Below are positions 1 through 64,000 of a stretch of DNA of 64,000 bases, piece after piece (the stretch's first letter is position 1; every line of letters starts with the position of its first letter). The notes beneath the pieces are model-generated. The model made no database searches, had not been told where the DNA came from, and worked only from the letters and a program-made list of their open reading frames with translations. The stretch lies in the NCBI GenBank assembly GCA_034506255.1, contig JAPDPX010000001.1, positions 372,001 through 436,000 on the forward strand. Reading direction: 5' to 3'. This DNA comes from a candidate division KSB1 bacterium (GTDB lineage Bacteria > Zhuqueibacterota > Zhuqueibacteria > Zhuqueibacterales > Zhuqueibacteraceae). The position numbers and the translations under genes are program-made.

Positions 1-498
1 AGACTGAGGCTGTTGAAAAAGGCAGAGGCCGAGAACATCAATCCCGCACCGTTGTATCTCCTTGTCGTACCATTTGCTGCACTGCTCTTTCAGGTAGTGC
101 TCGCTGCCCCGCTAACGGAATTCAGCAGGAAGCGTGCAATCGCAAACAGCAACGAATTCGTCAGGGACATTGAGGCATATCACGACAGATACGGCCACTA
201 TCCCGTTTCTCTCGCAGCAATGTGGAAGGATTACTATCCTGATGTCGTCGGTATTGAGAAGTTCCACTACTCGCAGTTCGGCGAATCATACAATCTCTTC
301 TTTGAGCAGCCGAGATTTTTATTCGACAACATTGGCACGAGAGAATGGGTCGTATACAACCCCAATGACGAACATCGCATGTTCAGCCACACAGCTTGGT
401 TGCTGCTTCTAACGCCGGAAGAGCTGGAAAGAAGTCAGGGCTGGTATGCTGTCCATGATGCCAAAGTCCCTCATTGGAAATATTTTTGGTTTGATTGA
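1..498 (+). CDS. Hypothetical membrane-anchored protein (5' end possibly outside window)
   Basis: The reading frame is open to the left edge of the window. A TTG at position 13, preceded by a weak GAGG, could be the true start, or the gene may begin upstream. The product of about 161 residues has one hydrophobic segment near residues 13-32 (PLYLLVVPFAALLFQVVL). It is followed by a soluble, aromatic-rich region with a 'RDIEAYHDRYGHYPVSL' stretch, which recalls the helix after the membrane anchor in pilin-like or general-secretion G-type proteins. I do not recognise a family with confidence. The stop is followed by a short gap before a separate set of small genes. Confidence 0.55.
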   Translation, partial: RLRLLKKAEAENINPAPLYLLVVPFAALLFQVVLAAPLTEFSRKRAIANSNEFVRDIEAYHDRYGHYPVSLAAMWKDYYPDVVGIEKFHYSQFGESYNLFFEQPRFLFDNIGTREWVVYNPNDEHRMFSHTAWLLLLTPEELERSQGWYAVHDAKVPHWKYFWFD

Positions 499-580
499 CT
501 CGCTGCGAAGGTTGTTTTTTGCTCTACGATTTGCAACGAAATAAAGAACCCGAGGCAATAAGGAATAAAATGGAGTTCGT

Positions 581-1000
581 ATGCTTTCCCAACCACTCAT
601 TTGCGTGCGTGATGTCGAAGCGAGCAGCCGCTGGTATCAGCGCCTGCTGGGTTGCCAGAGCGCCCATGGCGGCGCCGAGTATGAACGGCTGGTTTCGCAG
701 GGCAAATTGGTTTTGCAACTGCACCGCTGGGACGTGGAGCACCATCATGGCCCCATCGGAAATCCCGATCTTAAGCCATACGGAAATGGCGTGCTGTTGT
801 GGTTCGAGATCGACGATTTCGACGCCGCCGTTGCCCGCGCCAAAGAGCTGAACGCCGAGATTGTCATGCCGCGCCACCGCAATCCTCCCGACGGCAACGG
901 CGGTCCGAATCACTGGGAATTATGGCTGCGCGATCCCAATGGCTACACCGTGGTTTTAGCCAGCCCGGACGGTTCCGCGGATGGAGACTGGAGACCTTGA
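581..1000 (+). CDS. VOC (glyoxalase/bleomycin-resistance fold) family protein
   Basis: This 139-residue protein has the layout of a single-domain vicinal-oxygen-chelate protein. It begins with QPLICVRDVEASSRWYQRLLG, has a central LVLQLHRWD strand, and ends with ELWLRDPNGYTVVLASPDG, which carries the acidic metal-ligand position typical of the family. VOC proteins include glyoxalases, dioxygenases and antibiotic-binding proteins, and the substrate cannot be read from sequence. The ATG at 581 has GGAG seven bases upstream. It is the first gene of a closely spaced run that continues through 3889, with six bases to the next gene. Confidence 0.85.
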   Translation: MLSQPLICVRDVEASSRWYQRLLGCQSAHGGAEYERLVSQGKLVLQLHRWDVEHHHGPIGNPDLKPYGNGVLLWFEIDDFDAAVARAKELNAEIVMPRHRNPPDGNGGPNHWELWLRDPNGYTVVLASPDGSADGDWRP

Positions 1001-1006
1001 GGGAGC

Positions 1007-1546
1007 ATGAAAACCTATATCATTCTATTGCGTGGCGTCACGCCCACCGGCAAAAACAAAGTGCTCATGGCGCCCTTGCGCGCTGCGCTTGAGAACGCCG
1101 GGCTCAAGGATGTGAAAACGTACATTCAAAGCGGCAACATCATTGCCACCTCAGGCTTGAGTCAGTCCGAAGTTGAAAAACTTGTGCATGAGGTAATCAA
1201 TAAACACTTTGGCGGAGACATCGTGGTTCTCGCGAGAACGGCGAGCCAATTTCGCAACATACTCGCGCACAATCCATTTAAGAAAGCCGATACCGCAAAA
1301 CTCTATTTGACGCTGCTCGCCGTCAAACCTGAAGGGCGTTTGGTCAAAGAGTTCCTCGCTCCAGGGTATTCGCCAGATCAGGTGAAGGTGATCGGCGACG
1401 TGGTGTACGTTCTCTGTGCCACCAAATACAGGGACTCGAAGGCAAACAACAGTTTTATCGAACGAAAGCTCAGAGTGGCGGCGACGACGCGCATCTACAA
1501 TACCATATCGAAGCTTGTTGAGTTGAGCAAAGGGATGAAAAAATAA
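1007..1546 (+). CDS. DUF1697 family protein
   Basis: The product is 179 residues. The opening MKTYIILLRGVTPTGKNKVLM, the following LKDVKTYIQSGNIIAT, and the late NNSFIERKL-RVAATTRIYNT match the usual DUF1697 pattern, in which an N-terminal LLRGINVGG-like strand is followed by a YIQSGNVxF block and a C-terminal TTRNWNT-like block. The function of the family is not established. A GGGAG sequence sits just before the start. The stop codon overlaps the start of the next gene by one base (TAATG), so the two are probably translated from one message. Confidence 0.85.
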   Translation: MKTYIILLRGVTPTGKNKVLMAPLRAALENAGLKDVKTYIQSGNIIATSGLSQSEVEKLVHEVINKHFGGDIVVLARTASQFRNILAHNPFKKADTAKLYLTLLAVKPEGRLVKEFLAPGYSPDQVKVIGDVVYVLCATKYRDSKANNSFIERKLRVAATTRIYNTISKLVELSKGMKK

Positions 1547-1944
1547 TGAAAAAAACTGCTTCAAGCCTAAAACGCGCGCCAGCCAAAGACGTCGATGCAT
1601 ATCTTGCCTCGGCGCCAAAAGAGTTGCGGCCGGTTCTCGAAAATTTGCGCCAGGCCATCAAAGCCGTAGCGCCAAAGGCCGAAGAGGTGATCAGCTACCA
1701 AATTCCGACCTACAAGTATCACGGGCCATTGGTTCATTTTATGGCGCGTGCGAGTCATTGCAGCTTCATTACGGTGAATAAAGAGGTTTTGAAAAAATTC
1801 AAAGCCGAGCTTGAAAATTTTGACACGTCCGGAACCACGATCCATTTCACGGCTGAGAATCCGCTTCCGGCTGCGCTCGTCAAGAAAATCGTCAAAGCGA
1901 GAGTTGCCGAGAATGAAGCGCAGGCCAAACTGAAACGGAAGTGA
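1546..1944 (+). CDS. DUF1801 (YdhG-like) protein, copy 1
   Basis: This 132-residue protein contains the core DUF1801 pattern: an N-terminal 'DVDAYLASAPKELRPVLENLRQ', then APKAEEVISYQIPTYKY, a hydrophobic strand around HFMARASHCSFIT, and a C-terminal TIHFTAENPLPAALVKKIVKAR block. Members are small single-domain proteins of uncertain role; some Bacillus relatives were described as iron-chaperone-like. A lysine-rich N-terminal tail precedes the domain. The start overlaps the DUF1697 stop by one base. The next gene is a diverged second copy of the same family, so this looks like a tandem duplication. Confidence 0.85.
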   Translation: MKKTASSLKRAPAKDVDAYLASAPKELRPVLENLRQAIKAVAPKAEEVISYQIPTYKYHGPLVHFMARASHCSFITVNKEVLKKFKAELENFDTSGTTIHFTAENPLPAALVKKIVKARVAENEAQAKLKRK

Positions 1945-1955
1945 TGAGGATAACG

Positions 1956-2336
1956 ATGACTTCAAAAAAAGCACGACCGACAAACATCGCGGAATACATT
2001 GATGCCGCGCCGAAAGAGGCGCAGAAGAAACTGCGTGAAATGCTGGCGTGCATTCGCAAAGCCGCGCCCGGAGCCAAAGAAGGCCTGAAGTGGGGAATGC
2101 CGGCTTTCTCGTATCGAAGAATACTCGTCACGTTCAAAGCCTTCAAGCATCACATCGGTTTTTATCCCACGCCCTCGGCGGTGAAAGCCTTTGCGAAAGA
2201 GCTGGCGCAGTTCAAGACGGCGAGCGCTTCGATCCAGTTTCCGCTCGACAAGCCGCTGCCGCTCGCGCTCATTCGCAAGATCACCGCGTTTCGCGTGAAG
2301 GAAAGTCTCGAGCAGGATGCGAAATGGCGAACATGA
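1956..2336 (+). CDS. DUF1801 protein, copy 2
   Basis: This 126-residue paralogue of the preceding gene shares the order NIAEYIDAAPKEAQKKLREM, AAPGAKEGLKWGMPAFSY, then FKAFKHHIGFYPTPSAVKAF and a C-terminal IQFPLDKPLPLALIRKI block. I prefer the ATG at 1956 because GAGGA lies five bases before it; an ATG at 1944 that overlaps the previous stop would add four residues. The WGMPAFSY and HIGFYPT blocks are closer to the mainstream DUF1801 consensus than those of copy 1. The function is unknown. Confidence 0.85.
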   Translation: MTSKKARPTNIAEYIDAAPKEAQKKLREMLACIRKAAPGAKEGLKWGMPAFSYRRILVTFKAFKHHIGFYPTPSAVKAFAKELAQFKTASASIQFPLDKPLPLALIRKITAFRVKESLEQDAKWRT

Positions 2337-2566
2337 AAAGGAAACAAACAACCGCCGAGCTGCTGCTCAAAGACAAAGAAGATTTGATGCACAAAGCCGC
2401 GGGCGGCTGGCTGCGCGAGGCCGGCAAACAAGATCGCGCGAGGCTGCTCCGCTTTTTGGATCAACACGCCGCAACGATGCCGCGCACTTTCTTGCGCTAT
2501 GCGCTTGAGCATCTCGATAAAAAGCAGCGCGAGCATTACATGAGCTTGAAGAAGGAAACAAAATGA
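2324..2566 (+). CDS. Small protein resembling the tail of DNA-alkylation-repair HEAT proteins
   Basis: The product is 80 residues, with a possible alternative start at 2333. It begins inside the previous gene and its stop overlaps the next start (ATGA), so it belongs to the same tightly packed set. The segment ending TMPRTFLRYALEHLDKKQREHYM resembles the C-terminal helices of AlkD-like DNA alkylation repair enzymes, where an 'RTALRYAxExLPxExRxxY' motif is common. The catalytic HEAT-repeat body is absent. It may be a domain remnant or a small stand-alone family. The similarity is judged by eye. Confidence 0.55.
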   Translation: MANMKRKQTTAELLLKDKEDLMHKAAGGWLREAGKQDRARLLRFLDQHAATMPRTFLRYALEHLDKKQREHYMSLKKETK

Positions 2567-3513
2567 ATCAATTTGCCGGTTGCTGCAAAGTGGAAGTGTT
2601 CGATAAAGAAAATGATATCACATTTCCGACGTTGGTCATGTATCCCACGAACACGGCATCAACACCCGTTGCGTTCGGGCCGTTTTCATTGGAGGTGGCG
2701 ATGGATGCGCCGATTGCGGAGGGCCGCTTTCCGGTGGTGATTATTTCGCACGGCTCCGGCGGTTCCAATTTAACGCATCGCACGCTCGGCATGCATTTGG
2801 CCATGAATGGATTTGTCGTGTGCATGCCCGAGCATCCATTCAATAATCGCCACAACAATGATTTGCAATACACCGTTCAGAACATGATTTACCGGCCACT
2901 ACATATCCGCGTGGCGATTGATGAAATTTTCTCCCATGAAAAATTTAAATCGCATCTCGACTTTGAGAACGTTGCCATCATCGGCCATTCCGTGGGTGGA
3001 TACACCGCGTTGGCGCTGGCGGGCGGCGCGCCGCATACGCAAGCGCTCGCTGAACTTTGTCAAAAACCGGCAAGCGCAGAGGAGCCGTATTGGATTGGCC
3101 TCCTGCGAAAAAATGGAATCACCTCGCAGCCCATCGCCGTCACCGCGGATCGCCGCGTGAAAGCGCTCGTGCTCTTTGGGCCGGATGTGAGTCTGTTCAT
3201 GTCCGAAGGCGCATTGCGCGAAGTTCATGCCCCGGTTTTGTTGCTCGTGGCCGAGAAAGATTACATGCCGCAAGAAACGATTGCCGTGCTGCGCGATGGC
3301 CTTCCCGAACGCGCGCAGCTCACTTACCGAGTCGTCAAAAATGCCGGACATTATTCTTTCCTCAGCCCGTTTCCCGAAGCGATGAAAAGCAGAGTCGGCG
3401 AGGCCGCGAAAGATCCGGCAGGCTTTGATCGTGAGAAATTCCACCAAGAATTGAATCTGGAAGTTTTAAGCTTTTTGCAGAAAATTTTCGAAGGAGCGAC
3501 ACATGCCAGATAA
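2563..3513 (+). CDS. Alpha/beta hydrolase (predicted dienelactone-hydrolase-like)
   Basis: The 316-residue protein has a central alpha/beta hydrolase core. It contains the oxyanion strand PVVIISHGSGGS near residues 58-69, the nucleophile elbow GHSVGGYTAL near residue 141, an LLVAEKDYMPQ acid-loop region, and a late NAGHYSF with the likely catalytic histidine. The insert between elbow and acid loop resembles COG4188-type predicted dienelactone hydrolases or platelet-activating-factor acetylhydrolase relatives. The substrate cannot be predicted. No signal peptide is visible, so a cytoplasmic location is likely. It overlaps the upstream gene by four bases and the downstream gene by eleven. Confidence 0.85.
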   Translation: MNQFAGCCKVEVFDKENDITFPTLVMYPTNTASTPVAFGPFSLEVAMDAPIAEGRFPVVIISHGSGGSNLTHRTLGMHLAMNGFVVCMPEHPFNNRHNNDLQYTVQNMIYRPLHIRVAIDEIFSHEKFKSHLDFENVAIIGHSVGGYTALALAGGAPHTQALAELCQKPASAEEPYWIGLLRKNGITSQPIAVTADRRVKALVLFGPDVSLFMSEGALREVHAPVLLLVAEKDYMPQETIAVLRDGLPERAQLTYRVVKNAGHYSFLSPFPEAMKSRVGEAAKDPAGFDREKFHQELNLEVLSFLQKIFEGATHAR

Positions 3514-3889
3514 CAATCCCAACGAAATCCAAACACTCGAAGCGGTTTCAGCGGCATGGGAGCAGGCCATAATCTCCAACGACGCCGAGGCAATCGGCCG
3601 TTTCATGGCGGATGATTGGGTCATCGTTTCGGAGCGCGGCGTGACGACAAAGGAAAAATTTCTCGCCGTGGTCGCCTCGGGTGATTTGACGCACGAAACC
3701 TTCAAGGGAGAAATTATCTCGGTTCGCCAATACGGCGAGGCCGCGGTTTTGATGGGACGCGTTCGAAACAACGGCCACTACAAGGGCCAGCCGTTCAGCT
3801 CCGACGAGTGGACGACCGACGCGTTTGTAAAACGCAATGGCAGATGGCTTTGCGTTCACAGCCATATTACAACGGTAAAAGAAGCTTAA
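3503..3889 (+). CDS. SnoaL/DUF4440-like (NTF2 fold) protein
   Basis: The product is 128 residues. EAVSAAWEQAIISNDAEAI, FMADDWVIVSERG, then GEAAVLMGRVRNNGHYKG and a C-terminal RNGRWLCVHSHIT are the usual landmarks of small NTF2-fold proteins annotated DUF4440 or nuclear transport factor 2 family. These bind small hydrophobic ligands or act as ketosteroid-isomerase-like enzymes, and no assignment is possible here. The start lies within the end of the hydrolase gene. It is the last member of the packed run and is followed by an inverted repeat that may end or regulate the transcript. Confidence 0.85.
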   Translation: MPDNNPNEIQTLEAVSAAWEQAIISNDAEAIGRFMADDWVIVSERGVTTKEKFLAVVASGDLTHETFKGEIISVRQYGEAAVLMGRVRNNGHYKGQPFSSDEWTTDAFVKRNGRWLCVHSHITTVKEA

Positions 3890-3930
3890 CCTTTGACTTT
3901 CAGATTGGAAAAAATCCAAACTTTTTTTGC

Positions 3931-4031
3931 CCAACGGATGGAAAAACGACCAACGGATTGACAAGTTTTTTTACATAAAATTTTATCAATGCCAATACGC
4001 TTTATCCGTTGGTCGTTTTTTAATCCGTTGG
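3931..4031. repeat. Near-perfect inverted repeat with doubled 9-mer
   Basis: The arms at 3931-3958 and 4004-4031 are reverse complements over 28 bases with only two mismatches, separated by a 45-base AT-rich loop. Each arm contains the 9-mer CCAACGGAT twice, so the element is both an inverted and a direct repeat. It fills the gap between the SnoaL-like gene and the SRPBCC gene. It could be a transcription barrier, a protein-binding palindrome or a remnant of a small mobile element. No transposase is nearby. Confidence 0.8.
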
Positions 4032-4070
4032 AAATTTTCTGAATCTAACAACCAAAGAAAGGAGATTTAT

Positions 4071-4523
4071 ATGGAGAAGTTGCATTTTTCAATCACGATC
4101 AACGCGCCGAAAGCAAAGGTGTGGAGTACGATGCTCGACGACGCCACCTATCGCGTGTGGACCGAAGCCTTTAACCCCGGCTCGCATTATGTCGGCGACT
4201 GGAGCAAGGGGAGCAAAATCCTTTTCCTCGGGCCGGACCCGAACACCGGCAAGATCGGCGGCATGGTGAGCCGCATCAAGGAAAACCGCTTGCACGAGTA
4301 CATCTCGATCGAGCATCTCGGCATGGTGCAAGACGGCGTCGAAGACACGACCAGCGAGGCGGTGAAAGCCTGGGCCGGCGCACATGAAAATTACACCTTC
4401 AAAGAGAAAAGCGGCAAAACCGAAGTTTTAGTCGACATCGACATCACGGAAGAATTCAAAGAAATGTTCGAAGGCATGTGGCCGAACGCGTTGCAAAAAC
4501 TCAAAGAGCTGGCGGAGAAATAA
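4071..4523 (+). CDS. SRPBCC/AHSA1-like domain protein
   Basis: This 150-residue protein starts at the ATG preceded by AAAGGAGATTTAT, a strong ribosome-binding site. It opens MEKLHFSITINAPKAKVWSTMLD, the signature first strand and helix of START/Bet v1-like SRPBCC proteins. It continues with YRVWTEAFNPGSH, GSKILFLGPD and a C-terminal ITEEFKEMFEGMWPNALQKLKEL helix that closes the hydrophobic cavity. The family binds small hydrophobic ligands; AHSA1-like members of this size are common in bacteria and functionally undefined. It stands alone between two palindromic intergenic elements. Confidence 0.85.
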   Translation: MEKLHFSITINAPKAKVWSTMLDDATYRVWTEAFNPGSHYVGDWSKGSKILFLGPDPNTGKIGGMVSRIKENRLHEYISIEHLGMVQDGVEDTTSEAVKAWAGAHENYTFKEKSGKTEVLVDIDITEEFKEMFEGMWPNALQKLKELAEK

Positions 4524-4525
4524 AA

Positions 4526-4584
4526 TGTAGCGCAGGCATCCTGCCTGCTTTCGACACTTGTACAGACTGGAAGTCTGCGCTACA
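4526..4584. repeat. Palindromic intergenic element with two inner hairpins
   Basis: TGTAGCGCAG at 4526-4535 pairs perfectly with CTGCGCTACA at 4575-4584. Inside are two further hairpins, CAGGCA-TCC-TGCCTG (4533-4547) and CAGACT-GGA-AGTCTG (4563-4577). The element can fold as a three-way junction. Related whole or half copies appear near 5772, 13708, 15321 and 25262, so this is a dispersed repeat family. Confidence 0.75.
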
Positions 4585-4630
4585 CTGTTGCTAAACCGTA
4601 GACCTTTGCACTAACCAATTAGAGATACAT

Positions 4631-5534
4631 ACGCAAAAGATCACTCCTTTCTTGTGGTTCGACAGTCAGGCCGAAGAGGCGGTGAAGTTTTACACCACGC
4701 TCTTTAAAGACTCGAAGATCGGCAGCATCACTCGCTACGGCAAGGAAGGCTATGAAATTCACCGCCGCGAGGTCGGCTCGGTGATGACCATTGAGTTCGA
4801 GCTTGCCGGATACAAACTCACTGCGCTCAACGGCGGGCCGATATTCAAATTCACACCCGCCATCTCTTTTTTCGTTGTCTGCGAAACCGAAGCGGGAAGT
4901 CGATGCGCTGTGGCAGAACCTTTCGCAAGGCGGCATGACGTTGATGCCGCTGCAAAAGTATGATTGGAGCGAGAAGCACGGATGGGTTCAGGACAAGTAC
5001 GGCCTCTCGTGGCAGGTGAGTCTCGGAAAAAAAGAGGATGTGGGTCAAACCATCGCGCCGTTCCTCATGTTTGTCGGCAAGCAGCACGGGCGCGCGGAAG
5101 AGGCGTTGCGCTTTTATACTTCGGTATTCGAGAATTCCGACGTGGTGGGCATACTCTGCTATGGGCCTGGAGAACCGGAGCCGGAGGGAACGGTGAAGCA
5201 TGCGCAATTTCATTTGAACGGCGAGGTGTTCATGGCGATGGACAGCGCGATGGAACATCCCTTTTCCTTCAACGAAGCTATTTCGTTTCTCGTCAACTGC
5301 CAGACGCAGAAGGAAGTCGATTATTTTGGGGAGAAGCTTTCCGCGGGCGGTGAGAAATCGCAATGCGGCTGGCTGAAGGACAAATTCGGCGTCTCGTGGC
5401 AGATCATCCCCACAATTTTAGGCAAGATGCTGCAAGACAAAGACGCGGCGAAAGCGGGAAGAGTGATGCAAGCCGTGCTGCAGATGGATAAGCTCTCTAT
5501 CGAGAGGCTTCAAGAAGCATACAAGCAACGATGA
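4631..5534 (+). pseudogene. PhnB-like tandem VOC protein, frameshifted and lacking ATG
   Basis: Two overlapping frames together give one two-domain PhnB-like (so-called 3-demethylubiquinone methyltransferase-like) VOC protein. Domain 1 runs from TQKITPFLWFDSQAEEAVKFY to AISFFVVCETE. Domain 2 resumes at REVDALWQNLSQGG and reaches QEAYKQR, with its own PFLMFVGKQHGRAEEALRFY repeat of the opening motif. A single extra A around 4889-4892 explains the frame change; deleting it restores ETEREVDALW. The expected start codon is ACG at 4631 instead of ATG, leaving only a TTG at 4652 inside the first strand. Either this gene is decaying or the assembly has an indel. The second domain alone is intact. 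Confidence 0.75.
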
Positions 5535-5547
5535 AGGAGAACGGCAT

Positions 5548-5748
5548 ATGCCCAAAGCCAACAAGGGTGGTTGGAAGACCTGCAGCCGCGGCCACAAGTA
5601 CAGAGGCCCCGGCGGCTGCCCGATATGGTGGAAGGGAAACCGCCGCACCGGGCGTGCGCGTCACCAATCCAAAGACCGCGCCTCAAGCGTGTCTCGTTCC
5701 AGGCGAGGCGCTGGCCGGCAAGCCGATGCTTTGGAATCATCAGAGTAA
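5548..5748 (+). CDS. Small basic protein with a degenerate zinc-knuckle motif
   Basis: The product is up to 66 residues. AAGGAG sits eight bases before the ATG, just after the PhnB-like stop. The first half, [20 protein letters not shown] followed by PGGCPIWW, looks like a small zinc-binding protein in which CxRGH and a CPxC pair would bind metal. The last expected cysteine is tryptophan here (CPIWW). The remaining residues are Arg/Ser-rich and look like read-through of a former stop. I regard it as real or recently real, of unknown function and possibly inactivated. Confidence 0.45.
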
Positions 5749-5771
5749 AGCCTCGGCCAAGTGTGGGAACC

Positions 5772-5793
5772 GTAGCGCAGACATCTTGTCTGC
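5772..5793. repeat. Half copy of the palindromic intergenic element
   Basis: GTAGCGCAG is followed by CAGACA-TCT-TGTCTG, which matches the left half (outer arm plus one inner hairpin) of the element at 4526-4584. The right half is not present. It lies in the gap before the BNR-propeller gene. Confidence 0.6.
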
Positions 5794-5990
5794 CCTCGCG
5801 CGCAGATGCAATTGCTCATCCGACAACAGGGATTGAAACCGGATTTTGTTGACTACATCGGGACAACGTATCGTAAAATTTCTTGAATGGATTCGATTGT
5901 CTGCCCTCTCGCGGAATGATGTCACACAAAATAACAATGCCAACAGGCATCACACTTGGATCATGTTGAAATTTAGGAAAGGAGAAAGCT

Positions 5991-7160
5991 ATGAGCGGAG
6001 TGCGAGTTTTAGTGGGCACCAAGAAGGGCGCGTTTATTCTCATCTCGGACGGCAAGCGTCAAAAGTGGGAGGTGAACGGTCCGTTATTCGCGGGCTGGGA
6101 GATTTATCATATTAAAGGCTCGTCAGTGGATCCGAATCGCATTTACGCCTCACAGACCAGCGGCTGGTTCGGACAGATTATTCAGCGTTCGGATGATGGC
6201 GGCAAAACGTGGAGCACGCCGGGCGGCGAGAAGATGCCCGATAATTACGGTCCTCCTGCTGGAATCAGCAACAAATTCGTCTACGATACCAATGCCGCGC
6301 CGCTAACCACGCATCAGTGGTACGACGGCACGCAGCATCCGTGGGAGTTCAAGCGCGTGTGGCATCTCGAACCCTCGCCCAGCGATCCGGATATTGTTTA
6401 TGCCGGCGTCGAGGACGCCGCGATCTTCCGTTCGACCGACGGTGCGCAATCCTGGCACGAACTTCCCGGCCTGCGCGGACATGGCACCGGGCCGCAATGG
6501 GCACCCGGTGCCGGCGGCATGGGGCTGCACACCATTCTCATTGATCCCGGCAATCAGAATCGCATGTATGTGGCGATTTCTGCGGCGGGTTGTTTTCGCA
6601 CGGATGATGGCGGCAAAACCTGGAAGCCGATCAATCGCGGCTTGAAATCAAACTACATTCCCGACCCGGACGCGGAGGTGGGCCATTGCGTGCACCGCAT
6701 CGCCATGCACCCCGCGCGACCGCATGTGCTGTTCATGCAGAAGCATTGGGACGTGATGCGCAGCGATGATGCCGGTGAGTCGTGGTATGAAGTGAGCGGC
6801 AATTTGCCGACTGATTTCGGCTTCCCGATCGAGGTGCACGCGCATGAGCCGGAAACCATCTATGTCGTCCCGATCAAAAGCGACTCGGAGCATTTTCCGC
6901 CCGACGGGAAGCTGCGCGTCTACCGCAGCCGCACGGGCGGCAACGAATGGGAGGCACTCACGAAAGGTTTGCCGCAAAGCAATTGTTACGTTAACATCCT
7001 GCGCGACGCGATGGCAGTTGACGCGCTCGATGAATGCGGCATCTACTTCGGCACCACCGGCGGCCAGGTGTATTGCTCGGCGGATGCAGGAGACACCTGG
7101 GCGCCCATTGTTCGCGATCTGCCGGCGGTGCTGTCGGTGGAGGTGCAGACTCTGCCGTAG
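5991..7160 (+). CDS. BNR/Asp-box beta-propeller protein (exo-sialidase-like fold)
   Basis: The 389-residue protein has at least six Asp-box-type motifs: [49 protein letters not shown] and [10 protein letters not shown]. They are spaced as in a beta-propeller. There is no signal peptide (it opens [21 protein letters not shown]), so unlike the secreted propellers downstream it is probably cytoplasmic. The catalytic residues of true sialidases are not evident, so a binding or scaffold role is as likely as hydrolysis. A strong AAGGAG precedes the ATG. The next gene encodes a MoaD/ThiS-like protein, and this pairing may be functional. Confidence 0.8.
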
Positions 7161-7383
7161 CCCATGCTCTGTTGCTCTGAAAATGCCATCGCGCAGGCTT
7201 GCGCCTCCTTGTGGACAAGATATCTGCGCAATAATTTCATCGCGACGGGTGTGCAAGCAGACATGACCGTCACATATTTCTGCAGTCCCGCCCCTGTGAG
7301 GCATCGCTGCTGCCATTGTATTCCGCGACTTCGGCAGCGACTGACAGCGGGCTGGACTGCAAAAGGTCAATGAGCAACTCGCC

Positions 7384-7680
7384 ATGATCAGAGTCATCAT
7401 CCCCTATCATCTCCGTACGCTGGCACAAACCGGCAACGAGGTGCAGCTCAAAGTTGAAGAGCCGGTCACGATCTGTGCGGTCCTCGATGCCCTCGAGGCG
7501 CGCTATCCCATGTTGCGGGGAACGATCCGTGACCATGTGACGCGGCAGCGCCGGCCGTTTCTGCGCTTTTTCGTTTGCGAGGAAGACTGGTCGCTCGAGC
7601 CGCCGGACAAAGTGCTGCCCGAGGCCATTGTTTCCGGCCGGGAGCCTTTTATTGTTCTGGGATCGATTGCCGGGGGGTAG
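7384..7680 (+). CDS. MoaD/ThiS family ubiquitin-like sulfur carrier
   Basis: The product is 98 residues and opens [22 protein letters not shown], a beta-grasp first strand. It has an internal [21 protein letters not shown] helix and ends in SIAGG. The terminal Gly-Gly is the conserved tail that is adenylated and thiocarboxylated in MoaD and ThiS. No moaE, thiG or MoeB/ThiF-like activating gene lies next to it, so it may serve another sulfur-transfer pathway or be a stand-alone MoaD-like protein. It follows the BNR propeller by about 220 bases. Confidence 0.85.
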
Positions 7681-8290
7681 GAACAACGTGCCCGCGCCGC
7701 CGGCGGGATGCGCAGATGCCGGTGAAGCCCACCGATTATTTGCCCGCTGCAGCGATTGCATGTGACTTTCTGCATGTGGCCAGCCGGTGATCGCAACCCG
7801 CACCGGTTGGCATACATGCGTTTGCGAAATCAGTGCTGCACTCGAGAGCCACGTTTTTTCGTGGTTTTCATCGAACCTTCCCTCAACAAAATCACTCCGC
7901 AAAAATTCTCGATCTTTTCATCACAGAGGCTGCGTTAAAATTAGCCGGGGCACCGCTGCCGAGCGCACCCCCATAATGCTTTGTGCCGCTGAATTTTAAC
8001 CCTGCGGTCTCTCTCTGCCGCAGTTTTGGCATTCCGCTTGAATGACCGGTTGGTGAAAGCAAGTATGCAGGCAAGCCGAGACTCCTGCATGGACGGGCAA
8101 ACGGTGCCATGCGTTTTGTCATCTGGGCAAGATCATGATGATACGCAGGCAAAGATTCTTCATCGAAATCCAACAAAGAGTGGCATCGTATCACCATGAC
8201 TTCGCCTGACCGCTTTTCTGCAAAAATTGTTGCGCCACAATCTCCTCGCCAACTGATGGTGCGCCCCTGCATTTCAAAAAGGAGCTTGTC
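7681..8290. other. Intergenic region, no gene seen
   Basis: About 610 bases separate the MoaD-like gene from the next secreted protein. Open frames here have no recognisable protein features, and I saw no RNA gene or clear repeat. An AAAAAGGAG ribosome-binding site for the gene at 8291 lies at the right end. Confidence 0.5.
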
Positions 8291-8854
8291 ATGAAGACAG
8301 CAATCGCCCTTTTGATCTGTGGAATCGGCAGCATGCCTGTACTGGCTGGCGGCAATCAAATCGCCACGTCTGCTGCCGGCGAATATGTCCGGGACAGTGC
8401 AACTCACGTGGGTCCCCTGGTGCCAGTGGCTTTGGTGGGCCGATGGTGCAGTGGTTTTCTCAGCACAACGAATTTCTATGATGCCACTGCACAGCGATGG
8501 TGCGCGCCGCAGGGCACCGGTTTGTTTCTGACTGTGCAAGCGGACGGCGCATACTGTCTCGGCGGCGGGGCTATTGTCCCGGGCGAAAAGTCCATCAACT
8601 ACTATTTCTATCAGGAGGGGACACTCACGACCAACGGGACGCAAATGGTCATCACGCCATTTACCGGCACGGGTTACACGCGCCGCAGTGGCACAGCTCC
8701 TCGGGTGGAGCAATGGCTGGCAGCGGAGAATGAGCTGCAGCCCTGTGCATTTCAGTTTCAGATTGTTGCCGCCTCCCGGGCTTCGAGCAGCGCCACACTG
8801 ATTCTGATTAACGAGCAAGGTGAGCAGATCAACCTGCGGCTGAATATTGAGTAG
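8291..8854 (+). CDS. Secreted protein of unknown function
   Basis: The product is 187 residues with a clear Sec signal peptide (MKTAIALLICGIGSMPVLAGG, cleavage near residue 19-20). The mature part is beta-strand rich: VALVGRWCSGFL, GLFLTVQADGAYCLGGGA, YYFYQEGTLTTNGTQMVI, and a C-terminal SATLILINEQGEQINLRL. It carries four cysteines that could form disulfides. The pattern of a 'GRW' strand followed by alternating strands recalls lipocalin-like or META-like barrels, but I cannot assign a family. A strong AAAAAGGAG precedes the start. It is followed 60 bases later by a lipoprotein cytochrome c. Confidence 0.75.
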   Translation: MKTAIALLICGIGSMPVLAGGNQIATSAAGEYVRDSATHVGPLVPVALVGRWCSGFLSTTNFYDATAQRWCAPQGTGLFLTVQADGAYCLGGGAIVPGEKSINYYFYQEGTLTTNGTQMVITPFTGTGYTRRSGTAPRVEQWLAAENELQPCAFQFQIVAASRASSSATLILINEQGEQINLRLNIE

Positions 8855-8916
8855 CTTTGCCTCTTGAAAAAATCCCCGATTTCCAAAACCAATTTCCAAA
8901 ACCAACGGAGCATGCC

Positions 8917-9510
8917 ATGAGGAAGTCCCTTCTGGTGTTGCTTGCGATTTTGCCGGCGGCGCTCTTTCCGGGCTGCGCAAACAAATCGCAGGAGTTGAAG
9001 TCGACGCAAGTTGATCTGGTTGCGCGCGGTCAGTATCTGGTGAACACCGGCCTGTGCCATGATTGCCACACGCCGAAAGTGTTCACTGCACAAGGCGAGC
9101 CGGTACCGGATTCGACGCGTTTGCTTGCCGGCCATCCGGCCGGGTTGCCCCATCCCGAATGGACGCCGGCAGATTTGCAGAAGCGCAATATCATCATCAC
9201 CGGCAGTTCCATGCTGACTGCCTGGGCCGGGCCGTGGGGGGTGAGCTTCGCCACTAATCTCACGCCGGATACCAGCACCGGCATTGGCGAATGGACGGAA
9301 GAAAGTTTCATTCGCACATTGCGCAGCGGCAAGCATCAAGGCTATCCCAATGGTCGCGATATTCTGCCGCCCATGCCGTGGCAATTTATCGGTCAAAAGT
9401 CCGACGATGATCTCAAAGCGATCTGGGCCTATTTGCGCAGCCTGCCGCCGGTGACGAATCAGGTGCCGTTGCCGGTGCCGCCCGTTCGGACGGTATCGAT
9501 GGCGCAGTAG
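8917..9510 (+). CDS. Lipoprotein mono-heme cytochrome c
   Basis: The product is 197 residues. The N terminus MRKSLLVLLAILPAALFPGC ends in a lipobox with the acylated cysteine near residue 20. A single CHDCH heme site follows (GQYLVNTGLCHDCHTPKVF). Downstream, the WTEESFIRTLRSGKHQG and DILPPMPWQFIGQKSDDDLKAIWAYLRSLPPV segments are typical of class I cytochrome c domains, with the methionine of LPPMPW as likely distal heme ligand. Relatives occur as electron-transfer partners of periplasmic dehydrogenases. No dehydrogenase is adjacent here, so its partner is unknown. Confidence 0.85.
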   Translation: MRKSLLVLLAILPAALFPGCANKSQELKSTQVDLVARGQYLVNTGLCHDCHTPKVFTAQGEPVPDSTRLLAGHPAGLPHPEWTPADLQKRNIIITGSSMLTAWAGPWGVSFATNLTPDTSTGIGEWTEESFIRTLRSGKHQGYPNGRDILPPMPWQFIGQKSDDDLKAIWAYLRSLPPVTNQVPLPVPPVRTVSMAQ

Positions 9511-9966
9511 TACGGCCGGGCCGGTCTGTTTCTGCACGAAACAAGATGAGGCAGGTTCGTGACCGGACTGCAGCAGCGGTTTTCGACGATTGATTGGATT
9601 GACAGGATGCGTGAAGAGTCCAGCCGATCTTGTCTTTTTGGGGTGACGAAAGGTAAAACACGGATCCTGCGCCGGCAGATTTCGGCTGTCATAGTGTGTT
9701 CAGTTCAATTGAAGAGAACCAAGCACGATGCGCGCCGCATCGATTCGGCCGGCGAGCCTTTGAAATGACAGGCCGCGTTGCATAATCTCGTCACACGATG
9801 GCTGGCACAGCCCGGCCGGCTGTTGTAGTAGTTTCGCTGCATCAGGGCACACTCCGTGAGCCTGCATGCAAAACGTGCAATACCCCATTGCGCCGCGCTG
9901 CAAGGTCACGCGCAAACGCGGCAGTCAACGAGGATCACGGCGTTGCATAACAGGGAGTAAGAAGAA
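9511..9966. other. Intergenic region, nothing recognised
   Basis: About 455 bases without a convincing gene, RNA or repeat. The following gene has only a weak upstream purine stretch (GGGAGTAAGAAGAA). Confidence 0.5.
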
Positions 9967-11226
9967 ATGCCGGCAAGAATGCAGCTCTGGCTTGGCGTGC
10001 TGCTGGCTGTGAGTGCGGCGCGCGCGCAATGGCAATCGGTTCCCTCCCCGGCAGACCGTGTTTTGGTTTTTGCATCGGGCAGCACACGTATTTTTGCCGG
10101 CAGCGAAGACAGTGGTTTGTGGATTAGCAGCGATGGCGGCGCCAGTTTTCAAGTCCATCCCACCGGACTGCCGGAGATGGACTATGACATCCGGGCGTTG
10201 GAGATTCGCCAGGACACGGTGTGGGCCGCCATGCTGGGCGGCGGGGTGTGCCGCAGCGTCGATGGCGGAGCCACCTGGACGCGTTTTAACGAAGGATTTG
10301 AAACCCAGGTTTTTGCCGGCGGCCTCGCCGTGATTGGCGACACCGTGTACGCTGCCATTGAATGGGCGCCGGGGTTGCAGCCAAGCGGTGTTTACAAGAC
10401 CGCCGTGCAACAGGCCAAATGGCAGCGCAGCGGCATTGGATTCCCAATCGGGATCGCCGGAATCACCGCGCTGACCGTGACGAAATCAGGCTTGATCCTG
10501 GTTGGCCTGGCGCTGGGCGGCAGACAGGGCAATTTGCAAGTCAGCTTGGATCGTGGTGCAACCTGGCAGAATCGCAATCTTGGCGGCGTGCAGGGTGTGC
10601 TGTCGCTGGCAGTGGAGGGCGAAACCATTTACGCCGGCACTACTTCCGGATTGTACGTTTCGCGTGATTCCGTCGCGACCTGGCAGAGTGTGGGAACAGA
10701 ATTGCAAAACGGCGTGGTGGATGATTTGCTGCTGTTCAATCACACGCTGTATGCTGCAGTGGATGGCGTGGGTGTGGTTGCCACTGCCGATGGTGGCGTT
10801 CACTGGAACAATCTCACCGGCAATCTGCCGCTCGCCGGCGATTTTGTCAGCGCGATTTTCATCCACCAAGGAAAATTGTATGCCGGCCTTTCTGCCAGTC
10901 ACGGCGTGTGGAGCCGGGCGCTGCCCACCAACGGCGTGGATGACGCGGCGCCTGTTCCAACCGGCATTACGTTGCTGCAGAACCATCCCAACCCCTTCAA
11001 TCCCGCCACCACGATTTCCTTCCGATTGTCGCGGCCGGCAGTGGTGACGCTGAAGGTCCACAATCTGCTCGGCTGGGAAGTGGCTACGCTGCTGAATCGC
11101 GAGCTGAGACCGGCCGGCGTGAACGCCATCACCTTCCAGGCGCGCGGTCTGGCCAGTGGCATCTATCTGTACCGTTTAACTGCCGGCAGCCATACCCAAA
11201 CGCAACGCATGGTTTTGATCAGATAG
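9967..11226 (+). CDS. T9SS-sorted BNR-propeller protein
   Basis: The product is 419 residues. A signal peptide (MPARMQLWLGVLLAVSAARA) is followed by a beta-propeller with BNR-like motifs: ISSDGGASFQ, SVDGGATWTR, SLDRGATWQN, SRDSVATWQS and TADGGVHWNN. From about residue 336 comes a type A T9SS sorting domain starting LLQNHPNPFNPATTISF and ending in a TQTQRMVLIR tail. It is exported by Sec and then moved across the outer membrane by the Por machinery. The role of the propeller is unknown. It is the first gene of the secreted-protein array and its sorting domain is the most diverged of the set. Confidence 0.85.
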   Translation: MPARMQLWLGVLLAVSAARAQWQSVPSPADRVLVFASGSTRIFAGSEDSGLWISSDGGASFQVHPTGLPEMDYDIRALEIRQDTVWAAMLGGGVCRSVDGGATWTRFNEGFETQVFAGGLAVIGDTVYAAIEWAPGLQPSGVYKTAVQQAKWQRSGIGFPIGIAGITALTVTKSGLILVGLALGGRQGNLQVSLDRGATWQNRNLGGVQGVLSLAVEGETIYAGTTSGLYVSRDSVATWQSVGTELQNGVVDDLLLFNHTLYAAVDGVGVVATADGGVHWNNLTGNLPLAGDFVSAIFIHQGKLYAGLSASHGVWSRALPTNGVDDAAPVPTGITLLQNHPNPFNPATTISFRLSRPAVVTLKVHNLLGWEVATLLNRELRPAGVNAITFQARGLASGIYLYRLTAGSHTQTQRMVLIR

Positions 11227-11646
11227 CGCTCCAACAATTGGCTTGGCGGCGCGGCCGGGAATAGTCTGTCAGGCAAACATTCGCGGCCGGCTGCCTCAGC
11301 CATAGCACCTCTTCCCGCTCGCTCTGCAGCCTTTTGGACTTTTCCTTACCCTTTGCCCTCACGAGAACAGCAGGACACTTTCTGCAGAGCTTGCGTTTGG
11401 GCGCTCTGCCCATTTTGTCCCCACGCGAACATTCCCGTCAGCTTTCCTGTCCCCCTTTGTTCAGTCGCCATCTCAAAAGGCCGTTTTGGCAGTGAGTTAC
11501 TGGATGGCAAAAAAATTGCTTGCCTAGTTTGCCCTCAACTACTGCAATTGAGATATTTCCCCAATCACGCAAGCGCTTTCTTCTTTTTTTGACTGCAGAA
11601 GACGCGGGCTGTTGTTCAATTGACCAATTGCGCAGGGAGAATCAAC
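11227..11646. other. Intergenic region, nothing recognised
   Basis: About 420 bases with T-rich stretches toward the right end (11577-11590) and a GGGAGA ribosome-binding site just before the next start. I see no gene or repeat. Confidence 0.5.
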
Positions 11647-12549
11647 ATGTTTCCGCAGCACCTTTTTGCCCGAAAATTCCCTTGTAAAGTTACTTTTGTC
11701 TTTGGAATTTTACTGGTGACGATTTTGTCCATAGCCTGGCGTTATGGCGAAGACATCAAAACCAAAAACGCCGCGGCGCACAGCACCTTTCATTATGAAT
11801 TGATGCGCGTGCTCTGTCGCGCCGCCGGTTTCACCGCGGAGGAAGCCGAGCTGATCGCAGTTGCTGATCAAGCCACCGACACCGGTGAATTCAAAGGCGA
11901 ATTCAGCAATTCGACCGCAGTGGTAATCGACAGCACGCAACGCACCGGCAAAAATGTTCTCTATTGGCATTTCGCGCGACGGGACAGCAGCAGCGCAACC
12001 GGCGGATGGAGCTATCCTGGCGGACGCAATACTTGCGCTTATTTTATCAGCGCCGCCGGCGCCTGCGCGGACCATCCCGAGCTGAACGAGATCGAGAAGT
12101 GGGCGGTTGCGGGTATCAATGCGCTGTCCGTGGACGTGCCAGCCGCTTCCGTCAACGGCGGCCTCGAGCAGCCAGTTGCAGGCAAATCGTCTCTGGCGCT
12201 GGCGATTTATTTGCACGCCCTGGCGGACTCCTATTCGCACGAGGCGTGCATGAAAGCAGCCCAGTTTCGCGGCCACAACCCGCGCCCGCAGGAATGCACG
12301 GCGGTTTATTGGCACGAGCAGGCGGAATTCGGCAGTGTCCCCTCGCGTGATGCAGGTGTGCCCTACACCGTGGAAGCCGCATGGGCAACCTGGCTCGCGG
12401 TGAAGTGGTTTCGTCAACAAAATGGCTTGATCGGGCCGCCGTTGTGGAGTGATGAGCAAGCGCGGCAATTCATCGGGCAGTGGGCTGCCCTTGATCAGGC
12501 TCGCGATCGCCGGGAAATGGCGATGACGGCCTGGCAGGCGTTGCAGTGA
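11647..12549 (+). CDS. Membrane-anchored protein with phospholipase-C-like histidine/aspartate motifs
   Basis: The product is 300 residues. An N-terminal hydrophobic segment (KVTFVFGILLVTILSIAW) serves as signal or anchor. The remainder contains HSTFHYELMRVLCRAAGFT, AELIAVADQATD and, near the middle, LALAIYLHALADSYSHEAC. This order of an early His, an ADQxxD and an HxLxDxxSH motif resembles uncharacterised DUF6765-like proteins and the metal-binding pattern of zinc-dependent phospholipase C folds. That relation is my inference. A GGGAGA precedes the ATG. It has no sorting domain and sits between two secreted propeller genes. Confidence 0.65.
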   Translation: MFPQHLFARKFPCKVTFVFGILLVTILSIAWRYGEDIKTKNAAAHSTFHYELMRVLCRAAGFTAEEAELIAVADQATDTGEFKGEFSNSTAVVIDSTQRTGKNVLYWHFARRDSSSATGGWSYPGGRNTCAYFISAAGACADHPELNEIEKWAVAGINALSVDVPAASVNGGLEQPVAGKSSLALAIYLHALADSYSHEACMKAAQFRGHNPRPQECTAVYWHEQAEFGSVPSRDAGVPYTVEAAWATWLAVKWFRQQNGLIGPPLWSDEQARQFIGQWAALDQARDRREMAMTAWQALQ

Positions 12550-12598
12550 GGTTCTCTTTGGATTTGGCGCGGGCTTCCGACCTGCAAACTTCGAAATC

Positions 12599-12642
12599 GG
12601 AGTGCAACGATTTATCGTTGCAATGCTGATGTTTTGCACTCC
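12599..12642. repeat. Overlapping palindromes downstream of the 11647 gene
   Basis: GGAGTGCA (12599-12606) pairs with TGCACTCC (12635-12642). An inner TGCAACGA-TTTA-TCGTTGCA hairpin (12603-12622) overlaps the left arm, so the two structures are mutually exclusive in part. No T-tract follows, so it is not a standard terminator. Confidence 0.6.
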
Positions 12643-12785
12643 GGTTCATTTCAGAAGAACCGCCCATGTCGGCTTCGACACCAGATGATGAAATGAATGT
12701 TTGTGGTGATGCCTTCAAACGTTCAGCTTTTACCGAACCCCGACGCCCAAAGGCGAGACTACGAATTTATCTCCACAAGAATACC

Positions 12786-13694
12786 ATGAAGCACTCACTC
12801 AATTTTTGTTGTTGCCCTTTTTCCCTGCCGGCATTGTGCGCCCTGGCGAGCCTCTTTTGTGGCTGCAAAAAAGAAACAAACCCCGCGACCGCGCCACAAC
12901 CGCCGCAGCCACAGGCCGGGCCGTACTTTCATCAAATCTATAGCGCCTCCAGCGGCGATGGCTTGAACTGGACTTTCGACAATCGCATGTTGCTCGATCA
13001 TGCTTCTGTGCCCGCTGCGATTGTGACACCCGCAGGAAAAATTCGCATCTATTATGTCGATGCCTCGCGGGTGCCGGAGAACACCAACTGCGCCGAATCC
13101 AGCGACGGCGGCGTGACTTTCACGGTGCTCGGTTGCACCATCGCCAATCGCGCCAACGACAAGGCGCTGGATCCGAGCATCGTGCTATTGCCGGATGGCC
13201 GCTATCGGCTTTACTACTACGCCAGCAAGCAGAATCCCAACACCACCGACAAGCATTCGATCTACAGCGCGATCTCGAGTGACGGCGTTCATTTCACACA
13301 GGAGCAGGAGGTCTTTGCACGCGACGGTTTGGTCGATCCCGACGTGTTTCAAGTGGGCGACGAGTGGTTCATGTATGTTTTCAGCCTCAACGAGGGCGCA
13401 ACCATTATGGCGCGCAGCCGTGATGGCTTGAATTTCAGCTACGTCGGGCCGCTGGGCTTGCGCGAATGGGGCACGACCGCGCCGGTGAAGCTCGATGACG
13501 GCTGCTGGCGCTTGTACGCCTTCAATCAACGCGGCAATCAAACCGTGGGCAGCTTTGTTTCAAGCGACGGGTTGAATTGGACGCAGGAAGCCGGCGTGCG
13601 TTTCACCGCGCCCGCCGGCTGGCAAGTCACCGATCCCTTCGTCGTGCGCCTGCCCGACCGCACGTGGAAAATGGTGATGAAGATGCATCAATGA
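12786..13694 (+). CDS. Lipoprotein five-bladed propeller (glycosidase family 43/32-like fold)
   Basis: The product is 302 residues. I chose the ATG at 12786 because it gives a lipoprotein signal (LCALASLFCGCKKE, lipobox cysteine near residue 26); the frame is open further upstream. The mature protein has repeated SSGDGLNW, SSDGGVTF, SSDGVHFT, SRDGLNFS and SSDGLNWT motifs. Phrases such as DPSIVLLPDGRYRLYYYAS and VDPDVFQVGDEWFMYVFS are characteristic of GH43/GH32-type five-bladed propellers. Catalytic acids cannot be confirmed by eye. A carbohydrate-binding or processing role at the cell envelope is plausible. Confidence 0.75.
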   Translation: MKHSLNFCCCPFSLPALCALASLFCGCKKETNPATAPQPPQPQAGPYFHQIYSASSGDGLNWTFDNRMLLDHASVPAAIVTPAGKIRIYYVDASRVPENTNCAESSDGGVTFTVLGCTIANRANDKALDPSIVLLPDGRYRLYYYASKQNPNTTDKHSIYSAISSDGVHFTQEQEVFARDGLVDPDVFQVGDEWFMYVFSLNEGATIMARSRDGLNFSYVGPLGLREWGTTAPVKLDDGCWRLYAFNQRGNQTVGSFVSSDGLNWTQEAGVRFTAPAGWQVTDPFVVRLPDRTWKMVMKMHQ

Positions 13695-13707
13695 AAAATG
13701 ACATTTC

Positions 13708-13748
13708 GTAGTCGCGCCTTCAGGCGCGGACCCTGAAGGGTCTACTAC
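13708..13748. repeat. Palindromic element with two inner hairpins
   Basis: GTAGT (13708-13712) pairs with ACTAC (13744-13748). It encloses CGCGCC-TTCA-GGCGCG and GACCCT-GA-AGGGTC. The architecture equals that of the element at 4526-4584 although the inner sequences differ, which suggests structure is conserved over sequence. It lies between the stop at 13694 and the next start. Confidence 0.65.
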
Positions 13749-13784
13749 AAAAGTTACTCTCACGAGAATAAAAAAGGAGCAACC

Positions 13785-15316
13785 ATGAAGCGAGCAAATT
13801 GCCTGATCATCAACCTTCTCTTTGCATTCTCCGCCTCGGCGCAGCACGGCATCGATCCGCGTTGGTCAACGCCCACGCCGGTGGCAAAATCCAACCCCAA
13901 CGCCTCCGCCACCGGCGCGGTGGCTAACAACATGGTGGTGACCAACAACGGCACGGTCATCATTTTTTACAAAGAGAACAACGCAAATTACTACGTTGGT
14001 TCGAGCGACAACGGCAAAACCTGGAATGCGCCGGCGCCGACGCTTTTTACACCGGCCACGAAAACCGGCGCCAACAGCACCATCAGCGCGGACCTCGATC
14101 TCGCCGGAAACATTCATACCATTTGGTCGGCGCGTACGCCTTCCGGTTTGTTCTACTCGCGCTGGGACGCGGCCACACAAACGTGGTCGGATACGCTGCG
14201 CATTTCCAAGAGCGTGCGCTATCGCATCACCTACAGCCAGCTTACCACCGACCGCAAGAATCGTTTGCACGCCTGCTGGATGGACGGCGAGGTGCAATCG
14301 CGATCGTACTCCGAAGTGATGTACAGCCGCTCCCTCGACGGCGGACGGACGTGGAGCGCGCCGTTGCGTTTGAGCAAGGATGACAACATGCACTCGGCGT
14401 TTCCCATGCCGGCTTTTCCGGCGCGACGAGCGACACGCTCGGCATTGCCTGGCGCGACAGCGTGAGCAGCAGCAATTGGGACATCATGATGGCGTACACG
14501 CTCGACGGTGGTGCAAGCTGGTCGCAGCCTTTGCTGGTGAGCGGCGGCAGTGGCATTCAATCCGATCCCAGTCTGATTGTTGATAAAAACGGCATTTTTC
14601 ATTTGGCGCATCACGAGTATCCGCAAGGCGGCGCGCCGCAATCGGCCAATGTCAAGTATGGCTATTCCACCAATCACGGCCTGAGCTGGACGTTCAAGCA
14701 GCTTTCGACGGCCAATGTGCGCAGCCATCTCGTGAAGGAGGCATACGATTATGCCAACGATGTGGTGTGGATTTTTTGGAAGGACGAGCGCGATTTCGTC
14801 TCGCCGTTCGACCGGCGCGCGGACATCATCGGCGCCGCCATCACCAATGGCGGCACGACCCTCGGCAATCCGGAGTTTCTCTCCGATGGCGGCAGCCTCG
14901 AGTACGGTTTTCACAATTTCAAAGTCGGGCCGGACGGCATTGTGCGCGCGCATTTCAACACATTTTACTCCGACGGCACGCCTTCGACGATTTACTACAC
15001 CGAGCGCCGCAGCGTGAGCACGGGCGTGAGTGAAGCGCCCTCTGCCATGCCGCAGGAGTTTGTGCTGCAGCAGAATTATCCCAACCCGTTTAATCCGTCA
15101 ACAGTCATCAGTTTTCAGTTACCAGTGAGCAGTCACGTGATGCTGAAGATGTTCGATGTGAATGGCCGAGAAGTGGCGACGGTGGTGGAAGGCAATCTCG
15201 CCGCGGGAAATCATGCTGTGCCGTTTGTGCCGCGCGATTTAGCCAGCGGAATTTATTTTTACAAAATCACCGCGGGTCAATTTTCGCAAACGCGCAAGGC
15301 GGTTTTTGTGAAGTAG
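13785..15316 (+). pseudogene. T9SS-sorted sialidase-like propeller with a frameshift
   Basis: Two frames (13785-14465 and 14462-15316) together encode one protein closely parallel to the next gene. The first part opens with a signal peptide and AQHGIDPRWSTPTPVAKSNPN. The second carries NWDIMMAYTLDGGASWSQP and a type A sorting domain (FVLQQNYPNPFNPSTVISF to QTRKAVFVK). The break is at the T4 run 14415-14418. One additional T would give AFSGATSDTLGIAWRDSV, which aligns with AGDTLAIPWRDSVSVSEKW of the neighbour. Possible explanations are a real one-base loss, a sequencing or assembly error, or -1 frameshifting at the T-run. The 3' frame could start at GTG 14462 but would lack a signal peptide. 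Confidence 0.8.
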
Positions 15317-15320
15317 GAAT

Positions 15321-15340
15321 TGTAACGCAGGCTTCCAGCC
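15321..15340. repeat. Half copy of the palindromic intergenic element
   Basis: TGTAACGCAG followed by GCTTCCAGCC matches the left arm family 'TGTA(A/G)CGCAGGC...'. A further related stretch, GGGCTTCCAGCCTGCAGGC, begins near 15535 in the same gap. Both sit upstream of the propeller gene at 15674. Confidence 0.5.
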
Positions 15341-15673
15341 CAATGCTGCTAACTTTTCGGAAAGGCAGGCCAATTGCGGGCAAAACAATTCAAAAGCAAT
15401 GACAGAAAAATGAATGGCAAAAATATGTGGGCGGGTTTTCATCAAAAACACTCTTGGTCGCTTGGTAAGAAACCTGAATATCTTTCTGCCATACATCTTC
15501 CTGTCATGACTTTCTTGAAAAAGCTAGTGACATTGGGCTTCCAGCCTGCAGGCAGACAAGCGGCCTGCGCTGCGGTTCGTGCCGTGCGCGGCGTGACATG
15601 TGGCATGAAAGCTCTGCGGAATGGTAGCTACTCTTCAACTCAAAGACTCAACAAAAATCACGGAGTAAAATTT
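15341..15673. other. Intergenic region containing degenerate palindromic-repeat pieces
   Basis: This gap can be read in frame with the downstream gene, but that translation lacks protein character and the true start is at 15674. It contains fragments of the dispersed palindromic element around 15535-15575 and little else. Confidence 0.5.
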
Positions 15674-17248
15674 ATGAAGAAGTCCGTCGTTTGCTTTTCT
15701 GTTTTACTGCTGGTGGCGCGCGTGAATTTCGCGCAGCACGGCGTCGGCCCCTTTTGGGGGCCGGAAAAGCTTTTGCCCAAAGCGAACCCCAATAGCTCGC
15801 AACGCGGGCAATTGTTCAACAACATGGTCGTCACCTCCACCGGCAGGGTGATCATTACGACGACCGAATTGAATCCCAACAATTCAAATCAAATCCTCGG
15901 GCACTACTTCACCTATTCCGACGACGGCGGCGACACCTGGCTCAATCCGCCCAAAAAGTTCACGCCCACCAGTCTCGTGATCGGCGGCAGCTCGCCGAAA
16001 TTGATGATCGATGATGCGGACGTCGTTTACGTTTTGTGGACCGCAAAAAGTCCAGCGGCGTTGTTCTGCTCGCGTCTGGATGCGAATCTGAACGTGCTCA
16101 CCGATTCCGTACGCGTGGGCTCGAAAGTGTTGTACGATAATTTCTCCACGCATTTGACCATCGACCGCAAGAACCGCCTGCACGCCATGTGGCACGAGGG
16201 CAATTTGGATCTCGGCCATATCAGCGAGGTGTATTATGCGCGCTCCACCGATCGCGGTCAAACGTGGAGCCGGCCAGTCATGCTCAGCGCCAACGACGGC
16301 AGAAAATCCGCGTTCCCGCATGCTGAGTTTGAAACTGCGGGCGACACACTCGCCATTCCGTGGCGCGACTCCGTGAGCGTGAGTGAAAAGTGGAACATCA
16401 TCATGGCCACCAGCACCAATGGCGGCGCCAATTGGAGCACGCCGCAGCCAGTGGTGACGGGAACGCACATCGATTCCGATCCCGATCTCGTGGTTGATTC
16501 ATTCAATCGGCTTCATCTGTTTTATCATCAATATCCCACCGGCAACGCGCATGCGGGCGCGAACATTCGCTATGCTTATTCCGACGATCTCGGCGCCACG
16601 TGGAATCCCAGGTCATTTCGCCAGCTTTCGGAAAACGGCATACGCTCGCATTTGTTGGAGGGCAGCCGATACGATCCGGTGCGCAACGTGTTGTGGACAA
16701 CGTGGAAAGATGAACGCGATTTTTTCCGCGGCCAGGCGCGCGCGGATATGAAGGTGGCATATTCTCTCGATCGCGGCGCGACGTGGTTGCCGAATCCGCC
16801 GGAGTTTGCGACGGATTGGGACACGTTGACCATCGGCTTCAAGGCCGCGGCGATTTTTCCGAACGGCGATTTCGCGGTGAATTACGAGGTTTTTTTCGAA
16901 TCCGGCGGTGCAGCGCAGAGCGTGTATTTCAGAAAACGGCAGGGCGTGATTACCGGCGTGCAACAGCCGGCGTTGGAAATGCCGCAGGTCTACGCACTCG
17001 CACAGAATTATCCGAATCCGTTCAATCCCTCGACCGTGATCAGTTTTCAGTTGCCAGTGGGCAGTCACGTGACGCTGAAGGTGTTCGATGTGAATGGCAG
17101 AGAAGTGGCGACGTTGGTGGATGGCGAGATGGCGGCAGGAAATCATACCGTAACCTTCGCGCCGCACGAGTTGGCGGGAGGAATTTATTTCTACCAGCTC
17201 ACTGCGGGAAAATTTTCGCAAACGCGCAAGGCGGTGTTGATCCAATAA
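15674..17248 (+). CDS. T9SS-sorted sialidase-like propeller protein
   Basis: The product is 524 residues. The start at 15674 gives a signal peptide (KKSVVCFSVLLLVARVNFA). The mature part has YSDDGGDTWLN, STDRGQTWSR, STNGGANWST, YSDDLGATWN and SLDRGATWLP Asp-box motifs of a sialidase-type propeller. The last 83 residues, from YALAQNYPNPFNPSTVISF to KFSQTRKAVLIQ, form a type A T9SS sorting domain. It is an intact paralogue of the frameshifted gene upstream. The stop TAA overlaps the next ATG by one base (TAATGG), so the downstream hydrolase gene is probably co-translated. Confidence 0.88.
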   Translation: MKKSVVCFSVLLLVARVNFAQHGVGPFWGPEKLLPKANPNSSQRGQLFNNMVVTSTGRVIITTTELNPNNSNQILGHYFTYSDDGGDTWLNPPKKFTPTSLVIGGSSPKLMIDDADVVYVLWTAKSPAALFCSRLDANLNVLTDSVRVGSKVLYDNFSTHLTIDRKNRLHAMWHEGNLDLGHISEVYYARSTDRGQTWSRPVMLSANDGRKSAFPHAEFETAGDTLAIPWRDSVSVSEKWNIIMATSTNGGANWSTPQPVVTGTHIDSDPDLVVDSFNRLHLFYHQYPTGNAHAGANIRYAYSDDLGATWNPRSFRQLSENGIRSHLLEGSRYDPVRNVLWTTWKDERDFFRGQARADMKVAYSLDRGATWLPNPPEFATDWDTLTIGFKAAAIFPNGDFAVNYEVFFESGGAAQSVYFRKRQGVITGVQQPALEMPQVYALAQNYPNPFNPSTVISFQLPVGSHVTLKVFDVNGREVATLVDGEMAAGNHTVTFAPHELAGGIYFYQLTAGKFSQTRKAVLIQ

Positions 17249-18912
17249 TGGAGCGGCAAGAAATGCGACAACACCGTAGCGAGATCATCCTGCGAAAGCA
17301 AAAACTCCCCGCGTGGCTCATCGCCATCGCGCTGATCATGCCGTTGAGCCCTGTGAGCGCGCAGACTCTGGTCGAAACACGCCTTGCTTCCGAGGCCGGC
17401 GGCGCAGAGGGAATTTTCATTCGCATCACCCCGCCCACACGGGCGCGCTACAGCTCCCTCGGCGCGCCGGTGATCATTCATGTCGCCGGCGGCTTTGGCA
17501 GCAACGGGCTTACTGTTGCCAATCCGCCGTGGTCGTTGCCGGATTGCATCGAGATTCGTTTCAATTTTCCCGGTGGCGGCTCGGGCGCCACATTGAGTGG
17601 CGGCGCTTATGACGATCGCGGGCCGAATTGTTTGAAAACGCTGCGCGACGTCATCCGCTTCGCATTGGGCACAACGGCAGATGCGAACGGCAAAAAACTC
17701 TCCCAACTGGTGAATTCCATCGTTCCGCTCGCTTCCAATGTCGGCCTTGTCGGCTGGTCGAATGGCGGCAATGCCACGCTTGGTGTCGCCGGCGTGCACG
17801 GTGGCGAAATCGCCGGGCTCGCGTGGATCGTGAATTGGGAGTCGCCGGTGGGTGATGGCATGGCCAATCTCGAATGCGGCGCGCTGCCGCGGCCGGGCGT
17901 GAGTGGGCAGAATCCCGCCGTGAATCCGGCCTACAATCCTGATACCGGCGAATTCGATTTGTCACTGCTGGCGTACAGCGACACGGTCAACATCGCGGCG
18001 CAGGGGCCGGCGCTGCGTGGCGGTTTGTATTTCGACATCAATCGCAATGGCATTGCCGACCTCGGGGTCGATTTCATCCTGCGGCCACATCTCTGGCGCG
18101 TTGACAATGTCCCGAAAGTTTATTATTCCAATCGCGTCATCGCAGCGGCGAGCGCGGCCAATTTACTGCCCATGCCGTTGCCGGCACACATCGCAAGTGT
18201 TGCGGAGACCGGGGAGTTTTGGCATTGGCGTGACGACGGGCATTGGTTTGCAGAGGTCGTCAGGCAGCTTCCCAATCTCATGTTCATCGTCGAAGCCGCG
18301 GCCGTGGATCATCTGCAAACGGCGCCGGATCATCCGCATGTGCTGATCCAATACGAGGGCATGCGCCGGGCCGGCGCGCGTTTCGTACGCTTGAATCCCG
18401 ATCGCGCGTATGTGGAAAGCGTGCTTGGTCGTTCAGCGGCGACTGCTGCGGACAACGAGGCGTTCACACCCTTCGATCATCTGAGCATTCGCAATGCACT
18501 GGAACCGGTAGGGGCAGGAGGGGTGCCGACCAATGCCGGCGTGGCCGCGGCAATTTATGAGCTGGCCGATCGCACGCAGTATGGCAATCTCTCTCCACAA
18601 CTTGGCGGCGTTTTGACGAGTGTGAAGGAGAAAGAAGCTGCCCTGCCAGCGGCTTTTGCGCTCGCGCAGAATTATCCGAATCCGTTCAATCCCACAACCG
18701 TGATCAGTTTTCAGTTGTCGGCAAACAGTCACGTGACGCTGAAGGTGTTTGATGTGACTGGCCGCGAAGTGGCGACGCTGGTGCAGGGTAATCTTGAGGC
18801 GGGAAATCACAGCGTGACGTTCGCGCCGCGCGATCTGGCGGGAGGAATTTACTTCTACCAACTCACCGCAGGAAAATTTTCGCAAACGCGCAAGGCGATC
18901 TCCTTGCGATGA
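17248..18912 (+). CDS. T9SS-sorted alpha/beta-hydrolase-like protein
   Basis: The product is 554 residues. A long N-region and hydrophobic segment (PAWLIAIALIMPLSPVSA) form the signal peptide. The mature protein shows APVIIHVAGGFGSNG, a strand-turn like a hydrolase oxyanion region, and VGLVGWSNGGNATLGVAG, a GxSxGG nucleophile elbow. Late WHWRDDGHWFAE and VEAAAVDHLQ segments could supply the histidine or acid. From about residue 472 it has a T9SS sorting domain (ALAQNYPNPFNPTTVISF to KFSQTRKAISLR). A secreted esterase or peptidase role is possible. The start overlaps the preceding stop. Confidence 0.78.
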   Translation: MERQEMRQHRSEIILRKQKLPAWLIAIALIMPLSPVSAQTLVETRLASEAGGAEGIFIRITPPTRARYSSLGAPVIIHVAGGFGSNGLTVANPPWSLPDCIEIRFNFPGGGSGATLSGGAYDDRGPNCLKTLRDVIRFALGTTADANGKKLSQLVNSIVPLASNVGLVGWSNGGNATLGVAGVHGGEIAGLAWIVNWESPVGDGMANLECGALPRPGVSGQNPAVNPAYNPDTGEFDLSLLAYSDTVNIAAQGPALRGGLYFDINRNGIADLGVDFILRPHLWRVDNVPKVYYSNRVIAAASAANLLPMPLPAHIASVAETGEFWHWRDDGHWFAEVVRQLPNLMFIVEAAAVDHLQTAPDHPHVLIQYEGMRRAGARFVRLNPDRAYVESVLGRSAATAADNEAFTPFDHLSIRNALEPVGAGGVPTNAGVAAAIYELADRTQYGNLSPQLGGVLTSVKEKEAALPAAFALAQNYPNPFNPTTVISFQLSANSHVTLKVFDVTGREVATLVQGNLEAGNHSVTFAPRDLAGGIYFYQLTAGKFSQTRKAISLR

Positions 18913-18943
18913 TACCACGCTTGAACCTCGCGAGAAGTTTGTC

Positions 18944-20413
18944 ATGTTTTTCACCGCAAAAATGCTGGCTGTTGGCGTGCTTGTCCTGTTGTGGCTTTGG
19001 CCCGGCGAAGCCGTCCCGCAAGCTGATGGCGAAACGCAGATTTGGTTTCAACATGACGACTTTGTGGAGGTCAACGGCGACGGCGAACCCGAGTTCGTCC
19101 CGGACATGCTGGCACGATGGTACAATCACGGAACGTGGAGCCGCGCCCTCGACAACATGGCCGTTTATTCCCTGCACGAGAATCTGTTCAAAACCGGTGG
19201 CGCTCCCAATGGCATGGGCGAAAAATTTCTGCGGCTGCTGCGGGATCATTTCGGTGACAAACCAGCCGACGAACTCCACACCGCCTACTTGAAATTGATC
19301 TTGCCGGTGCTGCATGCGCACAGCGTCGCTTTGCAAATCCACACAGTGGGTTCCAAAGGCGATTTCGTTCCCTGGGAAATGTATGGCACCTCGAATGGGC
19401 AGGATACCATCATCTATCCCCGCAACACCAAGGGGCTGGAATTGGTGCAACGGACGCTGCGTCTCGTCAACGGCGTGTGTGACAGTCTCTTCGATGACGG
19501 CTATCGCGTCAGCTCCATAAAACTCCAAAGTGTGCTCTCCGGCATTTGGCAGCGCAGCTTGCAGAACAATGTTTACTGCGCGCTGGAATATATGAAGGCG
19601 GTTCAGGCAGAGTATCCAGAGATCAAATTTTATTTGGGCGATGCCCTGCTGCAAAGGCGCGATCATGACAAGCAAAAGGGTTGGTGGGAGGCTTATGAGA
19701 CACTGTACCAAACGATGCGCCATGATCAAAGAGGATATGCGCACCTGAATTTTGAAGGCCTCCGCCTCGAGTTCGACAAAAATTGGCAGGATTCTCTTCA
19801 ATTCGAAAATGCCCGGGGTTGGCATGAATTGGCTGACGCCGGAGCATTTGCCATGATCCGGAGTTTCGGCTGGAAGGCGGGCCTGGAGCATAACCATCCC
19901 CATGCGGCTGATGAATGGGAATATGAAAAAGTGGTGCTCCGCACCGCCGCCAAGTCGCGCGCGCTGAACCTGCATTGGGATTTTGCCGTGTTGCACAGTG
20001 ATGAAGCCGGAGGCAGCGGTCGCGCTTACCCTTACGACGTTGCGCCCGAAAATCGCGGGCCAAATGAGCCACCCACTTTTGCCTCGGTGTTGAATAAGCT
20101 TTTCGATTTTTACAACACGGTGACCTCTGTCGGCTCCCTTGCGTATCCCGCGGGGTTTCGGATGTTTCAGAATTATCCCAATCCGTTTAATCCCAACACC
20201 GTGATCCGTTTTCAGTTGCCAGTGAGCAGTCATGTGACGTTGAAGGTGTACGATGTGAGTGGCCGCGAAGTGGCGGCGCTGGTAGATGGGAAACTTGCGG
20301 CAGGCGAACACGCCATCGTGTTCGATGCCGCTCATCTTCCCAGCGGCGTTTATTTCATCCGCCTCACGGCCGGACAATTTACCCAAATTCGGAAGGCGGC
20401 GTTGATCAAGTAA
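18944..20413 (+). CDS. T9SS-sorted protein of unknown function
   Basis: The product is 489 residues, with a signal peptide (AVGVLVLLWLWPGEAVP). The central 380 residues contain ETQIWFQHDDFVEVNGDGEP, LHAHSVALQIHTVGSK, EYPEIKFYLGDALLQRRDH, and RSFGWKAGLEHNHPHAADEW. The mix of predicted strands and helices suggests a TIM-barrel-like enzyme, but no family is recognised. Residues from about 407 form a type A sorting domain (RMFQNYPNPFNPNTVIRF to QFTQIRKAALIK). It begins 31 bases after the hydrolase stop, with a CGCGAGAAG purine stretch before the ATG. Confidence 0.75.
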   Translation: MFFTAKMLAVGVLVLLWLWPGEAVPQADGETQIWFQHDDFVEVNGDGEPEFVPDMLARWYNHGTWSRALDNMAVYSLHENLFKTGGAPNGMGEKFLRLLRDHFGDKPADELHTAYLKLILPVLHAHSVALQIHTVGSKGDFVPWEMYGTSNGQDTIIYPRNTKGLELVQRTLRLVNGVCDSLFDDGYRVSSIKLQSVLSGIWQRSLQNNVYCALEYMKAVQAEYPEIKFYLGDALLQRRDHDKQKGWWEAYETLYQTMRHDQRGYAHLNFEGLRLEFDKNWQDSLQFENARGWHELADAGAFAMIRSFGWKAGLEHNHPHAADEWEYEKVVLRTAAKSRALNLHWDFAVLHSDEAGGSGRAYPYDVAPENRGPNEPPTFASVLNKLFDFYNTVTSVGSLAYPAGFRMFQNYPNPFNPNTVIRFQLPVSSHVTLKVYDVSGREVAALVDGKLAAGEHAIVFDAAHLPSGVYFIRLTAGQFTQIRKAALIK

Positions 20414-20606
20414 CACGGCTTTCAATTCGCAACCGAACCCGACAACCAAGACGTGACATAAAAATGTTTGCCGGAAATATTTGATGCTTGTTGCCGCACA
20501 ACGAGGAGTTTTTTGCTGAAAACAAGCGTAGATATTTCTGCCATTCCTGTTTCTGTTATTGCCTTTGGGTAAAATTCAACACTATTAAAAATCAAGGAGA
20601 CTGATC

Positions 20607-22706
20607 ATGAAATTTGCCCCAACCAGATTCATCTTCATTGCGCTGTTGCCGATTGTTCTTCTCGCCCAGAACAAGTGGGAGTGGCAAAATCCCCTGCCGC
20701 AAGGCTACGCGCTGTACGATCTGCATCTTTTCGATGCGAACACGGTTCTGGCGGTGGGCGAGGCCTCGACCGCCATTAAAACCACAGACGGCGGAACGAG
20801 TTGGAGCTTGCAGCACAACATTGGCGGTGAGTTGATCACGGTTCAGTTCGAGGCAATTAGCTTTGCTGATGCGACCACTGGCTTTGCCGCTGGTCCCGGC
20901 GATCGCATTTACAAAACCACCAACGCCGGCACGAACTGGTCTTTGCAAAACACCGGCGTGCTCTCCACGCTGCGCGGCGTTGATTTCTTCAATGCGCAAA
21001 CCGGCTGGGCTGTCGGTGATGCCGGCACTATCATTCGTACCACCAACGGCGGTACGAGCTGGACGACGCAAACCAGCGGCACAACGCAAGCCTTGAATGA
21101 TGTCGATTTCCTCGACGCCAACAACGGTTGTGCCGTCGGCAGAAGCGGCACGATTTTGACGACGACCAACGCCGGCACAAGCTGGACCACGCGCAGCGGC
21201 GGAACCAACGCCATCCTGAATGCCGTGCAGTTCATCAATGCCACCACCATCATCGCGGTGGGCAATGGCGGCGTCATTCTCAAAACGACGAATGGCGGCG
21301 CGAGCTGGACGGTGTTCAACAGCAACGTCACGCAATTGCTCGATGTTTTCTTCATTGATGCGAACACCGGCTGGGCCGTGGGCTTTGACGGCGTTATTTT
21401 GAAAACGGGCGATGGCGGCGCCTCGTGGAGTCCGCAAATCAGCGGCACGACGAAGATTCTGCGCGCCGTGCGGTTTATCAACACCACCACGGGCTGGGCC
21501 ATGGGCGCCAATGGCACCATTCTCAAAACCACCGATGGCGGCACGACGTGGGTGGCGCAAAATCAGGGGCCGACCATCGCCTTTCTCGACATCGAATCTT
21601 TCAATGCCGCCACCGGTTGGGCCGTGGGCGAGCTGGGCACCATTCTCAAAACCAACGACGGCCTCACCTGGCAGGCGCAGGTCAGCAACACGCAGCGTTA
21701 TTTGTATGATGTTGAAGTCATCGACGCGAACACCGCGTGGATCGCGGGGCAGGTCGGCACGATTCTCAAAACCAGCACCGGTGGCACAACGTGGACGCCG
21801 CAAAGCAGCGGCACCAACTGGGATCTCAATGCCATCACTTCCGTTGATGTCAATACCGCTTGGGCGGTGGGCGGCCAGGGAACGATTTTGAAAACCACGG
21901 ATGGTGGCACCAATTGGAATGCGCAAACCAGTGGCAGCGTTTTGACTCTGCATGATGTGCATGCCTTCAATGCCAACACCGTTGTGGTCGTCGGGCAAAA
22001 CGGCACGATTTTGCGAACGACGGATGGCGGCGTCACCTGGCCTTCACAAACCAGCGGCACCACAAACACGTTGTTCGATGTTCATTTTGTGGATGCGAAT
22101 AATGGCTGGGCCGTCGGCGCGCGCAACACCATCATCAAAACCACCAATGGCGGTACGACGTGGACGCCGCAAACCAGCGGCATCACCACCGGCGCGCCCA
22201 CACTCAATGCGGTGCATTTCATCGATGCCAACACCGGCTGGATCGTTGCAGTAGGCGGCACCATACAGAAAACGACGAATGGCGGCGCCACGTGGAGCGT
22301 GTTGAATTTGTCAACGCCGAGCCAGAATGCGATTTACTTTACCGCTGCCGGAACCGGCTGGGGCGCGGGCGTGATCGGCGCGATTTTGAAATTCAGCGGC
22401 GGCACCACTGCGGTCAGCGAGAGGACAGTTGATCGGGTGCCGGAGCAGTACATCTTGCAGCAGAATTATCCGAATCCGTTCAACCCCTCAACAGTGATCA
22501 GTTTTCAGTTGCCGGTGAACAGTCACGTGACACTGAAGGCGTTCGATGTGACTGGCAGAGAGGTGGCGACGCTGGTGGAAGGTAATCTCGCAGCCGGAAC
22601 TCATAGCGTAACGTTTACGCCGCGAGAGACAACGACCGGTTTGTATTTTTACAAACTCACCGCGGGCCAATTTTCGCAAACGCGCAAAGCCTTGTTGGTG
22701 AAATAA
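20607..22706 (+). CDS. T9SS-sorted Ycf48-like repeat propeller
   Basis: The product is 699 residues. A short signal peptide (FAPTRFIFIALLPIVLLAQ) is followed by about fourteen repeats of roughly 44 residues with the core GWAVGxxGTILKTTDGGTSWTxQxSGT. This core is typical of Ycf48/BNR-like propellers (photosystem II assembly factor fold) found in secreted proteins of many non-photosynthetic bacteria. The repeats are also similar as DNA, so slippage or recombination is easy here. From residue 616 a sorting domain runs from YILQQNYPNPFNPSTVISF to QFSQTRKALLVK. An AAGGAGACTGATC ribosome-binding region precedes the ATG. The role is likely surface adhesion or binding, which is inference. Confidence 0.85.
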   Translation: MKFAPTRFIFIALLPIVLLAQNKWEWQNPLPQGYALYDLHLFDANTVLAVGEASTAIKTTDGGTSWSLQHNIGGELITVQFEAISFADATTGFAAGPGDRIYKTTNAGTNWSLQNTGVLSTLRGVDFFNAQTGWAVGDAGTIIRTTNGGTSWTTQTSGTTQALNDVDFLDANNGCAVGRSGTILTTTNAGTSWTTRSGGTNAILNAVQFINATTIIAVGNGGVILKTTNGGASWTVFNSNVTQLLDVFFIDANTGWAVGFDGVILKTGDGGASWSPQISGTTKILRAVRFINTTTGWAMGANGTILKTTDGGTTWVAQNQGPTIAFLDIESFNAATGWAVGELGTILKTNDGLTWQAQVSNTQRYLYDVEVIDANTAWIAGQVGTILKTSTGGTTWTPQSSGTNWDLNAITSVDVNTAWAVGGQGTILKTTDGGTNWNAQTSGSVLTLHDVHAFNANTVVVVGQNGTILRTTDGGVTWPSQTSGTTNTLFDVHFVDANNGWAVGARNTIIKTTNGGTTWTPQTSGITTGAPTLNAVHFIDANTGWIVAVGGTIQKTTNGGATWSVLNLSTPSQNAIYFTAAGTGWGAGVIGAILKFSGGTTAVSERTVDRVPEQYILQQNYPNPFNPSTVISFQLPVNSHVTLKAFDVTGREVATLVEGNLAAGTHSVTFTPRETTTGLYFYKLTAGQFSQTRKALLVK

Positions 22707-22760
22707 TCTCGCTGCGAAGGTTTCCAATCTGTCAATTCCTTCCACCTCGGAGAGTTGAAA

Positions 22761-24779
22761 ATGAAAAAGAGCCTTTTTCAGCTTGCCCGGTTCATTTGGC
22801 TGTTCATGTCAACGCTTGGCGCTCTTGCCTTCGCGCAGCAACCGAAAACGCACACGGTGTTGGTAAAGCCGGACGGCTCGTTCGAGCCGAAATGGACGTA
22901 CATCCACGACGGCGACACGGTACAGTGGCAATTCAGTTCGCGCACCGATGCCATCATTCCGGTGAATCCGATTGATTCGCTGAGTGTTTCTTGTTCGGCG
23001 TACAAACCGTACAACCCGGCTGATCCGAATGAATTCACCGGGCCGATGCCGCGCGCGGCCTCCGGCATTTTCACGCTCGGGCCGGATGGCGAAGGCTTTG
23101 TCATCGAAACGCGCGGCCAGCCCAATCCCTCCTGCGATTATCTGCGTTCGCCGGCGCGAGTCGGTGATCAATATCTCTGCCCGACCGGCGCCAATTACGC
23201 GACGATGGATTGGACGTGGCAGAATCCCAATCTCACCGGCGTGTTCATCCGGCTGCGATGGGATGAGGTCAATCCTGCGCCCGGGGTTTACGACTGGACC
23301 GCGATGGATCGCGAAATTGAAAAAGCCGTGCGCAACGGCAAATTGTACAGTCTGTCCTTCAAAGCCGGAGCGAAGGGCACACCCGATTGGATCTTCAACC
23401 CGGCCATCGCGGGCGCCAATGTCGTCAAGCGGCTTACGTTTCAGGATGATTCCGACGGCAGCACCTGCGGCACGGTGATGGACCTCGGCAGCCCGGCCGA
23501 TCCGAACTACCGCAAGCTTTATTTCGATTTGTGGCGCGCAGCGGCGCGGCATATTCGCGAGCGCAACGCCTGGTATCGTGCACTGGCCTACGTCAAACCC
23601 TCCGGCGCGAATCTGTTTTCGCATGAAAACCGTTTGCCCAAACACTGTCTGCCGAATTGCCCGATTTGCAATCCGCAGGTCTGGGCGGAACAAGGCAGCT
23701 ACACGCCGAACGCGCTGTATGAATTTTACAGCCAACAGATCGCGATGCTGGCGGCGGAATTTCCCGATAAAGAGATGAGCTATCAACTCATTCAGGACGG
23801 TTTCCCGCTGGTCAACAACAATGGCGAATACAAGCCTCCGCTGACTTCTCCCCTGCCGACTGGCTCGGAGCAGACGGAAACGATCTTGAAGCAGGGTGCC
23901 CGCGAACACGGCCTGCGCTTCGTGGTGCAGCACAACGGCCTCCAGCCCAGACCGCAGGATCATACGCCGCCGCGACCGCCGTGTCCAAACGAGGGAAAAC
24001 ATCCTGCCGTTCCTCCCTTTGGCGAAGTCGGTTCGGGCTGCCCCAATCGCTGGGTGTTGCAAGCCGGCGCGGCGGGGCAGATCACGGGATTTCAAACCGT
24101 GATTCTGAGCAACGTCATTGAGCTGGAGTCAGCATTGCAGAACGCGTGGGATAATTCCGATGCGATCTTTGTGGAGATTTACGAGCAAAAATTTTGGGAG
24201 GCCGAAGTGGGCGGGCCGGTGCTCAATCCCAATGCCTCGGGCCGCACGATCAACGATTGGGCGAACCTGTTTCATCAGCGCCGGCAGCAGGACTGGGCGG
24301 CGAAACTCGGCGAGGCTTTTCCGCTGACGCATCGCCACGTGTTCAAGCGCACGATCAGCTCGCCAACGGCGAATGAGCTTTTCTATTATATCAATCCTGC
24401 GAAATGCGGCACGGGCAGCACCACGAAATTCGGGGTGATCGTGATTCTGCCGAGCAATGTCACCTCCGTGGCGGAAAACAAAGAGTCGCCGGCGAGTTTT
24501 GCCTTGCAGCAAAATTTTCCCAACCCATTTTGGGCGAACGATGCAAGTACGGTGATCAGTTTTCAACTGCCGGCGGCGGGCGACGTGCGCATTGCGATTT
24601 ATTCGATCAACGGCCAGCTCGTGCGGCAATTGGTCAACGCCAAATTGGCGGGCGGCGCGCATCGAGTTTTTTGGGATGGCACCGATGATTCCGGCCGGCG
24701 CGTGGCGAATGGAAATTATTTTTATCAGCTCACGACGGGCGAGGTGCGGCTGACGAAGCATTTGGTTTTGATGAGATGA
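22761..24779 (+). CDS. T9SS-sorted glycoside-hydrolase-like (GH42-type barrel) protein
   Basis: The product is 672 residues, starting at ATG 22761 (an in-frame TTG lies six bases earlier). After a signal peptide (LFMSTLGALAFA) comes a strand-rich N-terminal part with HDGDTVQWQFSS, reminiscent of cupredoxin-like domains. GVFIRLRWDEVNPAPGVYDW and AMDREIEKAVRNGK follow; this 'RW.E.NP..G.YDW' block is typical of beta-galactosidase-type TIM barrels. SDAIFVEIYEQKFWE may contain the catalytic nucleophile. The C-terminal sorting domain, from about residue 581 (ALQQNFPNPFWANDASTVISF to VRLTKHLVLMR), is of the type A class but diverged and ends in a different tail. The substrate is unknown. Confidence 0.75.
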   Translation: MKKSLFQLARFIWLFMSTLGALAFAQQPKTHTVLVKPDGSFEPKWTYIHDGDTVQWQFSSRTDAIIPVNPIDSLSVSCSAYKPYNPADPNEFTGPMPRAASGIFTLGPDGEGFVIETRGQPNPSCDYLRSPARVGDQYLCPTGANYATMDWTWQNPNLTGVFIRLRWDEVNPAPGVYDWTAMDREIEKAVRNGKLYSLSFKAGAKGTPDWIFNPAIAGANVVKRLTFQDDSDGSTCGTVMDLGSPADPNYRKLYFDLWRAAARHIRERNAWYRALAYVKPSGANLFSHENRLPKHCLPNCPICNPQVWAEQGSYTPNALYEFYSQQIAMLAAEFPDKEMSYQLIQDGFPLVNNNGEYKPPLTSPLPTGSEQTETILKQGAREHGLRFVVQHNGLQPRPQDHTPPRPPCPNEGKHPAVPPFGEVGSGCPNRWVLQAGAAGQITGFQTVILSNVIELESALQNAWDNSDAIFVEIYEQKFWEAEVGGPVLNPNASGRTINDWANLFHQRRQQDWAAKLGEAFPLTHRHVFKRTISSPTANELFYYINPAKCGTGSTTKFGVIVILPSNVTSVAENKESPASFALQQNFPNPFWANDASTVISFQLPAAGDVRIAIYSINGQLVRQLVNAKLAGGAHRVFWDGTDDSGRRVANGNYFYQLTTGEVRLTKHLVLMR

Positions 24780-25290
24780 GAAGCGGGTGCGGTGAGGACA
24801 CGGGTTTCTCCGTGCCCCCCTGCACAGATCCCGCCGTGCAGTTTTCCTGAAACGGGCTCTTCAGTGATACTCGCTTCCGCAATCAGTCAGCTTTCGTCGC
24901 CGACAGCGCTATTTCCCACAGGAAGGTTTGCAGGGTTTTCCGACTTTGCTCATTCGGGTCAAGTTGTCCTTTGCAGGGTGCGTATCCCCGTCAGCTTCTT
25001 CCTGGTGTGTCTCATCCTGCGCATGTGTGGACGATTCTCCCGTCCGCAGGGTGCTATGTGCTGATCCGACTTCTCGACGATTGACGGTTGCTCTCTTTGT
25101 GGTCGAGCCTGCCAGCAAATGGATAAATCTGCAGAAGAGGAATCGTCAAGGTCTCTCAGCCTTTTTGCGGTCGATTCGGTGCAAAAAGCAAAGATTTTTC
25201 CACCGGATAGAAAAACCCGGCGGATAAAATTTTTTCAGTCGGGTGTTTCAATTCGTCGTTTGCAGGCTGGAAGCCTGCGTTACGATTTTC
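24780..25290. other. Intergenic region with a weak hairpin and a half palindromic repeat
   Basis: A small hairpin, CTGCAC...GTGCAG with TTTT after it (24820-24845), lies 41 bases after the glycosidase stop and could be a weak terminator. The rest shows no gene. At the right end, the half element at 25262-25285 abuts the remnant gene that follows. Confidence 0.4.
25262..25285. repeat. Half copy of the palindromic intergenic element (right arm)
   Basis: GCAGGCT-GGA-AGCCTGC is a perfect 7-base-pair hairpin followed by GTTACGA, matching the right half of the dispersed element. It ends six bases before recognisable coding similarity of the truncated T9SS gene begins, so it may mark the breakpoint. 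Confidence 0.55.
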
Positions 25291-25884
25291 CCCGTGCCAT
25301 GCCCCCCCAATGCCTTTGTGTTTTCCGGCGATCCGGTAACTGGAACCGGCTTCCTGGACGGTTTGGGAACGGACTATTCATCCTCTGCTGGTGACCGGCG
25401 CTTTTATCTTCCCAGCGGGCCATTCACGCTCGCGCCGGGTGACATGCAGGAGGTGGTGCATGCGTTTGTAGCCGCCCTCGGCGCCGATCGTTTGTCGAGC
25501 CTGATGTTGTTGAGGTTTTATGTCGAGCAGTTGCGGCTGTGGCATCCCGGGCAGGGTTTGTTTGCTGATCGCCGGGCGTTTCAGGAGCCGCAGCCGGAAC
25601 TGCCGAACTACTACACGCTCGCGCCGAACCATCCCAATCCTTTTGCAGAAAGCACGCGCATGAGTGACAAGTTGCCGCGGGCAGTCAAGGTGCGGCTGGC
25701 GATCTATGATTTGCTCGGACACGAGCTGGTAGTCCTGGCGGAAGGCATGCAGGCAGCGGGCACGTATCACGTGAGTTGGAACGGCCGCGATCGCCACGGC
25801 CACGAACCGCCGAGCGGGGTTTATTGGTGTCACGTGCGTGCGGGTCATGTGACGATCACGCGCAAAGTCGCGCTCGTGCGATGA
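25291..25884 (+). pseudogene. 5'-truncated T9SS-sorted protein remnant
   Basis: About 197 codons are recognisable. NAFVFSGDPVTGTGFLDGLG and RRFYLPSGPFTLAPGDMQEV, then AFVAALGADRLSSLMLLRFY, are the C-terminal landmarks of large secreted proteins in T9SS bacteria, where a 'GDPVTGTGWLD...SGPFTMAPGDTQEVV' block precedes the sorting domain. A diverged sorting domain follows (YTLAPNHPNPFAESTRM to ITRKVALVR). The signal peptide and main body are missing, and the frame upstream reads into a palindromic repeat. I interpret it as a deletion remnant rather than a functional gene. Confidence 0.7.
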
Positions 25885-26489
25885 GGTGCAACCCGCCGTG
25901 GAGGTTTTCTTTTCCGCAAAAGTCCAACCGCCCCTCAGCCTCCTGTGGCAACTGTCCTTTGTTGATGAGCTTCCCTCTCCGACATTTTACTTGTCGGTGG
26001 CGCCCGCCTGGAGAGGTCCCAGAATCAATTGCTCCCTATCAATTTTGCGAAAAGCCCCGGCATATTTTCCCAAAGTAAGGAATTTAATGAAGTTCAACTG
26101 TTTCGTTCGAGGCGGAGCAATCCACGAAATTACAGCAGGCTAAAGCGAATTTCAGCGGCACAGTTGCTTTTGGCACTCGAGATGCTATAATTCAAGCCAC
26201 AGCAGGCGGATGCCTGTCAAGTCAAAAGGGTTTTTGCCCTGCGCTTTCAAACAGTGAATCGCAGGCAGCCTGTCAGTTGACTTTGCGGACATGCGCGCTG
26301 CACCTCCCGAGATTTCACATGAGAGCAAACCTCGGAGGGGTGGCTGCGTTGGCCGGGTATCTTGCAGCGGCGATTGCTTTGCTGGCGGCCTGCTGCTGTT
26401 TCCGCCGGGGGTGGGCAGTTTGCCGGATCACTGCCATCCAAACGGCTGCGAAGCAAGTGAGGTAATCATTCCATCCTTGAAACAGCGAC
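25885..26489. other. Intergenic region upstream of nifJ, nothing recognised
   Basis: About 605 bases contain short open frames without protein character and no clear repeat. It separates the secreted-protein array from the PFOR gene and probably holds the promoter of the latter, though I cannot point to one. Confidence 0.45.
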
Positions 26490-30074
<3,585 letters not shown>

Positions 30075-30122
30075 GCGACTCGCTTTCGCGCTGGGTTCGG
30101 TAACGCGACGGAGAATGATCCC

Positions 30123-31136
30123 ATGGATTTGACCACAACCTATCTCGGCATGAAACTGCGCTCGCCACTGGTGCCTTCCGCCTCGCCGCTTTCCGAAGAG
30201 ATCAGCGGCATTGAGCGCATGCGGGAGGCGGGCGCGGCGGCGGTGGTGCTGTACTCCCTTTTTGAAGAGCAATTGCGGCTCGAAACCTACGAGCTCAATC
30301 ACCATCTCACCTATGGCACCGAGAGCTTCCCCGAAGCGCTGACGTATTTTCCCCAGCCGCAGGAGTTTCATCTCGGGCCGGACGGTTACCTCGAGCACAT
30401 TCGGCGCGCCAAGCAGGCGGTGGACATTCCCATCATCGCCAGCCTGAACGGGTCCACGGTTGGCGGCTGGATCGACTTTGCCCGGCTGATCGAAGAGGCG
30501 GGTGCCGACGCGCTGGAATTGAACCTCTATCATATTCCCACGGATCTCGAACTCCCGGGCGCGGAACTCGAGCAGCGCTATCTGGACGTGCTTCGCGCGG
30601 TAAAAGCGGCGGTGAAAATTCCGGTGGCGGTCAAACTCAGCCCGTTCTTCACCAATTTCGCCAACATGGCGCATCGTTTCGACCAGGCCGGTGCGAACGG
30701 TCTGGTGCTGTTCAACCGCTTCTATCAGCCGGACATCGATCTCGAGAACCTGGAGGTGCGGCTCAATGTTCTGCTGAGCACGCCGCAATCTTTGCGACTG
30801 CCGCTGACCTGGATCGGCATACTCTACGGCCGCGTGCAGGCTGATCTCGCCGCCACCAGTGGCATCCATGAAGCCACGGACGTGGTCAAGATGCTGATGG
30901 TGGGCGCCAGCGTGACCATGATGGCGGCCGCACTGCTGCGCTATGGCATCGATCATCTCCGCCGCGTCGAGCAAAATCTGGTGCGCTGGATGGAAGAGCA
31001 CGAATACGAATCCGTCCGGCAAATGCGGGGGAGCATGAGTCAGATCAACTGTCCGGATCCCTCCGCCTTCGAGCGCGCGCAGTACATGAAAGCCCTGCAG
31101 AGTTACAAGCCGGAGGCGCAGCACACGGCATTGTAG
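30123..31136 (+). CDS. Dihydroorotate dehydrogenase-like flavoprotein
   Basis: The 337-residue FMN barrel opens [25 protein letters not shown], the first strand of class 1 DHOD/PreA-type proteins. [24 protein letters not shown] and [15 protein letters not shown] follow, and a late [20 protein letters not shown] phosphate-binding region. The usual catalytic Cys/Ser loop of DHOD is not obvious, and pyrimidine genes are absent. It follows nifJ closely, so I infer a ferredoxin- or PFOR-linked oxidoreductase rather than a pyrimidine enzyme. An intrinsic terminator lies 100 bases downstream. Confidence 0.85.
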
Positions 31137-31236
31137 TGCCGGTGTGCTGCGCAGCGGGCAAAAGCGTCCGCGGGCATACCGCGGCAGTGGGCGCTGGTTG
31201 CAAACAGTGTTGCGATGCCGGTGATCGCGCCGCTGA

Positions 31237-31265
31237 CGGCGTACTCCCACGAGTGCGCCGTTTTT
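31237..31265 (+). terminator. Intrinsic terminator after the nifJ unit
   Basis: CGGCGTACTC (31237-31246) pairs with GAGTGCGCCG (31251-31260) with one G-U pair and a four-base loop (CCAC), followed directly by TTTTT (31261-31265). It closes the nifJ-DHOD-like unit. Confidence 0.78.
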
Positions 31266-31648
31266 GTTCGCGCTGCAAGATTTCGGAATTCTTTTCGCAG
31301 AGATGAGAATGGCCGGCAGAGTGGCGAGCGCACCGTGAATGAGCAGGAGGATAATTGCTTAAAAATCACCTTCTGAATTTTGTGAGACATGGCATGAGAT
31401 TTGACCAATTGAGCCTCCCGACTGCAAGCGATGAGTACGCCGCACGGGCAGCAACATGAATGAGCCAATCGGCATTCTTGCCTGCGCGGAAAAGAGTTGT
31501 CCCAGCCCGGGCTGCCGGCGAGCCGGGCAAGTCGCAGACGGGACTTGCTTTTTACCGTTGCGCTCGCATTTTGGGGGAAGCGTGCATGTGAGACGAAAAG
31601 CTGTTAACTGTGTCGTGCTGGGATGAACTTAACACAGAGAGGGTGAAC
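31266..31648. other. Intergenic region before the cytochrome island
   Basis: No gene is visible between the terminator and the tetraheme cytochrome. The region should contain the promoter of the first cytochrome unit. GAGAGGGTG just before 31649 is a likely ribosome-binding site. Confidence 0.4.
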
Positions 31649-32191
31649 ATGTTGAAACGCACAAGTCTTGTGTTGATGCTGATTGCACTGCTGCCGGTCG
31701 TGTTGATGGCGCAAAGCAAAGCCAAGTACGTTGGTGCCAACGCCTGCAAGGCCTGTCACCTTGCGCCCAAAAGCGGTGCCGCTTTCACCATCTGGCAAAA
31801 TGGTCCGCATGCCAGGGCGTTTGCCACGCTGGCAAGCCCGGCGGCCCTGGAAATTGCCAAGAAGAAAGGCATCGCGGATCCGCAAAAAGATCCTGGCTGT
31901 TTGAAATGCCATGACACCGCGGCGGGCGTGCCTGCGGCGCAACTCGCGGCCAGCTTCAAGCCCGGGGAGGGCGTGGGCTGTGAATCCTGCCATGGCGCGG
32001 GCTCGGAGTACAAAAGCATGACGGTGATGAAGGATCTGGACGCCGGCAAGATCAAACCCGAAACCGTCGGCCTGATCAAGGGTGATGAGAAAACCTGTCT
32101 GAAGTGCCACAACTCCGAAAGCCCGACTTTCAAGGGCTTCAACTTTGTGGAGTACAGCAAGAAAATCGCCCATCCGACACCGAAGCTCTAG
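31649..32191 (+). CDS. Periplasmic tetraheme cytochrome c (c554-like)
   Basis: The product is 180 residues. The start at 31649 gives a Sec signal (KRTSLVLMLIALLPVVLMAQ). Four CxxCH sites follow: CKACH, CLKCH, CESCH and CLKCH. The phrases KYVGANACKACHLAP, WQNGPHARAFATL and GVGCESCHGAGSEYK are characteristic of the cytochrome c554-like group (also annotated multiheme_cytc or 'cytochrome c family protein'). Such proteins ferry electrons in the periplasm between quinol-oxidising complexes and terminal carriers. It is the first gene of the multiheme island; 330 bases separate it from the next. Confidence 0.9.
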   Translation: MLKRTSLVLMLIALLPVVLMAQSKAKYVGANACKACHLAPKSGAAFTIWQNGPHARAFATLASPAALEIAKKKGIADPQKDPGCLKCHDTAAGVPAAQLAASFKPGEGVGCESCHGAGSEYKSMTVMKDLDAGKIKPETVGLIKGDEKTCLKCHNSESPTFKGFNFVEYSKKIAHPTPKL

Positions 32192-32523
32192 GCTGTCGGT
32201 TGTGATCTGGGAAATTGGCCGCGGCGCGACCGGCACGTCATGTTATCTGAGGCGCCGCTGCGCCGGCGATGCCGGTTGCCCCTCCCTGCCTGCGGGCATG
32301 GACGGACTTTGACGTGATGACGCACCGCGGCTTTTCTGCTGCAACCGAATGGCATGGGACACGGAGCACCACAGATGGTCATTCGAAAAGCCGCCCGGGT
32401 GCTTGGAACGCCGGATTTTCATCGGCGTGGCGCCGTGAAAATCCCCGTCCCAAAATCTTCACGGTCGTGATGGTTTTTGCCGGGTAATACTTCCCACAGC
32501 GTGAAGCGGGAGCACTGTTGACG
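32192..32523. other. Intergenic region with a strong hairpin
   Basis: At 32413-32444, GGATTTTCA pairs with TGAAAATCC and, inside, CGGCG with CGCCG (three-base loop, one bulge), forming about 14 base pairs. No T-tract follows, so it is not a simple terminator. It lies about 80 bases before the 11-heme cytochrome start and could act in mRNA stability or regulation. No gene is seen. Confidence 0.5.
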
Positions 32524-33819
32524 ATGACTCCACACCGTTTTGGCAAAGCTGTGACTCTTGCTGGTGTCGGGGCCGCGATTTTTGAGCGCCCGGTTTTTCC
32601 TTTGGCCGCCGGTTTGCTGGTGCTCATATGGTGGCTGCTGTCCGCCAAACCGGCTGCCGCCCAGGAGGAAATGGCTTGTCTGGTATGCCACGGAGACGAA
32701 GCGCTCACGGCCACCGACAGCACCGGCCGGGAGCGTTCCCTGTTCGTCATTCCCGGACATTTGGAAAATTCCGTGCACGCCGGTTTTGACTGTGTGACCT
32801 GCCATGCCGACATCACCGCGATTCCACACCCGGAGAAGCTGGCGCCGGCCGCCTGCCACACCTGCCACGAAGAGGCGGTGGCGGAGCTTGCGGAAAGCGT
32901 GCATGGCCGGGCGCCGCTCGCGGAGGCGCTGACTTGCAGTGATTGTCATGGCAGTCACGACATTCGCGCGCAGGCGGATACGCTGTCGTGGGTGAATCCG
33001 AAACAACTGGCCTTTACCTGCGGCCGCTGTCACGCCGATCCCGCGATTGTCAAAAAGTATCACATCCCCATCAAGGATCCAGTCACGGCCTACAATCGCA
33101 GCGTGCACGGCCGTTTGACGCTGGCGGGCGTGGACAGTGCGGCCACTTGCAGCCGGTGCCACGGCAGTCACAAGATTCTTGATGCCAACCATCCCGCGTC
33201 GCCGGTCTATCATTTCAACATTCCCCAAACCTGCGGGTCCTGTCACCCGGCAATCGCGCAAGAGTTTGTCGCCAGCGTGCATGGCACGGCGGTGGCGCGC
33301 GGCCTGCGGGCTGCGCCGGTATGCACCGACTGCCACATGGAGCACGCCATTGAATCCCCGGCGGTGGCGAGCGCCCCGACATCGGCGCGCAACGTGGCGG
33401 TGGAGACCTGCGGCCGCTGCCATGGTTCGACGCGTCTTGCCGAAAAATATGGCATGCGCGCCGGGCGCGTCTCCACTTTTGCCGACAGCTTTCATGGTCT
33501 GGCCCTGCGTTCCGGCCGGTTGTCGGCCGCCAATTGCGGCAGTTGTCATGGCGTACACAACATCCTGCCCTCCTCCGATGCCCGCTCGATGATTCACCCC
33601 GACAATCTGGTCAAAACCTGCGGGCAATGCCACCCCAACGCCAGCGCCAACTTCGCGCGCGGTCCGGTGCACGTTACCGAAGAACAGCGCGAAGGCCGGG
33701 TGGTGGCGATCGTGCGCACCATTTATCTCAGTTTGATCGTGGTGGTGATTGGCGGCATGCTGCTGCACAACGGCCTGGATTTCATCCGCAAGAGCAAGCA
33801 GATGCTGCGGCGTGGTTGA
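32524..33819 (+). CDS. Undecaheme cytochrome c with C-terminal membrane anchor
   Basis: The product is 431 residues with eleven CxxCH sites: CLVCH, CVTCH, CHTCH, CSDCH, CGRCH, CSRCH, CGSCH, CTDCH, CGRCH, CGSCH and CGQCH. An N-terminal hydrophobic stretch (FPLAAGLLVLIWWLLSAKPAAA) is the signal. A C-terminal helix (VRTIYLSLIVVVIGGMLLHNGLDF) anchors it to the inner membrane with the hemes in the periplasm. Repeats such as CSRCHGSHKIL...SPVYHFNIPQTCGSCH are shared with the 19-heme and 9-heme proteins of this island. The next gene encodes a b561-type subunit, so together they form a split version of the 19-heme/b fusion. Likely role: quinol oxidation linked to periplasmic electron transfer. Confidence 0.9.
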   Translation: MTPHRFGKAVTLAGVGAAIFERPVFPLAAGLLVLIWWLLSAKPAAAQEEMACLVCHGDEALTATDSTGRERSLFVIPGHLENSVHAGFDCVTCHADITAIPHPEKLAPAACHTCHEEAVAELAESVHGRAPLAEALTCSDCHGSHDIRAQADTLSWVNPKQLAFTCGRCHADPAIVKKYHIPIKDPVTAYNRSVHGRLTLAGVDSAATCSRCHGSHKILDANHPASPVYHFNIPQTCGSCHPAIAQEFVASVHGTAVARGLRAAPVCTDCHMEHAIESPAVASAPTSARNVAVETCGRCHGSTRLAEKYGMRAGRVSTFADSFHGLALRSGRLSAANCGSCHGVHNILPSSDARSMIHPDNLVKTCGQCHPNASANFARGPVHVTEEQREGRVVAIVRTIYLSLIVVVIGGMLLHNGLDFIRKSKQMLRRG

Positions 33820-33942
33820 AACTCGCGGACGCCCGTTGTCCGGCGCCGGACAACGGCATCACAAAATTTTGCGCGCCCTCCGCGCGCCTTCCTCCGAACC
33901 CGGAACAAGCCGTTGCGAACCTGACGCACATTCCTTCCTGCC

Positions 33943-34716
33943 ATGAACGCGACCTGGAACAACAATCAGCAGTATTACCTGCGCTGGACGCGCAACGAGC
34001 GCACGCAGCACTGGATTCTGGCCGTCTGTTTCATCGTGCTGGCAATCACCGGCTTCGCGCTGCGCTATCCCGAGGCCGCCTGGGTGCAGCCCCTGTTGCT
34101 GCTCGAAGAGCAGTTCGCGTTGCGCGGCTGGATTCATCGCATCGCGGCCCTGGTGTTTGTCGGCCTGGGCATCTATCACGTCGGCTACATGCTGTTCACG
34201 GCGCGCGGCCGCACCCTGGCGAAAGCCCTGCTGCCGGTGCGGCAGGATCTCGATGACTTCTGGCAGAATGTGCGTTTTCTGCTGGGCCGGCGCAGCGCGC
34301 CGCCTCCCTTCGACCATTTTTCCTACATGGAAAAAATCGAATACTGGGCGCTGGTGTGGGGCACGGTCGTAATGGCCATCACCGGGTTCCTGCTGTGGTT
34401 CGAAGGCCTTGCCCTGCAGTTTCTGCCGCTGTGGATGATGGAGGTGCTCACCGTCATACATTTGTATGAAGCCTGGCTGGCGACGCTGGCGGTGATGGTC
34501 TGGCATTTCTACAGTGTCATCTTCAACCCCGAAGTTTATCCGCTCAACCTGAGCATGATCGACGGCAGGATGTCCGAAGAAGAGATGCGGCGTGAGCACG
34601 GCCGTGAACTGGCCCGTTTGCAGCAGGCCGGGTTGGAAACGGCAGCGCAGCAGGAGCAGGAAGGGGAGAAAGCAAAAGAAGCAACCTCCGCAGTGGGCAA
34701 CGCCCCGGCAGTCTGA
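33943..34716 (+). CDS. Cytochrome b561/formate-dehydrogenase-gamma-type membrane subunit
   Basis: The product is 257 residues with four membrane helices: HWILAVCFIVLAITGFALRY, RIAALVFVGLGIYHVGYML, ALVWGTVVMAITGFLLWF and VIHLYEAWLATLAVMVWHFY. Conserved histidines in or beside the helices (QHW, IHR, IYHVGY, VIHLYE, WHFY) suit two bis-His b hemes, as in FdnI/HydC-type subunits. It is clearly homologous to the C-terminal domain of the 924-residue protein at 35884, including the EVYPLNLSMIDG / EAFPMDKVIFTG tail block. With the 11-heme protein upstream it should form a membrane quinol:multiheme oxidoreductase. A charged tail of about 35 residues is rich in Glu and Gln. Confidence 0.9.
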   Translation: MNATWNNNQQYYLRWTRNERTQHWILAVCFIVLAITGFALRYPEAAWVQPLLLLEEQFALRGWIHRIAALVFVGLGIYHVGYMLFTARGRTLAKALLPVRQDLDDFWQNVRFLLGRRSAPPPFDHFSYMEKIEYWALVWGTVVMAITGFLLWFEGLALQFLPLWMMEVLTVIHLYEAWLATLAVMVWHFYSVIFNPEVYPLNLSMIDGRMSEEEMRREHGRELARLQQAGLETAAQQEQEGEKAKEATSAVGNAPAV

Positions 34717-34805
34717 AGGGTCGCCGGCCACCGTCGGACGGCAGGTACAGACATTGTTTCCCATCATGATGTTGCAAGTGTGCTGGTGCTGACGAGGCTG
34801 CTTGT

Positions 34806-35579
34806 ATGCCATTTGAGATTTTGCTGCAGAGCGTAGTCGCCGGATTGCTGGCCAGCCTGGCCTGCGGTTTGGGCGCTCTGCCCCTGTTGTTCAAGCGTCT
34901 GGACCTGGCCCACCGCACCGGCTTGGGCTATGGTTTCGCCGGCGGGTTGATGCTGGCGGCCTCGGTGTACAATCTCATCCTTCCGGGCCTGACCATGACG
35001 CAGCACAGCATGACTCTCATGCAGGTCCTGCCGGTGTTGAGCGGCATTTTGCTGGGGGCCTTGTTCTTGTGGGCTGTGAACCAGTACCTTGACGAGGAGC
35101 GTCTTGCGCGTGATTCCTGGAAGCGCTGGGGCAATCGCGCCGAGATTTTGATCTTCCTGGCCATGAGTGTGCACAGCATTCCCGAGGGCGTGGCGGTGGG
35201 CGTGGGCTACGCCTCCGAAAAAGTCTACCAGACGCAGCTCGGCTCCTACATCGCGCTCGCCATCGCGATTCACAACATTCCGGAGGGTTTGGCGGTTGCC
35301 ATCCCGCTGCGCTCCGCGGGCGCCAGCATCTTGAAGTGCTTTTTTGCGGCTTTTCTCACCAGCCTGCCCCAGCCGATTGCCGCGGTGCCGGCGGCCCTGG
35401 CTTCGTGGTTCTTTCAACCTCTCATGCCGGTGTTGATGGGTTTCGCGGCGGGCGCGATGATTTTTCTCATTCTGCTGGAGATGATCCCCGGCGCCCTGAA
35501 TGAAGAGAAACCGGCGCGCATTGCCTGGGCTTTCATTCTGGGTTTTTGTTTGATGCTGCTGGTGCAGGTGGTGTTGTGA
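34806..35579 (+). CDS. ZIP family divalent metal transporter
   Basis: The 257-residue inner-membrane protein has about eight hydrophobic segments. The two ZIP signature helices are intact: SVHSIPEGVAVGVGYA (TM4) and IAIHNIPEGLAVAIPL (TM5), whose His, Asn, Pro and Glu residues form the binuclear metal site. ZIP proteins import Zn(II), Fe(II) or other divalent metals. It lies between two multiheme/b modules, 89 bases after one and 304 before the next, so an iron supply role for heme-rich proteins is attractive but unproven; zinc is equally possible. Confidence 0.9.
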   Translation: MPFEILLQSVVAGLLASLACGLGALPLLFKRLDLAHRTGLGYGFAGGLMLAASVYNLILPGLTMTQHSMTLMQVLPVLSGILLGALFLWAVNQYLDEERLARDSWKRWGNRAEILIFLAMSVHSIPEGVAVGVGYASEKVYQTQLGSYIALAIAIHNIPEGLAVAIPLRSAGASILKCFFAAFLTSLPQPIAAVPAALASWFFQPLMPVLMGFAAGAMIFLILLEMIPGALNEEKPARIAWAFILGFCLMLLVQVVL

Positions 35580-35883
35580 CCTCAGCGCGCCGCCCGGGAG
35601 CGGCTCACGCGAGATCAGCGAACCCCGACAGGGCGTCATAACGCGGCATTCATGCCGCGAACAAATCTGTCAACCGGGAAGCCGCGAGCAACGCGGGCTC
35701 GTATTTCTTTGCGCTCTCCGCGCGCTGTCTTTTGGTTGTCGCATGAAACACCGTTGCGGTCAGACCGGCCTTTTGAAAATGACGAGGTGTACGGGAGGGT
35801 TTTGCTCTCTGATCCAGTTTGCAATGACGCGGTTTCTTTCCGGCAGAAATCAGAATCAGAGCATAACCGTGCGAGGCAGGGAG
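35580..35883. other. Intergenic region with a small hairpin
   Basis: CGCGGCA-TTCA-TGCCGCG at 35642-35659 is a perfect 7-base-pair hairpin without a T-tract. The frame of the next gene is open through part of this region, but the translation lacks protein character and the signal peptide begins at 35884. Confidence 0.45.
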
Positions 35884-38658
35884 ATGAAATGCCACGATCG
35901 CCTGCTGGCTTTGCTGCTGCTGGCCGGTTTTCAGATGCTGGCGGCGCAAACCCGCGAAGCCTGCCTGGAATGTCATGCCGACCCCGGGTTGACCACAGAG
36001 CGCGGCGGCCGCCAGGTTTCGCTGCATGTGGATGTCCGCGTGCTGGACAAGTCTCCCCACAGGGAAGTGGAGTGCATCTCCTGTCATGTCGATGCCGCGG
36101 TGGAGGAGTTCCCGCATCCGGAGCAACTCACCCCGGTCAACTGCGCCACCTGCCACGATGAAGCGCAGCTCGAATTCGACGCCAGCATTCACGGCCAGGC
36201 GTTCAACCGCAAGGCACCTTATGCGCCGACCTGTACCACCTGCCACGGCACGCACAATATTCTCGCGGCCAGCCTGCCGGAATCCCCTGTCTTCAAAATG
36301 AACATTCCCTACCTGTGCGGCAAGTGTCATCGCGAAGGCGCACCGGTGGCCAATGTCTACAACATCTCCGAGCACAACATTCTGGAAAACTACAGCGAGA
36401 GCATTCATGGCGAGGGCATGTTCAAGAAGGGACTGATGGTCTCCGCCACCTGCACCGATTGCCACGGCCGGCACATGATCCTGCCGCATACCGTGCCGAA
36501 ATCCACCATCTCGCTGCACAACGTGGCGAAAACCTGCATGCAATGCCACAGCCGCATCGAGCAGGTGCATCAAAAGGTCATTCGCGGGGAGTTGTGGGAA
36601 AAACGGCCGGGCGCGATTCCGGCATGCACCGACTGCCACCAGCCCCACCGCCTGCGGCGCGGCGCCCTGGTGCTCACGGTCGAAGACCGGGCCTGCCTGA
36701 AGTGTCATGAACAGGACAACCTGCAGGGTGTCGTCGACGGCAGGGTGCAATCGCTGTTCGTCAACACAAGCGAGCTGGAAAATTCCTCGCACAAAACCAT
36801 TCCCTGCGTCAAGTGCCATTCCGATGTCGATCCGCAGTTGGCGCGGCCGTGCGCGACGGCGGGCCGGGTGGATTGCTCCAATTGCCACGCCAAAATGGCC
36901 GAAGAATATTTTCAAAGCGGCCATGGCCGGGCCTATTTCGAAAAGAAGTATGACGCGCCCTCCTGCACCACCTGTCATGGCAGTGGTCACGTCACCAAAT
37001 CCCGCCTGGATGAAACTTCGCCCACCTACCGCAGCGCGATCCCCACTCTGTGCGGCGACTGTCACAAGCAGGGGGGCAAGGCGGAGAAGGTGCCGGGGCT
37101 TGCCGAGATCAACGTGCTGTACGACTATTCTTTCAGCGTGCACGGCAGGGGTCTGACCGAAAAGGGCCTGCTGCCGGTCGCCATTTGCACCGACTGCCAC
37201 AGTGCGCATTATGTTTTGAAACACACCGACGAACGCTCCACCATTCACCCGCGCAACATTCCGGCAACCTGTGCCACCTGCCATCGCGGCATTTACAAGG
37301 AGTTCATCAAGAGTGTGCACTATGACGCCGGCAACCGCAGCGAGCACAAGCTGCCCACCTGCATCGACTGCCACTCCGCGCACGGCATCGCCCAGGTCGA
37401 GCAGGATGCCTTCATGACCGAAGTCACGCAGCAATGCGGCTCCTGCCACCAGGAGCTGGCCCGGACCTATTTCGAGACCATGCATGGCAAGGCCTATCGC
37501 CTGGGTTATTTGAAGGCGGCGCGCTGTTCGGACTGTCACGGCGCGCATGCCATCCTGAGCGTGAACGATCCCAATTCCACCGTTGGTCTCACCAACGTGG
37601 TCAACACCTGCCGCCAATGCCACGCCGATGCCAACCGCCGTTTCACCGGCTACCTGACGCATGCCACGCACCACGACAAAGTCAAATACCCGATTCTTTT
37701 TTACAGCTACTGGGGCATGACCGCGCTGCTGATCTCGGTATTCGGTTTTTTCGGGGTGCATACCCTGCTCTGGCTGCCGCGTTCCTTCAAGGCCTACAGG
37801 GAGAGAACGCAGCGCAAGGAGCCGCAGGGCAGGTACTTCATTCAGCGTTTCACCCCGGCGCAGCGCCTCACCCATCTGCTGGTCATCGTCAGCTTTCTGT
37901 CGCTCGCACTCACCGGCATGATGCTGAAGTTTTCCAGCATGCCCTGGGCCGGCTTCCTCGCGGACCTGCTCGGCGGGGTCCCCGTGGCCGGCAAGATTCA
38001 CCGGCTGGCCGCGCTCATCACCTTCGGCTGCTTCTTTTATCATCTCTACATGCTCCTCCAAAAGAAACGCCGTGAGCGCAAAACGCTGCGGGCCTTCGTC
38101 TTCGATCCCAAGTCGCTCTGGTTCAACCGGCAGGACTGGCGGGATTTCGTCGCCACCATGAAATGGTTCCTGGGACGGGGCGAACGGCCGGCCTACGGGC
38201 GCTGGACATATTGGGAGAAGTTCGATTATCTGGCGGTGTTTTGGGGCGTTGCCATCATTGGCACTTCGGGCTTGATGCTGTGGTTCCCCGAATTTTTCAC
38301 CAAGTTCCTGCCGGGCTGGCTGATCAACGTCGCCACCATCATTCACAGCGATGAAGCCCTGTTGGCGGTCGGCTTCATCTTCACCGTGCACTTCTTCAAC
38401 ACGCATTTGCGCCCGGAAGCCTTCCCGATGGACAAGGTGATCTTCACCGGTGTCACGCCGCTGGAAGAGTACAAAGCCCTGCGGCCGCGCGAATATGAGG
38501 AGCTCAAGGCCAGCGGCGAATTGCGCAAAGTGCTGGTCACCAAAACCCTCTCCCCGCGCCGGGAGCAAGTCCTGCAGCTCTTCGGCTTTCTGTTCCTCGG
38601 CCTTGGCCTGCTGTTGGTGGGATTGATCATCTATTCCGTGCTGTTCGGGTATAAATAG
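35884..38658 (+). CDS. 19-heme cytochrome c fused to a b561-type membrane domain (CbcL-like architecture)
   Basis: The product is 924 residues, starting at ATG 35884, which gives a signal peptide (RLLALLLLAGFQMLAA). I count nineteen CxxCH sites from CLECH to CRQCH over about 600 residues, in repeating pairs such as CTTCHGTHNIL...SPVFKMNIPYLCGKCH. A membrane helix (GMTALLISVFGFFGVHTLLWL) follows, then a four-helix cytochrome b domain (RLTHLLVIVSFLSLALTGM, GKIHRLAALITFGCFFYHLY, YLAVFWGVAIIGTSGLMLWF, IIHSDEALLAVGFIFTVHFF). The same order, c hemes then a diheme b domain, is known from Geobacter CbcL, an inner-membrane quinol oxidase for low-potential Fe(III) reduction that has fewer c hemes. I infer a similar job. 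Confidence 0.93.
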   Translation: MKCHDRLLALLLLAGFQMLAAQTREACLECHADPGLTTERGGRQVSLHVDVRVLDKSPHREVECISCHVDAAVEEFPHPEQLTPVNCATCHDEAQLEFDASIHGQAFNRKAPYAPTCTTCHGTHNILAASLPESPVFKMNIPYLCGKCHREGAPVANVYNISEHNILENYSESIHGEGMFKKGLMVSATCTDCHGRHMILPHTVPKSTISLHNVAKTCMQCHSRIEQVHQKVIRGELWEKRPGAIPACTDCHQPHRLRRGALVLTVEDRACLKCHEQDNLQGVVDGRVQSLFVNTSELENSSHKTIPCVKCHSDVDPQLARPCATAGRVDCSNCHAKMAEEYFQSGHGRAYFEKKYDAPSCTTCHGSGHVTKSRLDETSPTYRSAIPTLCGDCHKQGGKAEKVPGLAEINVLYDYSFSVHGRGLTEKGLLPVAICTDCHSAHYVLKHTDERSTIHPRNIPATCATCHRGIYKEFIKSVHYDAGNRSEHKLPTCIDCHSAHGIAQVEQDAFMTEVTQQCGSCHQELARTYFETMHGKAYRLGYLKAARCSDCHGAHAILSVNDPNSTVGLTNVVNTCRQCHADANRRFTGYLTHATHHDKVKYPILFYSYWGMTALLISVFGFFGVHTLLWLPRSFKAYRERTQRKEPQGRYFIQRFTPAQRLTHLLVIVSFLSLALTGMMLKFSSMPWAGFLADLLGGVPVAGKIHRLAALITFGCFFYHLYMLLQKKRRERKTLRAFVFDPKSLWFNRQDWRDFVATMKWFLGRGERPAYGRWTYWEKFDYLAVFWGVAIIGTSGLMLWFPEFFTKFLPGWLINVATIIHSDEALLAVGFIFTVHFFNTHLRPEAFPMDKVIFTGVTPLEEYKALRPREYEELKASGELRKVLVTKTLSPRREQVLQLFGFLFLGLGLLLVGLIIYSVLFGYK

Positions 38659-38681
38659 TGTCTGTCCGAAAACGTTCCCAC

Positions 38682-38702
38682 CCCGGCGGAGCCGGGTTGT
38701 TT
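38682..38702 (+). terminator. Probable intrinsic terminator after the 19-heme/b gene
   Basis: CCCGGC (38682-38687) pairs with GCCGGG (38691-38696) around a three-base loop, followed by TTGTTT. It lies 24 bases after the stop and separates this gene from the Rieske/cytochrome b unit. Confidence 0.55.
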
Positions 38703-38874
38703 CGCTGCGTGCATGCCGGCAAAACCGCGGTGCGGGAAGCTTGTTTCCTGCCGGCAGGAAGGGTGTGTGCCGCAGGGTATCGGCGTTCCCCCCGCTGGCA
38801 GCGCGGCAGAAGACAGAAGTTCCGCGGCATGACGATTCCACACAGATTCACATCCCAAATCATCGGAGGCGACG

Positions 38875-39321
38875 ATGTCGGATTTCTTTTCGCGGCTCAG
38901 CCGGCGCTCCTTTCTCGATTACTTGCTCGGTGGCGGGTTGGCGGCCTTGGCTGGTGCTGTTCTTTTTCCGGTATTGAAATATATCATGCCACCGGCGATT
39001 CCGCAGGCGGTGCAAAATGATGTGGTGGCCGGCAAGGTCGGCGAGCTGGCGCCCAACTCCGGCAAGGTTTTCCGCTTCGGCAACAAACCCGGCCTGTTGG
39101 TGCGCACGCCCGCGGGCGATTATCGCGCGTTCTCGGCGGTGTGCACCCATCTGCAATGCACCGTGCAGTATCGCGATGATTTCAAGCATATCTGGTGCGC
39201 CTGCCACAACGGCCATTTTGATTTGACCGGCCGCAATATTGCGGGGCCGCCCCCCCGGCCGCTGGAGGAATATCGCGTCGAAATTCGCGGGGAAGATGTT
39301 TTCGCGATCCGGCAGTCCTGA
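38875..39321 (+). CDS. Rieske [2Fe-2S] protein
   Basis: The product is 148 residues. A twin-arginine motif (SRRSFLDYLLGG) and a hydrophobic helix (LAALAGAVLFPVLKYI) at the N terminus give Tat export and membrane anchoring. The cluster ligands are in CTHLQC (box I) and CACHNGHFD (box II), 18 residues apart. A prolyl loop (GPPPRPLEEY) follows, as in bc1/b6f Rieske proteins. The Gly-Ser of the more usual CPCHGS is replaced by Asn-Gly, so the potential may be lower than in bc1. GGAGGC lies before the ATG. It forms a unit with the cytochrome b and 9-heme genes that follow. Confidence 0.93.
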   Translation: MSDFFSRLSRRSFLDYLLGGGLAALAGAVLFPVLKYIMPPAIPQAVQNDVVAGKVGELAPNSGKVFRFGNKPGLLVRTPAGDYRAFSAVCTHLQCTVQYRDDFKHIWCACHNGHFDLTGRNIAGPPPRPLEEYRVEIRGEDVFAIRQS

Positions 39322-39412
39322 GCCATTTTTTCGTCCGTGGAATCGCGCTGCTGGCGTGCGGTTCCGTCACCATCCAGGAGAGGGCGCATGATGTCAAGAC
39401 GAGGTGTCTCTC

Positions 39413-40498
39413 ATGTCCACGATCGTTGCAAAAAGCAGCTTCTGGCGCGAGCGTTTTCCAGTTGATGCTGTCGTGCATTTTTTCGCCAGGAAGACGGTGC
39501 CGCTGCACCGCCATACGATTTGGTATTATCTCGGCGGCATGACACTGTTCTTCTTTCTCATCCAGGTCGGCACCGGTGTGTTGCTGCTGCTCTACTATCG
39601 TCCCACCGCCGAAGCCGCATTCGAGAGCGTGCAATTCATCATGACCAAGGTGCAGTTCGGCTGGCTGATTCGTTCGCTGCACAGTTGGTCGGCGAATCTG
39701 ATGGTGGCGGCGGCCATGATTCACATGTTCAGCGTGTTTTTCCTGAAAGCCTACCGCAAGCCGCGCGAGATCACCTGGGTCTCCGGCGTGCTGCTGTTCT
39801 TCCTTGCCCTGGCTTTTGGTTTCACCGGCTATTTGTTGCCGTGGAATACGCTGGCCTACTTTGCCACCAGAGTCGGCACCGAGATCGTCTCCGTTGTGCC
39901 GGTCATCGGCCACGAGCTGCTGTTGTTCCTGCGCGGCGGCGAGGACGTCACCGGTGCGACGCTGACACGCTTGTTTGGTTTTCACGTCGCGGTGCTGCCC
40001 ATGCTCACCACCACGCTGCTGGTTTTGCACCTGCTGCTGGTGCAAGTGCAGGGCATGAGCGTGCCGCCCGGTGAGGAAGCCCGGGCCGTCCAACGCAAAC
40101 CCATGCCGTTTTTCCCTTATTTCCTGATGCGGGATCTCGTCGGCTGGCTGGTGGCGCTCGGTATGTTGGCCGCGCTGGCCGCGCTTTTTCCCTGGGAGCT
40201 GGGCGAGAAAGCCGATCCCTTTGCGCCGGCGCCGCCCGGAATAAAACCGGAATGGTATTTTCTCTTCATGTTTCAGACCTTGAAGTACGTTCCTGCGAAA
40301 ATACTCTTCCTGGATGGCGAGGTGCTGGGTATCCTGGCATTCGGACTGGTCGGCGTGTTTTGGCTGTTGGTGCCGTTTCTGGACCGCCATCCGGAGGCAG
40401 GAGGCCGGACGCGTTGGTTCACGGTATTCGGCTGGCTGGCGCTGGCTTTCATCGTTGTCATGTCGCTGCTTGCCTATGTTGTGCCCCAGACGTTTTGA
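39413..40498 (+). CDS. Cytochrome b of a bc-type complex
   Basis: The product is 361 residues. It combines the b6-like N-terminal four-helix part and a subunit-IV-like C-terminal part in one chain, but is shorter than mitochondrial cytochrome b. Helix B has [19 protein letters not shown] and helix D has [23 protein letters not shown], which supply paired histidines for two b hemes. GYLLPWN and PEWY (residues 279-282) are quinol-site landmarks. It oxidises quinol with the Rieske protein encoded upstream. In place of cytochrome c1 or f, the next gene is a nine-heme cytochrome. Confidence 0.93.
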
Positions 40499-40541
40499 CC
40501 CCCCGCATCTCACTTGCACGAACACGAGAGGCGAAGCCGCC

Positions 40542-41813
40542 ATGAAAAAAATATTTTTCCCGCTGCTTCTGGGACTCAGTCTGGCTCATGCCCAAACGCC
40601 GCCGGAAAGCAGTTGTCTCATTTGCCACCGGCAGCTCGAGGCCGAACTCCTGGCACCGGTCACGGCATGGGCGAATGACATTCATGCCGGCAGCGGCCTG
40701 GGTTGTGAGAGCTGTCACGGTGGCAACCCCAGCCCTGCAGTGGCCGACGACCCGGAAGCCGCGATGAGTCGCGCGGCCGGTTACCGCGGCAAGCCCGCCC
40801 GCACGAGCATTCCCCGGTTGTGCGCCTCCTGTCACAGTGATCCGGCCGTTATCAAAAAATACAACCCGGCGTTGCCGACCGATCAATTGGCCAGTTATCG
40901 CACCAGCCGTCATGGCGAGCTGCTGTTCCAGAAGGGCGATGACAAGGTCGCGGTGTGCAGTGACTGCCATGGCTCGCACGGCATTCTGGCGGCGGGCGAC
41001 TCACGTTCGCCGGTCTATCCCTTGAATGTGCCCGCCACCTGCGGGCGCTGCCACGCCGATGCTGGCTACATGGCTGGCTATGGCATCGGGGTGGGGCAAG
41101 TCGCAGACTACGAGGCGAGCGTGCATGGTGAGGCCTTGCTGCGCAAACGTGATACAGCCGCGCCGGCCTGCAATGACTGTCATGGCAATCACGGCGCCAT
41201 TCCGCCCGAAGTGAAAAACATCTCGCACGTGTGTGGGCGCTGTCATTTCAACAACGCCGGTCTGTTTGCCAGGAGCCCGCATGCGCAGCCCTTTGAAGAA
41301 ATGGGACTGGCGCAGTGTGAGACCTGCCACGGCAATCACAACATCACCGCGCCCACGGATGCCCGTCTCGATCCCACGGGCAGCGAATTTGCCTGTGGCA
41401 GTTGCCACGAGCCGGAAAGCGCCGGCTGGAAAAATGGCGCCGAAATGTTTGCGATTTTGCACGCGATGAAAAGTAAAATCGCGACCGCGGACAGCCTGGT
41501 GCGCCGAGCGGAGCGCGCCGGCATGGAAGTGAGCGAGGCCAAATTCATCATTTCCGCCGCGAATGATGAACTCATCAAGGCCCGCACCCAGGTGCACACT
41601 TTTCGATCCGCGCTGCTGCAGGAGAGATCGAAGACGGGAGTTGATCTGGCGAATCAGGCGGTCGGGCTGGGCCGCGCCGCCCTGCAGGAGTTACAGTATC
41701 GCCGCCAGGGGCTGGCGGTTTCCATGGTCATCATTTTCGCCGTGGCCGCCGCACTGTATGCGAAAATTCGACGCAAAGACCGGGAGTGGCAGCAATCACA
41801 GGAGCGTGGCTGA
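40542..41813 (+). CDS. Nonaheme cytochrome c, membrane-anchored, partner of the Rieske/b complex
   Basis: The product is 423 residues. The start at 40542 gives a signal peptide (KKIFFPLLLGLSLAHA). Nine CxxCH sites follow: CLICH, CESCH, CASCH, CSDCH, CGRCH, CNDCH, CGRCH, CETCH and CGSCH. A charged helical region (DSLVRRAERAGMEVSEAKF onward) leads to a C-terminal membrane helix (VSMVIIFAVAAALYAKI). The gene is 43 bases after cytochrome b and is the only candidate for the c-type electron acceptor of that complex. Geobacter Cbc complexes also combine b-type and multiheme c subunits. Its heme modules resemble those of the 11- and 19-heme proteins. Confidence 0.92.
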   Translation: MKKIFFPLLLGLSLAHAQTPPESSCLICHRQLEAELLAPVTAWANDIHAGSGLGCESCHGGNPSPAVADDPEAAMSRAAGYRGKPARTSIPRLCASCHSDPAVIKKYNPALPTDQLASYRTSRHGELLFQKGDDKVAVCSDCHGSHGILAAGDSRSPVYPLNVPATCGRCHADAGYMAGYGIGVGQVADYEASVHGEALLRKRDTAAPACNDCHGNHGAIPPEVKNISHVCGRCHFNNAGLFARSPHAQPFEEMGLAQCETCHGNHNITAPTDARLDPTGSEFACGSCHEPESAGWKNGAEMFAILHAMKSKIATADSLVRRAERAGMEVSEAKFIISAANDELIKARTQVHTFRSALLQERSKTGVDLANQAVGLGRAALQELQYRRQGLAVSMVIIFAVAAALYAKIRRKDREWQQSQERG

Positions 41814-42247
41814 GCTTTGTTCGCCTGATCCGTGCGCGGCACTGTCGCCGTGGCCCCGGTGCAACCCTCGGTGTCATGATCCAGCACAAAAATCCTCCCG
41901 CGAAAGCGAAGTCCCACGGAAAACGTCGTTTTGCGGGAGAAAAACGTGACATCTTCGGCAAGCGGGCGATCTCATGGAGGGTTGCATGGCGGAGCGCAAG
42001 GTCTCAGTGTTGTGTGCCCACTCAAAAAGTAACTCTGAACGAGTCAACCGCCACGACTCATGCTGATTGGAATCGTGTGCGCGTCTCAGCGTGCGATGGC
42101 ACCCTCCTCCACGCCAGGTGGCGAGCCTGTCGGGGCCGGGCGGGAGGTGGGCTTGTTCCCTGCGCTTTTCTTGAGTTGGCATTGCAGCGCTGACGAATAA
42201 CGCCGTATCGTTCGAAACCCTTTGACCATTCTCCGGAGAAAAGTGGT
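41814..42247. other. Intergenic region containing a copy of a dispersed repeat
   Basis: Apart from the repeat at 41861-41970 there is no gene. A CTCCGGAGAAAAG sequence near the right end is the likely ribosome-binding site of the NapC-type gene. Confidence 0.5.
41861..41970 (-). repeat. Dispersed intergenic repeat, copy A
   Basis: This stretch aligns with the reverse complement of about 54651-54777. Shared blocks include GCAACCCTC, CGCGAAAGC / CACGAAAGC, TCCCACGGAAAA and CTTCGGCAAGCGGGCGA / CTTCGGCAAACGGGCGA. An internal CTCCCGCGAAA...TTTTGCGGGAG can form a hairpin. It is a degenerate member of a family with copies on both sides of the hydrogenase block. Confidence 0.65.
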
Positions 42248-43765
42248 ATGGAAAACACGATCGCGAACTCGCGCAAGCTTCCCGGTTCGTTTTACAATCT
42301 CATCAGTATTGCGGGCGCGGCCATTGCGGGCTTCAGCTTCGTCGCCATTTTGTTTCTTTTTATCGTCGATTTTTTCCTGCAAACCTCGACGCCCTACCTC
42401 GGCATCATCAATTATCTGGTTTTCCCCGTATTTTTGATTTTGGGATTGCTGCTGGTGCCAATCGGCATGTGGCGCGAGCATCGCCGGCGTGCCAGCTCCC
42501 ATGCCCTGCCGAGCCTGCCGCGGATCGATCTCAACCTTCCCCACCACCGCCGCATGTTCCTGCTCTCGGTGTCGGTGACCAGCCTCTTTCTCCTGTTGAC
42601 CGGGGTGGGCAGCTATCAAGCCTACGAGTTTACCGAGTCCACCCAGTTTTGCGGCACCATCTGCCACACGGTGATGGAGCCGGAATACACCGCCTACCAG
42701 GACTCACCCCATGCGCGCGTCACGTGCACCGGCTGTCACGTCGGCCCGGGTGCCGGCTGGTATGTGCAATCGAAGCTCTCCGGCCTGTATCAAGTGTACT
42801 CCGTGGCTTTCAACAAATACCCGCGGCCGATTCCAACGCCGATCACCAACCTGCGGCCGGCGCGCGAGACCTGCGAGCAATGCCACTGGCCGCAGGCCTT
42901 TTTTGGATCCAAGCAAAGCGAGCGCGTGCACTTCATGAAGGACGAGGCCAACACGCGCTGGACCTACAACCTGCTCATCAAGATCGGCGGCGGCAGCCCG
43001 GAGCTCGGGCACACTTCCGGCATTCACTGGCACATGAACATCGCCAACAAGATTGAATACCTGCCCGCCGATGAATCCCGCGAAGTGATTCCCTGGGTGC
43101 GTGCGACCAACGCCAAAGGCGAGGTGACGGTGTACACCTCCGATCCCGGTCTGCTGGACGCCGCCGCCATTGACGAGAGCAAGCTGCGGGTGATGGATTG
43201 CATCGATTGCCACAACCGCCCCACGCACATCTTCAAATCGCCCAACATTGCGGTGAACGCCGCGCTGAATTACGGCCGGCTTGACCCAACGCTGCCGATG
43301 ATCAAAGCCGCCGCCGTGGACGCACTGCTGCCGGAATATCCCAGCATGGAAGCGGCACTGGCTGCAATCGATTCTTCGCTGCATGCCTTTTATGAGCAAA
43401 ACTATCCGGAAGTGGCGGCAACGAAGGCCGCGCAAATCAACGCCGCGGTGGCAAGCGTGCAAAGTATCTACGCCAGGAACAATTTCCCCAGGATGAAGGC
43501 GGGCTGGCGCAACTATCCGGATCACATCGGCCACTATCTCAGCCCCGGCTGCCATCGCTGCCACGACGGGTTGCACAAAAGCGCCGAGGGCAAGACCATC
43601 ACGCGGGATTGCAACGCCTGTCATCTCATCATCGCCCAGGGCGACGGCAAAACTGTTCAGGAAAGCAACCTGAACGGGCTGGAATTCCGCCATCCGGTTG
43701 ATATCGGCGACGCCTGGACGGAGACCAGTTGTCATGAATGCCACGGCCTCGCCGCCGGCATGTAG
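42248..43765 (+). CDS. NapC/NirT-type heptaheme membrane cytochrome (ImcH-like)
   Basis: The product is 505 residues. Three N-terminal membrane helices (AGAAIAGFSFVAILFLFIV, YLVFPVFLILGLLLVPIGM, FLLSVSVTSLFLLLTGVG) precede the heme part. The first heme site is CGTICH, a CX3CH variant, at residue 135 followed by TVMEPEYTAYQDSPHARVTC. CTGCH, CEQCH, CIDCH, CHRCH, CNACH and CHECH follow. This is the NapC/NirT quinol dehydrogenase design enlarged to seven hemes. Geobacter ImcH is also a seven-heme NapC/NirT protein, used with higher-potential extracellular acceptors. It forms a single-gene unit with a terminator 45 bases after the stop. Confidence 0.9.
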   Translation: MENTIANSRKLPGSFYNLISIAGAAIAGFSFVAILFLFIVDFFLQTSTPYLGIINYLVFPVFLILGLLLVPIGMWREHRRRASSHALPSLPRIDLNLPHHRRMFLLSVSVTSLFLLLTGVGSYQAYEFTESTQFCGTICHTVMEPEYTAYQDSPHARVTCTGCHVGPGAGWYVQSKLSGLYQVYSVAFNKYPRPIPTPITNLRPARETCEQCHWPQAFFGSKQSERVHFMKDEANTRWTYNLLIKIGGGSPELGHTSGIHWHMNIANKIEYLPADESREVIPWVRATNAKGEVTVYTSDPGLLDAAAIDESKLRVMDCIDCHNRPTHIFKSPNIAVNAALNYGRLDPTLPMIKAAAVDALLPEYPSMEAALAAIDSSLHAFYEQNYPEVAATKAAQINAAVASVQSIYARNNFPRMKAGWRNYPDHIGHYLSPGCHRCHDGLHKSAEGKTITRDCNACHLIIAQGDGKTVQESNLNGLEFRHPVDIGDAWTETSCHECHGLAAGM

Positions 43766-44316
43766 CGTGTGGCTCCGATGGACTGAACGGTGGTTGCCGT
43801 TACCGAAGCAGCCCTGGTGGTGCGCGAGCACGGCCGGGGCTTTTGTTTTCGCAAGAAAAAGAAAAAACGTCCCCCAAATTCTCAAAAATGAAAAAATCCA
43901 ATCTTCAGATCGTCGGCTGGAGGGGAAGCGCTATTGTTTTACTGCAACTAAAGCCGGCCAGTCTTCAGCCGGGAAGTGCAGCATGCTTTTTGCAAAATGT
44001 TGTTACCATCTCTTGCAGCTTTGCTGCCCCCCTGGTTCAGGAGAAAAGGGTGGTGTGGCCAGCAGGGCGTCACGCATTCGACTGTGAGGTGTCAGCCTTG
44101 TGTTTGGAAACAGCAGTCGTCGCACAAGTGATCGGGCCTCGGCTCATGGTTTGGTCGCGAATCGCGAATGATTGTCATGTGAATGCTATGCACTTGTGCG
44201 ACGCTGCAGCTTGACGGCCGGGCAGGAGGGTAGTTCACCGGGGAATGTGCACCGGCCGGGGCGAGATACGTGTTGCCGCACCTTTTTCCACCTTCACTGA
44301 ACCAAGGGAGGTTCCT
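43766..44316. other. Intergenic region between NapC-type gene and hydrogenase operon
   Basis: The terminator at 43810-43849 occupies the left part. The rest, about 460 bases, should contain the hydrogenase promoter, but I could not identify a sigma-54 or other promoter with confidence. No gene is seen. Confidence 0.45.
43810..43849 (+). terminator. Intrinsic terminator after the NapC-type gene
   Basis: AGCCCTGGTGGTGC (43810-43823) pairs with GCACGGCCGGGGCT (43828-43841), with a GCGA loop, two G-U pairs and one mismatch. TTTTGTTTT follows. It separates the NapC-type gene from the hydrogenase operon. Confidence 0.75.
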
Positions 44317-45435
44317 ATGCCGGATTGCAATGCCACGATTTGGCAGACGATGCAGGCCAAGGGATACACCCGCCGTGAGTTCCTGAGGTTTTGCAGCTTC
44401 GCTGCCGGGCTGGCCGGGATCGAAGCCACCGGCCTGGCGCGCGTCGTTCACGCCTTCGAGAAAAAACCGAGACCTGCAGTCGTCTGGCTTCACTTTCAGG
44501 AGTGCACCTGCTGCAGCGAATCCTTCATCCGTTCCTCCCACCCGCTGGTTGCTGACATCGTGCTCGACAAACTCTCGCTGGACTACACCGAGACCCTGCA
44601 GGCCGCCGCCGGCCATCAGGCGGAAAAGTGTTTGCACGACACCATCACCAATTATGCCGGCCAATACATTCTGCTGGTCGAGGGCTCGGTGCCGATGAAG
44701 GATGACGGCGTCTACTGCATGATCGGCGGCCGCGCGGCGGAAGACATCCTGCTGGAATGCGCCAAAGAGGCCGCGGCGGTCATCGCCTGGGGCAGTTGTG
44801 CCTCCAACGGCTGCATCCAGGGTGCCAAACCCAATCCCACCAATGCCACGCCGATTCACAAAATCATCAGCAAACCCGTGATCAACGTGCCCGGCTGCCC
44901 GCCGATCGCCGATGTCATGACCGGCGTGGTGACGCATCTTCTGGTTTACGGCCGCGCACCCGCGCTCGACGGCCAGGGCCGGCCCAGGGAGTTTTACGGC
45001 CGCCGCGTGCATGATACCTGCTACCGCCGGCCGTACTATGATGCCGGTTTGTTCGTGGAAAGGTGGGACGATGAAAAAGCCCGCAAGGGCTACTGTCTCT
45101 ACAAAATGGGATGCCGCGGCCCGGTGACCTACAATGCCTGCTCCGTCACCCGCTGGAACAACGGCGTGAGCTATCCCATTCAATCCGGGCACGGCTGCAT
45201 TGGCTGCAGTGAGAACGGCTTTTGGGATAATGGGCCGTTCTACCGCCACCTGGCCAGCTTCCCGGGCTTCGGCATCGAGAGCACGGCCGACACCATTGGC
45301 ACGGTGGTGGGCGTGGCTGCCGCCGCGGGCGTCACGGCACATGCCATCGTGACCAACATCCGCAAACGCCAGCTCATCAGTGAGCACATGGAGGAATCGG
45401 TGACTGACCGCAAGGCGAAGGGAGGTGAGCGCTAA
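44317..45435 (+). CDS. hyaA: [NiFe] hydrogenase small subunit, O2-tolerant (group 1d) type
   Basis: The product is 372 residues. TRREFLRFC is a twin-arginine export signal. The proximal-cluster region has C63-T-C65-C66 and WGSCASNGC (C161, C166), plus PGC (C194). In E. coli Hyd-1 and Ralstonia MBH these six cysteines form the [4Fe-3S] cluster that gives oxygen tolerance; standard enzymes have Gly at the positions of C65 and C166. [13 protein letters not shown] and the C-terminal [19 protein letters not shown] block bind the distal and medial clusters. A C-terminal helix ([19 protein letters not shown]) anchors it to the inner membrane. It works in the periplasm, oxidising H2 with HyaB and passing electrons to HyaC. 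The stop overlaps hyaB by one base. Confidence 0.96.
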
Positions 45436-47150
45436 TGGCACGCATTGTTGTTGACCCAATCACCCGCATCGAAGGGCATTTGCGCATCGAAGCCGTGGTG
45501 GAGAACGGTCGCATCGCCGAGGCCTACAGCTCCGGCACGATGGTGCGCGGCTTCGAGAAAATTTTGAAAGGCCGCGATCCGCGCGACGCCTGGGCCTTCA
45601 CCGAACGCGCCTGCGGCGTGTGCACCACCGTGCATGCCCTCGCCAGCGTGCGCACCGTGGAAGATGCGCTCGGCATCACCGTTCCCAAAAACGCCGAGCT
45701 GATTCGCAATCTGATGTGCGGCGCGCAATATGTGCAGGATCATGTCGTGCATTTCTATCATCTCCATGCGCTGGACTGGGTGGATGTCGTGAGCGCGCTG
45801 TCCGCCGATCCCGCCGCCACCGCGAAGCTGGCGCAAAGCCTTTCCCCGTGGCCGAAAAGCTCGCCGGGTTACTTCGCCGACCTGCAAAAACGCCTGCAAA
45901 CGTTTGTGGCCAGCGGCCAGCTCGGCATTTTCGCCAACGGCTATTGGGGCCATCCCCAGTACAAACTCCCGCCGGAGGTCAACCTGATGGCCGTGGCACA
46001 CTACCTCGAAGCGCTGGAATGGCAGAAGGAAATCGTCAAGGTGCACACCATCTTCGGCGGCAAAAACCCGCATCCCAACTATCTCGTCGGCGGCGTGCCC
46101 TGTTCGATCAATCTCGATGAAGTCAATGCCATCAACACCGAGCGCTTGAATCATGTCGCCAAACTCATTGCCGATGCCATCGTCTTCGTCGAACAAGTTT
46201 ATCTGCCCGATCTGCTGGCGATTGCCGGTTTTTACAAAGACTGGGCGGCCATTGGCGGCGGCTTGACCAACTATCTCGCCTACGGCGAGTTTCCCACGCG
46301 CAGCTACAACCAGCCCGACTCCTTCAAATTTCCACGCGGTGCCATCCTCAACCGCAATTTGAACGAAGTGCACGAGGTGAATGGCCGGGACAGGGAGGAG
46401 ATCAAGGAGTACATTTCGCATTCGTGGTACAGTTACAACAACGGCGACGGCGCGGGTTTGCATCCCTGGGACGGCGAGACAGAATTCAACTTCACCGGCC
46501 CCAAGCCGCCGTTCCAGCAGCTCAATGTCGAGGGCAAGTATTCCTGGCTGAAAACGCCGCGCTGGAAAGATCATGCCATGGAAGTCGGACCACTCGCGCG
46601 CCTGCTGGTCGCCTATGCCAAAGGCGTGACCGAGGTGCGGGAGATCGTCAACGACACGTTGCACCGGCTCGCGGTGCCGGTCACCGCGCTGTTCTCCACG
46701 CTCGGACGCACCGCGGCACGCGGCCTGGAAACCAGGCTGGTTGTGCACTGGATGCAGGAGTTCTATGACGAACTGGTGGCCAATGTCAAAGCCGGTGAGA
46801 CCCGCACCTTCACCGACGAGAAATGGGATCCCGCGACCTGGCCGGAAACCTGTGAAGGGGTGGGCATGAGTGAAGCGCCGCGCGGTGCTCTGGCACACTG
46901 GATTCGCATCAAGGACAAGAAGATCGACAATTATCAACTGGTGGTGCCCAGCACCTGGAATGCCTCCCCCAAGGATCATCGTGGACAGCGCTCGGCATAT
47001 GAGGAATCGCTGCTCGGCACGCCGGTGGCCAATGTCGACCAGCCGGTGGAGATTCTCCGCACGATTCATTCCTTCGATCCGTGCATCGCGTGCGCCGTGC
47101 ATCTCTATGATCCCGCCGGCCGGCAGGTTCACCGGGTGAAATTTTATTGA
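45435..47150 (+). CDS. hyaB: [NiFe] hydrogenase large subunit
   Basis: The product is 571 residues. The active-site ligands are in RACGVC (C60, C63) and DPCIAC (C550, C553). The N terminus [16 protein letters not shown] and the [16 protein letters not shown] block are standard for group 1 enzymes. A 15-residue tail after H556 (CAVH followed by [15 protein letters not shown]) is the extension removed by the maturation protease once Ni is inserted. It is exported with the small subunit through Tat. GGAGGTGAGC precedes the start. Confidence 0.97.
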
Positions 47151-47160
47151 GGAGGCGGCC

Positions 47161-47856
47161 ATGGCAACGACCTCAACCGGGGTGGCTTATCGCCGCGTCT
47201 ACGTCTGGCAGCTCCCGGTGCGTTTCTATCACTGGCTCAATGCCCTGTGCGTTGCGGTGTTGATCGTCACCGGCTATCTGATCGGCAACCCGCTGGCCAT
47301 TTCCTATTCCACCGAGGCCTACCAGCAGTATTGGTTCGGCACGGTGCGCTTCGTGCATTTCGTCGCCGCTTTCATCTTCTTTTTCAACTTCATGGTGCGC
47401 ATCTACTGGGGCTTCGTTGGCAACCAATACGCGCGCTGGGAGAATTTCATCCCGTTCCGCAAGGCGCAATGGCGGGAGATCCTCGAAGTGCTGAAGGTGG
47501 ATGTGCTGCAGGCGAAGATCAAGGGCCTGATCTCCATCGGCCACAACGCGCTTGCCGGCGTCACCTACTTTCTGTCGTTTCTCGCGTTTCTGTTTCAGTC
47601 ACTCACCGGTTTTGCGCTGTATTCCAGCATGAGTGACTCGTTCTTTCCGCGGCTGTTTGCCTGGATTGTGCCGTTGATGGGGGGCGACTTTGCGGTGAGG
47701 CAGTGGCATCACCTGTTCCTGTGGTTTTTCGTGGTGTTCATCATCGTTCACATGTATCTGGTGTTCTACCACGATTACATCGAGGGCCGCGGCACCACTT
47801 CCTCGATGGTGGGAGGATGGAAGTTTGAGCGGGAGGACGTGTTCCGTGAACAATAA
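47161..47856 (+). CDS. hyaC: Ni/Fe-hydrogenase b-type cytochrome subunit
   Basis: This 231-residue membrane protein starts ten bases after hyaB with GAGGAGG upstream. It opens VYVWQLPVRFYHWLNALCV, has FVHFVAAFIFFFNFMVRIYW, GHNALAGVTYFLSFLAFLFQSLTGF and WHHLFLWFFVVFIIVHMYLVFYHDY, typical of HyaC/HupC/HoxZ, in which paired histidines hold two b hemes. It anchors the periplasmic dimer and passes electrons from H2 to the quinone pool. This makes the hydrogenase a quinone-reducing uptake enzyme and links it to the quinol-oxidising modules upstream. Confidence 0.95.
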   Translation: MATTSTGVAYRRVYVWQLPVRFYHWLNALCVAVLIVTGYLIGNPLAISYSTEAYQQYWFGTVRFVHFVAAFIFFFNFMVRIYWGFVGNQYARWENFIPFRKAQWREILEVLKVDVLQAKIKGLISIGHNALAGVTYFLSFLAFLFQSLTGFALYSSMSDSFFPRLFAWIVPLMGGDFAVRQWHHLFLWFFVVFIIVHMYLVFYHDYIEGRGTTSSMVGGWKFEREDVFREQ

Positions 47857-47923
47857 CCAGTTGTCAGTGGTCAGTTTTCCGTGTGACAACACTGACTGAT
47901 TCCTGAAAACCCGGATAAAGCAG

Positions 47924-48397
47924 ATGCCGGCATTCAACCACGCGAGTGCGCCGAAGGTACTGATTCTCGGCATCGGCAACGTGCTGCTGGGCGATGAGGG
48001 CATTGGCGTGCATGTGGTGCAGCATCTGCAAAACATGCCGCTGCCGGAGGGCGTGGCATGTTTGGACGGTGGCACCGGCAGTTTCAACCTGCTCGAGCCG
48101 ATGCAACAAGCCGGGAAAGTGATTCTGATCGACGCCATCATGGATGGCGCGCCGGCGGGGACGGTACGCCGCCACCGTCCCCGCTTTTCCCAAGACTATC
48201 CGCGCACGCTCACGGCGCACGACATTGGACTGAAAGATTTGTTGGATGCGTTTTATCTGCTCGGCAATCCGCCGGAAGTGATTTTGTATGCCGTGTCCAT
48301 TTCGGCATTGCAGGGGGTGGGGACGGAGCTGTCACCGGAGCTGGCGACGGTCATACCGCAAGTGGCGCAGCTAGTCCTTGCCGAGAGTGCGTCTTGA
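47924..48397 (+). CDS. hyaD: Hydrogenase maturation endopeptidase
   Basis: The product is 157 residues. VLILGIGNVLLGDEGIGVH contains the nickel-sensing Glu, CLDGGTGSFNL the Asp, and TLTAHDIGLKDLL the His of HyaD/HybD/HupD peptidases. It cleaves the C-terminal extension of HyaB after Ni incorporation, in the cytoplasm. It lies directly after the structural genes, as in other group 1 operons. Confidence 0.94.
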   Translation: MPAFNHASAPKVLILGIGNVLLGDEGIGVHVVQHLQNMPLPEGVACLDGGTGSFNLLEPMQQAGKVILIDAIMDGAPAGTVRRHRPRFSQDYPRTLTAHDIGLKDLLDAFYLLGNPPEVILYAVSISALQGVGTELSPELATVIPQVAQLVLAESAS

Positions 48398-48479
48398 AAG
48401 CAGCGGCTTGTAGGGCATCCCGGCACCGCTTCACGCCCCGCTGCCATACTCGCGTCATCAGCAAAACAAGGAAACCCTG

Positions 48480-48824
48480 ATGCACGAACTTTCGATTGCC
48501 ACCGCCATTGTTGAAACCGTTTTGCAGGAAATGCAGCGCCGGCAACTGCCGGCCGTGTCGGCCGTCGGCGTGCGCGTGGGTGCGCTGAGCGGCGTGGTCC
48601 CGGATGCGTTGGAATTCAGCTTCCAGGCCATCATCAACGGCACGCCGCTGGCCGGTGCCCGGTTGGCGATCGAACAGGTGCCGCTGCAGGGCAAATGCCG
48701 GAATTGCGGTTTGGATTTTTCAGTGCAGGAGTTTATTTTCGCCTGCCCTGACTGCCATTCGGGGCAAATCGAAATCACCCGGGGGGAGGAGTTGGAGATT
48801 GCGTATTTGGAAGTGAGTTCATAG
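48480..48824 (+). CDS. hypA: Hydrogenase nickel-insertion protein HypA
   Basis: The product is 114 residues and opens MHELSIATAIVETV, with the Ni-binding His2. A zinc ribbon follows, with CRNC and CPDC pairs separated by about 24 residues. HypA delivers Ni to the large subunit together with HypB. It starts 82 bases after hyaD. Confidence 0.95.
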   Translation: MHELSIATAIVETVLQEMQRRQLPAVSAVGVRVGALSGVVPDALEFSFQAIINGTPLAGARLAIEQVPLQGKCRNCGLDFSVQEFIFACPDCHSGQIEITRGEELEIAYLEVSS

Positions 48825-48909
48825 TTGCGCCTTCAGGCACAGTTGCGTCATGAACGCTTTGTCCCGGCAAGGACGACTGCGAACCGTTTTCAATTCAATC
48901 GACAAGAGC

Positions 48910-49599
48910 ATGACTGAAAAAATCGCCGTTGAGAAAAAGGTCCTCTCTGAAAATGACAAGCTCGCCGCCGAGGTTCGCAGCCAGTTGATGCGACACGGCG
49001 TGGTGGCGCTCAATCTGGTCAGCTCCCCCGGCTCGGGCAAGACCAGTCTGCTGGAAAGGACGCTGGCGGAGTTAAATCAGGAACTGCGCCTGGGTTTGAT
49101 TGCCGGTGATGTGCAGACGGAGAATGATGCCGACCGTTTGAAACGTGCCGGCGGCAGGCTGGTGCAGCCGATAGTGACCGGCGGTTTGTGCCATCTCGAT
49201 GCCAAAATGATCACGCGCGTGCTGCCGCAATTCGATCTGGCGCAGCTCGATCTGCTGTTCATTGAGAATGTCGGCAACCTGGTTTGTCCGTCGAGTTATG
49301 ATCTCGGGGAGGACATGAAAGTCGTGCTCATCAGCACCACCGAGGGCGATGACAAACCGCTGAAGTATCCCGCCATGTTTCGACGGGCCAAAGTGATGGT
49401 GATCAACAAAATCGATCTGCTCGGCACCTCCGATTTCGACCTCGAGCGGGCCAAGGCGAATGCCCGTCGCATCAATGCCGATCTCGAGATTTTTGAGGTC
49501 TCCTGTCGCACCGGCGCCGGCCTGCGCGCCTGGTTTGACTGGCTGCGCGGGCTGGTGCACGGCCCGGCGCGCGCAGTGCCACCGACCATGGGAGCATAA
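48910..49599 (+). CDS. hypB: Hydrogenase nickel-insertion GTPase HypB
   Basis: The product is 229 residues. I chose ATG 48910 because HypB proteins typically begin a few residues before KIAVEKKVLSENDKLA; an upstream ATG at 48850 would add twenty residues of no family character. The P-loop is SSPGSGKTSLLE. ENVGNLVCPSSYDLGED contains the metal-binding Cys of the GTPase domain, and NKIDLL is the guanine-specificity motif. There is neither an N-terminal CxxCGC nor a His-rich stretch, so it lacks the nickel-storage function of some HypBs. The next gene starts one base after its stop. Confidence 0.95.
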   Translation: MTEKIAVEKKVLSENDKLAAEVRSQLMRHGVVALNLVSSPGSGKTSLLERTLAELNQELRLGLIAGDVQTENDADRLKRAGGRLVQPIVTGGLCHLDAKMITRVLPQFDLAQLDLLFIENVGNLVCPSSYDLGEDMKVVLISTTEGDDKPLKYPAMFRRAKVMVINKIDLLGTSDFDLERAKANARRINADLEIFEVSCRTGAGLRAWFDWLRGLVHGPARAVPPTMGA

Positions 49600-49600
49600 C

Positions 49601-51877
49601 TTGCTGCGTCGCGAACGCATTCACATTTCCGGCATCGTGCAGGGTGTTGGTTTCCGCCCCTTTGTTTACCGCCTGGCCCAGCAGTGCGGTCTGGGCGGTT
49701 TTGTGAGCAACAACACCGAAGGTGTGCTGATCGAGGCCGAGGGTGCGGCTGCCGCGCTGCAGGAATTTCGTGCCCGCCTGGCACGGGAGGCGCCGCCCGC
49801 CGCGCGCATCGTCCGGCTCGAGGTGGCGGAAATAGCCCCGGCCGGCGAAGTCGATTTCAAAATCGTTGCCAGCCGGCGTGACCGTCCGGCGCAGGCCTTC
49901 ATCTCCCCCGATCTCGCGCTCTGCGCCGATTGCCGCGCGGAACTGTTCGATCCGCAAAACCGCCGCTTTCATTACCCTTTCATCAATTGCACCAATTGCG
50001 GGCCGCGCTACACCATCGTGCGTGGCATTCCCTATGACCGGCCCAACACCTCGATGAGCGTGTTTGCGATGTGTGCTGCCTGTGCGGCGGAGTATCACGA
50101 TCCCGCCAACCGCCGCTTTCACGCGCAGCCCAATGCCTGCCCGCAATGCGGGCCGCGCCTGTGGCTGTGTGACCGCCACGGCACGCGGCTGGCGGAGGCC
50201 GGGGCGCTGGCACAGGCGGTCGTGCAATTGCAGCAGGGCGCCATCGTTGCCATTCGCGGCTTGGGCGGCTTTCACCTCGCGGTGGATGCCCGCAATGAAT
50301 CCGCGGTGCAGGCGCTGCGGCGGCGCAAGGGCCGCGCTGAAAAACCGTTTGCGATGATGGCGCGCGACCTGGCCACCCTCGAAAAATTTTGTTTCGTTTC
50401 GCCGCTGGAACAGGCCATGTTGCAGCAACCCACCCGGCCCATCGTTCTGCTGCGGCGTCGTGACTGCAACCAGCTTGCCGCCGCGGTGGCGCCACACCAG
50501 AAATATTTCGGCTTCATGCTGCCCTACACCCCGCTGCATGAGTTGTTGCTGCACGACCACTTCGAGGCGCTGGTGATGACCAGCGGCAATTTCAGCGAGG
50601 AGCCGATTGCCATCTCCAATGAGGAGGCGCTCGCGCGCCTGGCGGCGCTGGCGGATTTCTTTCTGCTGCACGATCGCGAGATTCTGCAGCGCTGCGACGA
50701 TTCCATTGTGCGCTGTGCCGCCGGCCGGCCGCGACTGCTCCGCCGCGCGCGCGGCCACGTCCCCCAGCCGGTGTTCCTGCCACGCGCGACACGGCGCCGT
50801 GTGCTGGCGTGTGGCGGAGAATTGAAAAACACCATTGCCCTCTCGCGCGGCAATGCGGTTTTTCTCAGCCAGCACATTGGCGATCTCGACAATCCCGCGG
50901 CGTTTGCTTTTTTTGAAAACAGCATCGCACATCTGCAGCGCATCCTCGAGATCGTTCCGGAGTTGATCGCGTATGATTTGCATCCGGAGTATCTCTCCAC
51001 CAAGTGGGCGGTGCAGCAGGAGCATCTGCCGCGCGTCGGAGTGCAGCATCATCATGCACATCTCGCAGCGGTGATGGCCGACAACGGCGTGACGGAAAAA
51101 ACCATTGGGCTGATTCTGGACGGCACCGGCTATGGCAGCGATGGCACGATCTGGGGCGGGGAGGTGCTCATCGGCGATGCGGCCGCCTGCCAGCGCTTTG
51201 CTTATTTGCAGCCGGTTGTCATGCCGGGCGGCACGGCCGCGATCCGGCAGCCCTGGCGCATGGCGTTGAGCTATTTGGCGGCGACTTTCGGCAGCAACCT
51301 CGGGCAGTTGTCGCTGCCTTTTTTGCAGCAGCTGCGCGGGGAGGCCGTGCAGGTGGTGCTGCAGATGATCGACAAAAACATCAACTCGCCGCTCACCTCC
51401 AGTTGCGGCCGGCTGTTCGACGGTGTGGCGGCGCTGCTCGGGCTGCGTCAGGAGGTGAATTATGAAGCCCAGGCCGCCATCGAACTGGAAATGCTGGCGG
51501 ACGAAGGGCAGCAGGATTTTTATTCTGACGCGGTGCGTTCCGCCGGCGCCGGCGCGCTTCCCCTCACGCCGGTGGTCGCCGCCGTGGTGGAGGAATTGCA
51601 AAACCATGTGCCGCGTGAAAAAATCGCGGCGCGCTTTCATCATACGATGGCCGAATTGTTCGTGCGCGCGGCCTGCGCCGCACGGGAGCTGACGGGTATC
51701 GCGCGCGTCGGCCTGAGCGGCGGCGTGTATCAAAACACTCTCTTTTTTCACCGCATGACAGCGCGGCTGCAGGCGGAAGGCTTCGAGGTTTTGAGCCATC
51801 AGCAAGTGCCCACCAATGACGGCGGCCTGGCGCTCGGGCAGGTTGTGATTGCCGACGCGCTGGCCGGTCAAAATTGA
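49601..51877 (+). CDS. hypF: Carbamoyltransferase HypF
   Basis: The product is 758 residues from TTG 49601, immediately after the hypB stop; no ATG fits better. Domains in order: acylphosphatase (HISGIVQGVGFRPFVYRLA), two zinc fingers with CADC, CTNC, CAAC and CPQC pairs (about 105-185), a YrdC-like domain (IVAIRGLGGFHLAVDA; RPIVLLRR), and a Kae1-like domain (VLACGGELKNTIAL; HHHAHLAAVMADN; LSGGVYQN). HypF makes the carbamoyl group from carbamoyl phosphate and ATP and loads it on HypE, the first step of cyanide ligand synthesis. Confidence 0.96.
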   Translation: MLRRERIHISGIVQGVGFRPFVYRLAQQCGLGGFVSNNTEGVLIEAEGAAAALQEFRARLAREAPPAARIVRLEVAEIAPAGEVDFKIVASRRDRPAQAFISPDLALCADCRAELFDPQNRRFHYPFINCTNCGPRYTIVRGIPYDRPNTSMSVFAMCAACAAEYHDPANRRFHAQPNACPQCGPRLWLCDRHGTRLAEAGALAQAVVQLQQGAIVAIRGLGGFHLAVDARNESAVQALRRRKGRAEKPFAMMARDLATLEKFCFVSPLEQAMLQQPTRPIVLLRRRDCNQLAAAVAPHQKYFGFMLPYTPLHELLLHDHFEALVMTSGNFSEEPIAISNEEALARLAALADFFLLHDREILQRCDDSIVRCAAGRPRLLRRARGHVPQPVFLPRATRRRVLACGGELKNTIALSRGNAVFLSQHIGDLDNPAAFAFFENSIAHLQRILEIVPELIAYDLHPEYLSTKWAVQQEHLPRVGVQHHHAHLAAVMADNGVTEKTIGLILDGTGYGSDGTIWGGEVLIGDAAACQRFAYLQPVVMPGGTAAIRQPWRMALSYLAATFGSNLGQLSLPFLQQLRGEAVQVVLQMIDKNINSPLTSSCGRLFDGVAALLGLRQEVNYEAQAAIELEMLADEGQQDFYSDAVRSAGAGALPLTPVVAAVVEELQNHVPREKIAARFHHTMAELFVRAACAARELTGIARVGLSGGVYQNTLFFHRMTARLQAEGFEVLSHQQVPTNDGGLALGQVVIADALAGQN

Positions 51878-51893
51878 ACAGGGAGTCTGCCCT

Positions 51894-52178
51894 ATGTGTC
51901 TGGCCATCCCCGGAAAGGTCATCGCCATCTACGAGCAGAACGGCCTGAAAATGGGCCGCCTGGATTACGCCGGCACGGTGAACACCGCCTGCCTGGAATA
52001 CGTGCCGGATGTCCAAATTGGACAATATGCACTGGTGCATGCCGGATTTGCGATCAGCGTGCTCGATGAAGAGGAAGCGCGCAAAACCTATGCGGTGTGG
52101 GATGAGCTGGTGCGGGCCGCGGCGGAGGAGGGCACCGACATCTTCGGCATGCCGTTCGAAAAATCGCCGCCAGGCTGA
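51894..52178 (+). CDS. hypC: Hydrogenase assembly chaperone HypC
   Basis: The product is 94 residues. It opens MCLAIPGKVIAI with the essential Cys2 that binds iron with HypD and later the large subunit precursor. GRLDYAGTVNTACLEYVPDVQIGQYALVHAGFAIS follows the family pattern (the last part is the OB-like barrel). It carries the Fe(CN)2CO unit. It starts 16 bases after hypF. The following 140-base gap has no gene. Confidence 0.95.
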   Translation: MCLAIPGKVIAIYEQNGLKMGRLDYAGTVNTACLEYVPDVQIGQYALVHAGFAISVLDEEEARKTYAVWDELVRAAAEEGTDIFGMPFEKSPPG

Positions 52179-52319
52179 GTCCGCCACCAAGCCTTTCCTG
52201 CAGCGACACGGGAGGTTGACAACGCGCCTTCGGGCAACGCCGGGCGGGGTGCACGTTTTTGCTGACGTGGGTTGCCTTGCGCTTGCGACAGGGCTTTCAA
52301 AACAAACAAGAGGCCGGGC

Positions 52320-53456
52320 ATGAAATATCTCGAAGAATACCGCAAACCCGAAATCGTGCGGCATTTGGTGCAGGAGATCCGCGCAATCACCACACGGCCG
52401 TGGATGATCATGGAGGTGTGCGGCGGCCAGACGCATTCCATCCTCAAAAACGGCATCGATCAAATTCTGCCCAAAGAGATCGAGCTGGTGCACGGCCCCG
52501 GCTGCCCGGTGTGCGTGACCCCGCTGGAACAGATCGACAAGGCGCTGGCCATCGCCCGCCGGCCCGAAGTGATTTTCACCTCCTTTGGCGACATGCTGCG
52601 CGTGCCGGGCTCGCGCGAGGATTTGTTCATGGTGAAATCCGCGGGCGGTGATGTGCGCGTGGTTTATTCGCCGCTCGATGCCGTCCAGCTTGCCCGCGAG
52701 AATCCCCACCGGCATGTGGTCTTCTTCGCGGTGGGCTTCGAGACCACGGCGCCCAACAATGCCATGGCGGTCTGGCAGGCGCATCGCGAAGGTCTGCGCA
52801 ATTTTTCGATTTTGGTTTCGCATGTGCTGGTGCCGCCGGCGATGAAAGCCCTGCTGTCGTCACCCCGCAACCGCGTGCAGGGTTATCTCGCCGCCGGGCA
52901 CGTCTGCACGGTGATGGGGTGGGAGGAATACGAGCCGATTGCGGCGCAGTATCATGTGCCCATCGTGGTGACCGGTTTCGAGCCGGTGGACATTCTCGAA
53001 GGCGTCCTGATGACGGTGCGGCAACTGGAACGCGGGGAGGCGCGCGTGGAAAACCAGTACTCGCGCGTGGTGCGCCGCGAGGGCAACCGGCCGGCGCAGG
53101 AGTTGATTCGCAAAGTCTTTGAAATCGCCCCGCGCAAATGGCGCGGCATCGGCGAGATCCCGGCGAGCGGCCTGCGGCTGCGGCCGGAGTTTCGCGCCTA
53201 CGATGCCGAGGTCATCTTCGATCTCGGCGAGCTGCAGGTCGAAGAACCGGCCATTTGCATCAGCGGTCTGGTGTTGCAAGGCTTGAAGAAGCCCGACGAA
53301 TGCCCCGCCTTCGGCCGGCAATGTACACCGCAAACGCCGCTGGGCGCCACCATGGTATCCTCTGAGGGCGCCTGCGCGGCGTACTTTGCCTATCACCGCC
53401 AGAGAGCGGAAGAAGTGCGGGAGGGCGCAGAAGCGGGAAAGGCAGCAGACGCATGA
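52320..53456 (+). CDS. hypD: Hydrogenase Fe(CN)2CO assembly protein HypD
   Basis: The product is 378 residues. [10 protein letters not shown] (Cys of the thiol redox site), [11 protein letters not shown] (CxxC), and the C-terminal [15 protein letters not shown] with [10 protein letters not shown] (the [4Fe-4S] ligands) are intact. HypD builds the Fe(CN)2CO unit with HypC and HypE. It is the only iron-sulfur protein of the maturation set and should be cytoplasmic. The next gene begins 15 bases later. Confidence 0.96.
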
Positions 53457-53471
53457 AGCGGAGCCACTGGC

Positions 53472-54521
53472 ATGAGTGAGTTCAATCTGCAATGCCCATT
53501 GCCGATCTCGCAGCACGACACCATCCAGCTTGGTCACGGCAGCGGCGGCAAGATGATGAATGATCTGATCGCCAGGCTGTTCTTGTGGGCCTTCGAAAAT
53601 CCCTACTTGAACAAGCGCGATGACCAGGCCGTGGTCGAGATCAACGGTGTGCGGCTGGCGGTCAGCACGGATTCTTTCGTTGTCGATCCGATTTTTTTTC
53701 CGGGTGGCGATATCGGCGAGCTGGCGGTTTATGGCACGGTGAACGACGTGTGCATGAGCGGCGGCCGGCCGCTGTTTCTTGCGGCCAGTGTGATATTGGA
53801 GGAAGGTTTTCCCCTGGCAGATCTGCGCCGGGTGGTCGAGTCCATGGCCGCCGCCGCCCGCCGCACCGGCGTGATGATCGTGACCGGCGACACCAAAGTC
53901 GTCAACAAGGGCAAGGGCGACAAGATTTTCATCAACACCACCGGCATCGGCGTGGTCGAGCATCCCTGGCAGATTTCCGCCGGCCTAATCCGGCCCGGGG
54001 ATCTCGTGCTGCTCAGCGGCAGCCTGGGTGATCATGGCATTGCCATCCTTTCGCGGCGGGAAGGGCTGGCTTTCGAAACGCCGGTGACAAGCGATACGGC
54101 GCCACTGCATGAACTGGTGGCGGCGGTGGTGCAGGCCGGCGGCGAGGCGGTGCATGCGCTGCGTGATCCGACGCGTGGCGGGCTGGCTGCCACGTTGAAC
54201 GAGTTTGCCGCGACCGCACAGGTGGGCATTCGCATTCGTGAAGATCGTATTCCTCTAAAACCCGCGGTCGCCGGTGCTTGTGAGATTTTGGGATTGGATC
54301 CGCTTTACGTCGCCAATGAAGGCAAGCTGGTGGCGGTGGTTGCCGCGGCCCGTGCACAAGAAGTGTTGCGTGTCATGCGGGCGCACCCGCTTGGCCGGGA
54401 AGCGGCTCTCATCGGCGAAGTGGTCGCCGACCGCCCCGGCCTGGTCACGATGCAAACCCGGTTGGGTAGCTGGCGCATGGTCGATATGCTGGTGGGCGAA
54501 CAATTACCGCGGATTTGTTGA
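53472..54521 (+). CDS. hypE: Carbamoyl dehydratase HypE
   Basis: The product is 349 residues. It opens with QLGHGSGGKMMNDLI, and its fold is that of PurM-like ATP-binding proteins (DQAVVEINGVRLAVSTDSFVV; GTVNDVCMSGGRP). It ends in LPRIC, whose terminal cysteine receives the carbamoyl group from HypF and is dehydrated to thiocyanate. It completes the set hypA, B, F, C, D, E in one strand-consistent unit. Confidence 0.96.
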   Translation: MSEFNLQCPLPISQHDTIQLGHGSGGKMMNDLIARLFLWAFENPYLNKRDDQAVVEINGVRLAVSTDSFVVDPIFFPGGDIGELAVYGTVNDVCMSGGRPLFLAASVILEEGFPLADLRRVVESMAAAARRTGVMIVTGDTKVVNKGKGDKIFINTTGIGVVEHPWQISAGLIRPGDLVLLSGSLGDHGIAILSRREGLAFETPVTSDTAPLHELVAAVVQAGGEAVHALRDPTRGGLAATLNEFAATAQVGIRIREDRIPLKPAVAGACEILGLDPLYVANEGKLVAVVAAARAQEVLRVMRAHPLGREAALIGEVVADRPGLVTMQTRLGSWRMVDMLVGEQLPRIC

Positions 54522-55177
54522 ACACCTGAATTTTGCCTGCGGGCTTGTTGTAGCCCGGAAGAGATGGCGTGTTCACAAAACTCCACCAGTTGGTCCGCTC
54601 GCAGTCAGGCAAGACTTTTTCGAATGGGGCGCGGCCCGGACTGCGACATTCGCCCGTTTGCCGAAGGCGTCACGGCTTCTCTCCCACGAAAATGGACCGC
54701 CACAAAATGGCTTTTTCCGTGGGATTTCTGCTTTCGTGGGCGGATGGTTTGGGCTTGATCCTGACCCTGAGGGTTGCATCACGGTTGTGCTGCCTGAATT
54801 TTGCATGCTGGCTTGCTGTTGTCTGGAAGAAGTGGCGTGGGTGAAGTGGACCCCTGCCGGAGTTGACCGCACGTTGGCCGGCAAAATTTTTGATGCCCCA
54901 CCCTTTGGGTGGTTGGATGTTGCGATCTAACCGGCGTTTCCCGCCGAGGGGATCAAGCCGGGTGCAAAATTTAATTTTGGGAACGATTCCCGCCCGCCAG
55001 GCTTTTGAACCGCCAGGGCGCCACGAATGCAAGGCAGTGCCAGTCCGGTGTTCTTCCCGGCTTCGTGGGTGACAGGTTTGGTCGCGGCAGGACAGCCGCG
55101 TCCTGCGCACCGAACCCGGCAGGCAAAACGCCTCGGGCGGTTTCGCCATGCATCAATTTCAAACACAGGAGTCCTGC
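54522..55177. other. Intergenic region filled mostly by a dispersed repeat
   Basis: The repeat at 54534-54790 and a partial second copy of its left end at 54793-54840 fill the left half. A CCACCC-TTT-GGGTGG hairpin lies near 54899-54913. No gene is seen before the transporter at 55178, which has AGGAG nine bases before its start. Confidence 0.5.
54534..54790 (+). repeat. Dispersed intergenic repeat, copy B
   Basis: The sequence starts CCTGAATTTTGC and includes a CGGGCT-TGTTGT-AGCCCG hairpin, a GTGTTCACAAA block, CAAGACTTTTTCGAATGG, and the pair CCCACGAAA ... TTTCGTGGG. The left 160 bases match copy C (56640-56822, inverted) and the right 125 match copy A (41861-41970, inverted). The left end recurs at 54793-54840 (TGAATTTTGCATGCTGGC...GAAGTGGCGTG), 259 bases away. 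Confidence 0.7.
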
Positions 55178-55813
55178 ATGTCCGCCCCTTCATCGCTGTG
55201 GGTTTTGTTGACGTCGACGGTGACGATTGCGATTGTACATGCCCTGGCGCCGGATCATTGGGTGCCGTTTGTGAGCATCGGTCGCGCGCAGAAATGGTCG
55301 CCGGCCAAATTGTTTTGGGTCACTTTGCTGGCCGGGATGGGGCACGTGGGTTCTTCCATTCTCATCGGCGTGGCTGGCCTGCTCCTGGGTTTCAGCCTGG
55401 TATCTCTCGAAGGCATCGAATCGCAGCGCGGAGAAGTGGCGGGTCTGTTGCTGATCGGTTTTGGCCTGGCTTACGCGGTCTGGGGATTCAAACGCGCCCG
55501 GCATCGCCATCATCATGAAGTCGATCCGCAGAAATCACTCACGCTCTGGACGCTGTTTGCCATTTTTGTGCTTGGTCCGTGTGAGCCGCTGATTCCGCTC
55601 ATGTTTGCGGGCGCCGCGCTGGACTGGAGCGCGGTGATCACGGTCACAACCGTCTTTGGTTTGATCACCCTGGCGATGATGACCGGGCAGACGCTGCTCG
55701 CCTATTTCGGCACCGGTCTGACACGCATGCCATCGCTGGAACATTACGGCCACGCCATTGCCGGACTGGTTATCGCGTTCACTGGCGGCATGGTGATGTT
55801 TTTCGGCATCTGA
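55178..55813 (+). CDS. NicO/UreH-like membrane transporter (nickel/cobalt candidate)
   Basis: The product is 211 residues with about six hydrophobic segments. HALAPDHW at residues 21-28 in TM1 corresponds to the HxxxxDH motif of the NiCoT/NicO transporters. VTLLAGMGHVGSSILIG, LGPCEPLIPLMF and MMTGQTLLAYFG are further conserved-looking membrane blocks. A histidine-rich loop (RARHRHHHEVD) near residue 107 could bind metal in the cytoplasm, as in RcnA-type proteins. Its position right after hypE suggests nickel supply for the hydrogenase; export or another metal cannot be excluded. The start at 55178 has AGGAG upstream. A terminator lies 130 bases after the stop. Confidence 0.75.
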   Translation: MSAPSSLWVLLTSTVTIAIVHALAPDHWVPFVSIGRAQKWSPAKLFWVTLLAGMGHVGSSILIGVAGLLLGFSLVSLEGIESQRGEVAGLLLIGFGLAYAVWGFKRARHRHHHEVDPQKSLTLWTLFAIFVLGPCEPLIPLMFAGAALDWSAVITVTTVFGLITLAMMTGQTLLAYFGTGLTRMPSLEHYGHAIAGLVIAFTGGMVMFFGI

Positions 55814-55945
55814 AGAAGTTTGATCCCCGGCAAAATCCTGCCGCAAAACAGCAGACAAGGAAAAGTCCTCACACGCAACCAGACCCCACGGTATGCGAAT
55901 CATTTCGTGGGACAGGAAATTTTCGAGGAAGAAAAGCTTGAGGGA

Positions 55946-55981
55946 AAACGGGCTTTGGCCGCTTTCGCAAGCCCGTTTTTA
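55946..55981 (+). terminator. Intrinsic terminator after the transporter gene
   Basis: AAAACGGGCTT (55946-55956) pairs perfectly with AAGCCCGTTTT (55970-55980) and runs into a T-tract. The A-tract on the left means it could also stop transcription from the other strand. Confidence 0.8.
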
Positions 55982-56452
55982 AAGGGCAGATCATAGGCAA
56001 GATTTGCAGAATTGAGAATTTTTGCAGGAAGAATTTGCAATCTTGAAAACGGCTCGGTCCCGGCAGCATGGCTGTAACGGTGAAACTTTCATGTTTACAA
56101 CGCTGACAACCGCAGAAAGTCTGGCATCAGCCTTGCAGATAAAAAAAATGACTGCGCTGGGTGCTGGTCAATTGATTGGATGGTCTGTTATTGATGAGAC
56201 GAGACGCAGAGCCTGGCGCAGTGAAACAAGGCCCGCAAACCAGGCCAATGGCGATGATGGCAGTGCGCTTGAGCTTTGGCTTGTTTGGGGTCACCCGCCA
56301 TCGCTGGAAGTAAGCCAGCGAGAAGTACTTCCCCAAGCTTGTGCAGATGAGACCAGCACCTTCAGAGAACCCATCGTGCTGAGCAAGCACGGGCGGCTTA
56401 TCGGTCGAATCCTGAGGCGTCAATTCTGCATGAGCGCCCTCCTGTTGATGGT

Positions 56453-56483
56453 GGCTGGGATGAGTCCTCATCCCAGCCTTTTT
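56453..56483 (+). terminator. Strong intrinsic terminator without an upstream gene
   Basis: GGCTGGGATGA (56453-56463) pairs perfectly with TCATCCCAGCC (56468-56478), loop GTCC, followed by TTTTT (56479-56483). The nearest recognised gene upstream ends 640 bases away and has its own terminator, so this one may end a small RNA or a gene I cannot see. Confidence 0.82.
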
Positions 56484-56639
56484 ATTCGTGGTGCAAGATT
56501 CGGCTCCCCCGTTTGCCCTGATGAGCTGCATTCAGGCTGTCGCCGGCCCACAGAGAGTGGGGGAGAAGTCTTCGCAAAACCGGCGTGCGGAAGGCACGGC
56601 TGCACACTTTGTGTGGAAGTTGCGTGAACAGAATGCTTG

Positions 56640-56822
56640 GTCCATTTTCGAGCTGACTGGCCATTTTCGTGGGAGGGAAGCCGTGCTGCTTTTAGCAAAC
56701 AGGCAAATTTCGAAACCGCTCGCCATTCGAAAAAAGTCTTGCTTGACATGGAATAACTGTCGACGCTTTGTGAACACGCCATTTCTTCCGGGCAACAGCC
56801 CGCCAGCATGCAAAATTCAGGT
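56640..56822 (-). repeat. Dispersed intergenic repeat, copy C
   Basis: The reverse complement reads CCTGAATTTTGCATGCTGG, then a GCCCGGAAGAAATGGCGTG block, GTTCACAAAG, CAAGCAAGACTTTTTTCGAATGG and CCCTCCCACGAAAATGG. It matches the left 160 bases of copy B closely in order and spacing. Confidence 0.7.
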
Positions 56823-57141
56823 AAAAGGCGTTGTTAATCGGGGCTCTCGCATATTCGGGAAAATTTTCCTCACCTTTCCCAAGATTGAAAAATGCATCCC
56901 TTGCTTCTTAGTTCTTGTCAGCTAAAAATTAATGAGTTATGCCATCGGTTGGATCGCGATTGGAAGAATCTTGCGGGCACAGGTCTTGCGAGTTTCGAGT
57001 TGCAAACTTGTCAACAAGCGTGACCAACCTTCTCTTTTGTGGAAAGGAGGTGCATGCCTCTCCCACACATTTCCCGCACCACAGTTGTGGTTCCTGGTTT
57101 CCAGTTGCAGGTGTAGTGAGATGTTTTGACTGGAGGTGGTT

Positions 57142-59919
57142 ATGAGAAGAGTGCTAAAGATTGGCGCCGAATTCTCAGTTGTCCTGATGGTGCTGGCCCG
57201 GCTTGCCTTTGCCCAGGCGCCGACTGCCACCATCAAGGTCGAAGGTTACAGTCCACAGGAGATTCACGATCTGGGGTGGACCTCGCCGCGTTCGACCGGC
57301 CTTCCGGTAGTCGGAGTGGGGCAGGTGGTTTACTTGCTGGGTAACGCCGGGGCAACCTCGTGGGCGTGGACGTTGAAGTCCAAGCCGGCAGGCTCTGTCG
57401 CCACGCTCGACAGCACCAACAAACGGCAGACTACATTCAAACCGGATGTGGTGGGGAAGTTTACGATCGAGCTGGTGATCACGACAGCCGCCGGCACAAG
57501 TGCGCCTGCCAGTGTGACCATTACTTCCGCCAAGTTTGTCGGCGTTGGCGGCATGGATGGCCTGCCGCGGGAGTTCCCGCAGTGTGCTCTTTGCCACAGC
57601 GGCAATTTCGATGCCTGGAGCAAGACCGGCCATGCGACGTTTTTCTCCCAGGCGATTGACGGCAAGGAGAGCAGCCACTATCGCGAATCCTGCATCGAGT
57701 GCCACACTGTCGGTTATGACACCGCCCTTGCTGCCGTCAACGATGGTTTTGATGATGTCGCGCGGGAGTTGGGCTGGGTTTTTCCGGCGGTGCTGCAGCC
57801 GGGCAATTGGGAGGCGATGAAGACGAATTATCCCAAACTGGCGGCGCGCGCCAACATTCAGTGTGAAAGCTGCCACGGCCCAGGCAGCGAACACAAGGGC
57901 GACAAGACCGCAATCGCCATGAGCCTGGATGAGGCCGCGTGTGGCTATTGCCATGATGAAGAGCCGTACCATCGCATCAGCCAGCAATGGAAAAACTCGG
58001 TGCACGGCATTCTCAATCCGACCTTTGAAAGTGTTGCCAACCGGCCGGCCTCTTCCGGCTGTGCCAAGTGCCATTCCGGCTGGGGTTTCATTCGCCGCAT
58101 CGATCCCAAAAGCCCTGATACGCGGCCGGAGAACGGCTTCTCGCAGATAAGCTGTGCGGTGTGCCACGACCCGCACCGCTCGGAAAGTCTGCCACACATG
58201 GTGCGCAGCTTGAATGACGTGCAACTCGGCGACACCACCACTGTGGTCAAGTACGGCGGCATGGGCAAAGTCTGTATGCAGTGCCATATCAGCCGGCGGG
58301 ATGCGGAAGACTATGTGAACAACCCGGCCAACCTCGGCATTTATTTCGGCCCGCATTACAGCAACCAGGCTGACATGATCGATGGCTCGAACGCGATCGA
58401 GTACGGCATTCCGATCGGCAGCTCGGGCCACAAGTTCGCGATCGCCGATGCCTGCGTCACCTGCCATATGGCGGAAACCCCGGCGGCGGGACAACCCGGG
58501 CATGACAAAATCGGCGGCCATACCTTTGCCATGGAAGCCGATGGCGTCCAAAATGTGGCCGTCTGCCAGCAGTGCCATGGCCCGATCAAGTCTTTCGATG
58601 ACATCATGGCCAAAGCCGACTACGACGAAGACGGCACCATCGAAAGCACGCGCCATGAGATTGAAGGCCTGCTGCACAAGCTGGATGAGTTGTTGCCGCC
58701 CAATTCGACCACCGCGGAAGTCAATGCCAACTACAAGTGGGAGGCCAGCATGACGCCGGCCGAAATTCAGCGGCGCCAGATGTTGACCAAAGCCTGGTAC
58801 AACTTCCGCTTCGTCGAGGAAGATCGCAGCATGGGTGTGCACAACGCCGGCTACGCCATTGCCCTGTTGCGGCGTTCGATTGCCACGCTCACCAGCGGTG
58901 ATATCGGCGCCGGCAAGATCCTCTCGATCAAGGATATTCCGCAGGATCAGGGCAAGCAGGTGCGCGTCTCCTGGTCGAAATTTGCCGCGGATGCACCCGC
59001 CGCCACCAATGCGGTGACGAGCTACTCGGTGTGGCGCCGTGTTGATGACCCGGGCAATGCGCTCGGTGTAAAAGTCGGTTCCAGGCAGGAGATGCTCGCT
59101 GCGGCTTCGACGGCAAAGCCGGGCAGCCGCTTCACCGTCAACCAATTCGGCACCTGGGATTTTGTGGCGTGGCTGCCGGCCACCGGCTACGAGATGTACA
59201 GTGTGGTGGCACCGACTTTGTATGACAGCACGGCCGCGGGCATGCACTGGTCGGTGTTTTTTGTTTCCGGCCAGGCGCGCAATGTGGTCTATGAAACCGC
59301 GCCCGACAGTGGCTATTCCGTGGACAACCTGGCGCCCTTCGCGCCCGGTAATGTCACGGCCAGCGTGGTGGACCGCAAGGTGAGTCTGAGCTGGGACGAT
59401 CCCGTTGACGCCGACTTTCAGTATTTCGCGATCTATCGCAGCACCATCCCCGGCTTTGATCCGAAAGGCACCACACCGATCAAGACACTGACCGGCACCA
59501 CCTATCTCGATAGCGAGGTCACTGCCGGCCAGAATTACTACTATCGTCTCTCCGCCTTCGACTTCTCCGGCAATGAGAGTGCGTTCTCCGCGGAGTTGCC
59601 GGTCTCAATCACCGGCGTCGACGATCACAGCGGTGTTCCGACGGTGTTTGCCCTGCAGCAGAATTATCCCAACCCGTTCAACCCCGAAACCTCGATCCAG
59701 TATCACCTGCCGACACCCGGCCACGTGCGTCTGGTGATTTACTCCTCGCTCGGCCAGCAGGTGCGGCGCCTGGTGGATCGCTTCCAGCCGGCGGCGTATC
59801 ACGTCGTCGTGTGGGACGGCCGGGATGACGCCGGGAATCTGCTGCCTTCCGGTGTCTACTTCTATCGCATCACCGCCGGCAACTTCACGGCGATGAAGAA
59901 GATGGTCATGATGAAATAG
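57142..59919 (+). CDS. Nonaheme cytochrome c with Ig-like, FnIII-like and T9SS sorting domains
   Basis: The product is 925 residues, with GGAGG five bases before the ATG. Signal peptide (GAEFSVVLMVLARLAFA), then an Ig/PKD-like domain (ATSWAWTLKSKPAGSVATL; about 25-130). Nine CxxCH sites occupy residues 148-479: CALCH, CIECH, CESCH, CGYCH, CAKCH, CAVCH, CMQCH, CVTCH and CQQCH. A helical part follows, then an FnIII-like domain near 731-825 (APGNVTASVVDRKVSLSW). From residue 836 a type A T9SS sorting domain (FALQQNYPNPFNPETSIQY to TAMKKMVMMK) ends the protein. The heme part resembles c554-like multihemes. The architecture predicts secretion or surface attachment of a redox protein, suitable for contact with extracellular acceptors or other cells. 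Confidence 0.92.
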   Translation: MRRVLKIGAEFSVVLMVLARLAFAQAPTATIKVEGYSPQEIHDLGWTSPRSTGLPVVGVGQVVYLLGNAGATSWAWTLKSKPAGSVATLDSTNKRQTTFKPDVVGKFTIELVITTAAGTSAPASVTITSAKFVGVGGMDGLPREFPQCALCHSGNFDAWSKTGHATFFSQAIDGKESSHYRESCIECHTVGYDTALAAVNDGFDDVARELGWVFPAVLQPGNWEAMKTNYPKLAARANIQCESCHGPGSEHKGDKTAIAMSLDEAACGYCHDEEPYHRISQQWKNSVHGILNPTFESVANRPASSGCAKCHSGWGFIRRIDPKSPDTRPENGFSQISCAVCHDPHRSESLPHMVRSLNDVQLGDTTTVVKYGGMGKVCMQCHISRRDAEDYVNNPANLGIYFGPHYSNQADMIDGSNAIEYGIPIGSSGHKFAIADACVTCHMAETPAAGQPGHDKIGGHTFAMEADGVQNVAVCQQCHGPIKSFDDIMAKADYDEDGTIESTRHEIEGLLHKLDELLPPNSTTAEVNANYKWEASMTPAEIQRRQMLTKAWYNFRFVEEDRSMGVHNAGYAIALLRRSIATLTSGDIGAGKILSIKDIPQDQGKQVRVSWSKFAADAPAATNAVTSYSVWRRVDDPGNALGVKVGSRQEMLAAASTAKPGSRFTVNQFGTWDFVAWLPATGYEMYSVVAPTLYDSTAAGMHWSVFFVSGQARNVVYETAPDSGYSVDNLAPFAPGNVTASVVDRKVSLSWDDPVDADFQYFAIYRSTIPGFDPKGTTPIKTLTGTTYLDSEVTAGQNYYYRLSAFDFSGNESAFSAELPVSITGVDDHSGVPTVFALQQNYPNPFNPETSIQYHLPTPGHVRLVIYSSLGQQVRRLVDRFQPAAYHVVVWDGRDDAGNLLPSGVYFYRITAGNFTAMKKMVMMK

Positions 59920-60278
59920 GGTCAGTTGACCTGATCGGAAGCACGCTTGTCGGCCAACTGATCGCCGGCAAGGGCACCATGCCCGGGAAGTGCTGTGCCG
60001 CCGGTCAGTCGTTGTTTGATTCAGTGGCTGCGTTCTTGTGGCAAACAAGGACGCAGCTATTCTTTTGTGGGGGGTGTGCTGTTTAACGGCACGCGGGCGG
60101 CGGCTGGCCGATGAGATGCTTGCTTTCAGCGGGAAAATTCGCTATGATTTGTTTGCTCTCTTGGCTGTCGCACTGCAATAAAACGATCCGCCTGTGTGCG
60201 CCCCCGCACCGGCCGCAGGCACGGTTTGCCCCTCCCCTAGCTAAAATATTGCAGTCTCATTATGAGAAAGGCGGCTTC
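59920..60278. other. Intergenic region with terminator
   Basis: The terminator at 60027-60066 divides this gap. The right part should contain the promoter of the barrel/14-heme operon; AGCTAAAATATTGCAG near 60240 is AT-rich and GAGAAAGGCGG precedes the start. No gene is seen. Confidence 0.5.
60027..60066 (+). terminator. Intrinsic terminator after the T9SS cytochrome gene
   Basis: GCTGCGTTCTTGT (60027-60039) pairs with ACAAGGACGCAGC (60045-60057) with one G-U pair and a five-base loop. TATTCTTTT follows. It makes the T9SS cytochrome a separate transcription unit from the porin/14-heme pair. Confidence 0.78.
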
Positions 60279-61577
60279 ATGATACGACGAAAGCTATGGT
60301 GGCAGTGGTGGATGCTGGCCGCAATCTTTCCTGCCGCGCTGAGCGCGCAAACTTTTTCCGGGCGTCTGACCAGTTCTTTTTATGTCTACGAGCGCAGTGA
60401 TTCGCTGGCGGTGGACTCGGGACATGCGCGCGCCTATCAGACGTTTCAGTTTGATCTCAGCGGAAAGAACGTGGCGTTGCGCTCCTATGGCCAGCTCGAT
60501 CGCGATTTCAGCACGCGCCTGGCGGGCGACGGAAAAGTACGGCTTTCCCATCTCGCGCTGGAATTCAAAAACCTGGGCCGGCAGGTCGATCTGCAGGTGG
60601 GCCGTCAGCCGGTGTTCAGCGGTGTGGCGGCGGGCACTATTGACGGCGTGCAAATCAAAGTGCGCGCCGGCCGCCAGTTGCGCTTCAAGGCTTTTGGCGG
60701 CGGCCTGCTGCCCCACGACCAGCGCATGCAGCTCATCGCCGATCCCGACAGGAACTACATGGCCGGCGGCCAGATGGTGTGGCGGCCCAAAAGCGATTTC
60801 AATCTCAGTCTGAGCTTTTTTGAAAAGCGGCAATTGCGGCCCGGCTACGATGCTCTGCGCGCCGATTCGATCGGCAATGTTTTCACACAATACCTCTCAC
60901 CCGTTGATCGCGCCTATCGCATGGCCTCGCTCGATGGCTCCTGGTTCGTCAATCCCCAAACATCGTTCTATGGCCGCAGCGATTTTAATTTTCACGCCAA
61001 AGCAATCACCCGTGCCGAACTCGCCGGCCGCTCACAGGTCACACCCCGGTTGTCCCTGACGGCAAATTACATCTTTCGTTCCCCGCATCTGCCCTGGAAT
61101 TCGCTGTTCGCCGTCTTCAATGTCAAAGACAACCATGAACTCGAAGGCGGGTTCTATTATGAGCATCGTCCGGCACTGCGATTCTACGGCAACGTCGCCG
61201 GCATTTTTTATGAAGGCGAGCAATCCTACCGCGTGACGGCCGGCACCGATTTGAAATACGGCGGGGTGAACTACGTGCACCGCAGCGGCTATGCCGGCAA
61301 TCTTGACGGCGTGAATGCCACGCTCTATTATCCCACCCGCAGCGGTCTGTTGCTGCCCAGCCTGCAGCTCTCCTGGGCTTCATACAAATTGGAGGGGGGT
61401 GCCGGCGCACGGGAATCGCTTTACTCCGGAGCCGCAGGGCTGCTGGTTCGCCCCTGGAACCGCCTCACCCTCGACGGCCAGGTGCAGATGCTGCATAATC
61501 GCTACTATTCCAACGACGTCCGGTTGCTGTTTCGCATGCAATACTGGTTCTTCACCAGGCAGGGGGCGTCATCATGA
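60279..61577 (+). CDS. Outer-membrane beta-barrel, probable porin of a porin-cytochrome conduit
   Basis: The product is 432 residues, chosen from ATG 60279, which gives a signal peptide (WWMLAAIFPAALSA). The rest alternates polar and hydrophobic residues in strands typical of barrels: TFSGRLTSSFYVYE, LRSYGQLDRDF, VDLQVGRQPVFSG, ANYIFRSP, HELEGGFYYEHRP, and a last strand VRLLFRMQYWFF with terminal aromatic residues. No heme site is present. Its stop overlaps the start of a 14-heme cytochrome gene (ATGA), so the two are translationally coupled. This matches the MtrB/MtrA-type design, in which a barrel sheathes a multiheme wire across the outer membrane. I infer that role from context; direct similarity to MtrB is not evident by eye. 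Confidence 0.75.
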   Translation: MIRRKLWWQWWMLAAIFPAALSAQTFSGRLTSSFYVYERSDSLAVDSGHARAYQTFQFDLSGKNVALRSYGQLDRDFSTRLAGDGKVRLSHLALEFKNLGRQVDLQVGRQPVFSGVAAGTIDGVQIKVRAGRQLRFKAFGGGLLPHDQRMQLIADPDRNYMAGGQMVWRPKSDFNLSLSFFEKRQLRPGYDALRADSIGNVFTQYLSPVDRAYRMASLDGSWFVNPQTSFYGRSDFNFHAKAITRAELAGRSQVTPRLSLTANYIFRSPHLPWNSLFAVFNVKDNHELEGGFYYEHRPALRFYGNVAGIFYEGEQSYRVTAGTDLKYGGVNYVHRSGYAGNLDGVNATLYYPTRSGLLLPSLQLSWASYKLEGGAGARESLYSGAAGLLVRPWNRLTLDGQVQMLHNRYYSNDVRLLFRMQYWFFTRQGASS

Positions 61578-62812
61578 GGAGGAAGGAGCATTCACTTATG
61601 CACGGGCGTACATGGTTCGTTCTGCCAGGTTTGCTGGCGGGAGTGCTGGGCGTTTTGACGCTGGCATGGGCATGGAGCGGGCCGCCTGCCTCGTGGGATG
61701 ATCCCGTCGCGCAATGGGGCAGAATCAAATTTTCGCACCGGAAACACGTCGCGGAAGCGGGAGCGGAATGCAGCGCCTGCCATGCCGCGGCCACCACCAG
61801 CGAAAAAGCCGGGGACCTGCTGTTCCCGAAACATGCGGAATGCGGCACCTGCCATGCCGAGGTGGAGAGCGCCAACACCGACGATTGCAAGTTCTGCCAT
61901 GTCGATGTTGACCGTCTCGAGGCTTATGCCGCCCCTGCACGACTCGACATCGTGTTCAGCCACAAGCAACATGTCGAAGGACAGAAGCTCGAATGTGCCG
62001 CCTGCCATGCCGGTGTGGAAAAATCGGAAAAGCCGAGCGTGGCCCATCTCCCGACCATGGCCTCCTGCTACACCTGCCACAACGACGTGCAGGCAAGCAA
62101 CGCCTGCGAGGCCTGCCATCCGCGGGTGGAGACCATGCTGCCGTTGAGCCATCGCGCGCCGGATTGGGCCAAACAACACAAGCGCCTGATCCGCGCCGAT
62201 CACACCAGCAGTGATTGTGCCGTTTGCCACACGGATAATTTTTGCCAGACCTGCCATGCCGAGGTGACGCTGCGGCTCACGCGCGGCGATCTCCGCCGCA
62301 GCCTGGCGGAGAACCGGCCGGCACCCTCCGGCAGGGACCCGCTGGTCAAACAGAACGTGCACGAGCTGAATTATCTCTTCTCGCACAGCCTCGATTTGCG
62401 CGCCAAACAATCCGATTGCTATTCATGCCACAATCAGCAAACTTTCTGCGCCGACTGTCACAGTCGCAATCAAGATGCCGGCTTCGCCGCGCCGTTCCCG
62501 CTCTCGCATCGCGCGCCCGATTTCGTTCGCATCGGCACGGGCAGCGGTGGCGGCCAGCATGCCACCCTGGCGCGCCGTGATATTGAAGCATGTGCCGCCT
62601 GTCATGACGTTGAAGGTCGCGATCCGGTTTGCCTCATCTGCCATGTCGACCGCACCCCGGGCCGCGGCAATGATCCCAAAACGCATCCGGCCAATTTTCG
62701 CAACGAGGAAGGCGACTGGCATTCCAATGCCGGCTCCACCTGCTACAATTGTCACACCAACACCGAAAAGGCGGGAATTGGTTTCTGTGGTTATTGTCAT
62801 GGCATGAAGTGA
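61574..62812 (+). CDS. 14-heme periplasmic cytochrome c (MtrA-like role)
   Basis: The product is 412 residues. The N-terminal hydrophobic segment (FVLPGLLAGVLGVLTLAWAW) is a signal peptide or anchor. Fourteen CxxCH sites run from CSACH (residue 66) to CGYCH at the C terminus, and distal histidines appear in repeats such as IKFSHRKHV and IVFSHKQHVEG, typical of c3/c7-type modules (FSHxxH before CxxCH). Geobacter and Shewanella conduits use 8- to 12-heme proteins in this position. The start overlaps the barrel gene stop by four bases, strong evidence for joint production. Confidence 0.9.
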   Translation: MRRKEHSLMHGRTWFVLPGLLAGVLGVLTLAWAWSGPPASWDDPVAQWGRIKFSHRKHVAEAGAECSACHAAATTSEKAGDLLFPKHAECGTCHAEVESANTDDCKFCHVDVDRLEAYAAPARLDIVFSHKQHVEGQKLECAACHAGVEKSEKPSVAHLPTMASCYTCHNDVQASNACEACHPRVETMLPLSHRAPDWAKQHKRLIRADHTSSDCAVCHTDNFCQTCHAEVTLRLTRGDLRRSLAENRPAPSGRDPLVKQNVHELNYLFSHSLDLRAKQSDCYSCHNQQTFCADCHSRNQDAGFAAPFPLSHRAPDFVRIGTGSGGGQHATLARRDIEACAACHDVEGRDPVCLICHVDRTPGRGNDPKTHPANFRNEEGDWHSNAGSTCYNCHTNTEKAGIGFCGYCHGMK

Positions 62813-63073
62813 AACGCCGCCGGCGACAGCTGCCCCCGCCGCGTTCATCCGACCATCGCCGTCTGTCCTGGCATGCTCCAACCTCGGCTGGGCCGGGGGC
62901 GGTGGAACTCGCGTATCACAAAACTTTTCGGGAGAGCCATGCGGCCGGTCAGGCGGTCGCGGCAGGATGCCATCAGCCGGTTTCGCTTTCTCATGGACGT
63001 TATTGGGCGCCCGCTGTGGCCGGCAAGGCGCCGGCCTGAAACAAGTTGGTCATTTGACGAATGCCTGATGACT
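62813..63073. other. Intergenic region, nothing recognised
   Basis: About 260 bases with no gene or clear terminator. The next start has no obvious Shine-Dalgarno sequence. Confidence 0.4.
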
Positions 63074-64000
63074 ATGAAAGCCAAGATGAAGCAACTTCTG
63101 TTACCACTCGTGGGCGTGTCATTGCTGCTGCTCACTGCCTGCAGTGATCCGCAAGAGGCGCCGACCGCGGCGCAAAACGAAGTCGCCGTTCATGGCGAAG
63201 GCTGGCTCGATCCAACCTCTGCGAATTTTCATGGCAAGGTGTTGGCGGCACAAAATTATGACGCCAAATCATGCCGGCCCTGCCATGGCAGCCAGTTCGA
63301 TGGCGGCCTGGTGAAATCTTCCTGCCGGAAATGCCACGTGACCTATCCGCATCCACCGGGCTGGGTCGAAGCCGCGTCACCCAATTTTCACGGCAAGACA
63401 CTGGCCGGGGTGAACTACAATCTCAACCTCTGCAACAGTTGCCATGGCAGCCAGTTCGATGGTGGCACCTCGGGAGTCTCTTGTCGCACCTGCCACGCGA
63501 GCTATCCGCATCCGGCAGATTGGATGAATCCCGCGAGCACGGGCTTTCACGGCACGGTGCTGGCCGCACAGAATTACAACGCGACTGCCTGCCGGGCGTG
63601 TCATGGTGCAGAATATGCCGGCGGCACCTCCGGCGTGTCCTGCAAGCGCTGTCATGCCAGTTACCCCCACCCGCAGAATTGGATTGCCGGCCCTGCTGCG
63701 CATTCCACTTTTTTGAAGAACAATGGTTATGATCTGAATTCTTGCCAAGCCTGTCATGGCCGGGACTACAGTCTGGTCAAAGGAACTCTTTCCTGCCTGA
63801 CCTGTCATACCCAGCAAAATGGTCCCGAGGCCTGCAACACCTGCCACGGCAATCCCGCCGCCAGCGCGGCCGATTTGAAGAATGCCGCACCCCCCAAGGG
63901 GCTGGACGATGAAACCGAGGCGACCTCGCCGGCGGTGGGTGCACATCAGGCACATCTCGCGTACTACACGGAATTGTCGACCGCGACGGTGTGTCAGGAA
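63074..64000 (+). CDS. Lipoprotein multiheme cytochrome with 53-residue repeats (3' end outside window)
   Basis: At least 309 residues; the frame runs off the right edge at VCQE, which is probably another heme site cut by the window. The signal ends in LLLLTAC, a lipobox, so the protein is lipid-anchored. Nine complete CxxCH sites are visible: CRPCH, CRKCH, CNSCH, CRTCH, CRACH, CKRCH, CQACH, CLTCH and CNTCH. The first eight are arranged in four units of 53 residues (starts at 63224, 63383, 63542 and 63701, exactly 159 bases apart), each with an NFHGK-like start, a CxxCHG(S/A)xxxGG pair-one site, then SCxxCHxxYPHP. It follows the porin/14-heme pair and could be an outer-membrane lipoprotein partner. 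An ATG two codons upstream (63068) is an alternative start. Confidence 0.88.
   Translation, partial: MKAKMKQLLLPLVGVSLLLLTACSDPQEAPTAAQNEVAVHGEGWLDPTSANFHGKVLAAQNYDAKSCRPCHGSQFDGGLVKSSCRKCHVTYPHPPGWVEAASPNFHGKTLAGVNYNLNLCNSCHGSQFDGGTSGVSCRTCHASYPHPADWMNPASTGFHGTVLAAQNYNATACRACHGAEYAGGTSGVSCKRCHASYPHPQNWIAGPAAHSTFLKNNGYDLNSCQACHGRDYSLVKGTLSCLTCHTQQNGPEACNTCHGNPAASAADLKNAAPPKGLDDETEATSPAVGAHQAHLAYYTELSTATVCQE

Follow-up and report, generated by a model that had tools for sequence, protein, structure and literature searches.

The gene at positions 57142..59919 (+ strand) of the DNA analysed here, a 64,000-nucleotide stretch of a candidate division KSB1 genome (hereafter the window), encodes a nonaheme c-type cytochrome whose C-terminus is a type IX secretion system (T9SS) type A sorting domain. 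Its heme core is of the OcwA type, and the gene lies ahead of genes for a predicted outer-membrane barrel and further multiheme cytochromes. The nonaheme is probably exported by the T9SS and anchored at the cell surface, where it would be the likely terminal electron-exchange protein of an outer-membrane conduit that the neighbouring genes are likely to encode. The best-studied surface cytochromes of Gram-negative bacteria, OmcA/MtrC and OmcS/OmcZ, reach the exterior either through type II secretion, as lipoproteins, or in the form of filaments. If the nonaheme is displayed by the T9SS, then large, mostly uncultured FCB groups own a separate way to a redox-active surface. Moreover, a protein with many cofactors would then leave through SprA after heme attachment, which would be a hard test of folded T9SS cargo.

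Gene and domain architecture

The reading frame is open to 59919 from either GTG 57136 or ATG 57142, giving a protein of 927 or 925 aa, respectively. The ATG is preferred as the start because a Shine-Dalgarno-like GGAGGT, read in the sequence at 57132..57137 (+), lies ahead of it and because the homologue alignments begin there. The N-terminus is hydrophobic and, judged by eye, ends in AFAQA, with a helix at residues 2-24 in the predicted model. There follow in this model an Ig/PKD-like, beta-rich domain (57223..57525, +; residues ~30-130 of 927), in which Pfam gives a weak match to PF22352, under cut-off, at residues 73-130; a helical heme core with nine CxxCH motifs and C-terminal helices (57526..58893, +; residues 131-586); two FnIII-like domains, assigned by structure match (58906..59619, +; residues 591-828); and the T9SS type A sorting domain (59665..59907, +). 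An initial annotation, made from the letters of the DNA, had described an uninterrupted frame, nine CxxCH motifs between residues 148 and 479, Ig-like and FnIII-like domains around the heme region and a type A sorting domain at the C-terminus, all of which stand, and had proposed a structure prediction of the heme domain, which gives the helical core just described, with a predicted fold that matches OcwA.

In ATG numbering the motifs start at residues 148, 184, 241, 267, 307, 338, 378, 438 and 475, the last ending at 479, and the 18 cysteines of the protein amount to two per motif. A chance origin of the nine is ruled out by 20,000 shuffles of the residues, which gave no CxxCH in 19,802 cases, one in 196, two in 2 and never more than two. 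A match to NCBIfam NF041198, 'UshA-like (seleno)protein', was seen over residues 149-276 (57580-57963) at 61 bits against a cut-off of 275; it is present in all 28 proteins of alignment A3, which consists of the window's protein and 27 from the genomes sampled.

The heme core and its known relatives

OcwA of Thermincola potens (PDB 6I5B) is the closest solved relative of the nonaheme, by sequence profile and by structure match, and in this respect replaces the MtrC/OmcA or OmcS/OmcZ comparison made in the initial annotation. The OcwA-type heme core and helix bundle fold was judged by VIA-align structure comparison and the sequence profile since the best 50 Foldseek matches listed for the whole model, OcwA not among them, are all FnIII-containing proteins. 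The two proteins are alike in their nine hemes, in a core order that is c554-like and then NrfA-like, in the C-terminal helix bundle and in a surface role, which for the nonaheme is predicted. They differ in that OcwA has a Gram-positive host and ends at the helix bundle, whereas the nonaheme adds FnIII domains and the T9SS tail. The profile also relates the core to NrfA and c554.

In the text available of the OcwA study (PMC6703420), OcwA is a nonaheme cell-surface terminal reductase in which hemes 2 and 5 are open distally, under His-His pairs, despite there being enough histidines; it slowly reduces nitrite, with a turnover of 1 per minute, and acts on hydroxylamine. In the profile alignment, Y278-H279 of the nonaheme faces the first of these pairs and F404-G405 the second (with chain index and published numbering assumed to be offset by 29), and open heme sites in the nonaheme are therefore not established. 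The nonaheme has nine conserved histidines outside the motifs, equal to its number of hemes, which are kept in 88-100% of 112 FCB-type homologues and in 95-100% of 117 homologues of a distant, PVC-type group named here after the locus L110 (H279 in 88% and 95%, respectively; H407 in 100% of both).

The second profile hit, C-terminal helices included, is PDB 6qvm, which we take to be OmhA or a close relative. OmhA is a surface cytochrome, as is predicted for the nonaheme, but with 11 hemes rather than nine; its host is Gram-positive, and it is not known to be a T9SS cargo. A surface location and a link to Fe(III) are given for the OmhA of Carboxydothermus ferrireducens in the accessible part of PMC7829351, where a tree already contains OcwA-type nonahemes of Gram-negative bacteria. 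Membership of the MtrC/OmcA decaheme family (TIGR03507) was rejected, at 27.9 bits against a cut-off of 209.3, with nine hemes and with OcwA closer; the broader PF22113 (MtrC/MtrF domains II/IV) matches at 51.5 bits, over its cut-off of 30.

The nonaheme is, in other words, a known type of surface reductase; its export route was not found described in the literature covered. A search that paired T9SS or sorting with cytochrome, heme or electron transfer, with subscription journals and preprints outside its scope and broad queries taken at their top matches, returned no T9SS-exported cytochrome in the text available to it. The genome papers of Caldithrix abyssi and Melioribacter roseus, in the parts available, name T9SS-type tails and multihemes apart, and PMC11475568 makes no mention of secretion, a barrel or the taxon names looked for.

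The sorting tail and its conservation

TIGR04183 matches residues 844-924 of 927 at 36.7 bits, above its curated cut-off of 23. PF18962 gives 22.2 bits on the tail, below its own cut-off of 27, so that the assignment rests on TIGR04183 together with conservation. In this regard, TIGR04183 is matched in 26 of the 28 proteins of A3, the remaining two appearing to be those cut by contig ends ahead of the tail, and the motif NPFNP is invariant in all 91 rows of alignment A1 (90 of the 120 listed homologues and the window's protein). A FlgD-like model, over cut-off, and CHU_C, under cut-off, also touch the C-terminus.

A protein search with the nonaheme returned 1113 homologues. The best 120, which were listed, come from candidate division KSB1, Calditrichaeota, Deferribacteres and Rhodothermia/Rhodothermales or are named simply 'bacterium', and several are annotated merely as 'T9SS type A sorting domain-containing protein'. 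Nine CxxCH are present in 102, and eight in 10, of the 112 listed homologues that reach 850 aa, and NPFN[PA]x[ST] stands close to the end in 110; in those rows of A3 with eight, heme 1 is altered or reads CxxxCH. All CxxCH are invariant in A1, save that the first cysteine of heme 1 is nearly so. Across genomes, a match better than 1e-80 that extends into the heme core was found in 28 of 60 (its own included), covering 11 of the 12 families sampled; 28 regions from 27 genomes were fetched, G005 being left out because its gene is split over two contigs. The design is broadly conserved in FCB-type bacteria, among homologues and across the genomes sampled.

Matches to the C-terminal half alone (588-927, in proteins near 1090 aa) were rejected as family members; the tail-bearing frames of the fetched loci contain no CxxCH and are therefore other T9SS cargo. 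Likewise, a scan of genome contigs with A1 (80 rows, ten of which were scanned for hemes, L110 and L111 included, these two being taken as family members) was not used for counts, most of its rows being other T9SS proteins since one of the two search words is the common NPFN tail. Proteins with seven hemes were seen near the nonaheme elsewhere (L081:13559-15517, L085:4043-7126, L066:12027-13964 and L090:7257-9071), the first three of which score 1e-40 or better against the nonaheme profile, perhaps because of a T9SS tail in common.

Secretion and heme-assembly machinery

An absence of the por and sprA genes had been named at the outset as grounds for refuting T9SS export. In the genome (5.96 Mb, 20 contigs, reported 100% complete), sprA and porU are present: SprA is matched in pieces of 365, 340 and 202 bits (cut-off 200), all in one 2191-aa frame, and PorU at 890 bits against a cut-off of 420. 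The PorV family has 22 matches above cut-off, one of which contains an in-frame stop, where one or two copies, far below this number, are usual in Bacteroidota. Three matches over cut-off to the cytochrome c assembly domain PF01578 were also found, one with an in-frame stop. For other components the picture is less firm. PorP and GldK/PorK-like matches fall under cut-off, and the latter occur in unrelated controls too and may therefore reflect a shared enzyme domain only. GldL and GldM were not matched in the genome, nor was GldL in nine genomes (the GldL and GldK searches also used those of L111, L116, L117, L120, L129, L147, L171 and L183), and since neither model matched any control their non-detection says nothing either way. 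With Bacteroidota type A cargo, therefore, the nonaheme shares the TIGR04183 C-terminus and a genome that contains SprA, PorU and PorV; unlike the usual cargo of this type it is a multiheme cytochrome, and the PorL/PorM motor goes unrecognised by the GldL and GldM models, for which no control matched.

At least 150 T9SS sorting tails are matched in the genome, where scoring covered 150 of the 177 candidates. The search proposed earlier for proteins that combine three or more CxxCH with TIGR04183, when run within this genome, finds three among the frames of these 150 tails, with 7, 8 and 9 CxxCH; 146 frames have none and one has a single motif (the frame at C8:148687 contains a stop and was read short). 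The window's nonaheme is therefore no isolated oddity. The second of the three (L244:1995-5102; G000:C4, tail 571970) has 7 CxxCH, TIGR04183 over cut-off and an ethylbenzene-dehydrogenase-type domain, PF09459, at 83.6 bits; the third (L254:164-1546; G000:C5, tail 368523) has 8 CxxCH, is of c7 type and also matches TIGR04183 over cut-off. Within the window, a run of eight TIGR04183 tails lies at 10987-25869 (G000:C1:382987-397869), in frames devoid of CxxCH.

Neighbouring genes

Directly downstream of the nonaheme gene lies a barrel, cytochrome and lipoprotein gene set that the initial annotation of the nonaheme does not mention. A plug-less outer-membrane beta-barrel, a candidate conduit porin, is predicted at 60279..61577 (+), with 22 strands of at least 10 residues. 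Its gene overlaps by 4 bases that of a 14-heme, c7/nanowire-type cytochrome, predicted to be periplasmic (61574..62812, +), which is followed by a multiheme lipoprotein with the lipobox LLTAC (63068..64000, +). The last gene continues beyond the window; it is complete in L074:8068-9450, with 12 CxxCH. A terminator-like hairpin of 17 pairs, from a hairpin scan, stands in the gap between nonaheme and barrel genes (60023..60061, +), such hairpins numbering 5 against 3.7 +/- 1.7 in shuffles and hence showing no excess over chance.

The barrel gene adjoins multiheme cytochromes as in porin-cytochrome complexes, and the gene set is the same as in MtrCAB and related complexes of Shewanella and Geobacter, namely a barrel, a periplasmic multiheme and outer multihemes. 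Unlike in MtrCAB, the barrel, with its 22 predicted strands, matches no Pfam or NCBIfam model, and the terminal cytochrome is of the OcwA type with a T9SS tail. Against PDB sequences the barrel gave nothing better than E 0.9; by predicted fold it is closest to TonB-dependent receptors, porins and ushers, with MtrB not among the matches listed. Alignment A2 holds 66 of its 70 homologues, and one of the 70, P0177, has a precomputed label of PF04453, which we take to be an LptD-type domain. The barrel lies away from the nonaheme in 13 of the 28 genomes (in 11 it is on a different contig, and in 2 it was not detected) and is present in 14 of the 32 genomes that have no nonaheme, several of the matches being remote (E 1e-11 to 1e-24) in genomes with and without it alike. 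OmbB-like and MtrB-like porin-cytochrome clusters in Ignavibacteria and an unclassified barrel-plus-multiheme cluster in a Bacteroidetes MAG are described in the available text of PMC7399161 and PMC8258643, respectively.

Upstream, the region 31610..54521 (+) encodes proteins with 4, 11, 19 (joined to cytochrome b561) and 9 hemes, together with a cytochrome b, a NapC-type protein with 6 hemes and a [NiFe] hydrogenase (44245-47150), and it also contains the hyp maturation genes. In 5 of the 28 regions (L077, L082, L083, where it is cut by a contig end, L086 and L091) a relative of this NapC-type protein is encoded close to the nonaheme, which ties the upstream gene set to that of the nonaheme. 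As an observation on its own, the [NiFe] hydrogenase, the frame with 19 CxxCH and cytochrome b561, the cytochrome b and the 6-heme NapC-type gene at 35743-47150 have the look of a hydrogenase-linked multiheme chain.

Proposed role and alternatives

From these features a route can be proposed. The N-terminal leader would direct the protein to Sec, and a cytochrome c assembly system would attach the hemes in the periplasm. SprA, with PorV, would then pass the nonaheme out, and PorU would remove the tail or exchange it for an anchor. Electrons would run from an inner-membrane chain of cytochrome b, NapC-type protein and hydrogenase to periplasmic multihemes, then to the 14-heme cytochrome, lying within or beneath the barrel, the lipoprotein and finally the nonaheme, whose natural partners may be minerals, humics, electrodes or other cells, uptake being the same path in reverse. 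With such a gene set as signature, searches could pick out electroactive bacteria that those based on MtrB or MtrC would miss. Several observations count against this reading: PorL and PorM are unrecognised, and PorP, PorK and PF18962 fall under cut-off; the barrel is so often apart from the nonaheme or present where the latter is missing, and a hairpin lies between the genes; and MtrB is not among the barrel's listed fold matches, one homologue has the PF04453 label and the Foldseek rows for the nonaheme lack OcwA.

That multiheme conduits can run in both directions means that the same location and machinery could serve electron uptake from Fe(II), a cathode or a partner cell as the physiological direction. 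This seems quite unlikely, for the adjoining genes, which encode a [NiFe] hydrogenase, a cytochrome b and a NapC-type protein, are more readily understood as a donor chain, albeit one compatible with uptake. An extracellular oxyanion enzyme, exported by the T9SS and acting on nitrite, hydroxylamine or another substrate through NrfA/c554-like heme pockets rather than as a relay to solid acceptors, also appears unlikely. Its appeal lies in the kinship of the core with NrfA and c554 and in the activities of OcwA on nitrite and hydroxylamine, as far as the available text of PMC6703420 goes. The nitrite turnover reported there is low, however, the gene module is rich in conduit-type cytochromes, and the nine conserved histidines could supply every heme with its sixth ligand, although OcwA has enough histidines and yet open hemes.

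Were the tail a leftover or a different beta-domain, the nonaheme would be a periplasmic cytochrome, and the FlgD-like and CHU_C matches at the C-terminus, together with the low PF18962 score, could be read in this way. Such a reading is very improbable given a TIGR04183 match that is over cut-off and shared by all homologues in A3 but the truncated two, the invariant NPFNP of A1, the tail motif missing from the 117 proteins of the L110 group (see below) and a genome that encodes SprA, PorU and PorV. A T9SS-exported, surface-anchored terminal cytochrome remains the preferred reading.

Possible exchange of the C-terminal module

A search with the distant homologue encoded in L110 returned 698 proteins. 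The best 120, as listed, are from Kiritimatiellia, Verrucomicrobia and Pontiellaceae, with one 'Clostridia bacterium' and some named 'bacterium'. For comparison of the two groups, 117 of each 120 (at least 700 aa) were taken. In the L110 group, 113 of these have nine CxxCH and 4 have eight, TSP3-like calcium repeats lie near the end in 99 and the PNPF tail motif occurs in none, nor was TIGR04183 matched in the six scanned with NCBIfam; the window's group shows the tail motif in 115 of 117 and the TSP3 pattern in none. The nonaheme core is, therefore, joined to a different kind of C-terminal module in each of the two groups, and this supports the tail as a working address. When 77 heme cores without their tails (28 rows of A3, L111 and, from the window's and the L110 group, 18 and 30 rows, respectively) were placed in a quick tree, tail type changed a single time, with an SH-aLRT of 99. 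L111, from an Ignavibacteriae bacterium record, has nine CxxCH and TIGR04183 at 45.7 bits and forms a long branch in this tree.

It is about an even proposition that the T9SS is a general FCB route for heme-loaded cytochromes and that the OcwA-type nonaheme has been re-addressed between phyla by a C-terminal swap, with a T9SS tail in FCB bacteria and TSP3 repeats and another tail in Kiritimatiellota/Verrucomicrobia, capping in FCB a distinct type of porin-cytochrome conduit with an unclassified 22-strand barrel. A swap of this sort would show how a surface reductase can move between export systems. At L110:8878-13372 there are two tandem nonaheme cytochromes, the first of which is complete and has TSP3 repeats instead of a T9SS tail. 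This first protein has an FFRV-like C-terminal ending, found in 62 of its 117 listed relatives, which may be another export tag.
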